Source: Flavobacteriales bacterium
GTDB lineage: Bacteria; Bacteroidota; Bacteroidia; Flavobacteriales_D; Crocinitomicaceae
DNA length: 64,000 bases
NCBI GenBank assembly: GCA_947449575.1
Contig: CANFRV010000006.1
Span: 62,001 to 126,000, forward strand
Direction: 5' to 3'
Position numbers and translations under genes: made by a program. This document shows positions 1 to 64,000 of the stretch, piece after piece. The notes under the pieces were generated by a model. That model saw only the letters and a list, made by a program, of their open reading frames with translations, did not search any database and had not been told where the DNA came from. Every line of letters begins with the position of its first letter. Position 1 is the first letter of the stretch.

Positions 1-285
1 GACATGAATTCTACCAACATTGTCCAAAGAAACCAATTTGGCTCCTTGGTGAAAAAGACGGTAGAACATCCTGTTTTTAGGTTTGAACAGATTCATTTTA
101 GAAAGCTTTGCACTTACTTTCTCCCATTCATTCATAGGATAAAGTGTCAAACAATCCTCAAAACCTTTGTTCAGCATAAAATTTTCTTGGGCAGCAGGAG
201 ACAGTTGCTTCCGTAATCCGGAAGGAAATAAGAAACGCCCTTTCGCGTCCAACTTAACTTCAAATTCTCCTACTAGTCCTATCAT
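1..285 (-). CDS. mraZ: Transcriptional regulator MraZ, C-terminus cut by window edge
   Basis: The reverse strand is open from an ATG at 285 to base 1, giving 95 residues that begin MIGLVGEFEVKLDAKGRF. This is the N-terminal SpoVT-AbrB-like half of MraZ, with the characteristic GEFEVKLDAKGR and the FPSGLRKQL segment. MraZ is normally about 150 residues, so roughly the last third lies outside the window. MraZ is a DNA-binding regulator that heads the division and cell-wall (dcw) cluster; in this orientation rsmH, ftsI, mur and other genes would be expected to the left of base 1 (family knowledge, not seen). An ATG at 290 is followed directly by a stop, so 285 is the start. Putative MraZ operator repeats lie 35 bases upstream. 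Confidence 0.93.
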   Translation of the reverse strand, partial: MIGLVGEFEVKLDAKGRFLFPSGLRKQLSPAAQENFMLNKGFEDCLTLYPMNEWEKVSAKLSKMNLFKPKNRMFYRLFHQGAKLVSLDNVGRIHV

Positions 286-319
286 AGCATTAATAACGAG
301 CAAAAATAGTAGATTTATT

Positions 320-334
320 ACCACTTTTTACCAC
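320..334 (-). promoter_or_regulatory. Putative MraZ boxes (two 10-bp-spaced repeats)
   Basis: Read on the minus strand, GTGGT occurs at 334-330 and again at 324-320, a period of exactly 10 bp with an A-rich spacer. The pair lies 35 bases upstream of the mraZ ATG. Known MraZ operators are short G-rich repeats (TGGG-like) at 10-bp period in front of mraZ, so autoregulation is a reasonable inference. The core differs from the enterobacterial one (GTGGT rather than GTGGG). Confidence 0.55.
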
Positions 335-633
335 CAATAAACACATTGTTCATAAGTTGTAACGATTAACACGAAAAAAGGTTTCATTACTTTAATAGTA
401 ATTATAGTATTTATAAGGTTTTATGAAAAAAATAGGTTGTGGTAATTTGTGGGATATTTTTTTAATTGTTAATAAAAACTCACATTGTTAACAACCAGAT
501 CAAGAAAAATTAATGGTTGCGAATAAAACACAATAATCATATATACAGATAGTTAGATCTTTCTATTTTGAATTTGACTTTAAATAGTATAAAAATAGTT
601 TTTAAAGAAAGTCAAGGTGAAAGTGGGAGAAGA

Positions 634-756
634 GATTTCAAATTTTCAGATTTCAAATTAAAGTGTGAGAGTTGGAAGATTCAATAAAATAAATTACTCT
701 ATGGAAATATAAACTTGACAAATTCATAAAATCTGCAATTTGTAATTTGAAATCTG
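634..756. repeat. Foldback (inverted) repeat in the mraZ-EamA intergenic region
   Basis: The 14-mer CAGATTTCAAATTA at 647-660 is the exact reverse complement of TAATTTGAAATCTG at 743-756. A second direct copy of the core GATTTCAAATT sits at 634-644, 15 bases from the one at 649-659. The right arm is itself flanked by two AATCTGYAATTT copies. The element ends about 12 bases before the ATG of the EamA gene. It looks like a small dispersed REP-like intergenic repeat, or possibly a transcript hairpin. The rest of the 286-768 gap is AT-rich with no gene visible. Confidence 0.6.
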
Positions 757-768
757 TAATTTTAGCCT

Positions 769-1701
769 ATGGGAAACGATAAAAAAAATTGGGGATTGCT
801 TCTTTTACTCGCTTGTGTCTGGGGAAGCTCTTTTATCCTTATGAAACGTGGAATGTTCACGGTCAGTAATGATCCAATATTTTCAGATTCTCAAGTTGCT
901 TCATTGCGCATGACAATTGCGGCATTGGTGCTTCTTCCATTCGCAATCAATGGACTGAAAAGTATAAAATCACTGAAAGAATTTGCTCTTTTATCAGTTG
1001 TTGGATTCACAGGGAATTTTATTCCAGCATACTTGTTTACTTTTTCCGAAACTGGTATATCTTCAGGATATGCAGGGATGTTAAATAGTTTTACGCCCAT
1101 TTTTTCGATGCTCATTGGGTTGTTCATTTTTAATGTTCGAATTACATTGGTGCAATTTGTTGGCTTAATTATAGGAACTTTAGGTATTATTCTTTTGGTT
1201 TTAGCGGGAAGTAATAGTGGAGAAAACCTAAATTTGGTCGGTAATTGGAAACACGTTGCGGCAATTATTTTTGCGACTTTTCTTTATGGAATTAGTCTCA
1301 ATACAATAAAACACACACTTCAAAAATTCAAAGCAATTGAAATCACGTCTTTGGCGTTTCTCATAGTATTAATTCCATCCATAGCCGCAAATATTAAGTT
1401 TGGGACATACCATACGATAAGTAGCAATTCACATGCCCTAGAAGGATTAGGATATATTGCCATTTTAAGTATTATTGGCACTGCATTTGCCGTCATTCTT
1501 TTCAATAAACTGATAACCGCAACTTCCACTCTTTTCGCCAGTAGTGTAACATATTTCATACCGATTGTAGCAGTTTTTATTGGAATATCGTTTGGTGAAA
1601 CGATCAATTTTGGACAAATTGCTGCAATGATGATTATATTAATAGGTGTGTTTATTGCCAATTATTGGGGACTAATTTTTCCTCAAAAATCTGTGAAATA
1701 G
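769..1701 (+). CDS. EamA/DMT-family membrane transporter
   Basis: 310 residues forming about ten hydrophobic helices in two repeats (roughly residues 8-145 and 160-300), the drug/metabolite transporter (EamA) layout. The first helix carries the typical ACVWGSSFILMKRG signature and the second repeat begins after a short hydrophilic linker (GSNSGENLNL). Length is normal for the family. The substrate cannot be predicted from sequence; DMT proteins export metabolites, amino acids or drugs from the cytoplasm. The start at 769 follows directly on the foldback repeat. The gene stands alone and diverges from mraZ. Confidence 0.88.
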   Translation: MGNDKKNWGLLLLLACVWGSSFILMKRGMFTVSNDPIFSDSQVASLRMTIAALVLLPFAINGLKSIKSLKEFALLSVVGFTGNFIPAYLFTFSETGISSGYAGMLNSFTPIFSMLIGLFIFNVRITLVQFVGLIIGTLGIILLVLAGSNSGENLNLVGNWKHVAAIIFATFLYGISLNTIKHTLQKFKAIEITSLAFLIVLIPSIAANIKFGTYHTISSNSHALEGLGYIAILSIIGTAFAVILFNKLITATSTLFASSVTYFIPIVAVFIGISFGETINFGQIAAMMIILIGVFIANYWGLIFPQKSVK

Positions 1702-1777
1702 ATAATCTTGTCGTTCAGTTGTTTATACTATCGAATTATTTATTTACATTTATAAAAATATTTTAAACTAATATATC

Positions 1778-1882
1778 ATGGCAAAAAGTCAAGACGCAAA
1801 GAAAAACGTTAAAAAAGAAGCAACAAAAACAACAAAAGAAAAAAAAGCGGAGAAAAATCTAAAAAAAGCGGCTAAAGCTTAA
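1778..1882 (+). CDS. 34-residue lysine-rich basic peptide
   Basis: A short ORF starts at the ATG at 1778 and ends with TAA at 1880-1882. It encodes MAKSQDAKKNVKK followed by more Lys/Ala/Glu/Thr, with about 15 lysines in 34 residues and no hydrophobic segment. Short proteins opening MAK(S/G)QDAKKNVKKE are, from my memory, recurrent in Flavobacteriia and usually unannotated. The composition suggests a nucleic-acid-associated or histone-tail-like peptide, which is inference only. It lies between the EamA gene and the convergent M23 gene. No convincing promoter was found. Confidence 0.65.
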   Translation: MAKSQDAKKNVKKEATKTTKEKKAEKNLKKAAKA

Positions 1883-1893
1883 ATAATTCGATT

Positions 1894-2754
1894 TTAAAAA
1901 TTCATGTAATTCAAAGGATTTACAGGAGATTGATTATACCATAATTCAAAATGTAGATGTGGTTTATTTATTTTTTCACCACTATTTCCTACGATTGCAA
2001 TTGGATCTCCAATTTGAACTTTAGCACCTATTTTTTTCAAAGTAATTTTAGCGTTTTTATAGATAGAAATGTACCCATTTACATGTTCAATAATCATCAA
2101 AAACCCTTCTTTTTGAGTAAAACCTGAATAGATAATCGTTCCTGCTAGACAAGCCTTGATAGTCATATCTTTTGCCGTCACAATGTCAATTGCAGGATGT
2201 TTTAGTAAGTCAAATTTAGTTAAAACGAAGCCACTTACTGGCGTTGAAAAGTAAGTGATATTTTTTTTATCATTTTCATTTCCGCTATCGTTTGACCGCA
2301 TATCATCTTTGACTTTTTCGGCAAGTTTTTTTTCGCAATCCGTTGCTTTTGCATTTAGTTTTGGTTGAATTAATTTTTGAGCGTCTGGGAGCAATGAAGA
2401 TAAGGAGTCTTGAGAAATATTTCCTGAAATAACATTAGAAATATTTTTGATGTAATTTTCTTGACTTTCTATTTTTGATGTCAATTTTTCAATTTCTTGG
2501 TGCTGTTTTTCTAACGTTTTTCGCTCAATGGAAGAATTATTTTTAGAATTGTAACCAGAAAATGGCCCCAAATTTATCAAGAAATTAAAAAGTAATCCAA
2601 AGATGATAAAAATAAGTATGGCAAGGGAATAGATTTGAATTCTACTGCTTGAAAAACTCCATTTTTCTTCAAAATTTTCTGGGTTAGACGCAACTACTCG
2701 TAATTGTTCTTTTAGTTTTCTTCTGACATTTGTAATCCAACTCATAGATGTCAA
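1894..2754 (-). CDS. Membrane-anchored M23-like (LytM) peptidase, one His missing
   Basis: 286 residues: a cytoplasmic N-terminus, one transmembrane helix at about 40-62, a coiled-coil stretch at 75-110, and a C-terminal LytM/M23 domain at about 168-286. Metal-site residues H186 and D190 (HPAID) and H266/H268 (HLHFELW) are present. In M23 enzymes the strand after the DHxNGY-like segment normally ends Y-x-H. Here it reads IYKNAK, so N234 replaces that conserved His. M23 enzymes cut peptidoglycan peptides; those with a degraded site (EnvC type) act as activators of other hydrolases. Activity is therefore uncertain. It could be a divisome or elongation partner. Confidence 0.85.
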   Translation of the reverse strand: MTSMSWITNVRRKLKEQLRVVASNPENFEEKWSFSSSRIQIYSLAILIFIIFGLLFNFLINLGPFSGYNSKNNSSIERKTLEKQHQEIEKLTSKIESQENYIKNISNVISGNISQDSLSSLLPDAQKLIQPKLNAKATDCEKKLAEKVKDDMRSNDSGNENDKKNITYFSTPVSGFVLTKFDLLKHPAIDIVTAKDMTIKACLAGTIIYSGFTQKEGFLMIIEHVNGYISIYKNAKITLKKIGAKVQIGDPIAIVGNSGEKINKPHLHFELWYNQSPVNPLNYMNF

Positions 2755-2887
2755 ATGTGCTTAAATTTTATTGAATTTCCAAATATGAATGATAGATAGT
2801 TTAGTTAGCGAAGTGTTAAAGTATTTATAATTAAATATTTTATCAATATCTTGCAACGTATTCCTTTTTTTTTCGTCTAAGTACAAA

Positions 2888-5263
2888 ATGAAATTTTTAG
2901 TATTTATAGTGTCCTTATTACTTGTCAATTGTTCTTATGGACAGCTGATAACGAGCACCTCACTATCACCTGCTGGCTTAGTACAAAATATCCTTTTAGG
3001 ACCCGGGGTTACGGTCTCTGGCATTTCGTATACTGGTTCAGGTGCTGCAATAGGTTCTTTTACTGCGGCTGGAACTAATTTAGGAATTGCTTCAGGAATT
3101 GTAATGACAACAGGTACTGTTTTAAATAATGGGAACGGACCTCAAGGACCAAATAACGCATCTGGAGCTGGATTTGATAATGGCGCTGGAGGATTTGGTG
3201 CTTTGTCAGCCTTACTTCCTGGTGGGACGGCGACGCACAATACAGCTATCTTGCAATTTGATTTTGTTCCTTATTCGGATACGGTTCGTTTTAAATATGT
3301 TTTTGGTTCAGAAGAATATCCTGAATATGTTGGCTCCACCTATAATGATGTTTTTGCTTTTTTTATCTCGGGACCAGGAATTGTTGGGGGTCAACAAAAT
3401 ATTGCAAAACTTCCGAATGGTTCTCCAGTGACCATAAATAATGTCAATGCTGGTTCCAACAGCGCATATTATGTAAGCAACGGGGATGGAAGTCAATCAC
3501 CCTATAATTCTTCTGTAAATTATATTCAATATGATGGTTTTACGAAGGTTTTAGAAGCTGTTTCGAAAGTTCAATGTGGTCAAACGTATCATCTTGTTAT
3601 TGCAATTGCAGATGCAGGAGATGGAATTTTGGATTCTGGAATTTTTCTCGAAGCAAATAGTTTGAATTCTAAAGTTCCGGTGGAGATAGATTATAGCTTA
3701 TCTTCTATATCTTTTCCTGCTTCTCCCAATGTGATGGCTGAAGGATGCGTTTCCACGACTGTCACCTTGCATAGAACGGGTAATATTTCTTCCCCTTTAA
3801 CGATTCCAATAAATACTTCAGGTACAGCTATTGAGGGAGTGGATTATTCAACGATTGCCAATACTATCACGTTTCCTGCAGGTCAATCTTCTGTGAATTT
3901 TACGTTCAATGCGCTTGCAGACGCTTTAATTGAGGGGGTAGAAACAATTATATTAAGTTTTCCAATTACAGACCCTTGCGGAAATGTAAATCCAATCATT
4001 CTCAATCTAGGAATCGACGATATTCAGCCTGTTACTGTTGTTGTGCAAAGTGCTGGAGTTCTTTGTCCTGGAGATCAACTTGAGGTAGTCGCTGTTGTTA
4101 CGGGTGGTTCTGGCCCTTACGTTTATGCATGGAGCACTGGAGAAACTACATCCTCCATTTTTGTTTCGCCTACGAGTACTGCAACGTATACGGTTTCTGT
4201 TACGGATAATTGTTTAAATCAGACCGTTACTGCTTCAGGAGTAATTACAGTGCCTGTTTATCAACCTATTTCACTTTCAGAAACACCTGATATTACAGAA
4301 ATTTGCCCCTATGTTTCTGCCATTTTAGAAGCCAATGCTACGGGTGGTGCTGGGAATTTTACATATGTGTGGACCGCTACAGAGGTTGCTCCATTGGGGA
4401 ATGATTCAATTCAGGAAGTTACTCCCTTTACAACAACAGCTTACTCAGTTGAAGTCACCGATCAATGCGGAGCGACTGAGATTGCGTATATCATTTATAC
4501 TATTACTAGTCCTCCATTGCTATTAACCATGAGTCCAACCGTTCAAATTTGTCCTGGAGACTCGGTTCAAATTTCTGTTGTTGCATCTGGTGGACATGGG
4601 GAGTATCATTATGCGTGGCAGCAAAATGGGGATACAACTTCTTCGGTGTGGGTTCATCCAAGCGGGAATACAGAATATACAGTTTCAGTATCAGATTCTT
4701 GTCAAACTTTTACAGTAGAGGGTACTACTTTGGTAGTTGTTGTTGCTCCAATTGCTGATTTTATTATTTCTAGTCAGACCGTTTTTGAAGATCTTCCCAT
4801 TACATTTCAAAATTTATCCATCAATGGAGTTTCCTATCAATGGGATTTTGGAGATGGACAAAATTCTACTTTAGTCCATCCAAATAATACTTTTTATTTA
4901 CCAGGAACCTATATTGTGGAGCTAATAGCAACGGATGCGAAAGGCTGTGTGGATACTATTTATAAGCCAATTACGATTCAGGAAGAATATTACGTGTATA
5001 TTCCCAATACATTCACGCCTAGCGATGGCGGCAGGGTTAATAATTATTTTTCAGCAAGTTTTATTGGAATAAAAGAGGCAGAAATTAAAATTTTTAATCG
5101 CTGGGGAGAAACTGTTTTTTCTTCAAATGACCTCAATTTTAGATGGGATGGCACTTATAATTCTAAGATTATTCAAGATGGAGTTTTTACTTATGCAGTA
5201 AAATGTTTGACTAATTCTGAGATAAGTTTAAAATTTGTTGGACATGTTTCTATTCTTCGTTAA
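2888..5263 (+). CDS. Secreted T9SS type B cargo with choice-of-anchor L and PKD domains
   Basis: 791 residues. An N-terminal signal peptide (about 1-18) is followed by a choice-of-anchor-L-type region with FKYVFGSEEYPEYV and NDVFAFFISGPG (about 130-210). Then come a Calx-beta-like domain (about 275-370, EGVDYSTI and EGVETIILSF), several Ig-like repeats each with the CPGD motif, and a PKD domain (about 625-700, YQWDFGDG). The last 85 residues are the gliding-motility/type B T9SS C-terminal domain (YIPNTFTPSDGG, FNRWGE, WDGTYN, DGVFTYAVK). The protein should be exported by Sec and then T9SS to the cell surface, probably as an adhesin. A bidirectional terminator follows immediately. Confidence 0.9.
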   Translation: MKFLVFIVSLLLVNCSYGQLITSTSLSPAGLVQNILLGPGVTVSGISYTGSGAAIGSFTAAGTNLGIASGIVMTTGTVLNNGNGPQGPNNASGAGFDNGAGGFGALSALLPGGTATHNTAILQFDFVPYSDTVRFKYVFGSEEYPEYVGSTYNDVFAFFISGPGIVGGQQNIAKLPNGSPVTINNVNAGSNSAYYVSNGDGSQSPYNSSVNYIQYDGFTKVLEAVSKVQCGQTYHLVIAIADAGDGILDSGIFLEANSLNSKVPVEIDYSLSSISFPASPNVMAEGCVSTTVTLHRTGNISSPLTIPINTSGTAIEGVDYSTIANTITFPAGQSSVNFTFNALADALIEGVETIILSFPITDPCGNVNPIILNLGIDDIQPVTVVVQSAGVLCPGDQLEVVAVVTGGSGPYVYAWSTGETTSSIFVSPTSTATYTVSVTDNCLNQTVTASGVITVPVYQPISLSETPDITEICPYVSAILEANATGGAGNFTYVWTATEVAPLGNDSIQEVTPFTTTAYSVEVTDQCGATEIAYIIYTITSPPLLLTMSPTVQICPGDSVQISVVASGGHGEYHYAWQQNGDTTSSVWVHPSGNTEYTVSVSDSCQTFTVEGTTLVVVVAPIADFIISSQTVFEDLPITFQNLSINGVSYQWDFGDGQNSTLVHPNNTFYLPGTYIVELIATDAKGCVDTIYKPITIQEEYYVYIPNTFTPSDGGRVNNYFSASFIGIKEAEIKIFNRWGETVFSSNDLNFRWDGTYNSKIIQDGVFTYAVKCLTNSEISLKFVGHVSILR

Positions 5264-5267
5264 AATG

Positions 5268-5301
5268 AAAAAAGTTTGTCTACATTGTGACAAACTTTTT
5301 T
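5268..5301. terminator. Bidirectional rho-independent terminator
   Basis: Perfect 13-bp stem AAAAAAGTTTGTC (5268-5280) / GACAAACTTTTTT (5289-5301) with an 8-base loop. It has A and T tracts on both sides and lies between the convergent genes ending at 5263 and 5324. Confidence 0.9.
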
Positions 5302-5323
5302 ATAGTAAACGATGTGATTTTCT

Positions 5324-6109
5324 TTAGAGTGATTTTGTACGTCCTCCATCAACAGGCACATTTATTCCGTTAATGTATGAAGCAGCTGGAGAGGCAAGAA
5401 ATGCAATTGCATTCGCAATTTCTTCCGGTTCAGCAATTCTATTCATTGGAGATTCAGCAGCCATTTCGGAAAAAACTGATTCTACAGTACCATTAATTTG
5501 ATTTGATTTTATCTGAGCTAACGTTTGAAGTCTATCTGTATTTGTGGCTCCCGGTAGAACATTATTAACCGTAATATTAAATTGACCTAGTTCATTGGCT
5601 AAAGTCTTACTCCAACTAGCTACCGCTCCTCTAATTGTGTTTGAAACTCCCAAATTATTTAGAGGTTGTTTAACACTGGTAGATATTACATTGATAATTC
5701 TTCCATAGCCTTCTTCTTTCATTAGTGGATAAAGGGCTTGAACCATAATATGATTACAAATTAAATGTTGATTAAAAGCTTCTAGGAATTCAGAAGTGGC
5801 AGCATCTCTTATTGGCCCTCCTTTCGGCCCTCCAGTATTATTTACTAAAATATGTGCCTTGTTCGTAAGAATCCACTTTGACATTATTTTTTCTAAATCA
5901 GCAGGACGAGAAAAATCGGCAACAATATACGAGTGCGATTGACCATTAGAATTATCTAAATCAAGAATTGTAGCTTTCAGTTTGTCTTCATTGCGCGCAA
6001 CAAGAATGATTGTTGCTCCTAATTTGGACAATTCTTGCGCTGTTGCTTTTCCAATTCCTTGAGTGCTTCCGCAAACTACAGCAATTTTATTTTTAAGTTG
6101 TAAATTCAT
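5324..6109 (-). CDS. Atypical short-chain dehydrogenase/reductase
   Basis: 261 residues with a Rossmann fold: GSTQGIG at 14-20 binds the nucleotide, NNTGG lies at about 90-94, and the C-terminal YINGINVPVDGG segment is typical of FabG-like SDRs. The YxxxK active-site motif is absent; the aligned segment reads SNTIR (156-160) before GAVASWSKTLANELG. This fits the known FabG-like subgroup (cd05344-like) that lacks a perfect catalytic tetrad. Dehydrogenase activity is thus not assured and the substrate is unknown. It is a single gene, convergent with the upstream cargo gene, and divergent from the dioxygenase gene. Confidence 0.88.
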   Translation of the reverse strand: MNLQLKNKIAVVCGSTQGIGKATAQELSKLGATIILVARNEDKLKATILDLDNSNGQSHSYIVADFSRPADLEKIMSKWILTNKAHILVNNTGGPKGGPIRDAATSEFLEAFNQHLICNHIMVQALYPLMKEEGYGRIINVISTSVKQPLNNLGVSNTIRGAVASWSKTLANELGQFNITVNNVLPGATNTDRLQTLAQIKSNQINGTVESVFSEMAAESPMNRIAEPEEIANAIAFLASPAASYINGINVPVDGGRTKSL

Positions 6110-6267
6110 TATCTATAATTTTTGTCGAAATTACAGATATTTTTAAAGATAGGGCAAAAAGAAGTACAATATTGCATTTTAAAATTAATTCCATCTTTTG
6201 ATATTTTTCCAAGATAAAAGCCAGATATGTTAATTTTACTTTATATTTTTATAGAAAAATTAAAGAT

Positions 6268-6792
6268 ATGCTAGCTCCTTTCAATTTACAAAAGTGGATA
6301 AACGAAAATCGTGACCTTCTAAAGCCACCGGTTAATAATAAGTGTTTGTATAAAGAAGCAGGTGACTTTATTGTAATGATTGTTGGGGGACCAAATGCTA
6401 GAAAAGATTATCATTACAACGAAAGTGAAGAATTATTTTATCAAATTGAGGGAGATATCACTGTTAGAGTTCAAATTGACGGGAAAGCTGTAGATGTTGA
6501 AATTAAGGAAGGTGAAATGTTTTTACTTCCTGGTAAAATCCCACATTCTCCTATCAGAGGCGAAAATACAGTTGGACTTGTGATTGAAAAAGTGCGTAAA
6601 GGAACAGATTTAGTAGATGGTTTATTGTGGTTTTGCGAAAAGTGTAATCATAAACTTCAAGAATATAAATTTCCTTTAGAGGATGTAGAAAAAGATTTTT
6701 TATCCCGCTTCAAAGAGTTTTATACTTCCAAAGAGTTAAGAACGTGCGACAATTGCGGTCATGAAATGGAATCTGATGAAAAATTTATTTAA
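6268..6792 (+). CDS. nbaC: 3-hydroxyanthranilate 3,4-dioxygenase
   Basis: 174 residues, the full bacterial HAO cupin. The reaction is ring-opening of 3-hydroxyanthranilate with O2 to 2-amino-3-carboxymuconate semialdehyde (EC 1.13.11.6), in tryptophan/kynurenine breakdown or quinolinate/NAD synthesis. Catalytic iron ligands H49, E55 and H93 are visible (DYHYNESEELFYQ and PHSP), with substrate residues R45 and R97. The C-terminal rubredoxin-like metal site has C123, C126, C160 and C163. No other kynurenine-pathway gene is in the window, so the enzyme is encoded away from its partners here. It diverges from the SDR gene. Confidence 0.95.
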   Translation: MLAPFNLQKWINENRDLLKPPVNNKCLYKEAGDFIVMIVGGPNARKDYHYNESEELFYQIEGDITVRVQIDGKAVDVEIKEGEMFLLPGKIPHSPIRGENTVGLVIEKVRKGTDLVDGLLWFCEKCNHKLQEYKFPLEDVEKDFLSRFKEFYTSKELRTCDNCGHEMESDEKFI

Positions 6793-6812
6793 ATAAAAGA
6801 AAGTTACTTTTC

Positions 6813-9800
6813 TTATCTTAGTAAGTTGACGTGACCATTGCGTTCCTTTTTATTTCCATTGAAGTCAGAATACTTTATGGTCCAGGTGTAGGTTCCATCT
6901 TGACATTTATTCCCATTATACTTTCCATCCCAAGAATCTTCAAGGGAATCCATTTTATATATTAATTCTCCCCAGCGATCAAAAATATACATTTCGAAGG
7001 TTTTAATATTTCCTCCCTTTGCCTGAAAAACGGAATTAATTGTTCCATTGGGTGTAAATGTGTTTGGAATATAAATAATCCCATCATACGATAAATTTAC
7101 AATATCGCTAGCTTGACAACCGTTTTGATCCGTATATGTAATGGTGTAGACGAAATTTTTATCTGGGTTAGCAATGGGAGAAAGACATTGGGTACAACTT
7201 AAATAATCTGCAGGAGACCATAAATATTCCCCAGGAGTAGTACTAGTAGCTGAAAGTTGTACTTCATCGCCAAAAAAAGCATAAACATCAGGGCAAGTTT
7301 GGATGAAAGCATTGGGAAATAGACTCACAGTTGCAGACGCAGTATCCGTGCATCCAAATTGATCCATTCCAATCACATAATAGATGGTTGTGTCTGTAGG
7401 AAATACAGTTATGACCTGAAGATTTGGATTAAGAATTGTTTGAACGGGAAACCAAGTATAACTAACACCTCCTGACGCCCAGAGAGAGGCCGAATTATTT
7501 GGACAAACAGTGGTGTCATTTCCAGCAATTATTACTGGAAAAACAACATCAACATATGCGCTATCATAGGCATTACCGCAGGCATTTGTAAATGTACAGT
7601 AATACATGAAATCATTGGAAGGATTTACAATTACAAGTTCACCTAATAGCGTATTGATTGCATAATTGGGAGACCACTCATACGTTGCGGCTCCTCCTAC
7701 TTGAATAGAAGTGGGAGCGCCTAAACACATTGACACGGTGTCAGGAATGATGGGGATAGGCGGATCAAAAAATACGGATACAGTTACCGAATCTTTTACT
7801 ATACATCCATCAGCTGTAATAATTTCCACTGAATATGTAATCAATGATGTTGGTGTGCTTATCGGTGATGCTGAAGTTGTACTTGATAAGAAAGTTCCTG
7901 GTGACCAATGATACGTTAAGCCACCTGTTGCAAAAAGGGAAACACTATTTCCAATACAGACAGAGGTGTCCTCAGAAATGGAGCTATTGACATCGTTCAC
8001 CTGAAGAGTTAGGGTTAGCGTATCAGCGCCGCAACTATCGGACACTATCACGGTGAAAAGGGTTGTTTCAGTAATTGTAGCGATAGGAGTTGCGCTCGTT
8101 GAATCGTTCAAAACATTTGCAGGGCTCCAACTATAATTTGCACCACCGTAGGCTTCCAGTTGATAGGAGCTTCCTGGGCAAATAGGAGTAGGTGGAGAAA
8201 TAATTCCTCCCTGAAAATCACCAATGACCAATTCAAAAACTACCGAATCAGCGCTGAAACAATTATTTGAATCCGAGACGATTAGTTGGACTTCATAAGT
8301 TCCAGGGGCGTCATAATAGTGCGTTGGATTGATTTCTGTTGAAGTTGAATTATCTCCAAAATCCCATAAAAAAGTATTTCCATTAGCGCTGCTATTTGTG
8401 AATATTACTGGCTCAGGAATGCATATTAGAGGATCAGGATTACCAATAATTGGTTCAATTTTATTTAATTCAAATTTGAAAGCCGCTAAATTACAATTGC
8501 TGCTCAAGTTTTGAGGTCCTATTACTCCAGGAGTTGTTGTAAAACCAAAATTATTTCCTCCGCATGCGCCGCAGACAGCATGATAAATTCTTCCTGATTT
8601 ATCAAATCTACTAGTTCCTCCATCTACATGGTTATAGCTACTAGCTAATCCTCCCATAAAAGTAGCGTATTTTAAAAATGAGGCGTCTTGGTCCAAAACA
8701 GCAATATAAAAATTACTACCTGTTGTGGTCGTTTGAAACGCATCGCCTGTTGTTGTAAATCCGCTGGTTGTGCTATACAAAGCTTGATTACTATAGGAAG
8801 AATTAATTGTTCCTCCCCATCCAGACAAATAGATGTCAAAACAGTCCGACACCAAAAACGCAGTAGGAGAAATTTCCGGATGACCAGTTCCCGCGCCAAT
8901 CATAGTTGTCCACGTAATTGTGCTTAAATTAGAAGAATATTTACGAATAAATTGGCCAGAATTCGGCGTTCCATAAAGTCCAGCAGTAATTGGCCAGGCA
9001 GTTTCAGATTGACCAAATACGTAGACATCATTATTTTGATCTAATTGAACAAAGTATGCTTGATCATATTCCGCGAAACCCATAAATGTACCTTGCAATA
9101 TTGCGCCAGTCAGTCCGTTAAAATGGGTTAAAAAACCATCAGATATTCCGCCATTAAAACTGAGGTCATTACCAAGTATAATTGGAAGCGTATTTGAATT
9201 CGTTCCACCAGCTACATATACTCCACCAGTAGAAGAAAGTTGGACGGAATTTCCTGTTTCATTTCCACTTCCTCCAAAATAAGTAGACCACGACATGGAG
9301 TTCAGCCCAGCATTCATTTTAAAAACTACTGCATCTTGAGTTCCGTTCAACGAGCCTTGAGCGGCACTAGCGGTAGGGAAATTTGAAGACTGAGAAGTAC
9401 TTGAAACATAAATATAGCCATTACTGCCATCTATTATTTCTCCACGAAAAGGATCTCCATAATTGTAGTTGAGGGCACCAATATTGACACCATCAGTTCC
9501 CGACCCTCCAACGAAGGTAGATGCTAGTAAGGCAGAACCATTTGCGCTTAATTTTGAGATAAAAAGATCTGCCCCATTGTAATACAACTCATTTTCAGTG
9601 ATTGCAGGTCCCCCATTGAAGGAATTATCGAAAGCACCAACTGTTGTTGGGAAATTTTGGGAAGAAGTAACCCCCAAAATATATAATTCTCCGGCCGAAT
9701 TTGAAACCAAACTATGTGGAGCTTCATTGCCACTTCCACCCAAATAGCTAGAATAAACAAGTGCAGTTCCAGTAGCATTAAATTTAGTAATAGCAATATC

Positions 9801-10730
9801 AAAACCAGGAATTGTGCCTCCCCCCAAGGTATAAGAATCCCCACCATTAAATGAAATATCGTAAACACCAGTAGTCGTTGGATAATTACCACCATCATTG
9901 AAAACTATTCCTCCAGCACATAAATTCCCTTGATTATCTGGAGTAGCTGTCATTCCCCAATTATCTGCCGTTGATCCAGTAAATGTTGAAAAAGTTAAAC
10001 TAGGATCAATAATTAATGTAGCATGATGGTCAAACCCTTCTGGGAAATCAAATTCGACCTTGTTGGAAGTTAATTTATAATTAATTTTTACCGGTTTTTT
10101 TCGTCCCTCAAAAATTGTCCAAGCAATCGGTTTTGTTTCCGTAATTTCCCCAAATCTGTTTTCAATGTGCAAGTTCCCTTCTTCATCAATTGAAATAGAG
10201 TTTGCTCCATTTATTTCGTATGAAATTTGTTGAACGTTGGTATTAGGTTTTACACTAAACGAATACTTTAAGTTGCTTGATTTCCCATCGATGATTAAAT
10301 CTATATTTGGGTAAAAATTCTTCATTTGAACTGAATGAAAACTTTTTAAAGTCGATTTCCATTTTTTCGGATCAGAACCTTGAAAATAATTTCTGTAAAA
10401 GCAAGATGAATCTTTTTCTTCGATTTCTCCCTTCCAAGAAGACCCTATAAAAGTAGATCGAATAATTTGTGCATGAATAATTTTTGGCGTTGCTTCCTTT
10501 CCACTTTGTTTTTCTTTTGAGTGATTGTGAGACATCTGCTCATTAAAATCATTTAAAGAATACGTGAAACCGTTTTTTTCAAGAAACATTTCACCGCAAG
10601 TTAACTCAACTTTGTAGAGAATTGGTTTGTGCCATTGCCCTCGATTTGGGTGTATCCATATTCCATCATTTTGACCCAAAAATGAGCTGATAAATAGACA
10701 GAATAAAATAGCAACAATTGGTTTCATCAA
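6813..10730 (-). CDS. Giant secreted T9SS type B cargo, SBBP beta-propeller and PKD protein
   Basis: 1305 residues. A signal peptide (1-19) is followed by a DUF7948-like N-terminal domain (about 25-235, starting NDGIWIHPNRGQWH), then SBBP-type beta-propeller repeats (about 245-720, with recurring YSSYLGGSGNEA and STYFGGSGNETG units). Next are a PKD domain (TFLWDFGDNST, about 785-835) and several Ig-like repeats each with a D-T-x-V-C signature. The last 90 residues are the type B T9SS domain (YIPNTFTPNGTIN, FDRWGE, WDGKYN, DGTYTWTIKY). It is predicted to be surface-exposed or released. The gene ends 20 bases from the dioxygenase stop, with only a weak hairpin between them. Confidence 0.9.
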   Translation of the reverse strand: MMKPIVAILFCLFISSFLGQNDGIWIHPNRGQWHKPILYKVELTCGEMFLEKNGFTYSLNDFNEQMSHNHSKEKQSGKEATPKIIHAQIIRSTFIGSSWKGEIEEKDSSCFYRNYFQGSDPKKWKSTLKSFHSVQMKNFYPNIDLIIDGKSSNLKYSFSVKPNTNVQQISYEINGANSISIDEEGNLHIENRFGEITETKPIAWTIFEGRKKPVKINYKLTSNKVEFDFPEGFDHHATLIIDPSLTFSTFTGSTADNWGMTATPDNQGNLCAGGIVFNDGGNYPTTTGVYDISFNGGDSYTLGGGTIPGFDIAITKFNATGTALVYSSYLGGSGNEAPHSLVSNSAGELYILGVTSSQNFPTTVGAFDNSFNGGPAITENELYYNGADLFISKLSANGSALLASTFVGGSGTDGVNIGALNYNYGDPFRGEIIDGSNGYIYVSSTSQSSNFPTASAAQGSLNGTQDAVVFKMNAGLNSMSWSTYFGGSGNETGNSVQLSSTGGVYVAGGTNSNTLPIILGNDLSFNGGISDGFLTHFNGLTGAILQGTFMGFAEYDQAYFVQLDQNNDVYVFGQSETAWPITAGLYGTPNSGQFIRKYSSNLSTITWTTMIGAGTGHPEISPTAFLVSDCFDIYLSGWGGTINSSYSNQALYSTTSGFTTTGDAFQTTTTGSNFYIAVLDQDASFLKYATFMGGLASSYNHVDGGTSRFDKSGRIYHAVCGACGGNNFGFTTTPGVIGPQNLSSNCNLAAFKFELNKIEPIIGNPDPLICIPEPVIFTNSSANGNTFLWDFGDNSTSTEINPTHYYDAPGTYEVQLIVSDSNNCFSADSVVFELVIGDFQGGIISPPTPICPGSSYQLEAYGGANYSWSPANVLNDSTSATPIATITETTLFTVIVSDSCGADTLTLTLQVNDVNSSISEDTSVCIGNSVSLFATGGLTYHWSPGTFLSSTTSASPISTPTSLITYSVEIITADGCIVKDSVTVSVFFDPPIPIIPDTVSMCLGAPTSIQVGGAATYEWSPNYAINTLLGELVIVNPSNDFMYYCTFTNACGNAYDSAYVDVVFPVIIAGNDTTVCPNNSASLWASGGVSYTWFPVQTILNPNLQVITVFPTDTTIYYVIGMDQFGCTDTASATVSLFPNAFIQTCPDVYAFFGDEVQLSATSTTPGEYLWSPADYLSCTQCLSPIANPDKNFVYTITYTDQNGCQASDIVNLSYDGIIYIPNTFTPNGTINSVFQAKGGNIKTFEMYIFDRWGELIYKMDSLEDSWDGKYNGNKCQDGTYTWTIKYSDFNGNKKERNGHVNLLR

Positions 10731-10896
10731 CTTCTAAAGTACAACTTTTTTATACACTAATAACATATTCAAAATCAGGGAGAATGAGAATGCTAATCAG
10801 CAATTACTATTAAACGGAAAAACAGTAAAATAGTTGCTTAACAATGAGGATAATAAATTAATAGAAAAATTATCAATTTAGCTTACTATAAAACCT

Positions 10897-10904
10897 TAAA
10901 TTTG
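10897..10904 (+). promoter_or_regulatory. Putative Bacteroidota -7 element
   Basis: TAAATTTG fits the TAnnTTTG -7 consensus and lies 26 bases before the ATG at 10931. A TTTA sits where the -33 TTTG would be expected, so the match is partial. Confidence 0.45.
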
Positions 10905-10930
10905 CACTTCAATTATATCAAAAAGAGGTA

Positions 10931-12832
10931 ATGAGCGACGCAATACAACATGAGTGTGGAATAGCACTTTTAAGATTAAAAAAACCACTTCAATTTTACC
11001 TAGACAAATATGGTTCAGCTTTTTATGGACTAAAGAAACTACATCTTTTAATGGAAAAACAACACAATCGTGGACAAGATGGCGCGGGTGTTGCAAATAT
11101 AAAATTTGATATGGAGCCTGGTGAGCGCTATATTTCTAGACAAAGGTCAATTGACAGTAAACCAATTCAAGACATTTTTGATCATATAAATGCTCGCTTC
11201 AAGCAAATTGAAGATGAAAATCCTGCTTTGTTGCAAGATGTTGAATATTTGAAAAAAAATGCTGGATTTACAGGAGAATTATTTTTAGGACATTTACGAT
11301 ATGGTACTTTTGGTCGCAATTCAATAGAAAGTTGTCATCCTTTTTTACGTCAAAACAATTGGATGTCGAGAAATCTAGTGGTAGCTGGAAATTTTAATCT
11401 TACAAATGTGGATGAATTATTTGACGCTTTAGTAGAGATTGGTCAGCATCCAAAAGAGAAATCAGATACGGTAACAGTTTTAGAAAAAATAGGACATTTT
11501 TTAGATGTTGAAAATGATAGACTTTTATTACAGATAAAAGACAAGGGCTACACAAATGTCGAAAAGAATGTATTTCTTGCTGAAAATATTGACATCGTTA
11601 AAATACTAAAAAAAGCTTCAGAAAATTGGGATGGTGGATATGCTATGGCTGGTTTAATGGGACATGGAGACGCATTTGTTTTAAGAGATCCTTCTGGAAT
11701 TAGACCTACTTATTGGTATGATGACGAAGAAGTATGTGTTGTAGCTTCGGAGCGACCTGTAATTCAGACCGCATTTAATTTGAAAGCTGATAAGATTCAA
11801 GAATTAAAACCAGGTCATGCTTTAATCATAAAGAAAAATGGGCAAATTGCAGAAACGTTAATCAAGCAGCCATTGGAAAGAAAAGCATGTTCTTTTGAAC
11901 GCGTTTATTTTTCGAGAGGAAATGATTTGGGGATTTATGAAGAGCGCAAGAAATTGGGTAGTAATATTGTTCCTCAGGTTTTAAAAGCATTAGATTACGA
12001 TTTAGATAATTCTGTTTTTTCGTTTATTCCTAATACAGCTGAAGTGTCTTTTTACGGACTTTTAAAGGGATTAGAAAGTCATTTAGATGATAAAAAGCAC
12101 AATGCAATCTTGGCTTTAGGTGCAAATCCAGACCCAGAGATTGTCAAAGAAATAATTTACCAACGCGCGAGAACGGAAAAGATTATTATTAAAGATGCCA
12201 AATTGCGAACGTTTATTACGCAAGATGACTCACGTGATGACTTGGTTGCACATGTGTATGATATCACGTATGGAAGTGTTGTTGCGGGGAAAGATAATTT
12301 GGTGGTTATTGATGATAGTATTGTACGAGGAACCACTCTAAAGCAAAGTATTTTAAGGATTTTAGATCGATTAAATCCGAAGAAAATAATTGTTGTGTCT
12401 TCAGCTCCTCAAATTCGTTACCCAGATTGTTATGGAATAGATATGGCAAAGATGGGCGATTTTATTGCTTTTGAAGCAGCAATTCAATTATTGAAAGAGA
12501 ATGGGAAAGAGCAGTTAATAGATGAGGTGTATCAAAAATGTAAAAATCAAATTCATCTTCCGAAAGAAGAAATTAAAAACTACGTAAAAGAAATCTACAG
12601 TTCATTTACAGCGGAAGAAATTTCGGCTAAAATATCAATATTATTAACGCCACCTTTGTTGAATGCGGAAGTGGAAATTATTTATCAGACAATAGAGAAT
12701 TTGCATGATGCTTGTCCAGATAATTTAGGCGATTGGTATTTTACGGGTAATTATCCAACACCTGGCGGAAACAAAGTGGTGAACAGGGCATTTATGAATT
12801 GGGTGGAAGGTAAGAATGAAAGAGCTTACTGA
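10931..12832 (+). CDS. Amidophosphoribosyltransferase-family protein, long Bacteroidota form
   Basis: 633 residues: a class II glutamine amidotransferase (Ntn) domain in the N-terminal half and a type I phosphoribosyltransferase domain in the C-terminal half. The nucleophile is C9 (HECGIALL) after an eight-residue propeptide, the QHNRGQDGAG segment follows, and the PRPP loop VVIDDSIVRGTT lies at about 458-469. PurF makes 5-phosphoribosylamine from PRPP and glutamine in purine synthesis. Ordinary PurF is about 470-510 residues; this form is about 130 longer, with insertions in the glutaminase half, and is a recognisable Bacteroidota variant. Whether it is the main PurF or a paralogue cannot be told from this window, so I give no symbol. 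Confidence 0.85.
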   Translation: MSDAIQHECGIALLRLKKPLQFYLDKYGSAFYGLKKLHLLMEKQHNRGQDGAGVANIKFDMEPGERYISRQRSIDSKPIQDIFDHINARFKQIEDENPALLQDVEYLKKNAGFTGELFLGHLRYGTFGRNSIESCHPFLRQNNWMSRNLVVAGNFNLTNVDELFDALVEIGQHPKEKSDTVTVLEKIGHFLDVENDRLLLQIKDKGYTNVEKNVFLAENIDIVKILKKASENWDGGYAMAGLMGHGDAFVLRDPSGIRPTYWYDDEEVCVVASERPVIQTAFNLKADKIQELKPGHALIIKKNGQIAETLIKQPLERKACSFERVYFSRGNDLGIYEERKKLGSNIVPQVLKALDYDLDNSVFSFIPNTAEVSFYGLLKGLESHLDDKKHNAILALGANPDPEIVKEIIYQRARTEKIIIKDAKLRTFITQDDSRDDLVAHVYDITYGSVVAGKDNLVVIDDSIVRGTTLKQSILRILDRLNPKKIIVVSSAPQIRYPDCYGIDMAKMGDFIAFEAAIQLLKENGKEQLIDEVYQKCKNQIHLPKEEIKNYVKEIYSSFTAEEISAKISILLTPPLLNAEVEIIYQTIENLHDACPDNLGDWYFTGNYPTPGGNKVVNRAFMNWVEGKNERAY

Positions 12833-12846
12833 TTTTTTTAATGGGT

Positions 12847-13171
12847 ATATTTTTTGAAGTATATAAGGGATTTAAGAACATGTTAGTTTTGTGGGTATTG
12901 AGAAAGTAAGACTGTTATATTTTTTGAACCATATAAGGGGTTTAAGAACATATAAGGGTTGTGGGTAATGGGAAAAAAGGGTTGTTTTTTTAACCATATA
13001 AGGAATTTAAGAACATATAAGTTTTTTGGGTGACTGGGAGGAAAGTAAGAGTACTCTATTTTTTTGAGCCATAATAAGGAGTTTAAGAACATATGAGGGT
13101 TGTGGGTGATGAAAAAAAGGGCTATATTTTTTGAATCATGTAAGGGATTTAAGAACATATAAGTGTTGTGG
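12847..13171. repeat. Five-unit imperfect tandem repeat, unit about 65-76 bp
   Basis: The motif TTTAAGAACA recurs at 12871, 12941, 13006, 13082 and 13148 (spacings 70, 65, 76 and 66). In each unit it is preceded by CATATAAGG-like sequence and a T-rich TTTTTTGA run, and followed by ATATAAG-GTTGTGGGT and a purine-rich stretch. The array fills the gap between the PurF-family gene and the histidine kinase gene. The reverse strand is open across it (12883-13218) only because the repeat keeps a near-multiple-of-three phase. Confidence 0.9.
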
Positions 13172-13206
13172 TTCAATGTATTAAAAAAGGGAAATAAATT
13201 GGGGTA

Positions 13207-14100
13207 ATGAAAAAACAAACGGCTATATTTTTCTATGTATTAGGAGCCTATGTAGTTCTCCAGTTTGCTTGGTGGGGTTATCATTTGATTGAATTAACAA
13301 ATGAAATTGACCGTCAAAAAGGAATCGTTTCGAATCGTTTCATTATGATTATCGGTGAAGGTTTGGTTTTTTTTCTGATACTTATTTTGGGGTTGTGGAA
13401 AATTAGAAGTTCGATAAAAAAAGAATTAATATTTTCGCAACGACAAAATAATTTTCTTCTGTCTGTCACACATGAATTAAAAACGCCACTGGCAGCCAAT
13501 AAATTATATCTCCAAACGTTAGTGAAGCGTGAATTAGATCCTAGTAAAAGAAACGAATTACTTGGCAAGGCAATTATTGAAAACCAGCGATTAGAAGCGA
13601 TGATTGATAATATTTTGAATGCATCACGTCTTGAAAATCAAGTGATGGAATTACATAAGGAATGGTTCAGTTTATCCGATTTATTGCAAGGTGTAGCAGA
13701 CCGATTTAATAAAAGTTTACAAAATACGATTGTGCAGACCGATTTATTAGTGGATTGTAAAATTGAAGCAGATTTTTTCATGATCGAAGCAATTATTAAT
13801 AATTTAGTTGAAAATGCGTTGAAATATGCAGGAAATCAAAAAATAATTGTATTATATTTACAAAAATTGGATAATCAAAGAATCATTTTTGGGGTAAAAG
13901 ATGAGGGTCCTGGAATTCCTTTGGAGTTTCAATCAGAAATATTTAAAAAGTTTGTTCGATCTGGAAATGAGGAAACTCGATCACAGAAAGGCACAGGCTT
14001 AGGATTGTTTATTGCGGCTGAATTTATACGAATCCATGGAGGAAAGATTAGATATAAAAATAATCATCCTAGTGGGTCGAATTTTGAAATAACTTTATGA
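13207..14100 (+). CDS. Two-component sensor histidine kinase
   Basis: 297 residues. Two transmembrane helices (about 8-27 and 46-65) bracket a very short periplasmic loop of about 18 residues, so the input is probably membrane-borne or cytoplasmic. The HisKA domain has H89 in SVTHELKTPLA. The HATPase domain has the N box (N203 in NNLVENALKYA), G1 DEGPGIP (232-238) and G2 GTGLGL (262-267). All kinase motifs are intact. No response regulator is adjacent; the cognate partner is elsewhere. The stop overlaps the gpmI start (ATGA), which indicates translational coupling to a glycolytic enzyme. Confidence 0.92.
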   Translation: MKKQTAIFFYVLGAYVVLQFAWWGYHLIELTNEIDRQKGIVSNRFIMIIGEGLVFFLILILGLWKIRSSIKKELIFSQRQNNFLLSVTHELKTPLAANKLYLQTLVKRELDPSKRNELLGKAIIENQRLEAMIDNILNASRLENQVMELHKEWFSLSDLLQGVADRFNKSLQNTIVQTDLLVDCKIEADFFMIEAIINNLVENALKYAGNQKIIVLYLQKLDNQRIIFGVKDEGPGIPLEFQSEIFKKFVRSGNEETRSQKGTGLGLFIAAEFIRIHGGKIRYKNNHPSGSNFEITL

Positions 14101-15623
14101 AGATGACAAAACATTTTGGGTTAATCATATTAGATGGGTGGGGAATTGGTGATCAATCAAAATCAGATGCTGTATTCAATGCAGAAACCCCTTTTATGGA
14201 TTCATTATTGAAAGAATATCCAAATGCCCAATTAAAAACTTCTGGAGAAGATGTTGGATTACCGGAAGGTCAGATGGGAAATTCCGAAGTTGGTCATATG
14301 AATATTGGAGCAGGAAGAATTGTCTATCAAGATTTAACACGGATAAATAAATCGATACGGGACGGCGATTTTTTCACGAATCCTGTGCTGCTAGAAGCGA
14401 TTGATAAAGCAAAAAGCAATCAAGTTAGTTTACATTTAATTGGGTTAGTTTCTAAAGGCGGAGTGCATAGCACGCAAGAACATATTTATGCCATTTGCAA
14501 ATTAGCAAAAGAGAGAGGGTTGAAGGATGTTTTCATTCATGCTTTTACGGATGGTAGAGATTGTGACCCCAAAAGTGGACTCATTTTTATGGAGGAGCTA
14601 GAAAATGAAATTGGGAAAACGGTTGGAAAAGTAGCTTCAATAACGGGTCGTTATTATGCAATGGACCGAGACAATCGTTGGGAGAGAGTGAAGGTGGCGT
14701 ACGATGCCTTAGTGAATGGAACTGGAAATTCTTTTTCTTCTGCTACAGAGGCAATACAAAAATCATATGACGATTCTGTTACTGATGAGTTTATTAAACC
14801 TTGCATTATTACAGAAAATGATACTCCAATTGCCACGATAAAAGAGAAAGATGTAGTGATTTGTTTTAATTTTAGAACAGATAGGCCACGAGAAATTTCA
14901 ACTGCTTTAACACAAAAGGATTTCCCTGAATTAATGATGAAGAAATTAGATCTTCATTATTATACGATGACGAATTATGATTCAACTTTTACAAATGTGA
15001 AGGTTTTATTTGAAAAAGATAACTTAAGATATACCTTGGGAGAAGTGCTCTCAAAAGTTGATCGCACGCAAGTAAGAATTGCAGAAACTGAAAAATATCC
15101 TCACGTCACCTTCTTTTTTAATGGAGGGAGAGAGCAACCTTTTCCCTTAGAAAGTAGAATTTTGGTCAACTCACCTAAGGTTGCTACCTACGATTTACAA
15201 CCTGAAATGAGTGCGATTGAAGTGAAAGATAATATTATTAAATGCCTTGAAAAAGATCGGCCAAATTTTTTCTGTTTAAATTTTGCAAATCCTGATATGG
15301 TGGGTCATACTGGGGTTTATTCAGCGATTGTGAAAGCAGTTGAAACAGTAGATGCATGTTTGAAAGAAGTGGTATCAGCGGGTTTGAAATACGATTATGA
15401 GTTTCTAATTATTGCAGATCATGGAAATGCGGATTTTGCAATTAATGGGGACGGAACACCAAATACGGCGCATTCATTAAATCCTGTTCCAGTGGTTTTA
15501 GTAAGTAATCAAAAGGGACTGAAAATAAAAAATGGAATTTTGGCTGATGTGGCACCAACGATCCTAAGAAGATTAGGTATTTCGACTCCAATGGAAATGA
15601 CAGGTTCATCTTTAGTATCCTAA
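14097..15623 (+). CDS. gpmI: 2,3-bisphosphoglycerate-independent phosphoglycerate mutase
   Basis: 508 residues, full length for the cofactor-independent enzyme, which interconverts 3- and 2-phosphoglycerate in glycolysis using two Mn2+ ions. The N-terminal metal site (LIILDGWGIGD) and phosphoserine S63 (GNSEVGHMNIGAGR) are present, as are the FTDGRDCDPKS segment, the substrate-binding R-rich part (NFRTDRPREI), the NPDMVGHTG motif and the IIADHGNAD motif. The start ATG overlaps the stop of the upstream histidine kinase by four bases. An alternative start at the second Met (two codons in) is possible. Confidence 0.97.
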   Translation: MKMTKHFGLIILDGWGIGDQSKSDAVFNAETPFMDSLLKEYPNAQLKTSGEDVGLPEGQMGNSEVGHMNIGAGRIVYQDLTRINKSIRDGDFFTNPVLLEAIDKAKSNQVSLHLIGLVSKGGVHSTQEHIYAICKLAKERGLKDVFIHAFTDGRDCDPKSGLIFMEELENEIGKTVGKVASITGRYYAMDRDNRWERVKVAYDALVNGTGNSFSSATEAIQKSYDDSVTDEFIKPCIITENDTPIATIKEKDVVICFNFRTDRPREISTALTQKDFPELMMKKLDLHYYTMTNYDSTFTNVKVLFEKDNLRYTLGEVLSKVDRTQVRIAETEKYPHVTFFFNGGREQPFPLESRILVNSPKVATYDLQPEMSAIEVKDNIIKCLEKDRPNFFCLNFANPDMVGHTGVYSAIVKAVETVDACLKEVVSAGLKYDYEFLIIADHGNADFAINGDGTPNTAHSLNPVPVVLVSNQKGLKIKNGILADVAPTILRRLGISTPMEMTGSSLVS

Positions 15624-15657
15624 AAACTTCATTTCGACTGATATTTTACAATTAGGT

Positions 15658-17211
15658 TTATAATTTAAAGATTGAAATATTTTTAAATGACCCAATTTTA
15701 TTTCTTGTATAGATTGAAATTGTTGAATCTTTAGAAAGAATTTCATCCGTAATGATAAGATATTTTACATGGTTTTTTAGTGCGTTTTCAATACCTTCTT
15801 TTATTGTATTTTTATCATTGCCCAGCAACGTATATCCTTTTTGATCCATAAAAGATAAAGTGATATTAGGACTCACATCAGGTATAAAATAGACTAAGTC
15901 CGTTCTTTTTAAACCAATTTTTCTAAGGTATGGTTCAACTGTTTCTGAGGACCCAATTTTTGTCGCGTAATCCCATTTTAGCCAATCCCAATATTTATGC
16001 TCGTCCTCTGAAAGAAAGTGTTCAGTAATGAAGGTATTATTGCTAAAATATTTAATTCTCGTTTTTGCGATACCGAAGCAAAATGAAATGACTAAAGTAA
16101 TTATTAACAGTACATGCGTAAGTTTAGATGTAAAAATTGAATTAAAATTATTTTGAAGAATTTTAAAAAAAGTCAAAAATAACACAGGGATAAGAATATA
16201 AAAATCAAGTAAATAGTAATCGTGGACATTTAAGTTCGCAAACCATAGTAAAATAAAAAGAATCAATTCCATTAAAATTGAAAATAGAAAGACCAATAAA
16301 TACCGGTTTACTTTTTTATGATTGAAAACGATGAAAAATAGTATTCCAAAGAGTAAAAAGATAAATCCGACATGATAAAATTCTGGTAAAACAAATTCAA
16401 CAAAGCGATTCCAAATCTCAATTTTATTAGGAGTTTCCCAAATAGGTCTAATTGTAGATAAAAAATAGATCGAACGATTTTGTATATTATAATCTTTCGA
16501 GATTAAAAACCAAACGATTAAAAGTAACGCAGGAATTGATAAAAGGAAGTAATCGGCTAATTTTTTATTGAAATAATTCTTTTTCAGAACTCCAATCATT
16601 TCCAAAAACACAAGTAAATAAATGGGCAGAATACCCATCATCATAGTAGGTCTTAACAAAACCGAAAATGTTAAAAGAAAGCTTGAAAATAGTAATGTTT
16701 TTAAATTCTTTGTCTGCAGATACGTGTAGAAATAATACCAACCCATAAAAAGTAGCCCAACTGCAGGAAGATTGACAAGAAAATTATTAGAATAATACCC
16801 AAATAGGGGAGATGAAAAAATAAAGAGAGGACAAAAGAGGGAATAAAAAAGATTATTCAAATAATGGTGACAAATTTTAAATAAGAAAAATAAACCTAAA
16901 AATACAATGCATAAATTTAGTAGTCTGGGAGTTATATAATTTTGACCAGTAATTTTCCAAACAGCAGCATTTACATAATATATAATAGGAAATTCACCAA
17001 CGGCCTTTCCATTAATCGATGATTGAGAATGAATTTTAGGTTCAAATAAATTCATACCTTCTTCGAAATAATTCTTTGTAATGGAGATTGCATCTGCTTG
17101 TCGCCATTGATGAATCGAGGAAGGAGGATATTTAATTGAAATTTGTAATTTATACAGGAATGATACAAGTACGAATAATAAAATAAAAATTAGATTTTTA
17201 TATTTTTCCAT
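15658..17211 (-). CDS. GT39/PMT-like polytopic membrane glycosyltransferase
   Basis: 517 residues with about 11-12 hydrophobic helices. The first periplasmic loop carries SIHQWRQADAISITKNYF, the HxWRQAD...A.N motif of GT-C enzymes of the PMT_2/GT39 group. These transfer sugars from lipid-phosphate carriers to protein or lipid on the periplasmic side. The C-terminal 120 residues form a soluble domain. The acceptor and donor are unknown. It lies convergent with gpmI and upstream-adjacent (22 bases) to the RHS-like secreted gene on the same strand. Confidence 0.8.
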   Translation of the reverse strand: MEKYKNLIFILLFVLVSFLYKLQISIKYPPSSIHQWRQADAISITKNYFEEGMNLFEPKIHSQSSINGKAVGEFPIIYYVNAAVWKITGQNYITPRLLNLCIVFLGLFFLFKICHHYLNNLFYSLFCPLFIFSSPLFGYYSNNFLVNLPAVGLLFMGWYYFYTYLQTKNLKTLLFSSFLLTFSVLLRPTMMMGILPIYLLVFLEMIGVLKKNYFNKKLADYFLLSIPALLLIVWFLISKDYNIQNRSIYFLSTIRPIWETPNKIEIWNRFVEFVLPEFYHVGFIFLLFGILFFIVFNHKKVNRYLLVFLFSILMELILFILLWFANLNVHDYYLLDFYILIPVLFLTFFKILQNNFNSIFTSKLTHVLLIITLVISFCFGIAKTRIKYFSNNTFITEHFLSEDEHKYWDWLKWDYATKIGSSETVEPYLRKIGLKRTDLVYFIPDVSPNITLSFMDQKGYTLLGNDKNTIKEGIENALKNHVKYLIITDEILSKDSTISIYTRNKIGSFKNISIFKL

Positions 17212-17233
17212 AGTATAGCATTATTGACAGACG

Positions 17234-18148
17234 TTACTCATAAAATTCATATCCTTGAAAACGTAAAATCATGATAAAATTCGTTTGCACTTCTCGCGTT
17301 AAAACAGAGGATAATAAGTTTGTATCAAGGTTGTAAATAATTTGAATATCGGTTGTAAAAACACCTTTTTTATAGACATGTTTTTCGATTAGATTTCCAA
17401 AATGATCATATTTAAAAAGCCATTCCTCAGCAAAAACGCCATTTGAATTCGCAGCGGAGCGGATGGCAGATAAATACCCTTTCTCATTATATTCATAGAG
17501 ATATTTTGTCTTACCTGAAGTCATTTTCAGACTTTCAACTCTTTCTATCAAATAACCGTCTGCATTGAAATAACTTATTTCATCCATGTATGGCAATTCA
17601 TAGCTATTATAAATCGTTTTTTTCTTCTGCAGAGAAGAGGAAATATCATATTTCATGAACTCTTTATTCAGAATAATACTTCGTTCCAATTTTCCTTCTT
17701 TAGTACAAATGTCGCGGTGTGTTTCTTCAGAAATAACTCGACCCAATGAATCAGTTTCATATTGAATGGAAGAATATCCACCCGTATCTTTTTTTCTATG
17801 AATAAGTAGTTGATTTTTATCGGAATACATGTAAATATTATTCACTGTGTCTTTGATGCCATTTTCTGTGCGTGTTTCAAAAGTAGATACAATCCGTCCT
17901 AAAGTGTCAAATTGATAGATGCTTTTGAATTCCGTTTTACGCATTATATCGCCTACTTTTTTGAACGTGTATTCACCTTTAAGACTTTTTATTTTATTCT
18001 TTTTGATAAATACTTCATTAAAAAAAGGCTCATCTGTAAATGCTAAACCACGTTTATTATCTAAAATTTGAGAATTCAAGATAGTATGCAGAATACAAAA
18101 AAGAAGGGATAATTTTTTCACAACACAAAAGTAATGCAAAATCTTCAT
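17234..18148 (-). CDS. Secreted protein with RHS/YD-like repeats, function unknown
   Basis: 304 residues. The N-terminus (about 1-26, KKLSLLFCILHTILNSQ) looks like a signal peptide. The body has repeated Y/F-x-x-x-G-x-L/I segments (YQFDTLGRIVST, YETDSLGRVISE, YEYNEKGYLSAI, FKYDHFGNLIEK) like the beta-hairpins of RHS/YD repeats. It has no toxin tip or large core. Such short RHS-like secreted proteins are common and uncharacterised in Bacteroidota. It probably shares a transcript with the GT39 gene downstream. An internal start is possible but the signal peptide favours 18148. Confidence 0.7.
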   Translation of the reverse strand: MKILHYFCVVKKLSLLFCILHTILNSQILDNKRGLAFTDEPFFNEVFIKKNKIKSLKGEYTFKKVGDIMRKTEFKSIYQFDTLGRIVSTFETRTENGIKDTVNNIYMYSDKNQLLIHRKKDTGGYSSIQYETDSLGRVISEETHRDICTKEGKLERSIILNKEFMKYDISSSLQKKKTIYNSYELPYMDEISYFNADGYLIERVESLKMTSGKTKYLYEYNEKGYLSAIRSAANSNGVFAEEWLFKYDHFGNLIEKHVYKKGVFTTDIQIIYNLDTNLLSSVLTREVQTNFIMILRFQGYEFYE

Positions 18149-18168
18149 CTAAAAAGGTGATTTAAGTT

Positions 18169-18176
18169 TAACTTTG
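18169..18176 (+). promoter_or_regulatory. Putative Bacteroidota -7 element
   Basis: TAACTTTG matches TAnnTTTG and lies 30 bases before the ATG of the Hsp70-family gene. No clear -33 TTTG is visible. Confidence 0.4.
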
Positions 18177-18206
18177 TTAAATTGAAAAATAATTTTACAA
18201 GAATTG

Positions 18207-19493
18207 ATGCAAGCGCATTTTTACGGAATTGATTTCGGGACAACTAACTCGGTGCTGTCTATTTACGACAGAAATCGTAAGGAAATTATAAAAACATTCT
18301 CAATTCCATCGATACTGTATTTCCCCATTCATCAAAATTCAGGAAATAGTATTCAAACATTAGTTGGTAATGATGCAATTAAAGCATACATGGACGATGG
18401 GATGAAAGGAAGATTGATGAAATCTATTAAGCAAGTTTTGGCTATTCCTAGTTTTACGGAAACAAGAATTGGAAATCAACAATTTACAGCTTCTGACTTA
18501 GTATCTTTGCTTCTGCTCGATTTGAAAAAAAAGGCAGATTTATTTATCGGCTATGCGTGCTATTCTGCCATCATTGGAAGGCCCGTTTTTTTTGATGATG
18601 AAAATTCAACAAAAGATAAACTAGCACAAACACGTTTATTATTAGCTGCCGAAAAAGCTCAATTTTCTTCTATTCGTTTTCAATTTGAACCTATAAGTGC
18701 GGCATTTGCATATGAAAAGATGCTATCTAAAAAGGAGAAGGTTTTAGTTGCTGATTTAGGAGGGGGAACCACTGACTTTACATTTATTGAACTAGACCCT
18801 TTAAAATCTGGAATTGTAAATCGGAGAAGTGATATTATAGCAACTGGGGGAGTGTACGTTGGAGGCGATAGTCTAGATGCAAGTTTTATGTGGGCAAAAG
18901 GAACTCCACACTTTGGTAGGGGAGTCAAGTATGAATCTATGCCAGGAAAAATGGTCGATTTACCAACTTCTTTTTTTCAAAATATTTGTTCCTGGAAAGA
19001 AATGATTTTTTTCAACGGTCCAAAAGTCAGAAATAGTGTTAATCAGTATTATGTCTATACCAAACGGAACAAATTAGTTAAAAATCTCATCACTTTGATT
19101 GATAATAATCTTGGGTTTTCGTTATTTCAAGCAATTGAGACGACAAAAATTGAATTATCAGAAAAGTGTAAATCTTCGTTTTATTTTTCAAGAAACGAAA
19201 TAGAAATCAATGAAGAAATAGAGTTGGAGGAGTATAATTCAATTATTCAGCCAGATATTTTTGCGATTCAAAAGTATTTAAATCAATTTTTAGATACTAA
19301 TCAAATTAATATTTCTGAAATTGACAGCTTGTTTATCACAGGAGGTACCTCTATGGTAGGAGCTATCCAGACTTTATTCAAAGAGAATTTCCCTTTAATT
19401 CCCATTCAAACAGGAGATAATTTTTTAAGTGTTTCGCAAGGTTTAGCATTAAGTGAATACTTATTTAATGACTATGATGAAGTCACGTTATGA
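18207..19493 (+). CDS. Hsp70-family (YegD-like) ATPase
   Basis: 428 residues from ATG 18207 (a TTG one codon earlier is less likely). The actin-like ATPase fold shows phosphate loops YGIDFGTTNS near the start and VADLGGGTTDF in the middle, and the adenosine motif FITGGTSMVGA near the end. The protein ends soon after the ATPase domain, so the DnaK substrate-binding domain is missing, as in YegD-type proteins. Its role is unknown; such proteins are not general folding chaperones. It ends one base from the convergent VWA gene, leaving no room for a conventional terminator. Confidence 0.87.
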   Translation: MQAHFYGIDFGTTNSVLSIYDRNRKEIIKTFSIPSILYFPIHQNSGNSIQTLVGNDAIKAYMDDGMKGRLMKSIKQVLAIPSFTETRIGNQQFTASDLVSLLLLDLKKKADLFIGYACYSAIIGRPVFFDDENSTKDKLAQTRLLLAAEKAQFSSIRFQFEPISAAFAYEKMLSKKEKVLVADLGGGTTDFTFIELDPLKSGIVNRRSDIIATGGVYVGGDSLDASFMWAKGTPHFGRGVKYESMPGKMVDLPTSFFQNICSWKEMIFFNGPKVRNSVNQYYVYTKRNKLVKNLITLIDNNLGFSLFQAIETTKIELSEKCKSSFYFSRNEIEINEEIELEEYNSIIQPDIFAIQKYLNQFLDTNQINISEIDSLFITGGTSMVGAIQTLFKENFPLIPIQTGDNFLSVSQGLALSEYLFNDYDEVTL

Positions 19494-19494
19494 A

Positions 19495-20946
19495 TTATTT
19501 CTTAAAACAAATAAAGCGAATTTCCTCTTTTAGGTTGTTTCTTGCGTCAACCAATTTGTTGATAGGAATATAACGACCACCAGCTAATTCACTTATTTCT
19601 TGCATAGAAATTTTATCTTTTTCTTTATTAAGAATCCCTACAACGGACATATTAATTCCTTTTTTCTTATACTTTTTGATGCATTTTTTGTAATCATCGT
19701 TGCTACCACTAAACGCACCATCGGTAATCACAATTACCTGATTTGTGCCATTTTCCAAAAAGCCTTTCAATGCTTGTTTATACCCCAATTTAATTCCAGC
19801 TCCACCAGCTGTTGAGCCGCCCACTTTTATTGAGCTAACTAGACTTTTGATTTCATCTTTGTTAGCACCGGATGTTATTGGTAATAAAATTGCGGCATTT
19901 GTTGCATAGGTCACTATTGATATTTGGTCTTGTTTTCGCAACATTTCAGTTAAGGCATACAAGGAGAATTTCATTAATTCTAATTTTTCTCCAGCCCTCA
20001 TAGATGCTGAAACATCTAAAATAAAAGTGACATTTATAGGGTTAAAATTGGTTTCATTAAAATCATTTTTATCTAATTCTGAAAATTGAATCGGGACTTC
20101 AGGATAGATTACAGGAGTTTGAACAACCGTCTCTTTTTCCAATTGGTTTTCTAAATTTTGTTCAATCGGAATTAAAATTTCAGCAGGTTTATTTTGAGAT
20201 ATAATATCTGGCTTTTCTTCTGCGACCAACTCAGGTTTCTCTTCTGGCACAATTGGAGTAGCAACTGGTTTCTTTTCTAATTCAAGTAAAACATAATTTT
20301 GTTTGAAATTTACATATCCACCTAATTCTTTTGGGTAATAACCATCATGTGTGGCATAGAAATACGTAAATCCAAGCGGAATTTTTTGTTTAATTTCTCC
20401 TTTTTTATCGGTAAAATAATTACCGATCGGTATTCCATTTTGAATAATAATAACATTAGATTGTTCTATTACTTTTCTAGTCACTTTATCAATCGTTACA
20501 ACCGTAATTTCAAAATCAGTCGCATGTTTTCTTGATTGAGGAGTAGAATTAAAATCAGGACAAGCCTGCAAGGAGCTTTCATTTGTAGAAGCAATCTCAG
20601 TCATGTTACCTGTTAATTTAATAATCGTTGGCTCGGCTTTATCGCTTGTATATATTTGAACATCGTACGAAAATCTCCCTTTTTGATTTTGATTAACTTG
20701 CAGTCGAACAACAATAGTATCTCCTTTTTCTAGAAATTGCCCGTTCACCAAGTAGACGATATTGGCCGGTTTTTTTACGCTTAATAGATATTCTTTTTTT
20801 GCGCCTATGTTTGTCACTAGTATATCAACAAAACGATCGGAGGTATTTGTTAAATTTCCAAAATCATGTTTTGTTTTTTCAAAAACTATTTGTGAAAACG
20901 AAGAAAATAGAGATGAACAAAAAAAGAGTATGAGAAGTATTTTCAT
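19495..20946 (-). CDS. Secreted DUF1573-like/VWA domain protein
   Basis: 483 residues. A signal peptide (1-19) is followed by a DUF1573-like Ig domain (about 20-115, FEKTKHDFGNLTNTSDRFV), a carboxypeptidase-regulatory-like sandwich (about 140-225), a Pro/Glu/Lys-rich linker (226-285), and a von Willebrand factor A domain (about 303-480). The MIDAS metal residues are intact: D311-x-S313-x-S315, T379 and D409. It is expected in the periplasm or at the surface as a Mg2+-dependent adhesion or assembly module. It is convergent with and almost touching the Hsp70-family gene. Confidence 0.85.
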   Translation of the reverse strand: MKILLILFFCSSLFSSFSQIVFEKTKHDFGNLTNTSDRFVDILVTNIGAKKEYLLSVKKPANIVYLVNGQFLEKGDTIVVRLQVNQNQKGRFSYDVQIYTSDKAEPTIIKLTGNMTEIASTNESSLQACPDFNSTPQSRKHATDFEITVVTIDKVTRKVIEQSNVIIIQNGIPIGNYFTDKKGEIKQKIPLGFTYFYATHDGYYPKELGGYVNFKQNYVLLELEKKPVATPIVPEEKPELVAEEKPDIISQNKPAEILIPIEQNLENQLEKETVVQTPVIYPEVPIQFSELDKNDFNETNFNPINVTFILDVSASMRAGEKLELMKFSLYALTEMLRKQDQISIVTYATNAAILLPITSGANKDEIKSLVSSIKVGGSTAGGAGIKLGYKQALKGFLENGTNQVIVITDGAFSGSNDDYKKCIKKYKKKGINMSVVGILNKEKDKISMQEISELAGGRYIPINKLVDARNNLKEEIRFICFKK

Positions 20947-21592
20947 GTTTCAAATGTACTTGTTTAGAAAATAAGATACAAACGGAATTGTTTAAATATG
21001 TAGGTGTATAACGAGTAATTAAATTTTGGTTGCATAAAATAAATAATCTACTTCTAAAAATAGAAACGCATACTTTTTATCAGAGGACAAGATACTAGTA
21101 ATTTATCAATGATGAAAAATTTTAAGTAAAATCAAATTTAAAACAATAAAATACTCATTTTTTATGAATTAATATTTTTTTATTAAATGCTTATATCTAA
21201 AGGATTATAGAACGATTTTAATATTTATTAATTAGTTTAAACTAAAAAATAAACAATAAATAAGTGTTTAGTTCAATTATTTTATTTAGACTTGTACTGT
21301 TAAATAAAAAAGGAATTAAATTCAAGCTAAAAACACAGTTACAACTAAATCTAAATAAGGTTAAATAATTGACAATGGTAAAATTAGAAGAAATTCTTAC
21401 TGGATATTTTATGTGAAATTAATAAGGGAAAGTAAAAAAAAGGAAGTGCTACAACACTCCCTCTAAAAGACGCACATAATTTTGGATTGTAGACCATTTT
21501 ACATGCGCATCTATACATCAGTGCGAAGCTGAAAATACTTTTGTAAAGATAATTGTTTTAATAGAGTAGGCGATTTTATAAATAAAGATTAA
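20947..21592. other. 646-base AT-rich intergenic region upstream of the RiPP locus
   Basis: No ORF of convincing length occurs on either strand, and base composition turns strongly AT-rich from about 21000. A 13-codon ORF starts at 21375. A weak hairpin with one mismatch lies near 21443-21463. A TACTTTTG sequence at 21536-21543 fits the TAnnTTTG -7 consensus 50 bases before the precursor ATG, without a clear -33 box. The region probably holds the promoter for the peptide locus. Confidence 0.5.
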
Positions 21593-21742
21593 ATGAAAAA
21601 TTTTCAAGAAAAAGAGATTAAGGATTTGAGCAGCGTTACTGGAGGATTGGATATCTATTTAACAGTAAAAATTGAAAATGCTTTTGATGGAATAAAAGGC
21701 AATACAGTGCTTGTTCCTGATTGCAAAATAGAGATTAAATAA
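21593..21742 (+). CDS. Grasp-with-spasm RiPP precursor peptide (double-glycine leader)
   Basis: 49 residues. The leader MKNFQEKEIKDLSSVTGG ends in a double glycine preceded by LSSVT, the usual cleavage-site context for C39 peptidases. The 31-residue core that follows (starting LDIYLTVKIENAFDG) has one Cys (C44), several Thr/Lys and Asp/Glu residues that could be cross-linked by an ATP-grasp ligase. The assignment rests on its position just upstream of ATP-grasp and SPASM maturase genes and on the leader shape. The core lacks a repeated TxKxPSD-type microviridin motif, so the ring pattern cannot be predicted. A hairpin follows eight bases after the stop. Confidence 0.8.
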   Translation: MKNFQEKEIKDLSSVTGGLDIYLTVKIENAFDGIKGNTVLVPDCKIEIK

Positions 21743-21749
21743 ATTTAAT

Positions 21750-21780
21750 AAGGGTGTTATATCTAAAATATGGCACCCTT
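21750..21780 (+). promoter_or_regulatory. Hairpin between RiPP precursor and maturase genes
   Basis: Arms AAGGGTGTTATAT (21750-21762) and ATATGGCACCCTT (21768-21780) pair over 13 positions, two of them G-U, around the loop CTAAA. There is no T run after it on the + strand, so it is not a standard terminator. Position suggests partial termination or an mRNA-stabilising 3' end that keeps precursor mRNA more abundant than maturase mRNA (inference). Confidence 0.7.
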
Positions 21781-21798
21781 AAATCACAATTTAAGAAT

Positions 21799-22542
21799 AT
21801 GACTTTATACTTGTACCTTTTTTCATTATTGTTTACTCGTTTTGAAACTGTTTCTATTTTAGATAAATCAAAATTATATGTTTACGACGTTTATTTTATT
21901 GAGCAAAATGGAGATACATTAACAAAAGAGAAAATAAGTTTTAAGCCGAGTGATAATCCTTGGAAATATCAAAAAGAATATCAAAAAGAAATTGAATATA
22001 TTTATATGCCAGATTATAGTGGTCTGCAAAGATTTATTCATCCACTCAAAGGATTCGAAAAACGGATTGAACGTAATACAAAGAAATCTTTCAATCGTAA
22101 ATCTTGGTCTAATTATACTTGGATAAATAAATTTGAAAAAACTGGCTTTGTGGAATCTGATTCTATACTTTGGATTCATCCTCCAAGAAGCAATCAATAT
22201 TGTTATAATGATTTGACAGCTTTTCCAGAAGTTAAGTTTAATGAACTTAAGGAAGGAGGTAAATGGGAGTCAAAAACTTACATTTTAAAAGGCTATCCCA
22301 GTAATAAAGAATTTGTGGGAATTAGAAATGATTCATATAAAGTCGAACGCCTATTATCATACCCTCTATTCAGTCAACAACTAGAAGAATGTTGGTTGAT
22401 TGAAACAACGAGTACCCATAGTAAATTACCTGAAAGCCGAGCTAATTTTATTTTTCATAGAAATTATGGCTTTATATCAATGGAGTATTTTTTTTATAAT
22501 GGTATAAAAATCATTTATAAACTTCAACAAATTGAAATTTAA
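21799..22542 (+). CDS. Unknown protein of the RiPP locus, signal-peptide-like N-terminus
   Basis: 247 codons from ATG 21799; an in-frame GTG at 21754 lies inside the hairpin and is unlikely to be used. The N-terminus MTLYLYLFSLLFTRFETVS resembles a signal peptide or anchor. The rest is a mixed alpha/beta soluble chain rich in aromatic and basic residues, with ECWLIETTSTHS and FIFHRNYGFISMEYF near the end. I recognise no enzyme motif. Its stop overlaps the ATP-grasp start (TAATG), so it is translationally coupled to the maturase. If exported, it might serve in peptide handling, immunity or surface display; none of these is shown. Confidence 0.75.
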   Translation: MTLYLYLFSLLFTRFETVSILDKSKLYVYDVYFIEQNGDTLTKEKISFKPSDNPWKYQKEYQKEIEYIYMPDYSGLQRFIHPLKGFEKRIERNTKKSFNRKSWSNYTWINKFEKTGFVESDSILWIHPPRSNQYCYNDLTAFPEVKFNELKEGGKWESKTYILKGYPSNKEFVGIRNDSYKVERLLSYPLFSQQLEECWLIETTSTHSKLPESRANFIFHRNYGFISMEYFFYNGIKIIYKLQQIEI

Positions 22543-23501
22543 TGATTATAATATTTTCTACTTCCAATGATCGCTCTATAGCAAATATTGTTGAATATTT
22601 AAATAAATACAAACAGAAATTTCATATAATCAATTTAGGAGAATTAAAATCTACTAATTTTCAAATTATTTTCGAGAAAAATCAGCTTGTTATTAAAGTT
22701 ATTTTAGTAAGTGGAGAAATTTTAGATTTTGATTGTATAAAATGTTTTTTTTTTCGAAGTAGTAAAATAAAAAAAGGGCAGATTAATATAGCTTCTCTTA
22801 TTGGATTTGACAACGATATTGCTAAGACCTACTTTGACTTAGATGAAAATACATTAATAGACTTCATTTATAGGAAAATTATGGAAAAATCTTTAGGTTG
22901 GTTAAATCAAAAACCAATTAATAAGTTGATCCAAATTGATTTAGCTCAAAAATGCGGATTAAAAATTCCTGATACATTTATTTGTAATTCCAAAAGAGAA
23001 TTGCAAATAATCACAAAGAAAGAGTTTCTTTTGACAAAGGCTATCCAAGAAAATATTGCATTTCAAGATTTAAATAAGATATGTTTTCAGAGAGTTTCTA
23101 AAGTTGAAGTTAAAGATTTACCTGATTTTTTTTTAACGTCCTTATTTCAGGAAAACATAGAAAAAGATTTGGAAATTCGAACATTTTTTTTGGAGAATAG
23201 CTTTTATTCAATAGCTGTTTGTAATGTAAAAAACACGATTGATATGAGAGATAATTACTCAACCCATCAATATTACAAGTGTAAATTACCCATAGAAATC
23301 GAGTATAATTTAAATAAATTAATGAAGTTATTAGGTTTAATATCAGGTTCAATTGATTTGATTTTATCAAATAATAAGGATTATTATTTTTTAGAAGTCA
23401 ATCCTGAGGGTCAGTATGATTGGGTGTCCGTTTTTGGAGGTTATAATTTAGATGAAAAAATTGCAAAATATATGATTAATTATGAAGGAGTTAGTTACTA
23501 A
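22542..23501 (+). CDS. gwsG: Grasp-with-spasm ATP-grasp peptide maturase
   Basis: 319 residues, the length of graspetide ATP-grasp ligases (microviridin MdnB/C type). These activate Asp/Glu side chains with ATP and join them to Ser/Thr/Lys side chains of a precursor peptide. The N-terminal pre-ATP-grasp part begins MIIIFSTSNDRSIANIVEYL. The metal/ATP-binding end motif is FLEVNPEGQYDW (E285, N287), matching the family's LExNPxGQ signature. It overlaps the upstream gene by one base and the downstream 61-codon ORF by 20 bases. Codons are extremely AT-rich, more so than in the flanking housekeeping genes. Confidence 0.9.
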   Translation: MIIIFSTSNDRSIANIVEYLNKYKQKFHIINLGELKSTNFQIIFEKNQLVIKVILVSGEILDFDCIKCFFFRSSKIKKGQINIASLIGFDNDIAKTYFDLDENTLIDFIYRKIMEKSLGWLNQKPINKLIQIDLAQKCGLKIPDTFICNSKRELQIITKKEFLLTKAIQENIAFQDLNKICFQRVSKVEVKDLPDFFLTSLFQENIEKDLEIRTFFLENSFYSIAVCNVKNTIDMRDNYSTHQYYKCKLPIEIEYNLNKLMKLLGLISGSIDLILSNNKDYYFLEVNPEGQYDWVSVFGGYNLDEKIAKYMINYEGVSY

Positions 23502-23667
23502 AGTACAGCAAAGAAAAATAAAAGAAGTTAAAATTGATTATCCTATATTTTTTATGTTCGTTCAAAAAATTGAATATGAATTAATTGAACAAACTTTAGA
23601 AAGTAAATATTATTCAAATAAAAATTTCAAACCAGAACATTTTTATAAAAATATTATTAAGATATGA
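23482..23667 (+). CDS. 61-residue unknown protein between the two maturase genes
   Basis: The ORF starts inside the last 20 bases of the ATP-grasp gene and its TGA overlaps the SPASM gene's ATG (ATGA at 23664-23667). The protein is basic and helical-looking, with KIDYPIFFMFVQKIEYELIEQ in the middle and EHFYKNIIKI at the end. It has no signal peptide and no Cys. Tight overlaps on both sides support translation and co-expression. It could be a precursor-recognition or adaptor subunit, a second substrate, or a split-off part of the SPASM protein; I cannot choose. Confidence 0.65.
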   Translation: MKELVTKVQQRKIKEVKIDYPIFFMFVQKIEYELIEQTLESKYYSNKNFKPEHFYKNIIKI

Positions 23668-24626
23668 TTCTATATGCACAGCAAAATATTAGTAAAGGAT
23701 ATTTAAAATCAATTTATATTGATTTTTATAATTCAAAATATAGTTCTTTTGACAAAAATAAAATTTCGAAAAGTCATAATTCTCAATTAACTAGAGAAAA
23801 TTATTTAGATTGGAATAATCCAAGTGCGATTACTAATTCAATTATTTGCTTGAAAAATATTGATTTATTTGAAAAAATATTAAATTATTTAGAGCAAGCG
23901 ATTTGTAAACACATCGTTCTTCATTTTATAGATTTTCTTTCCATCGTAGAGATAAAAACCTATATTAATAAGTTGTTAGATTATAATATTCAATCAGTTA
24001 TAATTATTTGTCAATATCATGAAATTTATTTTAGCGATGAATTTGGAGATTTAATAATGGATTTAAAAATAAATAAAAAATTATTTATACTAAATAGCCC
24101 TTTTGAAAAAAATTTTGAGGATACCATGTTTTTCACTTTAAAAGAAAAAGAGTATAATTATTTAAAAAGGAAAAATGAATTCGTATCAAATATTAGTCTA
24201 TTTTCAGAATCACAGTTACACCACACCTACTTCAACAGAAAACTTTACATTGGGCCGACAGGTGAAATAAAAAACGCCCCAGAAACTGAACAAGTTTTTG
24301 GTTACATTCAAGATATTACGGAAGATGAATTAAAGGAGATTATTTCATCACGCCATTTCCAAAAATATTGGTTTGTTCACAAAGGGTTAATTGATGTTTG
24401 CAAAGACTGTGAATTCCGGCATATGTGTGTCGATAATAGAGTTCCAATTGAAAGAAAAAGTAATGAGTGGTATAATTCATTGGAATGTAATTACAATCCA
24501 TATATAGGGAAATGGGAAGGTGAGGAGGGTTATCTAAGTTTGGCAGACTGTGGAGTTATTTCTAATGAAATAGGGTTTATTATAGATCATGAAAAAGTCC
24601 GAAAAATTAATTCCCTTAGTGAATGA
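23664..24626 (+). CDS. gwsS: Grasp-with-spasm SPASM-domain peptide maturase (no radical-SAM site)
   Basis: 320 residues. The C-terminal SPASM-type iron-sulfur region has C246, C249 and C255 (CKDCEFRHMC), C275 and C296, with LYIGPTGEIKNAPETEQVFG before it, typical of SPASM proteins. The N-terminal 190 residues contain no CxxxCxxC radical-SAM motif; only isolated cysteines are present. This matches the grasp-with-spasm family, in which the partner of the ATP-grasp enzyme keeps SPASM but not the radical-SAM cluster. Its exact chemistry is unknown. It is the last gene of the locus, followed after 80 bases by a terminator. Confidence 0.88.
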   Translation: MILYAQQNISKGYLKSIYIDFYNSKYSSFDKNKISKSHNSQLTRENYLDWNNPSAITNSIICLKNIDLFEKILNYLEQAICKHIVLHFIDFLSIVEIKTYINKLLDYNIQSVIIICQYHEIYFSDEFGDLIMDLKINKKLFILNSPFEKNFEDTMFFTLKEKEYNYLKRKNEFVSNISLFSESQLHHTYFNRKLYIGPTGEIKNAPETEQVFGYIQDITEDELKEIISSRHFQKYWFVHKGLIDVCKDCEFRHMCVDNRVPIERKSNEWYNSLECNYNPYIGKWEGEEGYLSLADCGVISNEIGFIIDHEKVRKINSLSE

Positions 24627-24631
24627 TTCTT

Positions 24632-24690
24632 CAAATAATTAAAAGTCAAATAAATGTTAATTATTTTCTATCTAAAAGAGGATAATTCCA
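24632..24690. repeat. 59-bp intergenic repeat, copy A
   Basis: Matches 25717-25775 without gaps at 49 of 59 positions, including an identical 22-base core (ATAAATGTTAATTATTTTCT plus AT). It begins five bases after the gwsS stop codon and is followed by a terminator hairpin. Confidence 0.8.
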
Positions 24691-24706
24691 TAACTTAATG
24701 CATAAA

Positions 24707-24732
24707 AAAAGACCTGCCGAAACAGGTCTTTT
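24707..24732. terminator. Bidirectional terminator after the RiPP operon
   Basis: AAAAGACCTG (24707-24716) pairs perfectly with CAGGTCTTTT (24723-24732) around a 6-base loop. It lies between gwsS and the convergent lipoprotein gene and can serve both. Confidence 0.88.
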
Positions 24733-24753
24733 AAATTTAAATTCATCAAATAA

Positions 24754-25470
24754 TTACCATTTATCAAGCTCTTTCTCAAGTTCTTTTTCAAGCCCACCAT
24801 ATTTGTAAATTCCTTTAGCAGCTTTTGCTCCTACTTTTAACATTGCTTTAGCAGCAGCATCTAATTCTTCTCCAGCATCTTCAGATTCTGATTCAGATTC
24901 TGATTCTGATTCTGAATCATCTGATGAGCCGGATGATGCACTTTCTTTTCCATAATTTTCATTTACAGCTAATATAGAAGATAATTTAACTTTTTTAGCC
25001 TTAGTTGGATCCGGTCCATCCATTCCTCCTCCTGCACTAAACTCTAACCAAAGTGTTTCGCCTGCTTTCAAAGATCTCATTGTTACGAAAGGATCATTTC
25101 CATAAGCACCTAAACTACTTTCTAAAGGTAAATCATTATCGCCTAATAAATCAGCCTTAATATCGTACTGATATATTGCCCCAGAACCTTCATGCTCGAA
25201 TTTCAAATGATCTACATCAAAACCCTCAAATGGAACATCCGTTCGTTTTACCTCCACCATTAATTTGCCGCCAAATTTTTCTAATTTCAATACCGCTTTA
25301 GTTACTTCATAGTATTTAGAAAAATCTCCTGTCATTCCTTTGTCGACAGTTAATGGAAAATCTCCAATTTTTTTCTCTGGTTCTTTTTCTTTACTTCCTC
25401 CACCACAACTTGTTAAAATAGTAGCTGAAACAAATAACATTGCTCCAAAATTCATAATTGTTCTTTGCAT
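24754..25470 (-). CDS. Lipoprotein with Ser-Glu repeat tract, unknown function
   Basis: 238 residues. A lipoprotein signal (ATILTSCGGGSKEKE, Cys at about 22) places it in the outer or inner membrane. Residues about 35-170 form a beta-rich domain without a family I recognise. Then come a low-complexity acidic tract (DDSESESESESESED, about 185-200) encoded by repeated GAATCA/GATTCT codons, and a helical C-terminus ending LEKELEKELDKW. The tract is prone to length variation by slippage. The gene lies between the two copies of a 59-bp repeat and is convergent with the RiPP operon. Confidence 0.75.
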   Translation of the reverse strand: MQRTIMNFGAMLFVSATILTSCGGGSKEKEPEKKIGDFPLTVDKGMTGDFSKYYEVTKAVLKLEKFGGKLMVEVKRTDVPFEGFDVDHLKFEHEGSGAIYQYDIKADLLGDNDLPLESSLGAYGNDPFVTMRSLKAGETLWLEFSAGGGMDGPDPTKAKKVKLSSILAVNENYGKESASSGSSDDSESESESESESEDAGEELDAAAKAMLKVGAKAAKGIYKYGGLEKELEKELDKW

Positions 25471-25716
25471 AATTTAGTTTTTAATTAAGTTTTTCTTACT
25501 CTTAAGGATTTTCAGATTTCTCCCCGTAATTACAATTAGCTTACATGCAAAAATAAAAATACTATTCTTATAACAATGAAAAAAAACATTTTTTTGTAAG
25601 ATGTTATTTTTCATAAAGACAAATAATTTATATGTTACATTTTTTTAATCTCAAAAATCTTCTATTTTAGGTCATTAAAAAGACCAAAAAATTAATTCAG
25701 CTATTCAATCATTTTT

Positions 25717-25775
25717 CAAATTATTAAAAATAAGATAAATGTTAATTATTTTCTATTGAAAAGACAGTGATTCCA
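25717..25775. repeat. 59-bp intergenic repeat, copy B
   Basis: Same-orientation partner of 24632-24690 (49 of 59 identical). It too is followed by a terminator hairpin 35 bases on. The rest of the 25471-25859 gap is AT-rich upstream sequence of the lipoprotein gene with no ORF. Confidence 0.8.
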
Positions 25776-25810
25776 GAAGATAATCCCTGAATCAAAAACT
25801 AGATGTAATG

Positions 25811-25840
25811 AAAAAAGCTATCCGTAAGAATAGCTTTTTT
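25811..25840. terminator. Terminator for the OmpA/LysM gene
   Basis: AAAAAAGCTAT (25811-25821) pairs with ATAGCTTTTTT (25830-25840), an 11-bp perfect stem with T tracts on both strands. It is placed 20 bases past the stop of the leftward gene ending at 25860. Confidence 0.88.
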
Positions 25841-25859
25841 GTTTTTATTTCATCGCTGA

Positions 25860-27689
25860 TTATCTTAACAATAATTTTGTTCCAGGTACAAGATTATTAT
25901 TTTTTAGATCATTGATTCTTCTTAAGTCTGCCAATGGGATTTTTGTATTAACAAAAACTCTATATAAGGTTTCTCCTTCTTGTGTAATGTAAAAACCATT
26001 TATTATATTCTTCGCTTGCTCCTCTGAAATAGGAATATTTGTCCTGAAGATCGTTTTTCCATTTGATTTTTTTGCTGTTTTAACAGTTTTGACTGAAGTT
26101 TCTAAAGGGTTTGACGATTCATTTACTGAAGCGATTTCAGCAGCTTCAGCTTCCGTAATGTCAGCAAATCTTTCATCTCCTTCTTTTCTTAAAACAAATT
26201 CTGTTCTACGATTCAATTGATTTTGCTTCTCGGTACACTTCGTTTTTTTGTCGCTGCTTTCACAATCACATTTAGCGATTAAACGAGTTTCACCATATCC
26301 TTTTCCATTAATACGTTCAGGTTTCGTGATTCTTTCTTTGATATATAATGCAGAAGCTTTAGCACGTTTTTTTGATAAAATCATATTTGATTCATCACTT
26401 GCCTGACAATCTGTATGAGAACCTAGTTCAATTTCTATCTCAGGATTATCATTCATTATTTTTACAATTTTATCCAATTCTTTGGCTGCATCCTTACGAA
26501 TTGCAAATTTAGCTACGTCAAAATAAATTGGATTTACGATAAGGTCAACATTTGTAACAGGTGGTTTAGGTTCATTAATTTCTACTGTAACTTCAGCAGT
26601 TTGCCCAATGTTGTCTGTGATAATAGCTGTATATGAGCCTTTTGAAAGATTTCTAGGGTCTTCTTGTTTAGAATTGTTAGACCAAATAATATTATATGGA
26701 GTGACCCCGCCTTCGATTGTTAAATCTATATTCCCATCAGAACCTTGATACGTCGTAACATTAGAAACAACAGCACTTGCTACCAATGGCGGTGGCGGTG
26801 GCGGTGGAAGTATCGTCGCATAGTAGATATCGCTATTTTCGCTTTCTCTGTTACTAGCCCAATATACTTTATTACTTGAATATGAAAAGTAACCGTCAAA
26901 TTTCGGTGAATTAATAGTAGTTCCTAAATTTATTGGAGCTGACCATTCTGTCCAAGAACCTTGTTTCGTGGAATAAAAGATATCAGCATCACCAGAACCT
27001 CCTAGTCCATTACTTGAAAAGAACAAGGTGTCTTTTGTAACGGATAAGAATGGGGAGATTTCAAAGCCAGTAGTATTGATTACATTTCCCATATGAACGG
27101 GAGCAGACCATGCGCTTCCTTCTTTTGTTATAACGTATAAATCTTCTTGTCCAAGCGATCCAGGGCCTTGGTAACTGACAATCATACTATTTTCGTCACT
27201 GCTGATATAGAAACCATATGCATCACCCTCGATATCTAATGTAGGAATTTCTACGTGACTTGGATTTTGATAAGTATCCCCTTTTTTCATTGAAATAGCA
27301 GCCCCTTTTTTGAGGTAATTATTTTTAGCTTGTGACTTAAATTTATCGTACGAATCTAAAACATATACTGAAGATCCATCTTTGCTAAGACCAAAAACTG
27401 CGTTGTGAGATTTATTATTTAATGCATTTATAGGTTCAGATTTCACAAATTCACCATTTTCTTTCAAACTAAACCAAATCTCTCCATTGAGTTCGTTATT
27501 TTCACCAGTAGGTAAAACTCTTGAAAAGTATAATGTAGAACTATCGGAAGAAAATATAGGTAAAGTTTCCTCTGCTTCTGTATTAATACAAGCACCCAAC
27601 CTGACAGGAGCAGAAAAATTTCCCATTTGTGCATTTACTGCAAAACCAAAACCTAAAAGAATTGTGAGTAGAAATAAATTTTTATTCAT
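25860..27689 (-). CDS. Envelope protein: PD40 propeller, SprB-like repeat, OmpA, LysM
   Basis: 609 residues. A signal peptide (1-20) is followed by a WD40-like (PD40) beta-propeller (about 30-290: FSSDSSTLYFSR, DTLFFSSNGLGGSGDADIFY), a seven-proline run (about 294-300), and an SprB-type repeat (about 305-370). The OmpA peptidoglycan-binding domain (about 380-500) has IYFDVAKFAIRKDA and GSHTDCQASDESNMILSKKRA. A C-terminal LysM-like segment (about 560-609, YITQEGETLYRVF) ends the chain. Two cell-wall-binding modules plus a propeller suggest an outer-membrane-to-peptidoglycan link, perhaps supporting T9SS or gliding machinery. It is a monocistronic gene with its own terminator. Confidence 0.88.
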   Translation of the reverse strand: MNKNLFLLTILLGFGFAVNAQMGNFSAPVRLGACINTEAEETLPIFSSDSSTLYFSRVLPTGENNELNGEIWFSLKENGEFVKSEPINALNNKSHNAVFGLSKDGSSVYVLDSYDKFKSQAKNNYLKKGAAISMKKGDTYQNPSHVEIPTLDIEGDAYGFYISSDENSMIVSYQGPGSLGQEDLYVITKEGSAWSAPVHMGNVINTTGFEISPFLSVTKDTLFFSSNGLGGSGDADIFYSTKQGSWTEWSAPINLGTTINSPKFDGYFSYSSNKVYWASNRESENSDIYYATILPPPPPPPLVASAVVSNVTTYQGSDGNIDLTIEGGVTPYNIIWSNNSKQEDPRNLSKGSYTAIITDNIGQTAEVTVEINEPKPPVTNVDLIVNPIYFDVAKFAIRKDAAKELDKIVKIMNDNPEIEIELGSHTDCQASDESNMILSKKRAKASALYIKERITKPERINGKGYGETRLIAKCDCESSDKKTKCTEKQNQLNRRTEFVLRKEGDERFADITEAEAAEIASVNESSNPLETSVKTVKTAKKSNGKTIFRTNIPISEEQAKNIINGFYITQEGETLYRVFVNTKIPLADLRRINDLKNNNLVPGTKLLLR

Positions 27690-28045
27690 TGTAGTTGTTG
27701 TTTATAATCTGGTTTAATATTTTAATTTATTAATTAAAAAACAAGTTTTTACTTAATAATAGTAACTAACATTTTCTCAAATTTTAAAAGAGATCTCTAG
27801 ATTTTCGAAGTTGTGCACTCAAATATCTGATACTTTTCGTTTTACAAATGTATGTAAAACTAAACATTATTGTAGGATCACTTTTAGCAGTTCTGGTTCA
27901 AAAATAAGAAAAAGTTGATTGTAGAGCACGATTTATCGAAAAAAAAAACGATTAATTTTTTAAAAAAGGAAATGGCAAAATCATGAAAGTGAGTGACTAG
28001 GCAGAAAGCAAGTGTTTTTACGTAGAATTTTTTAATCGATTTTTT
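27690..28045. other. 356-base intergenic region
   Basis: Upstream region of the OmpA/LysM gene and downstream region of the hydrolase gene. It is AT-rich, with TACATTTG on the minus strand at 27852-27845 as a possible -7 element, which would give a leader of about 150 bases. I see no ORF, RNA gene or strong hairpin. Confidence 0.4.
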
Positions 28046-28807
28046 TTACCGGAGACAAAATTCTAGGACTGTATTAATGAATTTTATAGGTGATTCAGCG
28101 TGAACCCAATGTCCTGCATCCTCAATTGTGATTAAACTCATATCCGGAAATTGAGTTTCTAATTGATCGAGATCTTCCTCTAAGATATAATTGGAGAGGG
28201 AACCTCTAATAAATAAAGTAGGGAGTAAAATTTCAACGTCAGGAAGTGGAGCAAGGATGTTTTTCATTTCGCGATCCAAAATCGAAATATTCATTCGCCA
28301 CGCTAAACGGTCTTTCTCTTTCCAATAAAGATTTTTTAATAAAAATTGACGAACACCCATGGACGAAATAAAATTGGATAGAATTACTTCGGCTTCATTT
28401 CTAGTATGAATTTTTTCTAAATCAATTGAATATAATCCTTTTAATATTTCAGCATGATGCAATGGATACTCTTTTACGCCAATATCAACAACGATTAATT
28501 TTTCAATGTATTTTGGATGCTTTTGTGTAAATTGTATAGCGGTTTTCCCTCCCATTGAATGGCCTAGTAAAATCACTTTTTTTAAATCTAGGTCTTCGAA
28601 TAGTTCTTCTAAATCTTGGGACATTAATTCATACGAAAATTCATCGCTCCATTCGCTATGACCATGATTTCTTTGATCAACAAGTATTACTCGATAGTAT
28701 TCTGCTAGTTTTTTCGCATGCGTTTGCCAATTATCAGAACTTCCAAAAAGACCATGTAAAATGACCATTGGCTGCCCTTCACCCATTTCTCGAATATGTA
28801 ATTTCAT
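28046..28807 (-). CDS. Alpha/beta-fold hydrolase (YbfF-like esterase)
   Basis: 253 residues with the complete catalytic set: oxyanion region HGLFGSSDNW near the start, nucleophile elbow GHSMGGKTA (Ser near residue 89), and C-terminal His in DAGHWVHAESP. This matches the YbfF/YbaC-type acyl esterase group more than epoxide hydrolases or lipases. It has no signal peptide, so it is cytoplasmic. The natural substrate is unknown. It lies 35 bases downstream of the HMA lipoprotein gene on the same strand and may be co-transcribed. Confidence 0.88.
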   Translation of the reverse strand: MKLHIREMGEGQPMVILHGLFGSSDNWQTHAKKLAEYYRVILVDQRNHGHSEWSDEFSYELMSQDLEELFEDLDLKKVILLGHSMGGKTAIQFTQKHPKYIEKLIVVDIGVKEYPLHHAEILKGLYSIDLEKIHTRNEAEVILSNFISSMGVRQFLLKNLYWKEKDRLAWRMNISILDREMKNILAPLPDVEILLPTLFIRGSLSNYILEEDLDQLETQFPDMSLITIEDAGHWVHAESPIKFINTVLEFCLR

Positions 28808-28842
28808 GAGATAGAATACTTATTATCTTATTCTTTTGGCGA

Positions 28843-29382
28843 TTAATTAACGAAAAATCGAGATAATAGATTTAAAAAATTTGGCATTTCAATTTTTGAG
28901 GTCGAACTTTCTATTTTACAATCTGCACTTTCACTTGCGCAATTTTCAGCTGTAGGACAACTAGATTTTTCTGGGCAACATTTACTAGAAGTTTTAGTGT
29001 TATATTCTTCTGAAGAAGTCGCACCTATTTTAAATTGTTTTTCATTTAATTTTGAAAGAAGTTCTACGATTTTATCGACCGTAATTTTATCCTTGTCAAA
29101 TGCAATTTTTGCGGTATTTGATTTTCTTCCTTCTTTGAAATCAAACTCAACAGAAGAAACCGCATTCGTAGAAAACAATTCCTTTCTAATACTTGCCCCA
29201 CATCCCATAACACAAGTCATTCCTTCTATTTCAATTGAAAGAAGGCGGTTCGATTTTACATCTTTCGGAACTATTTTGCTACTTTCTTTCGGATTACTAA
29301 CGGGTGTTTTTTCTGAAGAACAAGCTCCAAAAAGTAGAAGACTAATTAAAAATAAAATTTGTTTGTTCATCGTAGATTTCAT
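28843..29382 (-). CDS. Heavy-metal-associated (HMA) domain lipoprotein
   Basis: 179 residues. A lipoprotein signal (LFLISLLLFGACSSEK, Cys near residue 21) is followed by a ferredoxin-like HMA domain (about 48-125). Its metal loop reads GMTCVMGCG, with CxxxC spacing rather than the usual CxxC. The C-terminal 45 residues are Cys-rich (KCCPEKSSCP, NCASESADC), giving six more cysteines. It may bind Cu, Zn or Hg in the periplasm (inference). A second Met four codons in is an equally possible start. No metal ATPase gene is adjacent. Confidence 0.82.
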   Translation of the reverse strand: MKSTMNKQILFLISLLLFGACSSEKTPVSNPKESSKIVPKDVKSNRLLSIEIEGMTCVMGCGASIRKELFSTNAVSSVEFDFKEGRKSNTAKIAFDKDKITVDKIVELLSKLNEKQFKIGATSSEEYNTKTSSKCCPEKSSCPTAENCASESADCKIESSTSKIEMPNFLNLLSRFFVN

Positions 29383-29715
29383 TTTAAATAATAGTAAACC
29401 TTTGAAATAGATTTATTCTCATGTAAAAGTAATTGATTCAATCGTCATTTTAAATAAAAAGATGTTAAAAAATGCAATAAATGGATCTTTGCGCGCTAAG
29501 CTAAGTGATTGAGAATATATTTAGAAGACGATAATTCATCCTGTTACTCTTTAGAATGTTCCTAATTATTGATTAACGCATTTATATTCAGTGTTTTGAT
29601 TCTAATATAAAAAAGTACAATTCCTTTTTGCAAGAGATTTTAAGATGACATAGTCACATTTGACTTTGAGAGGATTACCATATTTTTTTTTAACTTTGTA
29701 CCTTAAATTCCATTC
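29383..29715. other. 333-base divergent intergenic region before engB
   Basis: AT-rich promoter region between the HMA lipoprotein gene (minus) and engB (plus). The engB promoter is placed at 29665-29698. No ORF or RNA gene is visible in the rest. Confidence 0.45.
29665..29698 (+). promoter_or_regulatory. Putative Bacteroidota-type promoter of engB
   Basis: TTTG at 29665-29668 and TAACTTTG at 29691-29698 are separated by 22 bases, fitting the -33 TTTG / -7 TAnnTTTG pattern. The start codon follows 17 bases after the -7 element. Confidence 0.55.
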
Positions 29716-30327
29716 ATGATTATTAAAGAAGCAACTTTCGTAGTTTCCAACTCCGATTACAGATTATGTCCAACTGATGGGAAACCTGAATTTGCCTTTA
29801 TTGGTCGATCCAATGTGGGAAAATCCTCTTTAATAAATATGTTAACGGGGAATAAAAAATTAGCTAAAACTTCTGGAACACCGGGAAAAACGCAATTAAT
29901 TAATCATTTCGAAATCAACAAGGAATGGTATTTAGTCGATTTGCCAGGATATGGTTTCGCGAAGGCATCAAAACAAGCACGTGTTAAATGGGAAATATTT
30001 ATTTCTGAATATTTGATTAATCGTGATTCGTTGATGAATGTTTTTGTGCTGATTGATTCAAGGTTAGAACCTCAGCAAATTGATTTAGAATTCATGAATT
30101 GGTGCGGTCAAAAGCAAATCCCATTTTGCATTGTATTTACTAAAATTGACAAAATTTCAAGTTCTGTTTTAGGGAAAAATCTAGCGAAATATAAAAAAGA
30201 AATGCTTAAATCTTGGGATGAAATACCACCCGTATATACTAGCTCAAGTGAATCTGCTTTCGGAAAAGAAAAAATATTAAATTATATTGATTTGATAAAT
30301 GTTTCTTTGAAAGAAGTGAAAAAATAG
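29716..30327 (+). CDS. engB: Ribosome biogenesis GTPase EngB (YihA/YsxC)
   Basis: 203 residues, normal length. The Ras-like GTPase motifs are intact: G1 GRSNVGKSSL, G3 DLPGYGFAK, G4 TKID and the G5-like SSSES. EngB assists late assembly of the 50S subunit in the cytoplasm and is essential in many bacteria. It is monocistronic, facing a convergent BI-1-family gene. Confidence 0.96.
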   Translation: MIIKEATFVVSNSDYRLCPTDGKPEFAFIGRSNVGKSSLINMLTGNKKLAKTSGTPGKTQLINHFEINKEWYLVDLPGYGFAKASKQARVKWEIFISEYLINRDSLMNVFVLIDSRLEPQQIDLEFMNWCGQKQIPFCIVFTKIDKISSSVLGKNLAKYKKEMLKSWDEIPPVYTSSSESAFGKEKILNYIDLINVSLKEVKK

Positions 30328-30395
30328 TAGTCATTGTGCATCATTTTTTGATTTAGCAAAGCCAACTTTTTCCTAGCACAAAACTGCATAAAAAA

Positions 30396-30418
30396 GGGAA
30401 GACTGTTTTAGTCCTCCC
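30396..30418 (-). terminator. Rho-independent terminator of the BI-1-family gene
   Basis: GGGAAGACT (30396-30404) pairs with AGTCCTCCC (30410-30418) with one A-C mismatch. On the minus strand it is followed by a six-T run (the A run at 30390-30395). Confidence 0.75.
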
Positions 30419-30442
30419 AATGTATTAATTATAGTATTATTA

Positions 30443-31156
30443 TTAATTTCTTCCGCCCAATAATCTTAGAAGAGAAAGAAATAAATTTACAAATAATATA
30501 TAAAGTGTTAAACCACCAATAAGCGACAATTTTTGCCTGTTAACACTATCAATTTCAGTGTTTTGAGAAATTTCCTTTAGCTTTTGCATATGATACGCAG
30601 TCAATCCTGTAAAGATAAATACGCCAATCACAGCGATAATAAAACCCATCGTGTCACTTTTCATAAAAACATTGACAATACCTGCAATAAAAATACCGAT
30701 GAAAGCCATATACAGCATACTCCCCATTTTTGTTAAGTCCGTTTTTGTGGTAAAGCCTAAAATAGCCATCGCCGCAAATGCACCCGCAGTAACAAAGAAA
30801 GTGGACGCCAACGTAGGAAGATCATACACCAGAAAAATAACACTTAAACTCACACCCATTAAAGCAGAATAGGCAATAAAAAGGACTAAAAGTAAACCAA
30901 AAGAGAGCCGTTGATAGGCCATTTGAATTATTAACCCTAATCCTATAGGCGCAAGCGCGACTACCCAAAAAAGAGGAGATATTCCTCCGGAGGCAGTAAC
31001 AAAATTAGAATAAAAGAATTCAGGTGTTCCGCAGTAAGAAGCTAAAATTCCAGAAATAGCTAAAGCACCAAACATATAACCATACACATTTCTAAAAAAC
31101 TCTCTCGAGATTTCTTTGGTTAATGCTCCTTGTTGTTGATCGATAATTTCACTCAT
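30443..31156 (-). CDS. Bax inhibitor-1/YccA family membrane protein
   Basis: 237 residues with seven predicted transmembrane helices and the family features: an N-terminal cytoplasmic tail, FFRNVYGYMFGALAISG in the first helix, and a C-terminal Asp-containing helix region (NTEIDSVNRQKLSLIGGLTLY). Bacterial members (YbhL, YetJ) are pH-sensitive Ca2+ leak channels or FtsH-associated proteins in the inner membrane; the physiological role here is unknown. It lies 21 bases downstream of folE on the same strand. Confidence 0.92.
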   Translation of the reverse strand: MSEIIDQQQGALTKEISREFFRNVYGYMFGALAISGILASYCGTPEFFYSNFVTASGGISPLFWVVALAPIGLGLIIQMAYQRLSFGLLLVLFIAYSALMGVSLSVIFLVYDLPTLASTFFVTAGAFAAMAILGFTTKTDLTKMGSMLYMAFIGIFIAGIVNVFMKSDTMGFIIAVIGVFIFTGLTAYHMQKLKEISQNTEIDSVNRQKLSLIGGLTLYILFVNLFLSLLRLLGGRN

Positions 31157-31177
31157 AATTTCTATGTTTTTAAAGTG

Positions 31178-31768
31178 TTAATGTAATTTAGACATTACTA
31201 AGCTAATAAATTCTTTTCTTGTAGCATCATTTTTCATAAATAATCCTGTAAAAGCGCTTGAAGTTGTAGAAGAATTTTGTTTTTGAACCCCTCTCATTGC
31301 CATACACATGTGCGTGCATTCAATAACAACTGCCACTCCTTTTGGTCTTAATGTGCGTTGAATACAATCTCTTATTTCGATGGTCAAGCGCTCTTGTACC
31401 TGCAATCTTCTTGCATAGGCGTCAACAATGCGAGGGATTTTACTTAAGCCTACAATCGTTCCGTTGGGAATATAAGCGATGTGTGCTTTCCCGAAAAAAG
31501 GAAGCATGTGATGTTCGCACATTGAATAGATTTCAATATCTTTTACGATGACCATTTCAGAATATTCTTCTTTGAATAGAGCTGACTTTAATATCTCGTC
31601 TGGATTTAAATCATATCCATGCGTTAAAAATTGTAAGGCCTTTGCAACGCGTTCAGGTGTTTTTAATAAACCTTCTCTGTTGGAGTCTTCACCTATTTTT
31701 TCTAGTATATCTTGATAATGAGAAGCTATTTTCTCGGTTATCTGATCGTTGGGTTCAAAATTTTTCAT
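31178..31768 (-). CDS. folE: GTP cyclohydrolase I
   Basis: 196 residues, full length. It converts GTP to 7,8-dihydroneopterin triphosphate, the first step to folate and other pterins. Zinc ligands are present in the [10 protein letters not shown] segment (Cys and His) and in [10 protein letters not shown] (Cys). The [26 protein letters not shown] and ASSAF-like (STTSSAFTG) segments are all typical. It is the first gene of a probable two-gene unit with the BI-1-family gene. Confidence 0.97.
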
Positions 31769-31851
31769 TTTAGCGCATTAAATAAGGTACAAATATACTT
31801 ATTTTGAATGATATTAATCCCCTAAAGCCTTATCTCTAGTTTCAAATCCCT

Positions 31852-31859
31852 TATATTTG
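31852..31859 (+). promoter_or_regulatory. Putative Bacteroidota -7 element
   Basis: TATATTTG fits TAnnTTTG and ends only seven bases before the ATG at 31867, implying a very short or absent leader. No -33 TTTG is seen. Confidence 0.4.
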
Positions 31860-31866
31860 CAGAATC

Positions 31867-32595
31867 ATGGAAGAAAGAATAGATAAAATATTGGTTCAGC
31901 GTAATTTAGTTGAAACAAGAGTGAGAGCGGAAGAAGTAATTTCAGAAGTAGGAGTGAAGGTAAATGGTAAATTAATCAATAAACCGGGTAAAAAATTTGC
32001 TCTAGATTGTAAAATAGAATTAGTTTCAGAAGAATTTCCTTGGATCTCCAGAGAATCATTAAAGTTAGTAGAAGCGCTGAATAAATGGAAAATAGATGTT
32101 ACAAAGGGCGTTTTTTTAGATGTTGATTGCTCAAAAGGCGATTTCACAGATGTTCTATTAACTAAAGGAGCAAAAAAAGTATATTCAATTGATTCAGTGA
32201 AAGACTCTTTAGATCAAAAATTAAAAAATGATGCTCGGATTGTCGATTATACGGGGAAACATTTGCGAGAATTGACGGGAAATAATATTCATGATAAATT
32301 AGATGGTTGCGTAATTAATGAGTCTATCTTATCTATGGGTAAAATTTTACCTTTTATTCACCCGTTCTTAAAAGAAAATGCATTCGTTGTAGCAGTAATA
32401 AAACCTCAATTTGAAGTGACGAAAGAGAATTTAAAAAATAATGGTTCTGTGCGAAACACTTTGGGATATGAAGAAATGTTTGAAAATTTGAAAGAAATTG
32501 GGCTAACCAACAATTTGAAACACGTTGCTCATATAGATTCTCCAATTATTGGAAGAGAAGGCCAACATGAATTTATAATGCTATTTCGTAAGTAA
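31867..32595 (+). CDS. TlyA-family S4/FtsJ protein with degenerate methyltransferase motifs
   Basis: 242 residues with the TlyA layout: an N-terminal S4 RNA-binding domain (about 1-60, ERIDKILVQRNLVETRVRAEE) and an FtsJ-like Rossmann domain (about 62-242). TlyA enzymes 2'-O-methylate rRNA cytidines. Here SAM motif I, normally DVGASTGGFTD, reads DVDCSKGDFTD. The catalytic segment normally DVSFISL reads NESILSM, replacing the catalytic Asp with Asn. The later IKPQFE and GREGQHEF motifs are kept. The chain is otherwise full length and unbroken. Activity is doubtful; it could be an RNA-binding paralogue. Confidence 0.85.
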   Translation: MEERIDKILVQRNLVETRVRAEEVISEVGVKVNGKLINKPGKKFALDCKIELVSEEFPWISRESLKLVEALNKWKIDVTKGVFLDVDCSKGDFTDVLLTKGAKKVYSIDSVKDSLDQKLKNDARIVDYTGKHLRELTGNNIHDKLDGCVINESILSMGKILPFIHPFLKENAFVVAVIKPQFEVTKENLKNNGSVRNTLGYEEMFENLKEIGLTNNLKHVAHIDSPIIGREGQHEFIMLFRK

Positions 32596-32601
32596 TATTT
32601 A

Positions 32602-33177
32602 TTATTCGAAACAATTGCAAGGCGCATCAAAGTCGATTTTCATCCAGCTTAATTTTTCCGCCCATGATTTTTGGAATTTTGGGCCATGTAAAACGCCTCT
32701 AGCGTCTATGTGTTTCAAATTTTTCATCGTCAGAAGTACATCTGGAAAAGTAGCCACTGGTGTCGCCCAAATATCTAAAAATTCTAGTTGTGATAATTTT
32801 CCAATTGAAAAAGGAATCACTGCGAAATTATTTCGATTCATGATGAGTTCCTTTAATGCCGGCAGACGGCAAATAACCAAAGGGAATTCCTCCAAATTAT
32901 TTTTCTCCATATTTAAAATTTCTAGTTGAGAAAAGACTTCAAAAGAATCTGGTAAATGATGTAATTTATTTTTACCCAAATTTAAATTTTTTAGATGTAC
33001 AAACTTCATTAATTCGGTGGGCAGAGAATCTATTCTTTCCTTTTCAAAAGAAATGGAGAAAATCGAATCAGGATTTAGTCCCTTTGCTTCTTCCCAAGAA
33101 TATGTTTTGAAATTTGTCTGCGCTATAAATGCATTATTTATGAGCAAAAGAAGCAAACTCACGACTAATTTTTTCAT
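32602..33177 (-). CDS. Small secreted leucine-rich repeat protein
   Basis: 191 residues. A signal peptide (1-19, LLLLLINNAFIAQ) is followed by about five LRR units of 22-23 residues (about 60-165: LKNLNLGKNKLHHLP, LEILNMEKNNLEEFP, LKELIMNRNNFAVIP, LEFLDIWATPVATFP, LKHIDARGVLHGP). The end is DFDAPCNCFE with two close cysteines. It probably mediates protein contacts in the envelope or outside; no partner is evident. Its first 44 bases overlap the end of ribF on the same strand, in another frame. The signal peptide makes a later start unlikely, so the overlap seems real. Confidence 0.82.
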   Translation of the reverse strand: MKKLVVSLLLLLINNAFIAQTNFKTYSWEEAKGLNPDSIFSISFEKERIDSLPTELMKFVHLKNLNLGKNKLHHLPDSFEVFSQLEILNMEKNNLEEFPLVICRLPALKELIMNRNNFAVIPFSIGKLSQLEFLDIWATPVATFPDVLLTMKNLKHIDARGVLHGPKFQKSWAEKLSWMKIDFDAPCNCFE

Positions 33178-34078
33178 CTTTATGAAGTTGGGTTTTTAAA
33201 TCATCTAAGGAATTAAATTTTATTTCCTCTCTGATATGCGACAAAAAGCGCACCTTAATTTTCGAATCATAAATATCGCCCTTAAAATCAAAAATATTCA
33301 CTTCGATGGAAGGGGAAAGTTGAGCACCCACTGTAGGTCGCACACCAATATTTAACATACCTATTAAAGAGGGAGAATTTGGTAATTCAATTTCAACGGC
33401 ATAAACACCTGTTTTTGGAATTATTTTTATGTCACTTTCAATGAAAATATTTGCTGTTGGAAATCCAATTGTTCGTCCTAGTTGATTTCCTTTTACTACT
33501 GTGCCGTTCAGTTCAAAAGATTCACCTAAGTATCTATTTGCGATTTCCATATTTCCTTGTTCAATCGCATTTCGAATTTTTGTTGAACTTATATTTACTT
33601 CATCAATTTCTTGAGCGAGAATTTCAATCACTTCAAAATTGTATATTTTCGAAATATTTTTTAAAAAAAGTAATGTACCTTCTCTATTTTTCCCAAATTG
33701 ATGGTCGTGTCCAATAACTAATTTTTTGACCTTTAATTTACCTACTAAATAGTCGCGAACAAATTCGGTAGCGGTTAAGTTGGAAAAATCGGTTGTGAAA
33801 GGTTGAATAATGACATTTCGTAACCCATTATTTTTTAATTTTTCTAGTTTTTCTTCTTGTGTTTGAATCAATTTTAATCCATGTGTTTCCGGCGAAATCA
33901 CCATTCGAGGATGTGGGTAAAAAGTAAATAAAACGGACTCACCCCCAATTTTTTCTGCTTCCTGATTTAGTTGTTGCAGAATTTTTTGATGCCCAATATG
34001 AACACCATCAAAAGTTCCAATAGTCAAAACAGGATTCTTAATTGAAGTTAGGTCTTCGAAACCTTGAAAAATTCTCAT
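33134..34078 (-). CDS. ribF: Bifunctional riboflavin kinase/FAD synthetase
   Basis: 314 residues. The N-terminal FAD-synthetase (nucleotidyltransferase) domain has GTFDGVHIGHQKIL and the ISSTK signature. The C-terminal riboflavin kinase domain has GRTIGFPTANI and NIGVRPTVG. It makes FMN and then FAD from riboflavin and ATP in the cytoplasm. Length is normal. It overlaps the LRR gene downstream by 44 bases, so the two are likely co-transcribed. Confidence 0.96.
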   Translation of the reverse strand: MRIFQGFEDLTSIKNPVLTIGTFDGVHIGHQKILQQLNQEAEKIGGESVLFTFYPHPRMVISPETHGLKLIQTQEEKLEKLKNNGLRNVIIQPFTTDFSNLTATEFVRDYLVGKLKVKKLVIGHDHQFGKNREGTLLFLKNISKIYNFEVIEILAQEIDEVNISSTKIRNAIEQGNMEIANRYLGESFELNGTVVKGNQLGRTIGFPTANIFIESDIKIIPKTGVYAVEIELPNSPSLIGMLNIGVRPTVGAQLSPSIEVNIFDFKGDIYDSKIKVRFLSHIREEIKFNSLDDLKTQLHKDEKISREFASFAHK

Positions 34079-34352
34079 TTACATTTTAGTAATATAACAC
34101 TGCAAAATTAAACAAAACAAGTCAGTTTTTTCTATCTTCTGCTAAAAGAGCAATTTATTTTTAATGAACAATAGTTTTTACTTGTAAAAGGAGCTGCAAT
34201 GTTAAATAAAAATAAATTCCATTCACTACCTTTGTTAACGAACGTTAAAAAGTTTTTTAAATAAAGTTTTACTGATAGTGTGCTATGAAATAGTTTTTAT
34301 ATATATTTACCTTTTTTCAGGCAAACAATAGTTTAATAAATAAACTGTACTT

Positions 34353-37300
34353 ATGATACAAAAATTTACATTATTAATTTTAACCGTCTTTTTAACAGTG
34401 TCTTACGGGTTTAGTCAAGGTGGACTTGGGACTGTAAGAGGAACTGTAACAGACGCAGAAACGAAAGATCCAATTCCTTTTTGTAAGGTAACTTTGAAAA
34501 AAGGTGATGCTGTAGTAACAAATGCAGCAACAGATTTTGACGGTAAATTTCAAATGAATTCAATTGAAATTGGAACCTATGATGTGGAGGTTAAAAATGA
34601 AGCGGAAGGGTACCAAATTTATAAATTGACTGGAGTTGTTATTTCTTCTAATCAAATACGTTTCCTTGATGATCTTGCATTGTCAAAGAAAACTACTGAT
34701 ATGGAAGAGGTTACGGTAATTGCCTATAGAATACCACTTATCAATAAAGATGGTGGAGCTTCTGGAGCTACTGTTTCTCGTGAAGATATTTCGCGTATGC
34801 CTGTTCGTTCTGCTGCAGCTGTTGCGGGAACAGTGGGTGGTGTCAACGTCAGTGAAACGGGTGACATGAGTATTCGTGGTTCTCGTTCTGATGGTTCCTA
34901 TTTCTATATAGATGGTATTAAAGTGCGTGGATCTTCCAATTTACCAAAATCTGCCATTGAAGAAGTTTCTGTAATTACAGGTGGACTTCCTGCTAACTAT
35001 GGTGATATTACGGGTGGTGTTGTATCTATTACAACGCGTGGCCCTTCTTCTACTTTCTTTGGAAGTGCTGAGGTTGTTTCTTCAGGTATCTATTTGAAAG
35101 GAAAAGACAAAGACGGATATGATGGAAAAGTATATGGTTTAGACAAATATGGGTATAATTTGATGGAAGGTATGTTCTCTGGCCCACTTTGGATGCAAAG
35201 AGATGCTGATGGAAATAAAACGAAACCACGTTTAGGTTTTTTAATTTCTGCTAATTATACAGATCAACTAGACGACAGACCTGTTGCTGGAGGAACGTAT
35301 AGAATTAAAAAGGATGTTCGCGATGCATTAATTGCGAATCCATTAAGACCAACAGCGACTGGATCAGGAACGTATAATAATTCAAATTTCTTGAGAGCTT
35401 CAGATTTTGAAAATGTCGCATGGAGAATGAATGCTCGCCAATCTACTTTTTCTTCTCAAGCTAAAATTGATGTAAAAACAGGTCCTTCAATGAACTTAAC
35501 TTTTGGAGGATCGATGAATTATGACAATGGAACTTCTTATTCACGTTCAGGTTCATTATTTAATTTTTCAAATTTTGGACATGCCTCTACTTTAGACTGG
35601 AGAGTTTTTGGACGTTTAACACAACGCTTTTCGAATGAGAAGGAAGGTTCAAGTTCAAAAATAAAAAGTGCTTTTTATACATTAATGGTAGATTATTCTC
35701 ATTCTAAAACTCAAAATTTTGATGAGAATCATAAGTACAATCTTTTTGATTATGGGCACGTAGGACAATTCACAACAACACGAGTTCCATCTTATACTTT
35801 TAATAGTGCCACACAAACCTATGTTCAAGACGGTATTAAAGATGTTAGTGTGGCTTTCGTTCCTTCTGAAACAAATGCAGCTTTAGCAGCTATAACAACT
35901 CAATATTATAGTATTTTTGAAGGACAAACAACAGGTCATTTTGAAAATTTAAATCAAATTTCTCAAGGGAATGCGCTTCGTAATGGTGATTCACCAAATT
36001 CTGTATATGACATTTGGAGTAATATTGGTTCACCTTACAATTATTTTGGTAAAACAGAAAATTCTCAATTCCGTTTTTCTGGTTCAGGATCTGTTAATAT
36101 TGGAGATCACTCTCTTACTTTAGGTTTTGAATATGAGCAACGTGTGGATAGAGGTTGGACATCTGGAACAACTTCAGACGGTGGAATAAATGGACCAATT
36201 GGTTTTTGGACGACAGCGCGATTATTAGCGAATTCACACATTAAGGAATTGGATGTAAATAAAGCAACTATTTCTGATAGTGGAGCATTTCAAGCTATTG
36301 CTTATGAGCAATTAAATTCTGGATATGCTGCAACGCATGATGGAGTGTATGGAGGTCAACAAAATGAAGATCAACAATCATTTTTTGATTATAACTTGCG
36401 TAAAAAATTAGGATTTAAAGGAGATGGAACAGATTATATTGATATTGATAAATATGATCCCTCAACATTTACCTTAGATATGTTTTCTCCAGATGAGTTA
36501 TTGAACTCTGGAAATTCACTTATTTCATATTGGGGATATGACCAAACTGGTAAAAAAGTAAGAGGAAATACAGATATTAATAAGTATTTTAATGATTTCG
36601 ATGCAAATGGAAATTACAAACGTTTTGTAGGTGCATTTCAACCGGTATATATGTCAGGTTACTTGATGGATAAATTTGCATTTAATGATTTAGTTTTTAA
36701 CGTTGGTGTGCGTGTCGATGTTTTTAATGCGAATCAACCAGTGTTAAAAGATCCTTATTTAGTATATGAGGCGCGAACAGTAGCTGAAGCAAAAGCGTTG
36801 TTAGCGACTGATGCTGAAAAAACATGGTTAAATAATATTCCAACTTCGATGGGAGATTCGTATACTGTATATGTTAATGATATTAATAACCCAACTGCTA
36901 TTAATGGGTATAGAAATGGAACAGTTTGGTATAATGCAAGTGGTTCTGAGGTATCTTCAGCAAAAATGATTGAAGGTGCAGGTGGTATAGCTCCTTGGTT
37001 AATTGACCCAAGTCAAAAAACGCCAAAAGCTACTGCATTTGAGAATTATAAAGCGCAAGTGAATGTAATGCCTCGTATCGCTTTCTCATTTCCAATATCA
37101 GATGAAGCATCTTTCTTTGCTCATTATGATATCTTGACACAACGTCCTAATAATAATTCTAGATTTGATCCATTCAATTATCAATTTATGAACTCTAGAA
37201 GTGCTATTATTGATAATCCAAATCTAAAACCATCTACTACGATTGATTATGAAATCGGTTTTCAACAAGTATTGTCAAAAACATCTTCTCTAAAAATTTC

Positions 37301-38120
37301 TGCTTTTTATCGCGAGCAAAGAAATCAAGTTCAATTGATCAATGTGTATGATGCGTATCCATCAAGTTATAAAACCTATGGAAATAGAGATTTTGGAACG
37401 GTAAAAGGAACAACCATTTCTTATGACATGCGTCGTACTGGAAACGTTAGAATGACTGCTGCTTATACTTTGCAATTTGCAAATGGTACAGGATCAGATG
37501 AGAATTCTTCTACTGGATTAATCAATGCTGGTTTACCGAATTTAAGAGCAACTTTCCCTTTCAATTACGATCAGCGTCATGCGTTTGCTATAACAATGGA
37601 TTATCGATATGGAGAAGGAAAGGATTACAATGGACCTGTAGTTAAAAATTTCAATGTATTTGAAAATACAGGATTGAATTTAATTTCAAATATTTATTCT
37701 GGCTCACCTTATTCAGCACAAAATTTTATCACAAATGAGGGAGCATTTAATCCTGGAAATGCTGGATTAAGTGGAACAACAAATGGATCTCGTTTACCTT
37801 GGTCTTATAGATTGGATTTACAATTAGATAGAACATTTAATGTTACACTTGGAAAAAGTGAGGACAAGAAAAAGGTGACTTTTCTAAATGTTTATATTCG
37901 TGTTACTAACGTATTGAATCAGAAAAATCGTATCAGTGTATACCGTGCAACAGGTAACTGGGATGATGATGGTTATTTGGCAGCGGCAGCAAGTCAAACA
38001 TCTATTCAAAACCAATTAGATGAGCAATCATTTAGAGATTTTTACACGATGAAAATTCAGAATGCAACGAATATTAGTGCGCCTAGGACTATTCGTTTAG
38101 GAGTTAAATTTGATTTTTAA
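34353..38120 (+). CDS. SusC/Cir-like TonB-dependent outer-membrane receptor
   Basis: 1255 residues. A signal peptide (1-21) is followed by a carboxypeptidase-regulatory-like domain (about 25-115, VRGTVTDAETKDPIPFCKVTLKKGD), a plug domain (about 130-235, VSETGDMSIRGSRSDGSYFYIDGIKVRG), and a 22-strand-type barrel ending in IRLGVKFDF with a terminal aromatic. It imports a large or complexed ligand using TonB energy; the ligand is unknown. It is the first gene of a three-gene operon with a T9SS cargo and a PorV/PorQ protein (gaps 25 and 23 bases). There is no SusD gene, which argues against a standard glycan utilisation locus. Confidence 0.92.
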   Translation: MIQKFTLLILTVFLTVSYGFSQGGLGTVRGTVTDAETKDPIPFCKVTLKKGDAVVTNAATDFDGKFQMNSIEIGTYDVEVKNEAEGYQIYKLTGVVISSNQIRFLDDLALSKKTTDMEEVTVIAYRIPLINKDGGASGATVSREDISRMPVRSAAAVAGTVGGVNVSETGDMSIRGSRSDGSYFYIDGIKVRGSSNLPKSAIEEVSVITGGLPANYGDITGGVVSITTRGPSSTFFGSAEVVSSGIYLKGKDKDGYDGKVYGLDKYGYNLMEGMFSGPLWMQRDADGNKTKPRLGFLISANYTDQLDDRPVAGGTYRIKKDVRDALIANPLRPTATGSGTYNNSNFLRASDFENVAWRMNARQSTFSSQAKIDVKTGPSMNLTFGGSMNYDNGTSYSRSGSLFNFSNFGHASTLDWRVFGRLTQRFSNEKEGSSSKIKSAFYTLMVDYSHSKTQNFDENHKYNLFDYGHVGQFTTTRVPSYTFNSATQTYVQDGIKDVSVAFVPSETNAALAAITTQYYSIFEGQTTGHFENLNQISQGNALRNGDSPNSVYDIWSNIGSPYNYFGKTENSQFRFSGSGSVNIGDHSLTLGFEYEQRVDRGWTSGTTSDGGINGPIGFWTTARLLANSHIKELDVNKATISDSGAFQAIAYEQLNSGYAATHDGVYGGQQNEDQQSFFDYNLRKKLGFKGDGTDYIDIDKYDPSTFTLDMFSPDELLNSGNSLISYWGYDQTGKKVRGNTDINKYFNDFDANGNYKRFVGAFQPVYMSGYLMDKFAFNDLVFNVGVRVDVFNANQPVLKDPYLVYEARTVAEAKALLATDAEKTWLNNIPTSMGDSYTVYVNDINNPTAINGYRNGTVWYNASGSEVSSAKMIEGAGGIAPWLIDPSQKTPKATAFENYKAQVNVMPRIAFSFPISDEASFFAHYDILTQRPNNNSRFDPFNYQFMNSRSAIIDNPNLKPSTTIDYEIGFQQVLSKTSSLKISAFYREQRNQVQLINVYDAYPSSYKTYGNRDFGTVKGTTISYDMRRTGNVRMTAAYTLQFANGTGSDENSSTGLINAGLPNLRATFPFNYDQRHAFAITMDYRYGEGKDYNGPVVKNFNVFENTGLNLISNIYSGSPYSAQNFITNEGAFNPGNAGLSGTTNGSRLPWSYRLDLQLDRTFNVTLGKSEDKKKVTFLNVYIRVTNVLNQKNRISVYRATGNWDDDGYLAAAASQTSIQNQLDEQSFRDFYTMKIQNATNISAPRTIRLGVKFDF

Positions 38121-38145
38121 TTCATAATAATAATAAAAGAGAATT

Positions 38146-41100
38146 ATGAAAAAGCAATTATTAGGATTAGTAATAATAGGATGTTCGGTTATATGGTCGA
38201 ATAGTGCATTAGCGTATTATAAGGATAAAGACGGTCCTAAACCTGTCAATACAAATGTAGGTCAAGATAAAGCTGCAGGTTGTGCGCCAGCAACTAAGAA
38301 ATTATTTCTTGAATTCAATGATGTTAGAGCATTAATTGAAAATGGAGGAAGTATGTTCCAAGATAGAGCCAACTCATTGCCTTCTTATGAAGTACCTAAA
38401 GTTACAGATGGAGGAACAAAGCATTTTGCGATATTTGCTGGAGCTTTGTGGATGGGAGGAACAGATATTAACGGTCAATTAAAAATTGCTGCCTTGAAAT
38501 ATAGGACAGGGAATGATTTTTGGTCTGGTCCGTTGACGGTTACTCCTGGTTCTGGAAATTTCGTTTATGGTATTCCTCAAGGAGATGGTGTTTCTAAAGA
38601 TTTCGGTGCTGCAACAATTACTCCAGCAGAATGTTTAGCTTATGATAAATTTTACACGATTCGTAAAGCGGAAGTTATTGCTTTTAGTACTTGGTGGAAT
38701 TGTCAATATGATCCATCTGCAGATGCTACATCATGTGCTTATATAAATGAAAACAAGCCGTCAGATGATATCTTTAATAGAATTATTAATTGGCCAGCTC
38801 ACGGAAATACAACGATTGGGCAAGATTTTTATTTAGCACCATTTTATGATAATGATGGAAGTGCCTTTGGTAAACCAGGAAAAAATCAATCATATAATCC
38901 AATGGAGGAAGGTGATTTTCCAGGATATGATGATATTTTAGGAATTGATGAAATTAAATGCGGTCAAGATAGAAGAATTTCTTTATTTGGTGATGAAACG
39001 AATTGGTGGATTTTTAATGATAAAGGAAACATTCATACAGAAACAAAAGGTGAACCTATTGGAATGGAAATTCGTGCTCAAGCATTTTCTTTTGCAACGG
39101 ATGATGAAGTAAACAGAATGACTTTTTATAATTATGAATTAATCAATAGAGGTACTCAAACGTTATATAAAACGTATTTTGCACAGTATGTCGATGCTGA
39201 TTTAGGAAATCCTCAAGATGATTATACAGGTTGTGACGTTTCTCGTGGTTTAGGTTATACCTATAATGGAGATAATAATGACGAAACGAATGGTCAAAGT
39301 CCTGGGTATGGAGTCAATCCTCCAGCTATTGGAATCGATTTCTTTGAGGGTCCCTATAAAGATGCGGATGGAATAGCAAATGGCTATCATCCTTCTGACC
39401 TAAATGCAGCAATAGCTGATGGAGGTATTGTTTACAAAGGTATCGGTATCGGATATGATGATTTGATTGTAGATAATGAGCGTTTTGGTATGACACGTTT
39501 TACGTATTATACGGGAGGAGCTACACCTGTGGTTTTTCCATATACAGATCCAGCAACTGCGACTCAATACTATAATTTTATGGATGGTAAATGGGCAAAT
39601 GGTTCAGATATTACCTATGGAGGAAATGGTCACGTAACTGGAGCTACACAAAAATCTACGTATATGTTTCCAGGTGATTCAGATCCTTTAGGTTGGGCGA
39701 CTAATGGAGCTATTGTAAATGATGATTGGAGTGAGGTTACAGCTGGTAATGCTGCTGGAGATAGACGTTTCGTTCAATCTGCAGGATCTTTTACTTTACA
39801 ACCAGGGGCAGTAAATAATATTACAGTTGGAATTATCTATGGTCGAGGTATTGACGGGGATTTATTTTCTTCAGTGCGTGCGTTGAAACGTGCCGATACG
39901 AAAGCACAAGCTTTGTTTGACAATTGTTTTAAAATTCTAGACCCTCCAATGGCTCCGCAATTAAAAATTCAAGAGTTAGAAAATGAATTAATTCTTATGT
40001 TGGATAATCCTGGAGTAAATCATAACAATTACAAAGAAGGTTATTCAGTGGAAGATAAAGTAAATATAACCATGGACAGTGTAGATAAATTCTACAGATT
40101 TGAGGGATATCAAATTTATCAATTAAAAAACTCATCTACTTCTGTAGCTGATATTCGCGATGCAACAAAAGCTCAATTAGTGGCGCAATGCGATATTAAA
40201 AATGGAGTTTCTCGTTTAATTAATTTTGAATTTGACGAGGAATTAGGATTCTCAATTCCTACAGAAAAGGTAAATGGAGCTGATAAGGGTATTCAGCATA
40301 CCTTCCAAGTGAAAGAAGATTTCTTCGCTTTAGGAGATAGAGCTCTTGTTAATCATAAAACGTATTATTATGTTGCTGTGGCTTATGCTTATAATAACTT
40401 TAAACAATACACACCAACGGATCCATTATTATTAGATGGTCAAAAAACACCTTATATCTCTTCTCGTTTAGGTTTTAACGGAAATGCAATTACTGCTGTG
40501 TCAGGAATTCCTCATAACCCAATGCCTGAAGCGGATGGTACAAATCAATATATTGGTTACGGATCTACACCGCGTATTACCCGTCTTGATGGATACGGAA
40601 ACGGAGGGAATTCTCTAGAGTTAACAACTGAATCTAAAAACTATATCATTGATAATGGGTTTATGAGTAATCCTACCTATGATTATGGAGCTGGACCAAT
40701 TAATGTAAAAGTTGTTGACCCACTTAATTTAGCTGATGGTTATTTTGAATGTTTATTTGATGATGGTGGATATAATTCAAATTTAACAAATGGAGCAGAT
40801 TCTGCTGTATGGACAATTAACCATTATACAAGTTCTGATAAGTCAGTTTTGGTTGATTCTAGATCAGGTTTGGTCGATATTTCTAAAAATAATGAAGAAA
40901 TAATTCCACAATGGGGTATTTCAGTTCAAATAAATCAAGTGAAATATACGAACGGTATTTCAAATGAATTTACAGATCCAATTAGTGCAACAATTGACTT
41001 TGCGGATTCATCTAAAAAATGGTTATCAGGTATTCCAGATAATGATGGATTTGACCCTACCAACTGGATTCGCTCAGGAACAGCAAGTGATACAGCTTCT

Positions 41101-42315
41101 GCTGGATTTATTCCAACCTATACGGCGCCATCTTGTTACAAAGATGAAATCGGTGTAGACGCTGATAAGAAATACACCAAGTTACTTGGAGGTACTATTG
41201 CACCGCATAGATTGGTAGGTTATCAATGTGATTACCAGCCGTTAGCATATTACGGTTATACTTCTGGAGTTGCTGGTTCAATGAAATCGTATGCGAAAGT
41301 AAGTTTCACTCCTAGTGTTGATATCATTATTACGTCAGATCAATCTAAATGGACAAGATGTCCAGTAATAGAACTTGGCCGTGATTTTAATCTAAATTAT
41401 GGAGGTGCTAAACCGGGAGGTCTTAGAAAAAGTGCAAGTGTTGGAAAAGATTACTTACCGGATGGAAGTGGTACAACTGGAATGAGTTGGTTCCCTGGAT
41501 ATGCTATTGATTTAGAATCAGGAGCGCGTTTGTTCATGGCATTTGGAGAAAATTCTTTCCTTGCAAATGACGGTGGAGCGAATATGAAATGGGATCCATC
41601 TTCACGTGCTATAGACGATCAGTTTAATCCAATTTTAGGTGGGTTACAACCTATATACGTTTATAGTTACATGCAAGCGACTATCAATGGTAACAATAAT
41701 GTATATGATTTCCCGGCTTATAATCCAACAAATAACGAAGTCTATAATTTGATGCAGTTAATTGAAGGAGGTGACAATACTGCAAAAAGACATTTGTATG
41801 GAAGTATGACGTGGATTGCAAATACGCTTGGCGTGGCAAATCAGAGTTATTTATCTTCAGATGTTAAGATTAAGTTGCGTGTGAATAAAGAGTACAAAAA
41901 TTTCAATGCAACCGGTCAAAATGGTGGTAAACCTATGTATTCATGGAATACGGATGATATTGGCACAAAAAAATCAGATCGAGATCGATTGGTTGACGCC
42001 TTAGACATGATCAATGTTGTACCGAATCCTTATTATGCATATTCTGAATATGAAGGAACAAGATTAGATACGAGAGTAAAAATCACCAATCTTCCAGAAA
42101 GATGTACTGTCACGATTTACAGTGTGAATGGTAAATTAATTCGACAATACAAGAAAGATAGTGAAATTACATCATTGGATTGGGATTTAAATAACCACAA
42201 GGGAATTCCAGTGGCTGGCGGTGTGTACTTAATACACATAGATGTTCCTGATGTAGGGGAGAAAGTTCTTAAATTCTTTGGAGGAATGCGTCAGATAGAT
42301 TTACACGGTATTTAA
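38146..42315 (+). CDS. Large T9SS-secreted protein, operon partner of PorV/PorQ
   Basis: 1389 residues. A signal peptide (1-23, ending NSALA) is followed by a long beta-rich ectodomain without a domain I can name; it begins CAPATKKLFLEFNDVRALIENGG and has several acidic Ca-binding-like loops (DNDGS, DPSADATS). The last 90 residues (VPNPYYAYSEYEG, VTIYSVNGKLIRQYKK, GGVYLIHID) form a type A-like T9SS sorting domain. It should be transported to the surface by T9SS. Its place between a TonB receptor gene and a PorV/PorQ gene suggests the three act together at the outer membrane. Confidence 0.85.
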   Translation: MKKQLLGLVIIGCSVIWSNSALAYYKDKDGPKPVNTNVGQDKAAGCAPATKKLFLEFNDVRALIENGGSMFQDRANSLPSYEVPKVTDGGTKHFAIFAGALWMGGTDINGQLKIAALKYRTGNDFWSGPLTVTPGSGNFVYGIPQGDGVSKDFGAATITPAECLAYDKFYTIRKAEVIAFSTWWNCQYDPSADATSCAYINENKPSDDIFNRIINWPAHGNTTIGQDFYLAPFYDNDGSAFGKPGKNQSYNPMEEGDFPGYDDILGIDEIKCGQDRRISLFGDETNWWIFNDKGNIHTETKGEPIGMEIRAQAFSFATDDEVNRMTFYNYELINRGTQTLYKTYFAQYVDADLGNPQDDYTGCDVSRGLGYTYNGDNNDETNGQSPGYGVNPPAIGIDFFEGPYKDADGIANGYHPSDLNAAIADGGIVYKGIGIGYDDLIVDNERFGMTRFTYYTGGATPVVFPYTDPATATQYYNFMDGKWANGSDITYGGNGHVTGATQKSTYMFPGDSDPLGWATNGAIVNDDWSEVTAGNAAGDRRFVQSAGSFTLQPGAVNNITVGIIYGRGIDGDLFSSVRALKRADTKAQALFDNCFKILDPPMAPQLKIQELENELILMLDNPGVNHNNYKEGYSVEDKVNITMDSVDKFYRFEGYQIYQLKNSSTSVADIRDATKAQLVAQCDIKNGVSRLINFEFDEELGFSIPTEKVNGADKGIQHTFQVKEDFFALGDRALVNHKTYYYVAVAYAYNNFKQYTPTDPLLLDGQKTPYISSRLGFNGNAITAVSGIPHNPMPEADGTNQYIGYGSTPRITRLDGYGNGGNSLELTTESKNYIIDNGFMSNPTYDYGAGPINVKVVDPLNLADGYFECLFDDGGYNSNLTNGADSAVWTINHYTSSDKSVLVDSRSGLVDISKNNEEIIPQWGISVQINQVKYTNGISNEFTDPISATIDFADSSKKWLSGIPDNDGFDPTNWIRSGTASDTASAGFIPTYTAPSCYKDEIGVDADKKYTKLLGGTIAPHRLVGYQCDYQPLAYYGYTSGVAGSMKSYAKVSFTPSVDIIITSDQSKWTRCPVIELGRDFNLNYGGAKPGGLRKSASVGKDYLPDGSGTTGMSWFPGYAIDLESGARLFMAFGENSFLANDGGANMKWDPSSRAIDDQFNPILGGLQPIYVYSYMQATINGNNNVYDFPAYNPTNNEVYNLMQLIEGGDNTAKRHLYGSMTWIANTLGVANQSYLSSDVKIKLRVNKEYKNFNATGQNGGKPMYSWNTDDIGTKKSDRDRLVDALDMINVVPNPYYAYSEYEGTRLDTRVKITNLPERCTVTIYSVNGKLIRQYKKDSEITSLDWDLNNHKGIPVAGGVYLIHIDVPDVGEKVLKFFGGMRQIDLHGI

Positions 42316-42338
42316 TTTTATTAATAGAATTATATAGA

Positions 42339-43403
42339 ATGAAAAATTCAATAATAACAATAAAAAAGGTCATTTTATGCGGAGCTATTATTAGTAGTTC
42401 TGTATCAAATGCAGGAAACGAAGATCGTTCAGGTTCGGCTGGTGCTTCGCATTTATTAGTGAATCCTTGGGCTAGAAGTTCTGCAATGGGTGATGCTGGT
42501 GTGGCTAGTACAAATGGATTAGAAGGAACTTTTACGAATGTTGCTGGTTTAGCTTTCACGGATAAAACCCAGTTAAAGTTTAACCATAGTAATTGGATGG
42601 GTTCTGCAGGAATAGCATACAATAATGCTGGGCTTGCTCAACGTATTTCTGATAGAGATGTTTTTGCTATTAGTATTCAGTCAATGAATTTTGGTGATAT
42701 TCCAATCACAACGGTTGCAAATCCGGAAGGAAAAATCGGAACCTTTTCTCCTCGTATTAATGTTTTCAATGTAGGTTATGCGCGTTCTTTTTCTAGCTCG
42801 ATACATGCTGGGATAAACATGAAGGTTGTTTCTGAAAGTATGACTAATCTTAAGTCGACTGGTTTGGCTTTTGATGTTGGTATTCGATACGTAACAGGTG
42901 AGAAAGATCAAATAAAGTTTGGAATTGCATTGAAAAATGTAGGACCAACCATGAAATACAAAGGCGATGGTTTGGATCAACAAGCTACTTATGTTGAAAC
43001 GGGTAGTATTGCAACGCTTAATCAACGTGCACAGGAATTTGAATTACCTGCTTTGTTAAATATTGGAGGATCTTACGATTTTAATTTTGATGAAAAACAA
43101 AAATTGATTCTTGCATTTGCATACACAGCAAATTCATTTTCATATGATCAATTTAGAGTTGGGTTGGATTACGGTATGAAAACAGAAAAATTGGCTTTTA
43201 ATTTAAGAGCTGGGTATGTGTACGAAAAAAGTATTTTGTCTTCTGAAAATAGATCGAACGCAATGATCGGACCAACTGCAGGTTTCTCTGTTGATGCGCT
43301 TGCGGGGAAAAACAAGAACGCTTTAGGAATTGAATATTGTGCTCGTTTTGCAGGTGCATTCGGTGTTATTCATACAATTGGAGCGACGATTAGTTTAAAA
43401 TAA
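42339..43403 (+). CDS. PorV/PorQ family outer-membrane protein
   Basis: 354 residues. A signal peptide (about 1-25) is followed by ASHLLVNPWARSSAMGDAGVA, the FadL-like PorV/PorQ opening, and a 14-strand-type barrel ending in IGATISLK. PorV (LptO) shuttles T9SS cargo from the translocon to the attachment complex; PorQ binds PorZ. The operon position right after a T9SS cargo gene suggests a dedicated carrier for it (inference). The stop is followed by a strong terminator. Confidence 0.9.
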   Translation: MKNSIITIKKVILCGAIISSSVSNAGNEDRSGSAGASHLLVNPWARSSAMGDAGVASTNGLEGTFTNVAGLAFTDKTQLKFNHSNWMGSAGIAYNNAGLAQRISDRDVFAISIQSMNFGDIPITTVANPEGKIGTFSPRINVFNVGYARSFSSSIHAGINMKVVSESMTNLKSTGLAFDVGIRYVTGEKDQIKFGIALKNVGPTMKYKGDGLDQQATYVETGSIATLNQRAQEFELPALLNIGGSYDFNFDEKQKLILAFAYTANSFSYDQFRVGLDYGMKTEKLAFNLRAGYVYEKSILSSENRSNAMIGPTAGFSVDALAGKNKNALGIEYCARFAGAFGVIHTIGATISLK

Positions 43404-43425
43404 AAAAAAATAATATATTTGTACT

Positions 43426-43455
43426 AACAAGAGAGTTCCTTTGAGCTCTCTTGTT
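43426..43455. terminator. Strong terminator of the TonB receptor-cargo-PorV operon
   Basis: AACAAGAGAGTT (43426-43437) pairs with GGCTCTCTTGTT-like sequence ending at 43455 (ten perfect pairs plus inner T-G and T-A), followed by TTTG. It separates the operon from greA. Confidence 0.88.
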
Positions 43456-43482
43456 TTTGTTTTATAGTTAATTAATAAGGTT

Positions 43483-43959
43483 ATGTCTCAAGTTACATAT
43501 TATACGCAAGAAGGTTTAGATCGCATGATTAAAGAACTTCATGAAATGAAAACAGTTCAAAGACCTGCTATTTCTCTACAAATTGGAGAGGCTAGAGATA
43601 AAGGTGATTTATCGGAAAATGCAGAATATGATGCCGCTAAAGAAGCGCAAGGATTATTAGAAATGAAGATTTCAAAGTTGGATGCCATTCTCGCTAATGC
43701 GCGCGTAATTGATGAATCTACAGTTGATAATTCTAAAGTTTTTATTCTGTCGAAGGTTCAAATTAAAAACGTTGACAATGGGATGGAATTTGAATATACG
43801 CTGGTTGCAGAAAATGAAGCTGATTTGAAAGCGAAAAAGATATCCATGGATTCTCCCTTTGGAAAAGGTTTATTAGGAAAGAAAATTGGGGATATAGCTG
43901 AGATAACTACTCCGAACGGCCCAATGTATTTTGAAGTATTGAATATTTCTAGAGGATGA
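43483..43959 (+). CDS. greA: Transcription elongation factor GreA
   Basis: 158 residues, full length. The N-terminal coiled coil carries the acidic tip GDLSENAEYDAAKE, which enters the RNA polymerase secondary channel and stimulates cleavage of backtracked RNA. The C-terminal FKBP-like domain contains SPFGKGLLGKKIGD. The stop overlaps the ATG of the HIT gene (ATGA), so the two are translated together. Confidence 0.97.
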   Translation: MSQVTYYTQEGLDRMIKELHEMKTVQRPAISLQIGEARDKGDLSENAEYDAAKEAQGLLEMKISKLDAILANARVIDESTVDNSKVFILSKVQIKNVDNGMEFEYTLVAENEADLKAKKISMDSPFGKGLLGKKIGDIAEITTPNGPMYFEVLNISRG

Positions 43960-44345
43960 GTTCTATTTTCTCTAAGATTGTTGCTGGGGAAATACCTTGC
44001 TTTAAGGTAGCAGAAGATGATAATTATTTAGCATTTCTGGATATCACTCCATTGAGAAGAGGACATGTGTTGGTTATTCCAAAAAAGGAAACAGACTATA
44101 TTTTTGATTTAACGGATGAGTCCATCAGTGGAATTTTTGTTTTTTCAAAAAAAGTAGCACATTCAATTAAAAAGGCGTTCCCTTGCAAAAAGGTAGGGGT
44201 CACAATTATTGGTTTGGAAGTCCCTCACGCACACATTCATTTAATTCCTATGAATTCTATGGCTGATATGAATTTTGCACAAGAGAAGTTAGTTTTAGGG
44301 AATGATGAACTCGCAGAAATTGCCGATAAAATTATCAATGCCTAG
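43956..44345 (+). CDS. HIT-family nucleotide hydrolase
   Basis: 129 residues with the histidine triad HAHIHL near residue 90-95 and the usual IFSKIVAGEIPCFKV start and RGHVLVIPKK segment. HIT (HinT-like) proteins hydrolyse AMP-linked or aminoacyl adenylate substrates in the cytoplasm. Translational overlap with greA is a common arrangement in Bacteroidota (from memory). Confidence 0.93.
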   Translation: MSSIFSKIVAGEIPCFKVAEDDNYLAFLDITPLRRGHVLVIPKKETDYIFDLTDESISGIFVFSKKVAHSIKKAFPCKKVGVTIIGLEVPHAHIHLIPMNSMADMNFAQEKLVLGNDELAEIADKIINA

Positions 44346-44463
44346 AATTTGAGTAAATTTTCAAATTTAACCAAGGTTATATGCTGCGATAAATTGTACT
44401 GAGATAAGTACATAACTGCATATGCATCTCTCTGAAGGAAAAATACGAACGGCTGATTTTCTA

Positions 44464-46734
44464 TTAAGGAATAATTTCAGATGTTACTATTAATCTTAAT
44501 TCTCCTTCTTGATTTTTTACTTTAATGCTTACTGATTTCACAACTTGTCCCGTTAGTCCTTTAGAATCAACTGTCAATGTTACAAATGATGATTCTCCTG
44601 GTTTTAAAAATGGATTGTCAACCGATGCAGTAGTGCATTCACAGGGAATTTTTATGTTTTTTACATCAATTTCAATTGGTAGATTGCTTGTATTGGTCAC
44701 CGTGAATTTTTTTACGATTTTTTCGTTCTGCTTTATTTTACCTGCATCTATTATTTGCCGAGCCGCTTTCAGTGAAATTATTTTTTCTTCCACTTTTAGA
44801 TTTGTTGCCGCTGTGTCCATGTAATTAACACTTTGAATTTCTATTTTTCTTTCGATTCCGGCGGCTTTTGAATAAATGGAATTTTTTAAATCATGCGGAT
44901 TATCACTCGTTAACTTATTAGAGGTATATTCTCCAAATGGAACCTCGGCAAATTCCACTTTTCCTCCATCGACAGAGGTGCCATCGATGTATGGAATAAA
45001 AATTCCATTGTTATATTCTTTCAAATAATTGACCAACGAACTAATCCTTCTTTTAGTAAGGTTAACATTATAATCTGTCTTTGCTAATGGGCTGGCAAAT
45101 CCTTTTATTGTTAATCTAATTTTAGAACCTTTTTGTAATTCTTCAAGTAGTAACACTCTAAATAATTCTAAATCTTTTACCCCTTGATCTACATATTCTA
45201 TAAAAAAGCTTTCAATATCTTCTTTTGCTTCTTCAGATTTATCCCCTTTTAAGCCAGTAGAATATTCCTTTTGATAGGTATCTAACATGGCCCTGTAGGA
45301 TAAATAGCTGACCATGTAATTTAATTTTGTAACCGTATCATGTGATCGTGGATCGGGAACATCATTGTGAAAATATAATGTTACGGGTAATCTTTTGTTT
45401 AATTCTGCTAATGTTTCTTTTTTTGTTGGTGGAATCACAATTATTGGCGGAATACCAGTAAAAACATCACTACAGCAGGTAGGATTTTTACTAAATAAAA
45501 CCCCTATTCTATTACTGGAAACGTAGGATGTATCACCTTGCTTAAAATAATACAGATCATTTGCACTGCTGTTTATTGGGATTCCAACATTTATAGGAAG
45601 CTCAAATTGAGCAGTATACGTAGAGTAAAAAACATCCATTCCACCAAAACCATTGTGCCAGGAAGATGAGAAGTAGAGTCGCTTATTTTGATTATCCCAC
45701 CAAGGACTTAATTCATTATCTATTGAATTGAGAGCTTTTACTGATCGCGCTTTTGCATATTGATTTCCATTTTTTATCGAACTATACCAAATGTCCATTC
45801 CTCCTTCGGTTCCTTCTCGATCAGAAGCAAAAAACAGAACTTCTTGCCCATCTAGTTGGGCTATATTCGGCATCGTAGTATTATATCCTGGCATATTAAT
45901 AATTTCTCCCAAAGAATCAGAGGAAGACCATTTACCATTTTTAAAAGCTGAAACCATTATTTTACAACTGTAGTTATAGCCTTCATCCTCACATAGACTA
46001 AAATAAAATCGTTTGCCATCTAATGAAAAGGTACCATTTCCTTCGCTCAATTTTTCAAAAAATAAATCTTCGATTCTTTTCGATTCTTCAAAAGTATTTT
46101 GAACTATTTTCGAAGAATACAAGCGTGTTTTATAAGAGGTCGCATACACTTCTTCGTCGGATGGTATCGAGTCAGCACGCAGGGAAGAAAAAATAAATTG
46201 TCCATTATGAATGGTATGACCAAATTCTGAATCTTTCGAATTTACGGTTTCTGGTAGTCGAGAAAAAATCAATTTGGCCGTGTCTTTAATGGCTGACTTT
46301 GCCCATAAGCAGGATTCTATTTCGCGACTTGATTTTAAGTATAAATAATTCTTTTTATCTTTTAAATATTTCTTTTTGCAGCGCTTAAATGTTTCGATCG
46401 CTTCTTCATATTTGCCATTGTATTTTTGCATTATAGCAATATTTAATAAACTGTAGGGGTACAGTAAGGCTTCTTCTTTTTCAAATACTTTTTTGTACAC
46501 AATTTCTGCTTTTCTATAATCTTTGTATGCTTTTAATGTTTCTGCGTATTTCCACAGGGTCGAAACCGTTTGAGAATCGATAGCTAGTGCTTTTTCATAG
46601 TATTGCAAGGCATAAAAATAGTCTCCTTTTTTATATTGCTCGTCTGCAAAGTCAATATATTTTCCCAATTCCTTTTGCGAGAAGAGGGGAAAAGAAAACA
46701 AGAAAACGAGTAACACTAAATATAATCTGGACAT
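44464..46734 (-). CDS. PorE-like OmpA protein: TPR, propeller, OmpA, DUF1573-like tail
   Basis: 756 residues. A signal peptide (1-19) is followed by TPRs (about 25-140, YKKGDYFYALQYYEKALAID), a PD40-type propeller (about 150-400, NGTFSLDGKRFYFSLCED, LDGQEVLFFASDREGTEGG), a linker, an OmpA domain (about 530-650, IKGFASPLAKTDYNVNLTKRR, ERKIEI) and a DUF1573-like Ig domain (about 660-756, CECTTASVDNPFLKPGESS). TPR-propeller-OmpA is the core of PorE, which ties the T9SS PorK/N ring to peptidoglycan. The DUF1573 tail replaces PorE's usual order. It overlaps the upstream porP/sprF-family gene by 19 bases, the typical PorP-PorE pairing. Confidence 0.87.
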   Translation of the reverse strand: MSRLYLVLLVFLFSFPLFSQKELGKYIDFADEQYKKGDYFYALQYYEKALAIDSQTVSTLWKYAETLKAYKDYRKAEIVYKKVFEKEEALLYPYSLLNIAIMQKYNGKYEEAIETFKRCKKKYLKDKKNYLYLKSSREIESCLWAKSAIKDTAKLIFSRLPETVNSKDSEFGHTIHNGQFIFSSLRADSIPSDEEVYATSYKTRLYSSKIVQNTFEESKRIEDLFFEKLSEGNGTFSLDGKRFYFSLCEDEGYNYSCKIMVSAFKNGKWSSSDSLGEIINMPGYNTTMPNIAQLDGQEVLFFASDREGTEGGMDIWYSSIKNGNQYAKARSVKALNSIDNELSPWWDNQNKRLYFSSSWHNGFGGMDVFYSTYTAQFELPINVGIPINSSANDLYYFKQGDTSYVSSNRIGVLFSKNPTCCSDVFTGIPPIIVIPPTKKETLAELNKRLPVTLYFHNDVPDPRSHDTVTKLNYMVSYLSYRAMLDTYQKEYSTGLKGDKSEEAKEDIESFFIEYVDQGVKDLELFRVLLLEELQKGSKIRLTIKGFASPLAKTDYNVNLTKRRISSLVNYLKEYNNGIFIPYIDGTSVDGGKVEFAEVPFGEYTSNKLTSDNPHDLKNSIYSKAAGIERKIEIQSVNYMDTAATNLKVEEKIISLKAARQIIDAGKIKQNEKIVKKFTVTNTSNLPIEIDVKNIKIPCECTTASVDNPFLKPGESSFVTLTVDSKGLTGQVVKSVSIKVKNQEGELRLIVTSEIIP

Positions 46735-47723
46735 GCTCTATGAAGAATTTTCTTAGGTTTAAATCGATTAATTATATAACGGGCTGCGAATTCAATTCCT
46801 CCACGTAAGTTACTCGCAGGCACTAGTTTTGAAATATTGATATCATAGCTTACTCCCAGAAACCAACTTTGGTAGTCGAGTCCAACTGTAAAAAAGCCAG
46901 CATCTTTGTTTCTAAACCATGCTCCTACATACACTGCTCGGTATTCTCCAAGTTGGTCTATTAACGTGTATTTTAAGGACGAACCCATTATAAATTCTCT
47001 ATATTTTCCCTGAAATTGTAAAGAAATACTGGGTATCAAATCCCAATCTTCATTCATAGGGTATGTTCCTTTCACGAAAAACGAGGTGCGTATATCTCTT
47101 TTCACTTTTTCGCCGTAAAAACTTTGATTAGGACGGTTTAAATTGTAAAACCCAACACCACCTGTTAATTTCTTATGATCATTCGAAAAGTACTCGTAGA
47201 CAGCTCCAACTCCCAATGAAAGATTTGTGTTTTTTTGGTTTTGATAGTTTTCAAAAGTTGGTAAAGCGGCATTGTAGGCAATGCCATTGTATTGATTATC
47301 AAACGAAAACTGATCCCAATTCACTTGGCGATGATTGATGCCGATTTTAATTCCAGGTCGAATTGTGTGTGTTGAATCGGCAGATAATTTGATTAAATAG
47401 GCAAAATTTGTTTGAAATTCTATGGTTCTAAATTTTCCATCTCCAGCAACATCACTAAAAAAGAGAGCACCAATTCCAATTTTATTGTGTTTCACGAGTC
47501 GAGAGTCAGCCGAAAACGACAAGGTGGAAAAGGGAGTTGTCACACTTCTCCATTGATCTCTATAATTGGTTATGAAACGATAATCGCCTTTAAAATTACC
47601 TGCATTCCCCGGATTTTGAAAGATTTGGTTGTTGTTAAATTGCGACCAATGTATATCTTGAGCTGTCACTCCAAAGCAAAAAGTGGTGAAAAGCAACAGG
47701 AAATACAGTTGAAATTTGAGCAT
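46716..47723 (-). CDS. PorP/SprF family type IX secretion outer-membrane protein
   Basis: 335 residues. A signal peptide (1-21, ending VTAQ) is followed by DIHWSQFNNNQIFQNPGNAG, the PorP/SprF signature, and a beta-barrel with SFSADSRLVKHNKIGIGALFF and FWLGVSYDINISKL-like strands. SprF/PorP proteins assist secretion or attachment of type B T9SS cargo, often the neighbouring giant protein. Here the 3' end overlaps the PorE-like gene by 19 bases, so they form a pair. Confidence 0.93.
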   Translation of the reverse strand: MLKFQLYFLLLFTTFCFGVTAQDIHWSQFNNNQIFQNPGNAGNFKGDYRFITNYRDQWRSVTTPFSTLSFSADSRLVKHNKIGIGALFFSDVAGDGKFRTIEFQTNFAYLIKLSADSTHTIRPGIKIGINHRQVNWDQFSFDNQYNGIAYNAALPTFENYQNQKNTNLSLGVGAVYEYFSNDHKKLTGGVGFYNLNRPNQSFYGEKVKRDIRTSFFVKGTYPMNEDWDLIPSISLQFQGKYREFIMGSSLKYTLIDQLGEYRAVYVGAWFRNKDAGFFTVGLDYQSWFLGVSYDINISKLVPASNLRGGIEFAARYIINRFKPKKILHRACPDYI

Positions 47724-47939
47724 TTAACATTTTTAAGTATATGAAGGTACAAAAAAATAAAATCGATTATACGTTACAAGCACAATTCTTGCGGAAAAAG
47801 TATTTTTTCTACCCTTTTTAAATGAGATGATTGCTTTGACAAGGCATAGTAATTCGATAAATAAAAGAGGTGACAACAATTCTTTCCTAGATCTTTGATT
47901 GATTTCAGTTTTGATACCTATAAAAATTGATTTTTTATT

Positions 47940-47947
47940 TATATTTG
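47940..47947 (+). promoter_or_regulatory. Putative Bacteroidota -7 element
   Basis: TATATTTG fits TAnnTTTG, 16 bases before the ATG at 47964. An upstream TTTTG lies 26 bases away, longer than usual. Confidence 0.4.
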
Positions 47948-47963
47948 TGTAAATAAGAATTAC

Positions 47964-50186
47964 ATGTACAAAAAAATAATTGGCTTTCTTGCTATTATAT
48001 TTTCAATTTTTTTTACTTCCACTATTTTTGCGCAACAAGATTTTAATAATTTTAAGACCTTAGTTTCTGTCGGTGCGATTCCAAAGGATTTTTCGTCTCT
48101 CACTTACATGAAAATAGATGAGGACCTTAAAGAACAAAAAGGGGATCTTTCCAAAGCAAAAGAAAGGATATTTTTACAAGGAATTCATTACGGAATTGAT
48201 GAAATTCTGCACTCCGGTATGGTTTGCTATGGCGATGAAGTTTCTCACTATATTGAAAACGTCATTGATAAATTATTGGCAGATGATCCATTTCTCCGCT
48301 CCAAATTGCGCTTTTATACGATTAAATCAACGGAGTCAAATGCATTTTCTACGGATCAGGGAATCGTTTTTGTAACTACTGGATTGATTTCTCAATTAAC
48401 GAATGAAGCGCAACTCGCCTTGGTTTTAGCGCATGAAATTTCCCATTATACAGAGAAACATGTGGTGGCTTCCTTTGAATATAAGATTGAAAATAGATCT
48501 AGCGGACGTAATATAAGAGATTTAAGTATTTATTCAAAAGATCATGAAATTGAAGCAGATGTTTTAGGATTAAAATGGTATCATAAGGCAGGTTATAGCA
48601 AAGATGAAATATTACCGACATTCGATGTAATGATGTATTCGTATTTGCCATTTGATGAAATAGAATTTCCTTGGGCCTACTTTAATACAGAAAACATGTA
48701 TGTTCCTGCCTCTTTGTTCCCAAAGAAAAAGTATGAAATAAAAGCAGTGGAGGATTATGATGACAGCCAAAGTTCGCATCCAAATATCAAAAAAAGAAAA
48801 GAACAAATTGGTGATCAAATCGTTACATATGAAGGTTGGGGAAACCAAACGTTTACGCTAGGACAACCAAAATTTGAATATATTAGAAATATTTGCCGTT
48901 TTGAAAGCGTTCGAACGGATATTATCAATGCCAAGTATGCGAATGCACTTTACTCTATCTTTATGTTAGAAAAAGAGTATCCAAATTCACTGTTTTTGAA
49001 AAGGATGAAAGCACAGTCTTGGCTTGGTTTAGTTCAGTTTAAAAAAATCGGTTCCATCGATGAAACAGTTGATAATACGGATGATTTTGAGGGAGAAATT
49101 GCTGCGGTGCATTATTTCATTAAAAAACTGTCCAAAGATGGAATGTTGACGCTTGCACTTCGGCAGATATATGATCTTAAAAAGGCGTTTCCAAATGACA
49201 TTCAGTTGAATGCCATCTATGATCGTTTATTGAAGGAATTGGCGACCACCAAAAATTACAAATTTGACATGTTTTCAAAAAACAACTTCCACAATGCTGC
49301 TAATAATTTTACAGAGAAGCTCAATAAGCCCGATTTAGTGGATAGTAGTTTGATAAAAAAATCGACTAGTAAATACGATAAAATTAAAAATAAAAAGAAT
49401 TCTGATAATCCTGAGAATTTTGATTCCACGAAATTTTATCTCTATGGAATTACAGATATTATTGCCGACACACTTTTTTTATCTCAGTTCAAACAGCATA
49501 AAGAAGCAGCAGAATTAGAAATTAAAAAAAGTGAAGAACTGGATAGTTTACCGTATAGAGATCGAAGCAAAATACTAAAAGAGAGAGAGTTATTGGAATT
49601 ATGTATCGGTGTTGAAGATTTAATAGTCGTTGAGCCAATGGTTTTCAGTTATCGAAATGGTAAAATTGACCTTGTGAAGTCTGAAAAATTAAAGCATGAC
49701 TATTCGCTCGCAATTTATAATTCAGCAAGAGATTTGGGTTTGACGGTGTATGAAATTGACCGAGATAATCTAGCATCAAAAGGCACTGAAATATTTAATG
49801 AAAGAAGTACGCTGTTTAATTTCATGACCCAATTAACCAAAGAGGACAATCTCAATATCTTTCCAGTAGATTTTGAATCTTTGGAAACCATAAAAACCAA
49901 TTATGGAACATCAAAAGTTATGTTTTCTTGGGTGGAGCATGAATATGACGCAAATATAAATCCAGGAACTGTTTTAGTAGGATTGCTAATTTATCCTATT
50001 TTATCTCTTTACATTCCGTCCAAAATATTAAAGGGGAATTCTACAGAAATGAATGTAATTATTTTAGATTTGGAAAAAGGAAATGTAGAAATTGGAAGTA
50101 ATTATTATTTTACAGATTCACCTAAAAAACTTCATTTAGGAGCGCATATGTATAACATTATGGGAAAACTGAAAGTGAAAAAATAG
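47964..50186 (+). CDS. Secreted M48-family metalloprotease with long C-terminal extension
   Basis: 740 residues. A signal peptide (1-24) is followed by an M48 zinc protease domain (about 90-240) with HEISH (HExxH) in LVLAHEISHYTEKHV and the third ligand Glu in DHEIEADVLGLKWY. M48 (Ste24/BepA-like) enzymes act in envelope quality control, for example on LptD assembly in E. coli. The remaining 500 residues are mostly helical, then a mixed domain with a hydrophobic stretch near 675-695 (NPGTVLVGLLIYPILSLYIP). BepA has about 490 residues, so this is much longer. The adjacent beta-barrel gene follows after 30 bases. Confidence 0.88.
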   Translation: MYKKIIGFLAIIFSIFFTSTIFAQQDFNNFKTLVSVGAIPKDFSSLTYMKIDEDLKEQKGDLSKAKERIFLQGIHYGIDEILHSGMVCYGDEVSHYIENVIDKLLADDPFLRSKLRFYTIKSTESNAFSTDQGIVFVTTGLISQLTNEAQLALVLAHEISHYTEKHVVASFEYKIENRSSGRNIRDLSIYSKDHEIEADVLGLKWYHKAGYSKDEILPTFDVMMYSYLPFDEIEFPWAYFNTENMYVPASLFPKKKYEIKAVEDYDDSQSSHPNIKKRKEQIGDQIVTYEGWGNQTFTLGQPKFEYIRNICRFESVRTDIINAKYANALYSIFMLEKEYPNSLFLKRMKAQSWLGLVQFKKIGSIDETVDNTDDFEGEIAAVHYFIKKLSKDGMLTLALRQIYDLKKAFPNDIQLNAIYDRLLKELATTKNYKFDMFSKNNFHNAANNFTEKLNKPDLVDSSLIKKSTSKYDKIKNKKNSDNPENFDSTKFYLYGITDIIADTLFLSQFKQHKEAAELEIKKSEELDSLPYRDRSKILKERELLELCIGVEDLIVVEPMVFSYRNGKIDLVKSEKLKHDYSLAIYNSARDLGLTVYEIDRDNLASKGTEIFNERSTLFNFMTQLTKEDNLNIFPVDFESLETIKTNYGTSKVMFSWVEHEYDANINPGTVLVGLLIYPILSLYIPSKILKGNSTEMNVIILDLEKGNVEIGSNYYFTDSPKKLHLGAHMYNIMGKLKVKK

Positions 50187-50216
50187 TATAAAATTTTGCA
50201 ACTAGAAGAACGAAAC

Positions 50217-51092
50217 ATGAGTGAAGATAGAAATACGAAAGGAGATTTAAAAGTGGATATGCGGATAGATGTATCTATTCAGCTGAAAAAAATAGTCCTT
50301 ATATTTTTTCTTTTTTTTACAATTTCTTCCGCAGTTGCTCAAGAAAAAGAGGGTTATTTTGGAGCAAGAAACTTTGTCACGGTCGAATCTTTGGTATACA
50401 GTCCATTGATTTACAATTTAAGAAATCCCTCCAATGAAAATAGTAAATACGATAAAAATTTAAACCCGGCGTCGGATAACTTTAACGGAGGATTTCGAGC
50501 GAGTTTTGGGCGAATAATAGAACGAAATTTTGCACTATGTTTAGAAGCAGGTCTTGATTTTTCAAACATCTACGCGGGTGTTCAGCAATCTGTTTTGGGC
50601 AGTCAATATTTAGATTTTCATATTTCTAAGTTGAACATTCAAACCTATTCTATTCTTCCTAAAATAGAATTTGCTGCAACGAATAGTCTTTTACCTTTAG
50701 GATTTAGTCATCAAATTGGGGTTGGATTTTCAAATTCAAAATTAGTCAACAAGGACTATAATTATATTTCAGGAGGAACATATGACTACTATGGAACTGG
50801 CGTTCTTATTAATAACGAAGAATATATAAAAACGCATCTATATGATTATACAATTGCAAAATCGATAAAAATGTATACTTTTTTGTACGCCTTGAGTATG
50901 CGAGTAGCGATCTCAAAAAATCTATTATTTAATTATGGATTTAGGTATACTTTGCATGTAAAAAATGATAAATATTTTCAACAAGATTCTCCGGATTACT
51001 TGCTTCAATTGACAGACATTAAAGAACGTGTATATAAGCAAAGTACATCCAATGTAATTACCCTCAACTTTGGTCTAACGTATGCGTTTTAG
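50217..51092 (+). CDS. Outer-membrane beta-barrel-like protein, unknown
   Basis: 291 residues from ATG 50217; a TTG at 50196 extends it by seven codons and an ATG at 50259 would shorten it. A hydrophilic lead of about 25 residues precedes a signal-like helix (KKIVLIFFLFFTISSAVAQ), so the later start at 50259 also gives a good signal peptide. The body has alternating beta strands with aromatic girdles (FGARNFVTVESLVYSPLIY, LLFNYGFRYTLHVKND) and ends VITLNFGLTYAF with a terminal Phe, typical of an outer-membrane barrel. It probably shares a transcript with the M48 gene and could be its client. Confidence 0.75.
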   Translation: MSEDRNTKGDLKVDMRIDVSIQLKKIVLIFFLFFTISSAVAQEKEGYFGARNFVTVESLVYSPLIYNLRNPSNENSKYDKNLNPASDNFNGGFRASFGRIIERNFALCLEAGLDFSNIYAGVQQSVLGSQYLDFHISKLNIQTYSILPKIEFAATNSLLPLGFSHQIGVGFSNSKLVNKDYNYISGGTYDYYGTGVLINNEEYIKTHLYDYTIAKSIKMYTFLYALSMRVAISKNLLFNYGFRYTLHVKNDKYFQQDSPDYLLQLTDIKERVYKQSTSNVITLNFGLTYAF

Positions 51093-51419
51093 GGGGTTGC
51101 CTCTGAGATCTCCTTTTCAATGAACAGTAAATAGTTCGATAGTTATTAATTTATTATATTGATTTTTAAATAGTTATAGATAAAAAAATAATAACTAATT
51201 GACTAATCTTTTGAAAAAAATAGCAACTTTTTAAATATATCTTACTATTTTTATTTATTTTTAGCAAGTAAATTTCAAGAGAGACTGTTACTCTAGCATA
51301 ATAACAGGGAGTGATCGAAAATCCTTAAGAGTAGAAATTAATTTAACCTTTACCTTGTAAGTAAAAATCCAAAAAAGATACGTTGAAAGGATTTTACAAG
51401 GAGTAAACCCTCAAAAAAT
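51093..51419. other. 327-base intergenic region with 5'-leader hairpins
   Basis: AT-rich first half, with no ORF. The part from about 51280 holds two inverted repeats in front of the gene at 51420: CTGTTA/TAACAG near 51285-51307 and the longer leader hairpin at 51353-51401. No -7/-33 promoter is convincing. Confidence 0.5.
51353..51401 (+). promoter_or_regulatory. 5'-leader hairpin covering an AAGGAG-like site
   Basis: GGATTTTACAAGG (51389-51401) is complementary to CCTTGTA...AAAATCC within 51353-51370, with a five-base bulge. The right arm contains most of AAGGAG (51398-51403), 16 bases before the ATG at 51420, which is far for a ribosome site. It may be a leader structure; function is inferred only. 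Confidence 0.5.
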
Positions 51420-52598
51420 ATGAAAAAAAAAATTACAAAATTTTTAGAACAATTATTTAAAGATAATCTGTGGAAACTTGCGCTTTCTTCAATGATTATT
51501 ATTTTAGTGGGAGGTTGTGTTTATTATTTTATTAATTATTCTAAACCTGATAGAGTTCACCTTGTCATTACCCCCAAAGAGTTTAAAGCAAATAAGATAA
51601 ATGATGATTTATCGGCAACGGATAAGGTTGAAAGTGCAGCTACAGTTGAAGATTTTGATGTGAAATACAACAGCCTGAAAGCAAAATTACCAAAAGCTGA
51701 ATGGAAAATATCTGAAAAAAGATTAACGAAAGCGGAATACGAAAAAGCTATAGCTAAATATGACAAAGCGATGGTTGCTTATGAGGATTTAGTGTATGTA
51801 TGGGGTATTGAAGCGCCTGAACCTTCCAGACCAGACAGTGTTACAGTATTGAATTATTCAATGAAAACCTTTTTAGATGATATATACTCAAGTTTAAATA
51901 TTGATTCTACAGATTTTGATTCTAAAATCAAAACAATAGAAAAAATCGATCATTTTTATTCCTTAAGTGATAAAATAGGAGGAGATACATTATTAGTGAC
52001 AAAATTTAAAGATATCTTGTCAAAAAGTAAAGATTTGACGATGGAAGAAATTCTAGGAGTTGAAAAATTACACAATAGTATAACGAAAACAAAATTGGTT
52101 TTCAGTTTGACAAAAGAGAATAATAAATTTGAAAGACAAGATCAATTGTTTGGTTTGTTTGAAGCAGCCGCTAACATGGAAATTACACCTGAAAGATTTA
52201 CATTATTAGATTCAGTAGTTCTTCGCTTGAATAAAATGAAAAATTTTAAAGACACGGTACTAATTTTGAATACGATTAAATCTGTCATGAACATTGATTT
52301 TTCTAAATACAAAGAAAAAGGTGAATCGGTCGATGAGTTAGAGATCGAATGTGCCAAATTATTTTTTAGTGATGCTGCCATTAAATTTGATGAAAAGGAT
52401 ATAGATGCAAAATTGACTAAATACATTGCGCTTTATTCTTCAAAAATAGAAGCTGCTAATCTCGAGAAAAAAGCAAGGGAAATTCTTCGCAAAGAAAATA
52501 GGAGTACTGCCACTGATATAATGTATTTTGGATTTTTCTTTATTTGCATTTGCGTAATAATAATTCAATTAATTAAGCAAAATAGCAAAAAAGAGTAG
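51420..52598 (+). CDS. Bitopic helical membrane protein, unknown
   Basis: 392 residues. There is a TM helix at about 20-38 (LALSSMIIILVGGCVYYFI) and another at about 366-385 (IMYFGFFFICICVIIIQLI), with a 325-residue helical, Lys/Glu-rich domain between them. The domain is presumably periplasmic, with both termini cytoplasmic. It has some coiled-coil character (KRLTKAEYEKAIAKYDKAMVAYEDL). No known domain is recognised. It stands alone upstream of the small lipoprotein gene. Confidence 0.72.
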   Translation: MKKKITKFLEQLFKDNLWKLALSSMIIILVGGCVYYFINYSKPDRVHLVITPKEFKANKINDDLSATDKVESAATVEDFDVKYNSLKAKLPKAEWKISEKRLTKAEYEKAIAKYDKAMVAYEDLVYVWGIEAPEPSRPDSVTVLNYSMKTFLDDIYSSLNIDSTDFDSKIKTIEKIDHFYSLSDKIGGDTLLVTKFKDILSKSKDLTMEEILGVEKLHNSITKTKLVFSLTKENNKFERQDQLFGLFEAAANMEITPERFTLLDSVVLRLNKMKNFKDTVLILNTIKSVMNIDFSKYKEKGESVDELEIECAKLFFSDAAIKFDEKDIDAKLTKYIALYSSKIEAANLEKKAREILRKENRSTATDIMYFGFFFICICVIIIQLIKQNSKKE

Positions 52599-52697
52599 GG
52601 AAGGGCATCAATGAATCAAATTTTGCTTCATTGGGCATTGAACTCGAGAATGAGAAGAAGTTGAGACATATGACAGTTAAAAAATAATAAAATAGAT

Positions 52698-53003
52698 ATG
52701 AAAAAAATAATATTTGTGGCTAGCATTTTTATATTAATATCATGCGAAAATAAAGATAGGCTTGAGGAAATTAAAGCTGAATTAAAATCTAAGGATAAAA
52801 AGGAGGATAAAAAATCTGAGGAAGGTCAAAAAAAGGTGTCTTTTTCAGCACCCCCTCAGAATGAAAAAATTCAAGCACCAGAAGAGTTCCCTGACAATGA
52901 AGCAGAGTACAGTGAAGAAGACTTTTCAGACAGATCTTATCAATACGAAGGACGACGTGAGGATAACAATTATGCTGAAGAAGAAGTGGAATATGGTGAT
53001 TAA
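52698..53003 (+). CDS. Small acidic lipoprotein (intact copy)
   Basis: 101 residues. The lipoprotein signal IFILISCENKDR has its Cys at residue 16. A Lys/Glu-rich part (about 17-45) is followed by KKVSFSAPPQNEKIQAPEE and a strongly acidic, Tyr-containing tail ending VEYGD. It has no enzymatic motif and is predicted to be disordered on the membrane surface. Its 3' half, stop codon and terminator recur as a start-less fragment at 60904-61189. Confidence 0.78.
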   Translation: MKKIIFVASIFILISCENKDRLEEIKAELKSKDKKEDKKSEEGQKKVSFSAPPQNEKIQAPEEFPDNEAEYSEEDFSDRSYQYEGRREDNNYAEEEVEYGD

Positions 53004-53114
53004 TAGTAGAACTGAATTCTAAAAAAGGATTTAAAATAGAGTATGGACCATGCCCCACATTATGTGGTATGGTCCATTTTTTTTTGTGACTTATAGAAGA
53101 GAAATGGGTTATTT
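52812..53114 (+). repeat. Direct repeat, left copy (lipoprotein 3' end plus terminator)
   Basis: Homologous to 60904-61189 in the same orientation, starting at codon 39 of the lipoprotein (KSE..QKKVSFSAPPQNEK) and running to GGGTTATTT past the terminator. The coding parts diverge and differ by six codons in length. The 111-base noncoding parts differ at only about ten positions. Confidence 0.88.
53042..53077 (+). terminator. Terminator of the acidic lipoprotein gene
   Basis: ATGGACCAT (53042-53050) pairs with ATGGTCCAT (53069-53077), and the inner CCACA pairs with TGTGG around TTA. A nine-T run follows (starting inside the stem's last base). Confidence 0.88.
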
Positions 53115-53175
53115 ATGCTAAAAAATATAAACGATCTTTTTTGATTTTGGAGCCATAGCTGATTCATTTTTAAAC

Positions 53176-53210
53176 AAAAACCCTTGATTTACAATGAATC
53201 AAGGGTTTTT
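53176..53210. terminator. Second hairpin terminator without its own gene
   Basis: AAAAACCCTTGATT (53176-53189) pairs perfectly with AATCAAGGGTTTTT (53197-53210) over 14 bp. It lies about 100 bases past the lipoprotein terminator and 115 before the CHAT gene, with no ORF between. It could be a back-up terminator or the remnant of a lost gene. Confidence 0.82.
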
Positions 53211-53345
53211 TGTTTTTTTAAAGTATCAGAAAATAATTGGATTCTTATATCCACACATGCTTTTTAAAAAGCTCTTGACCAAATAGTTGATTCTCTTCAA
53301 CTTCAACTTATTTCATATTCTTTAATGATTTCGTATATTCATCGC

Positions 53346-55706
53346 ATGAAAAGTTTCATAATATGTTTATTACTTTGTTTTGGCAGTTTTGAAGGCCAAT
53401 CTAGAAATAATATTACCATTAAAATGGAACAATATCTATTTAGTGGAAAATACAATGACGGCATCAATTGGATCAATAAGGAGAAATCAAAACAACAGAA
53501 TTTAGCACTCCTAAATCAGTACGAAGGTGATTTTTATAAATTGAAAGGAGATTTAGAAGAAGCACTTTTACATTGGAAAGAGAGTAACCGTATTCGGTCA
53601 AAACAATATAGAACTAATAATTATCATGTAGCTTGGAATTATGCTTTATTGAGCAATTATTATTACGAGAAAATCGAGATTAAATTAGCTAAAAAGTATG
53701 CTGATTCATGTGCTCATCTAATTCAACGTTTAACGTCAAAACAGGAGCTGGAAATCGAGGTTTTTAAAATATGGAATATTCTTGCCCAAAGTAATAAACT
53801 CTATTTTCAAAACAATTATAGCGGAAATGAAGTATTCAGGAAGTATCAATCGATTCGTGGTTTTTATTCGAAGGCTGAACGGTTCATTCTAGAAAATAAA
53901 CTTCCCAAATATTATTTAGCAAAAACCTATCATTTGATTGCAAATTCGTATCAAGATAATATTCATGCCTATCTTCAAAATGATATTGAAAATCAAAAAA
54001 TGTTTGAAGCTCATAGAAATGCTATGACATACTACTCGCTAGCCAATGAAACTTGGACTAAAAATTTTGGACTAATTCATCACGAACGAGCAAAGACTCT
54101 TTATCTAATGGGAATGGTAAATTTGATTTTTCATGAAAATAAATTACCTAACCGATTGACGATCTCCTCCAACTATTTCGATCAAGCAATTAGCGCATTT
54201 GGAATCGATTTGAACGAAGTGAATGAAAACACTTTAAAACGAATTCCGAATAAAGAAGATGCCATTCAGTGCTTGAGATTTAAAAATGAATCATTGATTA
54301 AACAAGTTATTGAAAACGGTAAAATTGGGTTGATTCCAATGTGCGAAAAAGTTTCTGAACAATCAGTTAAATTATGGGAAATAACCTATAGCGAATTTAA
54401 ATCTAGAAACACCAATCAATTGTTAGGAATCTATAATTTAATTCCTTTTAAAGATGTTATTGGAATTGAAACACTAAAACGAAAATTCAATCTTCCATAT
54501 TCGCTCGAGCGCTTATTTAATGCAAGTGAGAAACTCAAGTATTATGATCTCAACAAGATTCAAACTTCTAAACTTGCCCCAGTTGTCTCCATCAAATCAT
54601 TGCAAAAAAAATTAAAAAAAGGGGAGCTATTTTTAGACTTTTTATCGAATCAACAAAACAATTATTTTCTATTAAAAATTAACCAATCTAGCGTCTCACT
54701 TTTTCAAATAAGCGACAGTGTAAAATTGTATATTGATAATTTAAAAAAATCCATTATTGAAATGGACTATATTAATTATGTGAAATTTGGAACAAAAACG
54801 TATCGAACAATTTTTAACCAATTAGACATTAAACATGTTAAAAAAATCATCATTTGTCCTGATGGTGATATAAATGATTTAGTATTTGAGGCATTGCTGT
54901 GTTCCAGCAACAATATCAACTTAAAAGATTATAGGAAGCTCGATTATTTAGTCAAACATTTCCAAATTCAATACACGCTTTCGCCAGGTATCTATATGAA
55001 GAAGAACGAGAGCATTCCCATGAATATTGCCGCATTTGCTCCATTTAATCCAAATAAAGAATTTGCAGAATTACCTTTTTCTAGTCAATTGATGGATAAA
55101 TTAATGAAAGTAAATCAAGCTGTCATCTATAAAAATGAAAAAGCCACCGCCAATACTTTTTTAAAAACTAAATCATCCATTCTTCATTTCAGCGGACATG
55201 GACTTGTTGATTCACAATCCTCGATGATGTCATCTTTGTTTTTTTCAGATAGAGCAATAAATATTTCTGAAATCCCATTGATTCAAAGTTCAAAACTAGT
55301 TGTTTTAAACGCTTGTAATTCTTCCAACGGTAAAATCATAACGGGCGATGGAGTTGACGGATTTGTTAGGGCATTTCATGCTGCTGGAGCCGACGTCACG
55401 ATTGCAAATCTTTGGGAGGTGGATGACAAAGTTTCAAATGAATTATTCTCAAAATTTTATGGAGCGTTAAAAAATAAACAGGAGATCGCATCATTGATGC
55501 AGCAAACAAAAATTAATTACATTGCTAATTGTTTACAATCAGATTTAGCAGCGCCTTATTATTGGGCTAGTCATCGGGTGATGGGAGATGGTGAAATTTT
55601 GGAGGTTAGACAATTAAATTCCAAATTCAATATTTGGGTGCCTTTGACAATTATTTTGGTACTGACCATACTGGGTATATGGAGACTAAAGTCCAAGCGT
55701 CGATGA
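53346..55706 (+). CDS. TPR-CHAT caspase-like protein with C-terminal membrane anchor
   Basis: 786 residues from ATG 53346; an in-frame ATG at 53325 adds seven residues before the signal peptide MKSFIICLLLCFGSFEGQS and is less likely. TPR-like helices fill about 25-400. The CHAT (caspase HetF-associated TPR) protease domain fills about 500-750; its catalytic pair lies in LHFSGHG (His near 614-618) and LNACNSS (Cys near 657). A TM helix near the end (IWVPLTIILVLTILGIW) is followed by a basic tail. The domain order implies a periplasmic peptidase anchored in the inner membrane. Target and trigger are unknown. It is convergent with the sigma-factor operon. Confidence 0.88.
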   Translation: MKSFIICLLLCFGSFEGQSRNNITIKMEQYLFSGKYNDGINWINKEKSKQQNLALLNQYEGDFYKLKGDLEEALLHWKESNRIRSKQYRTNNYHVAWNYALLSNYYYEKIEIKLAKKYADSCAHLIQRLTSKQELEIEVFKIWNILAQSNKLYFQNNYSGNEVFRKYQSIRGFYSKAERFILENKLPKYYLAKTYHLIANSYQDNIHAYLQNDIENQKMFEAHRNAMTYYSLANETWTKNFGLIHHERAKTLYLMGMVNLIFHENKLPNRLTISSNYFDQAISAFGIDLNEVNENTLKRIPNKEDAIQCLRFKNESLIKQVIENGKIGLIPMCEKVSEQSVKLWEITYSEFKSRNTNQLLGIYNLIPFKDVIGIETLKRKFNLPYSLERLFNASEKLKYYDLNKIQTSKLAPVVSIKSLQKKLKKGELFLDFLSNQQNNYFLLKINQSSVSLFQISDSVKLYIDNLKKSIIEMDYINYVKFGTKTYRTIFNQLDIKHVKKIIICPDGDINDLVFEALLCSSNNINLKDYRKLDYLVKHFQIQYTLSPGIYMKKNESIPMNIAAFAPFNPNKEFAELPFSSQLMDKLMKVNQAVIYKNEKATANTFLKTKSSILHFSGHGLVDSQSSMMSSLFFSDRAINISEIPLIQSSKLVVLNACNSSNGKIITGDGVDGFVRAFHAAGADVTIANLWEVDDKVSNELFSKFYGALKNKQEIASLMQQTKINYIANCLQSDLAAPYYWASHRVMGDGEILEVRQLNSKFNIWVPLTIILVLTILGIWRLKSKRR

Positions 55707-55906
55707 TTTTTCCAGTTTCACTATTTCATATTTTAAAACCACAATAGTTATATTCTTTTATTTTGTCGTGGATTATTGATTAGTAATTGATCGTCTTTTC
55801 ATAATCTGACTAAGGAAGCGAACTAACTTAGGCACTCTGCCCTCTTTGCTAGGTTAACATTTTGATCTGTTCTTTTTTAAGTGAGAGAAACATAAATTTA
55901 TAAAAA

Positions 55907-55942
55907 AAAGAAAAGACTATTCCGGAGAATAGTCTTTTCTTT
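55907..55942. terminator. Bidirectional terminator between CHAT gene and sigma operon
   Basis: Perfect 16-bp stem AAAGAAAAGACTATTC (55907-55922) / GAATAGTCTTTTCTTT (55927-55942) with the loop CGGA. It lies between the convergent gene ends at 55706 and 55989, nearer the latter. Confidence 0.92.
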
Positions 55943-55988
55943 ACTTCAAAATTGAATCATTTAGGTTGTTAGGGTATTAATTTTTAAA

Positions 55989-57758
55989 TTATTGCTTAGT
56001 AAGAAAATAATCTCTTTCCAAACCGCCCTCATTTGACCTCCAACTTCCATATAGGGAAGTGTCCGAGTTTTTGTTGATTTTAAATTCGAAAACACCATCG
56101 AATTTAGTATTTCCTGGTTCATTTAGAACAAAATAATATATATTTTCTATGAGTTCAACAGTTCCCTCCAGAGGTCTTGTTTTTCCTGAAACTGTATTAA
56201 TTCCGCTAACCTCCAATGATTCTTCATTGATATTATCAATTTCTAAAATGATCTCATGATCCCCAAAAACTCCAGAATAGGTGCCTACTAGAGTAGCCAT
56301 ATTTTGTTCCTCTTTCTTTACAACAACAGGAATTTTCAATTTGCTTTGATCTTTGTAACATGTCGTTTTAAGAACGGTACCATTAGAATATTTTATACTG
56401 ATTTTTAATTGATTTCCATCGAATTCTGTAATACTTAACCCAGATTTGAATGATATTGGTAGTTCAATTTTAGCATTATAATAGATATTTGTATCGATTA
56501 CTCCAGACCCTAGGTCCATATTTTCATTATCATAGATAACATAACTCAACGATCCATTCATCATTCCTTCATGTGACATGTCAAAATTCGAGTGTGCACT
56601 AACATCATTAATTTGCAATTTATAAAGCTGAGATTTACTTTCATCAGTATAATACCAATCACCTGTTAAATAAGAGTTTTCTTTTTCAAACTTGTCTATT
56701 TCTTCAGACGTAATGTAATGTTTGGTAAAAGTGTAGAAAGTAAAAAATCCGATCATTGGAATGAAAAGAAAAAATTGTGACATATAAGGTTTGAGAACAA
56801 ATTTAACTTTAGTATAAATTGAATCGGTATTGTACCCTTTTTCTTTTCTAACTTCTATAAAAACAGTCAATAATAGCAGTGAATAAACGAGTAATTTAAA
56901 CCAGTATGTTCCCTCGTCAATCGAATCATGAAAATTGCTGCCAAAAGTCTTGTATTGGAAAGAATCGACATTTCGTATTAGGATACCGAAAATGAATAAA
57001 ATCGTGATATAAGAACCTATAGCTAAGATGACATTGAATGAAAGAGGCATCTTTAAATACCTAAAAATTGCTGCAGGCACTCCAACGAAGAAAATTAATT
57101 TTATCAGATAGTTGAAAAAATCGCTAGGTACTCTTATTTCACTCAGCATTGGTATGAGAATGAAAATTGTGGCAACCAGTAACAATAATTCAAATTTATA
57201 TTTTTTCATTAAACTACCTAAATCTTGAGAATTTGTTCCATTTGAATTCAATTTTATCAAAGAAGATAGCACAATAATAATTGATGAAACAATTGAAATA
57301 ATTGGACCGATAGCAAATCCAAACCTACCAGATACTCCTCCAACTGACACTGAAGTACTTCCCATGCCCGTAATTGCAGCGATTCCGATTAGCGCTCCAA
57401 GTGCACCTGGTATGAAAAGAAATTTATTACGAATTACAATCAATGTAATACAAGCCAGGGCGCAGATGATTACTAGACCGCCATATCCAGTTTGCATTCC
57501 ATTTGCTGACGCTGAAAAACTAGCGCCGAAACCTCTTCCCTTTGATTCCACCCAAGGTAAAAATGCAGATATCAATAAAACAGCAGATGAAATAATCCCC
57601 GTAATATTATATGATGTTTTGTTCGCTATTGAATTGGAATTTTGAGTTGCTTCATTTTTTGATTTTTCAAATTCCAATTTATTTCTTTCTAGTTCCAGTT
57701 TTTGGCGTTCTATTTCAATGAGTTGTCTTTCCAATTCAAGTTTTTCTCTTTCGTCCAT
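55989..57758 (-). CDS. Polytopic membrane protein with N-terminal coiled coil, unknown
   Basis: 589 residues. The N-terminal 45 residues are a charged coiled coil (KLELERQLIEIERQKLELER). About eight TM helices lie at about 50-350, with a Gly/Ser-rich stretch (GMGSTSVSVGGVSG). The C-terminal 230 residues are soluble beta-rich sequence with two lipocalin-like segments (YLTGDWYYTDESKSQLYKL and LVGTYSGVFGDHEIILEI), probably external. No known family is recognised. It is the last gene of the leftward sigma operon, three bases after the lipoprotein gene. Confidence 0.75.
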   Translation of the reverse strand: MDEREKLELERQLIEIERQKLELERNKLEFEKSKNEATQNSNSIANKTSYNITGIISSAVLLISAFLPWVESKGRGFGASFSASANGMQTGYGGLVIICALACITLIVIRNKFLFIPGALGALIGIAAITGMGSTSVSVGGVSGRFGFAIGPIISIVSSIIIVLSSLIKLNSNGTNSQDLGSLMKKYKFELLLLVATIFILIPMLSEIRVPSDFFNYLIKLIFFVGVPAAIFRYLKMPLSFNVILAIGSYITILFIFGILIRNVDSFQYKTFGSNFHDSIDEGTYWFKLLVYSLLLLTVFIEVRKEKGYNTDSIYTKVKFVLKPYMSQFFLFIPMIGFFTFYTFTKHYITSEEIDKFEKENSYLTGDWYYTDESKSQLYKLQINDVSAHSNFDMSHEGMMNGSLSYVIYDNENMDLGSGVIDTNIYYNAKIELPISFKSGLSITEFDGNQLKISIKYSNGTVLKTTCYKDQSKLKIPVVVKKEEQNMATLVGTYSGVFGDHEIILEIDNINEESLEVSGINTVSGKTRPLEGTVELIENIYYFVLNEPGNTKFDGVFEFKINKNSDTSLYGSWRSNEGGLERDYFLTKQ

Positions 57759-57761
57759 AAA

Positions 57762-58100
57762 TTATCTATTACTTGTTAATACATTACCTACTTCATCATA
57801 TGTTTCTGACCAAATTAAATCTCCATGTTCATAAAACGAAACTGTTTTTGGACTTAATGTTGGATAGAGATTTTTTCGGTAGCCATGCCATATCTTCCCC
57901 CCATTTTCATCCAAATAGTATTCATCCATTGTGTGGAAGTCTCCAATTTGTCCATAATCTGTTTCTATTTTAGGATTTGTTGGCTTTATTTTTTCAATTT
58001 TATCAGTTTTTGACTCATGAGAAAGTTCCTCTGCATTGTTAGTGTTGCAGCTTGATATCACTGTTAGTAGAAAAAAGATGTTTAAAAGTTGCTTTTTCAT
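57762..58100 (-). CDS. Small lipoprotein with MORN-like ending
   Basis: 112 residues. The lipoprotein signal is NIFFLLTVISSCNTNN (Cys near 18). The mature part contains YYLDENGGKIWHGYRKN and VSFYEHGDLIWSETYDEVG, resembling the MORN-like repeats of YwqK-type proteins, in which a residue pattern of Y-x-x-G recurs. No function is assignable. It is translated just before the polytopic protein gene (three-base gap) and 28 bases after the coiled-coil gene. Confidence 0.72.
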   Translation of the reverse strand: MKKQLLNIFFLLTVISSCNTNNAEELSHESKTDKIEKIKPTNPKIETDYGQIGDFHTMDEYYLDENGGKIWHGYRKNLYPTLSPKTVSFYEHGDLIWSETYDEVGNVLTSNR

Positions 58101-58128
58101 AGTTATTAAAAATGAATCAGTTAATTTT

Positions 58129-59193
58129 TTAGTGTAAATCCTTCACAAGCCATTTTCCATTTTTCTTAACTAAACTCATTGTTCGATGTTTTATAACTAA
58201 TCCTGCTTCATGTTTATCATTAGGGAGGTATTTACAATATTCGTCTTTGTAGTCAAAAGAAATAATGTTAATAATTGTTGCATCATTCTCATTTTCATAC
58301 CAAACAGAAATTATTGGTTTCTTCAAATCGTCAAATGAAGTATCATTTGTTCCACAAACGTTTGCCTTTTTGTAATCAGCTGCATTAAAATCCTTGGAGA
58401 TCCTTGGATTTATCATCATTTTTAAGACTTCTGATTTCCAAATTTGAGGAGTAAATTTGGATTTGTCAGCCTTGTAGGCATCTAAAGTTTTTTGTTTTAA
58501 AACCCCCACTTTTTGAGTTGTTTCATCAACATATCCTAATTTGATTAATGTTTCAATATCACCGCTAATATAGGCTTCAGCATATTTTTTTGCTACGATT
58601 AAAGGGTCATTTATCCCTGTATTCAGTTCTTTGTATTTAATTTGATTTTTTACTTTTTCTTCCTTTTTAATTCTTTCAATTTCAGCAATACTGTCATTTT
58701 TAATTTTGTTCAATCTATCATTTTCTAGCTGCTTAATTTTTGCCAATTCTTCACCTTTTTTATTCTGATAAATTTCAAAATCTAACTTTTTATTTTCTAG
58801 ATTTTTTATTTTTTCTGATAAGAATTTTTTGAAATTTACCAATCGTTCATCTTCATTAATACCCGCAGCATCTGGATATCTTCCTGATAATATCACAGTC
58901 ATTTCAAGAGATGAAACAGTAGAATTACAAATCGAATAGGCATGTATTGCAAGATTAATCAAAGCAACATCTTTGTTCGATTCAGCTTTAGACTCAGAAA
59001 TCTTACCAAGCCAATAATTTGCATTTACATGATTAGGGTCTTGAGTTAAATACTTTTCGAGTAAATTAAATGCCTCATCCCATTTTTGACCTTTGATTGA
59101 CGGATAAACATCTTTGTTGTATTTTAATTCCTGAGCGAATAAAATTGATTGAAGTAATAGAGCTCCAACAAGTAAAATTAATTGTTTTTTCAT
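58129..59193 (-). CDS. Secreted TPR/coiled-coil protein, unknown
   Basis: 354 residues from ATG 59193, which opens MKKQLILLVGALLLQSILFAQ, a good signal peptide. A TTG ten codons earlier is unlikely. A TPR-like part (about 25-110, WDEAFNLLEKYLTQDPNHVNANYWLGKI) is followed by a long coiled coil (about 125-195) and a C-terminal NTF2/DUF4878-like domain (about 205-354, DPLIVAKKYAEAYISGDIE ... KKNGKWLVKDLH). It probably acts in the periplasm. It lies 177 bases downstream of the anti-sigma gene, on the same strand. Confidence 0.75.
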   Translation of the reverse strand: MKKQLILLVGALLLQSILFAQELKYNKDVYPSIKGQKWDEAFNLLEKYLTQDPNHVNANYWLGKISESKAESNKDVALINLAIHAYSICNSTVSSLEMTVILSGRYPDAAGINEDERLVNFKKFLSEKIKNLENKKLDFEIYQNKKGEELAKIKQLENDRLNKIKNDSIAEIERIKKEEKVKNQIKYKELNTGINDPLIVAKKYAEAYISGDIETLIKLGYVDETTQKVGVLKQKTLDAYKADKSKFTPQIWKSEVLKMMINPRISKDFNAADYKKANVCGTNDTSFDDLKKPIISVWYENENDATIINIISFDYKDEYCKYLPNDKHEAGLVIKHRTMSLVKKNGKWLVKDLH

Positions 59194-59370
59194 ATCGATT
59201 CTTAAAAGTTTACTTTTAATCAATCGATATTTTAAATTGTAAGTTTCTACCCGAAATTTTTCAAAATTTCTTTTCTATACTTTGAAAATTTGGCTGGAAA
59301 TAAGGATGTTTAGCAGGTTATCCTTTACATTTATTTGCTTGAATTTTATCTTTCTCTATTGATATCAGTA

Positions 59371-60081
59371 TTAAATTTTCTTCATAATTTCTTCAGAAGC
59401 AGATTTAAACTCTAAATTTTCAGCAACTTGAGCTTTGAATATCCTTTTAGCCGAACTTAATTCTCCTTCAGAAAGCAAAATCAAGCCCAACCTAAACTGG
59501 GCATTATTAAAATACAATGAGCCCTTTTCAATCTGATGGAAGAATCCTCTTGAGGCCTCGAAATCGTTAAGTTTATATGCAATAACACCCTGAAAGTAAT
59601 TCGATGTATCTGAAGATATTTTTTCAAGTAGGTAATTTGCTTTATCTAATTCCCCCAACTTATAAGCATTCATCGCATCGTCGTACTTTCCTTTTGAACT
59701 CATTTTAACTGGTAATCCTGGTTCCTCAGGCCAATACTCTTTTGCAAGAACCTCATTCTTGCTTGACGAAAAATGTTGGAAAAGAAATAAGCCAATCAAT
59801 AGACAAGCTGCAATTGCGGAACTCCAAATTAAAAGGCGTTTAGGATAACTTCTTTTTTTTGTTGGAGTATCCATTTTCTTGTCCATGTCCTGAAGTTTGG
59901 TCTTTAATTCATTCCTGAAGTGAACCTTAATTCCGACTTCTAAGGCCTCATAGTTATCAAAATTCTCTTTCAATTCAGAATCATAGACCAATCGAGCTTC
60001 AAAATCTCTCAATTCGCTTTCTGCTAGATCACCATTTCTGTATCTTTCAAATAATTCGATATGTCCATTATCTGACATCAT
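59371..60081 (-). CDS. Putative anti-sigma factor with TM helix and TPRs
   Basis: 236 residues from ATG 60081, which overlaps the sigma gene's TGA (ATGA). A longer in-frame reading from TTG 60135 is unlikely. The cytoplasmic N-terminus (about 1-70: ELFERYRNGDLAESELRDFEARLVYD) resembles the sigma-binding helices of Bacteroidota anti-sigma proteins but has no HxxxCxxC zinc motif. One TM helix lies at about 83-102. The periplasmic part has TPR-like repeats (YDDAMNAYKLGELDKANYLLEKI). The arrangement suits signal transmission from the periplasm to the sigma factor (inference from position and topology). Confidence 0.75.
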   Translation of the reverse strand: MMSDNGHIELFERYRNGDLAESELRDFEARLVYDSELKENFDNYEALEVGIKVHFRNELKTKLQDMDKKMDTPTKKRSYPKRLLIWSSAIAACLLIGLFLFQHFSSSKNEVLAKEYWPEEPGLPVKMSSKGKYDDAMNAYKLGELDKANYLLEKISSDTSNYFQGVIAYKLNDFEASRGFFHQIEKGSLYFNNAQFRLGLILLSEGELSSAKRIFKAQVAENLEFKSASEEIMKKI

Positions 60082-60650
60082 AATACAAAAAGCATTGAGA
60101 GTTTTTTTAATTCTGCCATCAAATTTTTTATACAAATGGATTTTTTAGATTTTGCAGTATCTGAATTTTTATACTTCAGTTCTCTTGCTATGCTATCCAT
60201 ATCGTATTCATTGAAATAGTATAATTTCAAAACTTTCTGGCAATCTACTGGTAATTTTTCAATTGCTTTGCTAATCTGCTCTTGCGTGTACGCTTTATTT
60301 TCGTCTTCCATGTATTTATCGACTTCTCCATCATTTATCAAATGAAGAGCGTCATGGTAAGTCATTCGGCTTTCTTTTTTCTGAATATTCAGAATTTTAT
60401 GCTTTCCTATTTGAAAAATATAGGTTTTTAATGTGCTGGTCATCTCCGTCAAATGACCTGAAATAACGTTCTGATGAAAATCGAGAATTGCATCCTGAAA
60501 AGCGTCCTTGGATTGTTCCTCTGTGGCTTTAAAAGTTGATTTTGACCAAACGATAAACTCAGATCTTAGGCGCTGATATAAATCGAAAAGGGGAGAATCA
60601 TCTCCACTTCTAAGTTTAGCAAGGACTATATTTGGTTCGAAGTCTTTCAA
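60078..60650 (-). CDS. ECF-type RNA polymerase sigma factor
   Basis: 190 residues. Region 2 (about 20-90) includes LFDLYQRLRSEFIVWSKSTF and DAFQDAILDFHQN, and region 4 (about 125-185) includes KLPVDCQKVLKLYYFNEYDMDSIARELKY. It recruits RNA polymerase to alternative promoters. The first gene of the leftward operon, it overlaps the putative anti-sigma gene by four bases. The ECF-antisigma-TPR combination next to a CHAT protein recurs in Bacteroidota (from memory). Confidence 0.9.
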   Translation of the reverse strand: MKDFEPNIVLAKLRSGDDSPLFDLYQRLRSEFIVWSKSTFKATEEQSKDAFQDAILDFHQNVISGHLTEMTSTLKTYIFQIGKHKILNIQKKESRMTYHDALHLINDGEVDKYMEDENKAYTQEQISKAIEKLPVDCQKVLKLYYFNEYDMDSIARELKYKNSDTAKSKKSICIKNLMAELKKLSMLFVL

Positions 60651-60903
60651 TTTTTAATTACTTTCAGCAAATTGGCAAGTCATTTACATTGGTTACTAAT
60701 TTTATCAAATTTTAATCTGATGTACTATTTTTTTTATCCCTTTTGACCTACCAAATCCTTCAGCATCGCTTTAAGGTTATTAAAATACAACTTCAAATAT
60801 AATAATTTGATCTAAGTTCTTTAAATATCAGTCAATTTATTATAAATAAAAGAAATGGAATCAATTAGTATAATCGCTTCGGGTAGATTTTTTACACTTT
60901 TTC

Positions 60904-61077
60904 AAATCAGAAAATGAACAAAAAAAGGTTTCTTTTTCTGCTCCCCCTCAGAATGAAAAAATAGAAGCACCAGTGGAAACTTATTCTGATGATTCAGAAG
61001 AGTACAGCGAAGAGAATTCAGATTATAATTCTTATGATGAGTCTGATTATGATTCTGGAACTGAATATGGTGATTAA
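60904..61077 (+). pseudogene. Start-less 3' fragment of the acidic lipoprotein gene
   Basis: The frame reads KSENEQKKVSFSAPPQNEKI and goes on as an acidic Ser/Tyr/Asp tail to EYGD and TAA at 61075-61077, parallel to residues 39-101 of the lipoprotein at 52698. Upstream in this frame there is a stop at 60871-60873 and no ATG, GTG or TTG before the homology begins, and no signal peptide or lipobox. The fragment is therefore a truncated copy. The ATG at 60914 is out of frame and opens a 16-codon ORF only. Confidence 0.82.
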
Positions 61078-61115
61078 TAGTAGAACTGAATTCTAAACAG
61101 GATTTAAAATAGAGT

Positions 61116-61150
61116 ATGGACCATGCCTCACATTATGCGGTATGGTCCAT
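61116..61150 (+). terminator. Duplicated terminator of the lipoprotein fragment
   Basis: ATGGACCAT (61116-61124) pairs with ATGGTCCAT (61142-61150), followed by a T run. The inner stem carries two substitutions relative to the left copy (one A-C mismatch, one T-G pair), so it is slightly weaker. Confidence 0.8.
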
Positions 61151-61183
61151 TTTTTTTATTGTGAGTTCTAGGAGAGAAATGGG

Positions 61184-64000
61184 TTATTTTTCTTCTTCTT
61201 TTCCTAAAAAATCTGCCCAGCCTTTCCATTCGGCTTTGTATATTACATTTGGAGCTGAAGGTATGTCTTTCCCCATAAGTTCAAAATGATTCTCTCTAAA
61301 AAAAATAGCATATGCATTTTTAGAAGATAATTTTATTGTATTCAAATGATTTTTTAATTCTATAAACGATAAATAGTTCTTTGCTTTTGAAGATTTATTT
61401 TTTGTACCCAAAAAACCTGCCCAACCGCCCTTCTGCTCCCATATATCTCTATAGTATTTTTCAGGATTTAGCGGGAAATTTGGAGGTAAAGAATTTTGCT
61501 TTTTAACATTTCTAAAATGATTATTTGAAGTAATTTCCATAGCTTTTAAAATATCACTTGCAGTTGAATAATCAAGATATTTTTTTGCATCTGTGAAGTA
61601 TGGATCAATACCTAACCAATCTCTTCTTCCTTTGAATTGATTTTTATAAACTTCATTTGGTTTTAAAGGAATATTATGAGGCTTTTCACCCCAATTTTTA
61701 AATTCATTCCAATTTTTAAATTTTTGCGAGATAACAATTTTTCTTGCAAGCTCAAAAGAAAGATATTTTAGAGATTTTCTCTGATTTCTTTGTAAATAAG
61801 TTGGACCAATCCAGTCATTTATATCAATCCATTGTTGGTAAACATTCTGCGGAGCACTTGGTAAAAATATTGGAAAATCAGTTGACTTTGTATAATTCTT
61901 CCACTCATCTCCAGTTTTAAATTCTAAAGTATGAACATATTCTTTCGCTTTCTCAAATGCTAATCGATGCTTTGTTTTTTCTTGAGAGGAAATAGATTTA
62001 CCTAAAAAACCCGACCAGCCTCCATTTTCATCCCAAATATTTTTGAAATAAGATTCAGGTGAAGAATGTATTCCTTTAATAGGGTTTTCCTTTACATATT
62101 TTCTATATTCAGCAGAACTTTTAATTTTTAAATGATGAATTATGTTAGTAGATTCTTCCCAATTTTTCCATTCTTGAATTAATGAATCATATCCTAAAAA
62201 GTCTGGAATTGTTGTGAAACCTGAATTTTTGTATACGCCCCTTGGATTTTTCGGGATTTTTATCGTAAATATATTTTCCTCCCATTTAATTTTGAAGTCA
62301 GATAATGAAGTAATATTGAATTTTTTTAAATATTTTTTTGCAATTTCAAAATCAACCCAATTAAATTGCGATAGTTTATCCCATAATCGAATTTGCAGTT
62401 GTTCAGAAAGTTGGTTTGCATCGATAAAATCGGAGAATACTTCAAATTGAAATTGGTCAATCTTTTCTGCTTTTTTTTTGGTTTTAGCGTCTTTTTTATC
62501 TTTGAAATATTCAATTATTCTGTCATCATTTGAAGCCAAACCTCTAACAATCGCCAAAATTTCGTTGAAATTTTCATTATCAATTTCATGTGTGATATCA
62601 TCATAGACAACTGGCAGAATAACATATCCCCAATCTTTGCCTACTTTCTTTCTGAGAGCCCTTCCAAGAGCTTGCACAATATCAACTTTACTCTTTCTTG
62701 GGTCAGCAAAAACGATACAATCAATATTCGGAACGTCAACACCTTCCGTTAAACATCTTGCATTAGTGATCAAGGATTTTGGAGAATCTGCAAATTCTTT
62801 GATGATAACATTTCGCTTGGTAGTTGGCATTTTACCCGACACCGTAAAAGAATCTATGGGAGAATAGTGGTAGGTGTCTGTTATATATGATTGAAGTTCC
62901 TTGTTTCTAACCGCCTTATCTATAGAAGAGTGGAAGGAAACTGCATTTTTTATAGGAAAAAGTTTCATTGCTTTCCGAAGAGCCAACATCGAAGCCAAAG
63001 ACCTTGCTTCTGTTTCTTTCTTCCATTTATCATTTAATTGAACTAAGTTATTGTCTTTAATAAAGTCTGCAATTTCAGATTTTTTAACATCAATGGTAAT
63101 TACTTTGTAATCTGTAAGAAGTTCCATTTCAATGGCCTCTTTAAAACTCATGTGAGCGAAAGTGTCACCATAAATTTCTTCATCATCCATTGAAATAATA
63201 TCATCTTTGGAGCCAGCATAGAAACGTTCTGTGGCAGTCATAAAGATTCTTTTCTTTATAGCGATATTCTCTTCAAAAAGTAAATAGCTAAAAAGCTTTT
63301 TGTTCGCCCCAACCGTTTTATGTGCCTCATCAAAAATTCCAACATCAAATGTAAAGTTCAGTTGTTTTGAAATTTCAGCAATGATTCGACCACTTTGATA
63401 GGTCGTGAAAATTACAATGTCTTCATTGCTATTTTCATGTAGCCACTTTTTAATATAAATGGGATCAGTTTGACAAGGAACACCTAAGTTTTCTGTTTTA
63501 AAAACAATATCCTCATCAGACCCAATACCTTCGTCAGAGCAGATGCACAACCATTTTACTTTTTTACCTTTTGCAACGATTTCCCTTAAATAAACATCAA
63601 GCGTTTGCTTCACTAAAGATAAACTTGGAACGGCAATAATTGTAGATTTTGCCTGTAATTCTTGCGTTAACCAATAGCCAGTTAAACTTTTTCCAGCACC
63701 ACAAGGAAATATAAGTTTACCTCTTGCTTGCTTTTCTTTTTCAAAATACAGCACTGCTTTTTGCAATGCTTTGACTTGATGTTCTTTTGGTTGAAAGGCG
63801 ATAGGCGAATATTTCTCCCTCTTTAGATATTTTCGTGCCTTATCAAAAAAATCGAAGTCTAAATTCTGCCAAGAATCCGCCAATATGGTCGTGATAGGCT
63901 TTGTCTCTATTTTTTCGAAATTTCTAGAAGTAATATTAGCGCTGGAACAAATGTATCCTTGTGTAAATTTTTTATTCCCTTCGAGCATTGAAATAAATGT
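61184..64000 (-). CDS. Superfamily II DEAD/DEAH helicase with six C-terminal repeats, 5' end beyond window
   Basis: The reading frame is open to base 64000. The first in-window ATG (63988) is preceded in frame by codons for TFIS, and the sequence there (MLEGNKKFTQGYICSS) looks internal, so the true start is outside. Helicase motifs are intact: GAGKS Walker A (about 97-101 of the visible part), DEAH in GIFDEAHKTVG, MTATERF, and QALGRALRK (motif VI). The C-terminal 370 residues hold about six repeats of 55-75 residues, each closing in W/R-x-FLG or x-WLG and preceded by a P-x-x-P-x-x-Y-K segment. Such helicases resemble type I/III restriction ATPase subunits and phage-related helicases. A nucleic-acid defence or repair role is inference. 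Confidence 0.85.
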   Translation of the reverse strand, partial: TFISMLEGNKKFTQGYICSSANITSRNFEKIETKPITTILADSWQNLDFDFFDKARKYLKREKYSPIAFQPKEHQVKALQKAVLYFEKEKQARGKLIFPCGAGKSLTGYWLTQELQAKSTIIAVPSLSLVKQTLDVYLREIVAKGKKVKWLCICSDEGIGSDEDIVFKTENLGVPCQTDPIYIKKWLHENSNEDIVIFTTYQSGRIIAEISKQLNFTFDVGIFDEAHKTVGANKKLFSYLLFEENIAIKKRIFMTATERFYAGSKDDIISMDDEEIYGDTFAHMSFKEAIEMELLTDYKVITIDVKKSEIADFIKDNNLVQLNDKWKKETEARSLASMLALRKAMKLFPIKNAVSFHSSIDKAVRNKELQSYITDTYHYSPIDSFTVSGKMPTTKRNVIIKEFADSPKSLITNARCLTEGVDVPNIDCIVFADPRKSKVDIVQALGRALRKKVGKDWGYVILPVVYDDITHEIDNENFNEILAIVRGLASNDDRIIEYFKDKKDAKTKKKAEKIDQFQFEVFSDFIDANQLSEQLQIRLWDKLSQFNWVDFEIAKKYLKKFNITSLSDFKIKWEENIFTIKIPKNPRGVYKNSGFTTIPDFLGYDSLIQEWKNWEESTNIIHHLKIKSSAEYRKYVKENPIKGIHSSPESYFKNIWDENGGWSGFLGKSISSQEKTKHRLAFEKAKEYVHTLEFKTGDEWKNYTKSTDFPIFLPSAPQNVYQQWIDINDWIGPTYLQRNQRKSLKYLSFELARKIVISQKFKNWNEFKNWGEKPHNIPLKPNEVYKNQFKGRRDWLGIDPYFTDAKKYLDYSTASDILKAMEITSNNHFRNVKKQNSLPPNFPLNPEKYYRDIWEQKGGWAGFLGTKNKSSKAKNYLSFIELKNHLNTIKLSSKNAYAIFFRENHFELMGKDIPSAPNVIYKAEWKGWADFLGKEEEK

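Follow-up and report, generated by a model that had tools for sequence, protein, structure and literature searches.

The window analyzed here, a stretch of 64,000 nucleotides from a member of the Crocinitomicaceae, carries a RiPP cluster of the grasp-with-spasm type, in which a structured RNA precedes a precursor gene and four further genes (Table 1). The precursor and the matches of two proteins to the profiles TIGR04192 and TIGR04193 support this assignment, which the preliminary description had proposed. The three genes named there were all found in place. The cluster was also called complete, which holds for these three genes but not further: orfX and a 61-aa ORF belong to it as well, and a single C39 exporter was found in the genome, encoded on another contig (C35) beside a second such cluster. 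The order precursor-X-G-small-S is common to the window, L035, L072 and the first L045 cluster. The subfamily was found in four genomes, and the exact locus in only two. Judged by architecture, this is the layout of the published Bacteroidetes ATP-grasp/SPASM loci, namely branch 5 (PMC8939145, sections 6 and 7) and graspetide group 14 (PMC13097080, section 7), so its kind is known. In the sections covered, those loci likewise have a double-glycine (GG) precursor upstream, an ATP-grasp enzyme, a SPASM protein, an extra uncharacterized protein, a small protein encoded immediately ahead of the SPASM gene, and diverse cores. No paper was found under the name 'grasp-with-spasm', and the part of PMC10352776 covered has no mention of grasp. 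At the cluster-free sites of three congeners (G021:C2, G020:C22 and G014:C519), the flanks are 66-70% identical to those of the window.

Table 1. Features of the cluster and its leader RNA, in window positions
Feature	Position	Strand	Remarks
Structured 5' leader RNA	21442-21571	+	pair counts on 19 leaders; R1 model; weak RF02914 match
Hairpin P1	21442-21461	+	loop CTACAA 21449-21454, complementary to TTGTAG 21487-21492
Stem in leader RNA	21471-21474 with 21504-21507	+	
DUF805b-type pseudoknot	GCT 21528-21530 with GGC 21569-21571	+	around GAAAA 21531-21535 and AGAGTA 21563-21568
gwsA, precursor	21593-21742	+	49 aa; 18-residue leader (21593-21646, ending in GG); 31-residue core
Exchanged cassette	21653-24200	+	core, orfX, gwsG, orfY, 5' part of gwsS; basis, identity to G019:C1
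orfX	21799-22542	+	247 aa; alternative GTG start 21754; conserved HPxRxNQY
gwsG, ATP-grasp peptide ligase	22542-23501	+	319 aa; TIGR04192 E 4.2e-49
orfY	23482-23667	+	61 aa; small protein, LPL position (YPI ... HFYKNIIKI)
gwsS, SPASM-domain maturase	23664-24626	+	320 aa; TIGR04193 E 3.5e-34; constant SPASM part from ~24201

GwsG scored 167.6 bits against TIGR04192 (curated cut-off 230) and GwsS 118.8 bits against TIGR04193 (cut-off 175), and in the strict NCBIfam sense neither is an equivalog; among the family genomes with a TIGR04192 match, 18 of 40 exceed its cut-off. The next-best families for GwsG were SAV_5884, MvdC and MvdD. Its relatives by sequence in the PDB were 5ig9, 7m4s and 7mgv, with CdnC among the relatives. 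The ligase motifs LEVNPEGQ, EIRTF and SIDLI are intact, the first being the graspetide motif LExNPxGQ already recognized in the preliminary description. The TIGR04193 match bears out a SPASM protein, and CxxC..C lies in the C-terminal part of all 44 GwsS proteins of at least 300 aa, but none of these 44 has the radical-SAM motif CxxxCxxC. The Radical_SAM domain gave no match at E ≤ 0.01 among 20 scanned members. A PDB search with the GwsS profile returned weak matches only (best, an entry named OT3, E 0.002), single-sequence structure models were poor for both GwsS (pLDDT 36.8) and OrfX (pLDDT 37.4), and the related-locus search yielded one distant ligase only.

OrfX has a hydrophobic N-terminus and is probably exported. 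It matched no Pfam or NCBIfam family above cut-off. Unlike branch 5 and group 14 loci, the window has an OrfX from a separate small family, with no similarity detected to the main upstream-protein family of the clusters analyzed here (hhalign probability 1.5%). Members of the small family stand at this place in four clusters, and a weaker relative (E 1e-7) lies downstream of gwsS in L048. An ORF of 49-98 aa occupies the orfY place in all 46 clusters, two of these (L038 and L074) being merely pieces of a broken gwsG.

The precursor reads ...DLSSVTGG/LDIYLTVKIENAFDGIKGNTVLVPDCKIEIK, where the slash marks the leader/core junction. It had been described as short and easily overlooked, which holds, and the peptide that the preliminary description expected at this position in homologous clusters is present there. 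A congeneric genome (L035) has a peptide with an identical 18-residue leader (E 1e-11), L072 has two related peptides (E 0.0025 and 0.0037), and L045 has a GG peptide whose similarity is not significant. Two features ascribed to the core fared less well. It was said to lack a standard motif, whereas reading by eye finds a recurring T-x7-D in five of six subfamily cores, one of the six being out of frame with its start; the pattern is missing from the second precursor of L072. This recurrence suggests a Thr24-Asp32 ester, with Thr24 as predicted acceptor and Asp32 and Asp43 as predicted donors. The single core Cys is not conserved: there is none in either L035 core or in the first L072 core, and the Cys of the second L072 core and of the L045 core lies elsewhere. 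A radical-SAM thioether on that Cys is not favored, given its lack of conservation and a GwsS family without the radical-SAM motif. A new product had been expected from this core; in this group, however, new cores are usual, and novelty of the core alone is unsurprising. In the covered sections of PMC8939145, branch 5 loci have highly diverse cores. The published sections covered describe no product for this graspetide group.

The precursor is preceded by a structured RNA of ~130 nt that extends the DUF805b pseudoknot (RF02914). Like DUF805b, it has a pseudoknot of GAAAA and AGAGUA loops at a fixed distance before the start codon; the long form found in the window differs by an added long stem, preceded by two hairpins joined by a kissing loop. 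In 19 leaders chosen since they aligned (L072 and L074 left out, L068 used for L071), 85.1% of cells are paired as against 38-44% when slid, and 56 both-sided changes stand against 24.7 in shuffles (0/500); further pair types are not above shuffles (36 versus 34.5). The kissing helix is 99.1% paired in this set, with compensatory changes, and the weakly supported helices are P4 (65.3%) and P2 (70.8%). A naive test of the kissing loop was partly clear: the summed base pairs (174) exceed the shuffle maximum of 169, and the count with at least 5 bp (17) falls inside the shuffle range (maximum 18).

GAAAA..AGAGTA stands before 30 of 46 precursor starts, four of the 30 elements (L045 twice, L036 and L058) probably being read with the wrong GAAAA and left in. 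In 29 distinct elements, 77 of the 87 flank pairs form, more than in any of 10,000 shuffles (maximum 76), and in the 19 leaders the flanks are 96.5% paired, as in the DUF805b pseudoknot. GG-ORFs judged not to be precursors (L041 2789, L057 4116, L087 218, L087 1530 and L064 4695) had been removed before the element and kissing-loop counts, the start of L045 7430 was moved to 7475, and L035 4492 was added. The R1 model, built partly from the window copy, matched the window's own genome only before the two gws precursors, and a scan of viral contigs gave no P1 hairpin. An Rfam scan of the window reported no DUF805b, its copy scoring 16.9 bits against a gathering score of 35.6. Short-form leaders scored higher (L047 34.9, L053 30.4 and L059 23.7 bits); since that of L061, at 42 bits, exceeds the gathering score, the long leader RNA is less new. 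No paper was found on DUF805b by name.

Window positions 1894-44350 are ~93% identical to the congeneric contig G019:C1 outside the cluster interior and a neighboring gene; 21653-24095 and 24672-25662 are the only stretches of at least 300 nt there that are uncovered at ≥80% identity. Inside the cassette, identity falls to ~50%, while the DNA on either side of the cluster stays at ~93%. Identity breaks off at the GG that separates leader from core and returns inside gwsS at the SPASM part, where BLAST resumes at 24096 and a 60-nt identity profile at 24201. Correspondingly, the C-terminal 132 aa of GwsS are 96% identical to those of L035, and its N-terminal part 41%. Window positions 1-1893 are likewise unaligned although G019:C1 continues there; thus, the cluster is not the sole difference between the two genomes. 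In the GwsG tree (11 of 20 rows in the careful version), the window groups with L072, of another genus (98/96), and L035 with L045a (98/95), and grouping the window with L035 is rejected (p-AU 0.0005). The tree of the GwsS C-terminal part (8 of 20 rows) joins the window to L035 (100/99).

The same replacement was seen in other genera. Among 12 cluster pairs from different genomes that share a flank of ≥85% on at least one side, 11 have a replaced interior, as do 6 of the 7 pairs with both flanks similar; these counts are not independent, some pairs being non-orthologous members of tandem arrays or lying within one genome. Twenty left edges fell from -53 to +59 nt relative to the precursor ATG, at most 6 nt past GG, and nine right edges from 527 nt before to 4 nt after the gwsS stop. 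As left-edge matches were admitted if ending ≤120 nt before the ATG and right-edge matches if starting ≤10 nt after the stop, this rule leaves only the upper limit on the left and the lower limit on the right unconstrained, and one short match is included (69 nt, L013/L074). At short left edges of 80-85% over 50-250 nt, selection on the RNA and leader could mimic this pattern without recombination.

The preliminary description took the AT-richness of the region as a sign of acquisition. The low GC is real (0.259 against a mean of 0.326, sd 0.027, in 3,034-nt windows). Yet low GC is usual for such interiors, which lie below their flanks in 36 of 41 clusters, and so it argues for acquisition only weakly; the sharp block replacement does so more strongly. 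As for a mobile element, the window has no tRNA, and the part of its proteins that was scanned no integrase.

We favor, with a probability of about 0.74, a graspetide cluster of the grasp-with-spasm type that is kept as an exchangeable specificity cassette. The 49-aa precursor would be made under control of the structured leader RNA. GwsG would bind the leader and, using ATP, connect a Thr of the core (most likely Thr24) with the side chain of Asp32 and/or Asp43, each link losing 18 Da. The orfY protein and GwsS may assist or add a second modification, probably not by radical-SAM chemistry. Cleavage at GG would then remove the leader, and the genome's single C39 exporter would carry the peptide out in trans. 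OrfX may be exported and serve as a partner specific to its cassette, with a possible role in immunity, and the swaps may be driven by diversifying selection.

The sections covered on branch 5 and group 14 describe no block exchange with breaks between leader and core and within gwsS, and the main text of PMC8939145 does not contain the words recombin, cassette, breakpoint or swap. For the chryseoviridin clusters of Chryseobacterium, section 8 of that paper reports that species have exchanged and shuffled precursors in situ. That case resembles ours in the exchange of precursors between species. It differs in that the moving unit is a whole precursor or the entire locus, instead of a block with ends between leader and core and within an enzyme gene, and the list of genes analyzed in that section names no SPASM protein.

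Three other explanations were weighed. The staphylococcal agr locus has a hypervariable block that cuts through genes and has constant ends. By analogy, the cassette could be the specificity group of a signaling or kin-recognition peptide, not a protease inhibitor or toxin, and orfX or the N-terminal part of GwsS its matching partner. Here, too, the variable block comprises the core and the N-terminal part of a partner protein between constant ends, and orfX changes along with the cassette. In contrast to agr, however, the cluster has no two-component system, sensor kinase or receptor gene, its enzymes are different, and characterized graspetides are described as protease inhibitors in the covered sections of PMC8939145. 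A signaling role appears unlikely.

An ordinary graspetide cluster could instead have entered once by horizontal transfer and drifted, its conserved ends reflecting selection on the leader, the RNA and the SPASM domain. The low GC fits such an entry, as do the adjoining flanks at the three cluster-free congeneric sites, and the leader and SPASM part are functional regions. Nevertheless, the conserved ends pass without a step into gene-bearing flanks at ~93%, the interior DNA is only ~50% identical, the ligase tree contradicts vertical descent, and the pattern recurs in other genera, making a single entry rather improbable. Very improbable is decay, with a precursor still made while GwsS or GwsG no longer works: both enzymes lie under the curated cut-offs, no exporter is encoded in cis, and relatives carry broken copies (gwsS of L072, gwsG of L038 and L074), but all five window frames are open, as are the congeneric gwsG and gwsS, the catalytic motifs are intact, and the genome has an exporter.

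The biosynthetic logic of the cluster is known and the sections covered describe no product for its group, so that it makes a reasonable target for work on graspetide chemistry, with Thr24-Asp32 as a concrete prediction. The block exchange suggests that the leader and the SPASM tail function with very different cores and ligases. It thus amounts to a natural swap experiment that marks where to cut for engineering, and it points to diversifying selection on the product. Furthermore, the conserved leader RNA offers a handle for finding double-glycine precursors missed by annotation and raises a regulatory question open to direct testing. More tentatively, and at somewhat under even odds, grasp-with-spasm loci at large would be a cassette-exchange system, with a constant frame of kissing-loop leader RNA, precursor leader and SPASM tail around a swapped block of core, ligase and partner, and the long leader RNA would be new and regulatory. 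If so, the peptide would be changed by a single recombination event, and the long leader RNA, as an extension of DUF805b, would be a new RNA that regulates double-glycine peptides of these bacteria.

The cluster that the preliminary description placed in the window (C6:62001-126000, from a genome of 3.53 Mb) is real: GwsG matches TIGR04192 and GwsS matches TIGR04193, each well under the curated cut-off. The solved structures nearest to GwsG by sequence are ATP-grasp ligases, including 5ig9 and CdnC 7mgv, and the precursor gave nothing above chance level against the NCBIfam and Pfam models. The cluster is a genuine, divergent representative of a RiPP architecture that is already known: it forms branch 5 of Makarova et al. 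2022 (PMC8939145), where the small proteins are called 'LPL', and group 14 of Carter et al. 2026 (PMC13097080).

Genes of the grasp-with-spasm cluster in the window
Gene	Position	Strand	Assignment
gwsA	21593-21742	+	precursor
orfX	21799-22542	+	
gwsG	22542-23501	+	TIGR04192 match, 167.6 bits
orfY	23482-23667	+	
gwsS	23664-24626	+	TIGR04193 match, 118.8 bits

Of the 240 genomes in the window's family, 40 carry a TIGR04192 match. The 57 stretches around such matches, plus the window, yielded 46 clusters in which gwsG and gwsS occur together; 40 of these also carry a small upstream double-glycine (GG) ORF by script. An ORF of 49-98 aa directly precedes gwsS in all 46; in L038 and L074 it is merely a fragment of a broken gwsG. 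A profile built from the window GwsG and its three nearest relatives gave four strong matches (503-521 bits; the own genome G000, plus G019, G077 and G032), the next best falling to 201 bits; at E<=1e-30 it matched 24 of 399 genomes of the order, every one in the window's family. The four clusters of this subfamily share gene order and orfX, which is a separate family with one weaker relative (E 1e-7) 3' of gwsS in L048. Different proteins occupy its place in other clusters, where 16 of the 33 upstream ORFs detected belong to one main family. The gwsS of G077 (cluster L072, from another genus) is seemingly split across two frames.

The six subfamily cores were compared by eye. A Thr stands eight residues before an Asp in five of them (LTVKIENAFD in the window, FTVDPVGFFD and FTVHHSGFGD in L035, the G019 cluster, TVEQDENGD in L072 and TANWEGWFD in L045), and the spacing is absent from the second L072 precursor; the second L035 precursor (L035:4438-4656), with the core FTVHHSGFGD, and its ATG lie in different frames. 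Because this spacing recurs, Thr24-Asp32 is our preferred candidate for an ester link in the peptide of the window. A further Asp lies 11 residues downstream in the window core and both L035 cores. Cys44 of the window is not matched in either L035 core or in the first L072 core. For branch 5, PMC8939145 proposes thioether formation by radical SAM. The SPASM cysteines are present in GwsS. Such radical-SAM chemistry is unsupported for these proteins, since the CxxxCxxC motif occurs in 0 of 44 GwsS sequences and no Radical_SAM domain matched among 20 members scanned. Most likely, the precursor leader would direct GwsG to join side chains through one link or two, and orfY and GwsS would most likely act as helpers. 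GG cleavage and export would probably proceed via the C39 exporter at C35:15923-16285, the only one detected in the own genome. It lies with HlyD- and TolC-like genes 3' of a second grasp-with-spasm cluster (G000:C35, L115/L116).

A structured leader RNA precedes many precursors. Of 46 precursor starts, 30 have GAAAA...AGAGTA with pairing flanks ahead of them; across 29 distinct elements the flanks form 77 of 87 pairs (shuffles: mean 68.8, maximum 76 in 10,000), and the element is a DUF805b-type pseudoknot. RF02914 (gathering cut-off 35.6) scored 42 bits before the L061 precursor, 34.9 at L047, 30.4 at L053, 23.7 at L059 and 17.2 at L035, and Rfam searches covering window 17000-30000 and ten loci gave no other family at gws leaders. 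A larger fold was counted in an alignment of 19 long-form leaders, with 85.1% of its cells paired versus 38-44% when slid. Both-sided changes number 56 versus 24.7 (sd 4.4) in shuffles, none of 500 reaching the observed value, and the covariation score is 0.295 versus 0.164; further pair types are no more numerous than in shuffles. Pairing reaches 96.2% in the P1 hairpin, 96.5% in the pseudoknot and 83.6% in P3, and is weaker in P2 (70.8%) and P4 (65.3%). The P1 and P3 loops pair at 99.1%, and three of their six pairs show both-sided changes; a simpler loop-pairing test with automatically chosen hairpins gave only a partly clear signal.

A covariance model (R1) built from the same 19 leaders gave 48 matches at E<=0.01, spread over 27 of the 120 family genomes searched; its two matches in the own genome each precede a gws precursor and each belong to the training set. 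Downstream context was read for 30 of the 48 places. At 45 bits or more (24 read among 36), the script placed a GG peptide after 18 matches; a 31-aa GG ORF follows one more, in G113, making 19, many of them training sequences. Three others precede lipoprotein-like genes, one is near a contig edge and one has no ORF. Below 45 bits, a GG peptide followed in one of six. The leader RNA of L198 (G016:C268) is followed by a GG-leader peptide whose core repeats a GNFLTAYD-like unit; G016, 83% complete, has no TIGR04192 match. In the own genome, DUF805b-like elements also occur 24-27 nt ahead of the ATG start codons of unrelated proteins (L130, L135, L139 and L147, four of six readable places outside the window; of the other two, one stands at 47 nt and one has no ORF). 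A 29-bit DUF805b match at 25493-25525 lies ahead of a putative lipoprotein gene (24754-25470).

The interior of the window cluster appears to have been exchanged as a block. Window 1894-44350 aligns at ~93% with G019:C1, a contig of a congeneric genome, and the only stretches of at least 300 nt therein lacking cover at 80% identity or more are 21653-24095 and 24672-25662. Positions 1-1893 are unaligned though C1 extends there, and C1 runs out at 44350. Measured over successive 60-nt steps, identity is 1.00 at 21561-21620, drops to 0.65, then ranges over 0.35-0.73 and is back at 0.93 at 24201; the edges are the GG codons of the precursor and the point in gwsS where the SPASM part begins. Compared with L035, GwsG is 39% identical as a protein, the N-terminal part of GwsS 41% and its C-terminal part 96%; the corresponding values are 44%, 52% and 67% for L072 and 39%, 34% and 65% for the first L045 cluster (L045a). 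The ligase tree joins window and L072 (98/96) and L035 and L045a (98/95), rejecting window+L035 (p-AU 0.0005); the tree of the GwsS C-terminal part joins window and L035 (100/99) and rejects window+L072. In G021:C2, G020:C22 and G014:C519, the cluster is absent and its flanks adjoin each other. The second stretch, ~1 kb with no equivalent at the corresponding site of G019, holds the putative lipoprotein gene; by eye, similar sequences border it near 24652 and 25735. Window 12839-13171 contains internal repeats, visible as several BLAST diagonals against G019.

The same pattern recurs elsewhere. Twelve pairs of clusters from different genomes share a flank of at least 85% identity (at least 100 nt, located within 3 kb) to one side or both. 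In 11 of them the interior is replaced (<30% of gwsG inside matches of at least 70%), as it is in six of the seven with both flanks; only the collinear pair L068/L071 departs from this. The 11 pairs come from four genera (two G000/G019, three G006/G011, five G023/G032, one G077/G082) and are not independent, some in tandem arrays being non-orthologous. The second cluster of the own genome also has a replaced interior relative to G019:C67. End matches in register were found in 27 pairs, some inside one genome, 26 of them without gwsG similarity at 80% or more. Left edges (n=20) fall from -53 to +59 nt of the ATG and right edges (n=9) from 527 nt before to 4 nt after the gwsS stop. Short left edges of low identity could be due to selection alone, which hardly suffices for the long conserved edges (9.7 kb at 93.5%, 3.1 kb at 94%). 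The AT-richness earlier read as a sign of acquisition is shared by most such interiors, GC being lower than in the flanks in 36 of 41 clusters. We found no description of the exchange pattern or of the long leader RNA in the literature searched and read. Partial C39 peptidase frames (58-132 aa) lie beside gws clusters in G011:C11, G032:C33, G023:C32, G006:C6 and G006:C28, those of G006 at contig ends, and resemble exporter remnants in tandem arrays. Such fragments would fit growth of the arrays by recombination at the gwsS/exporter end.
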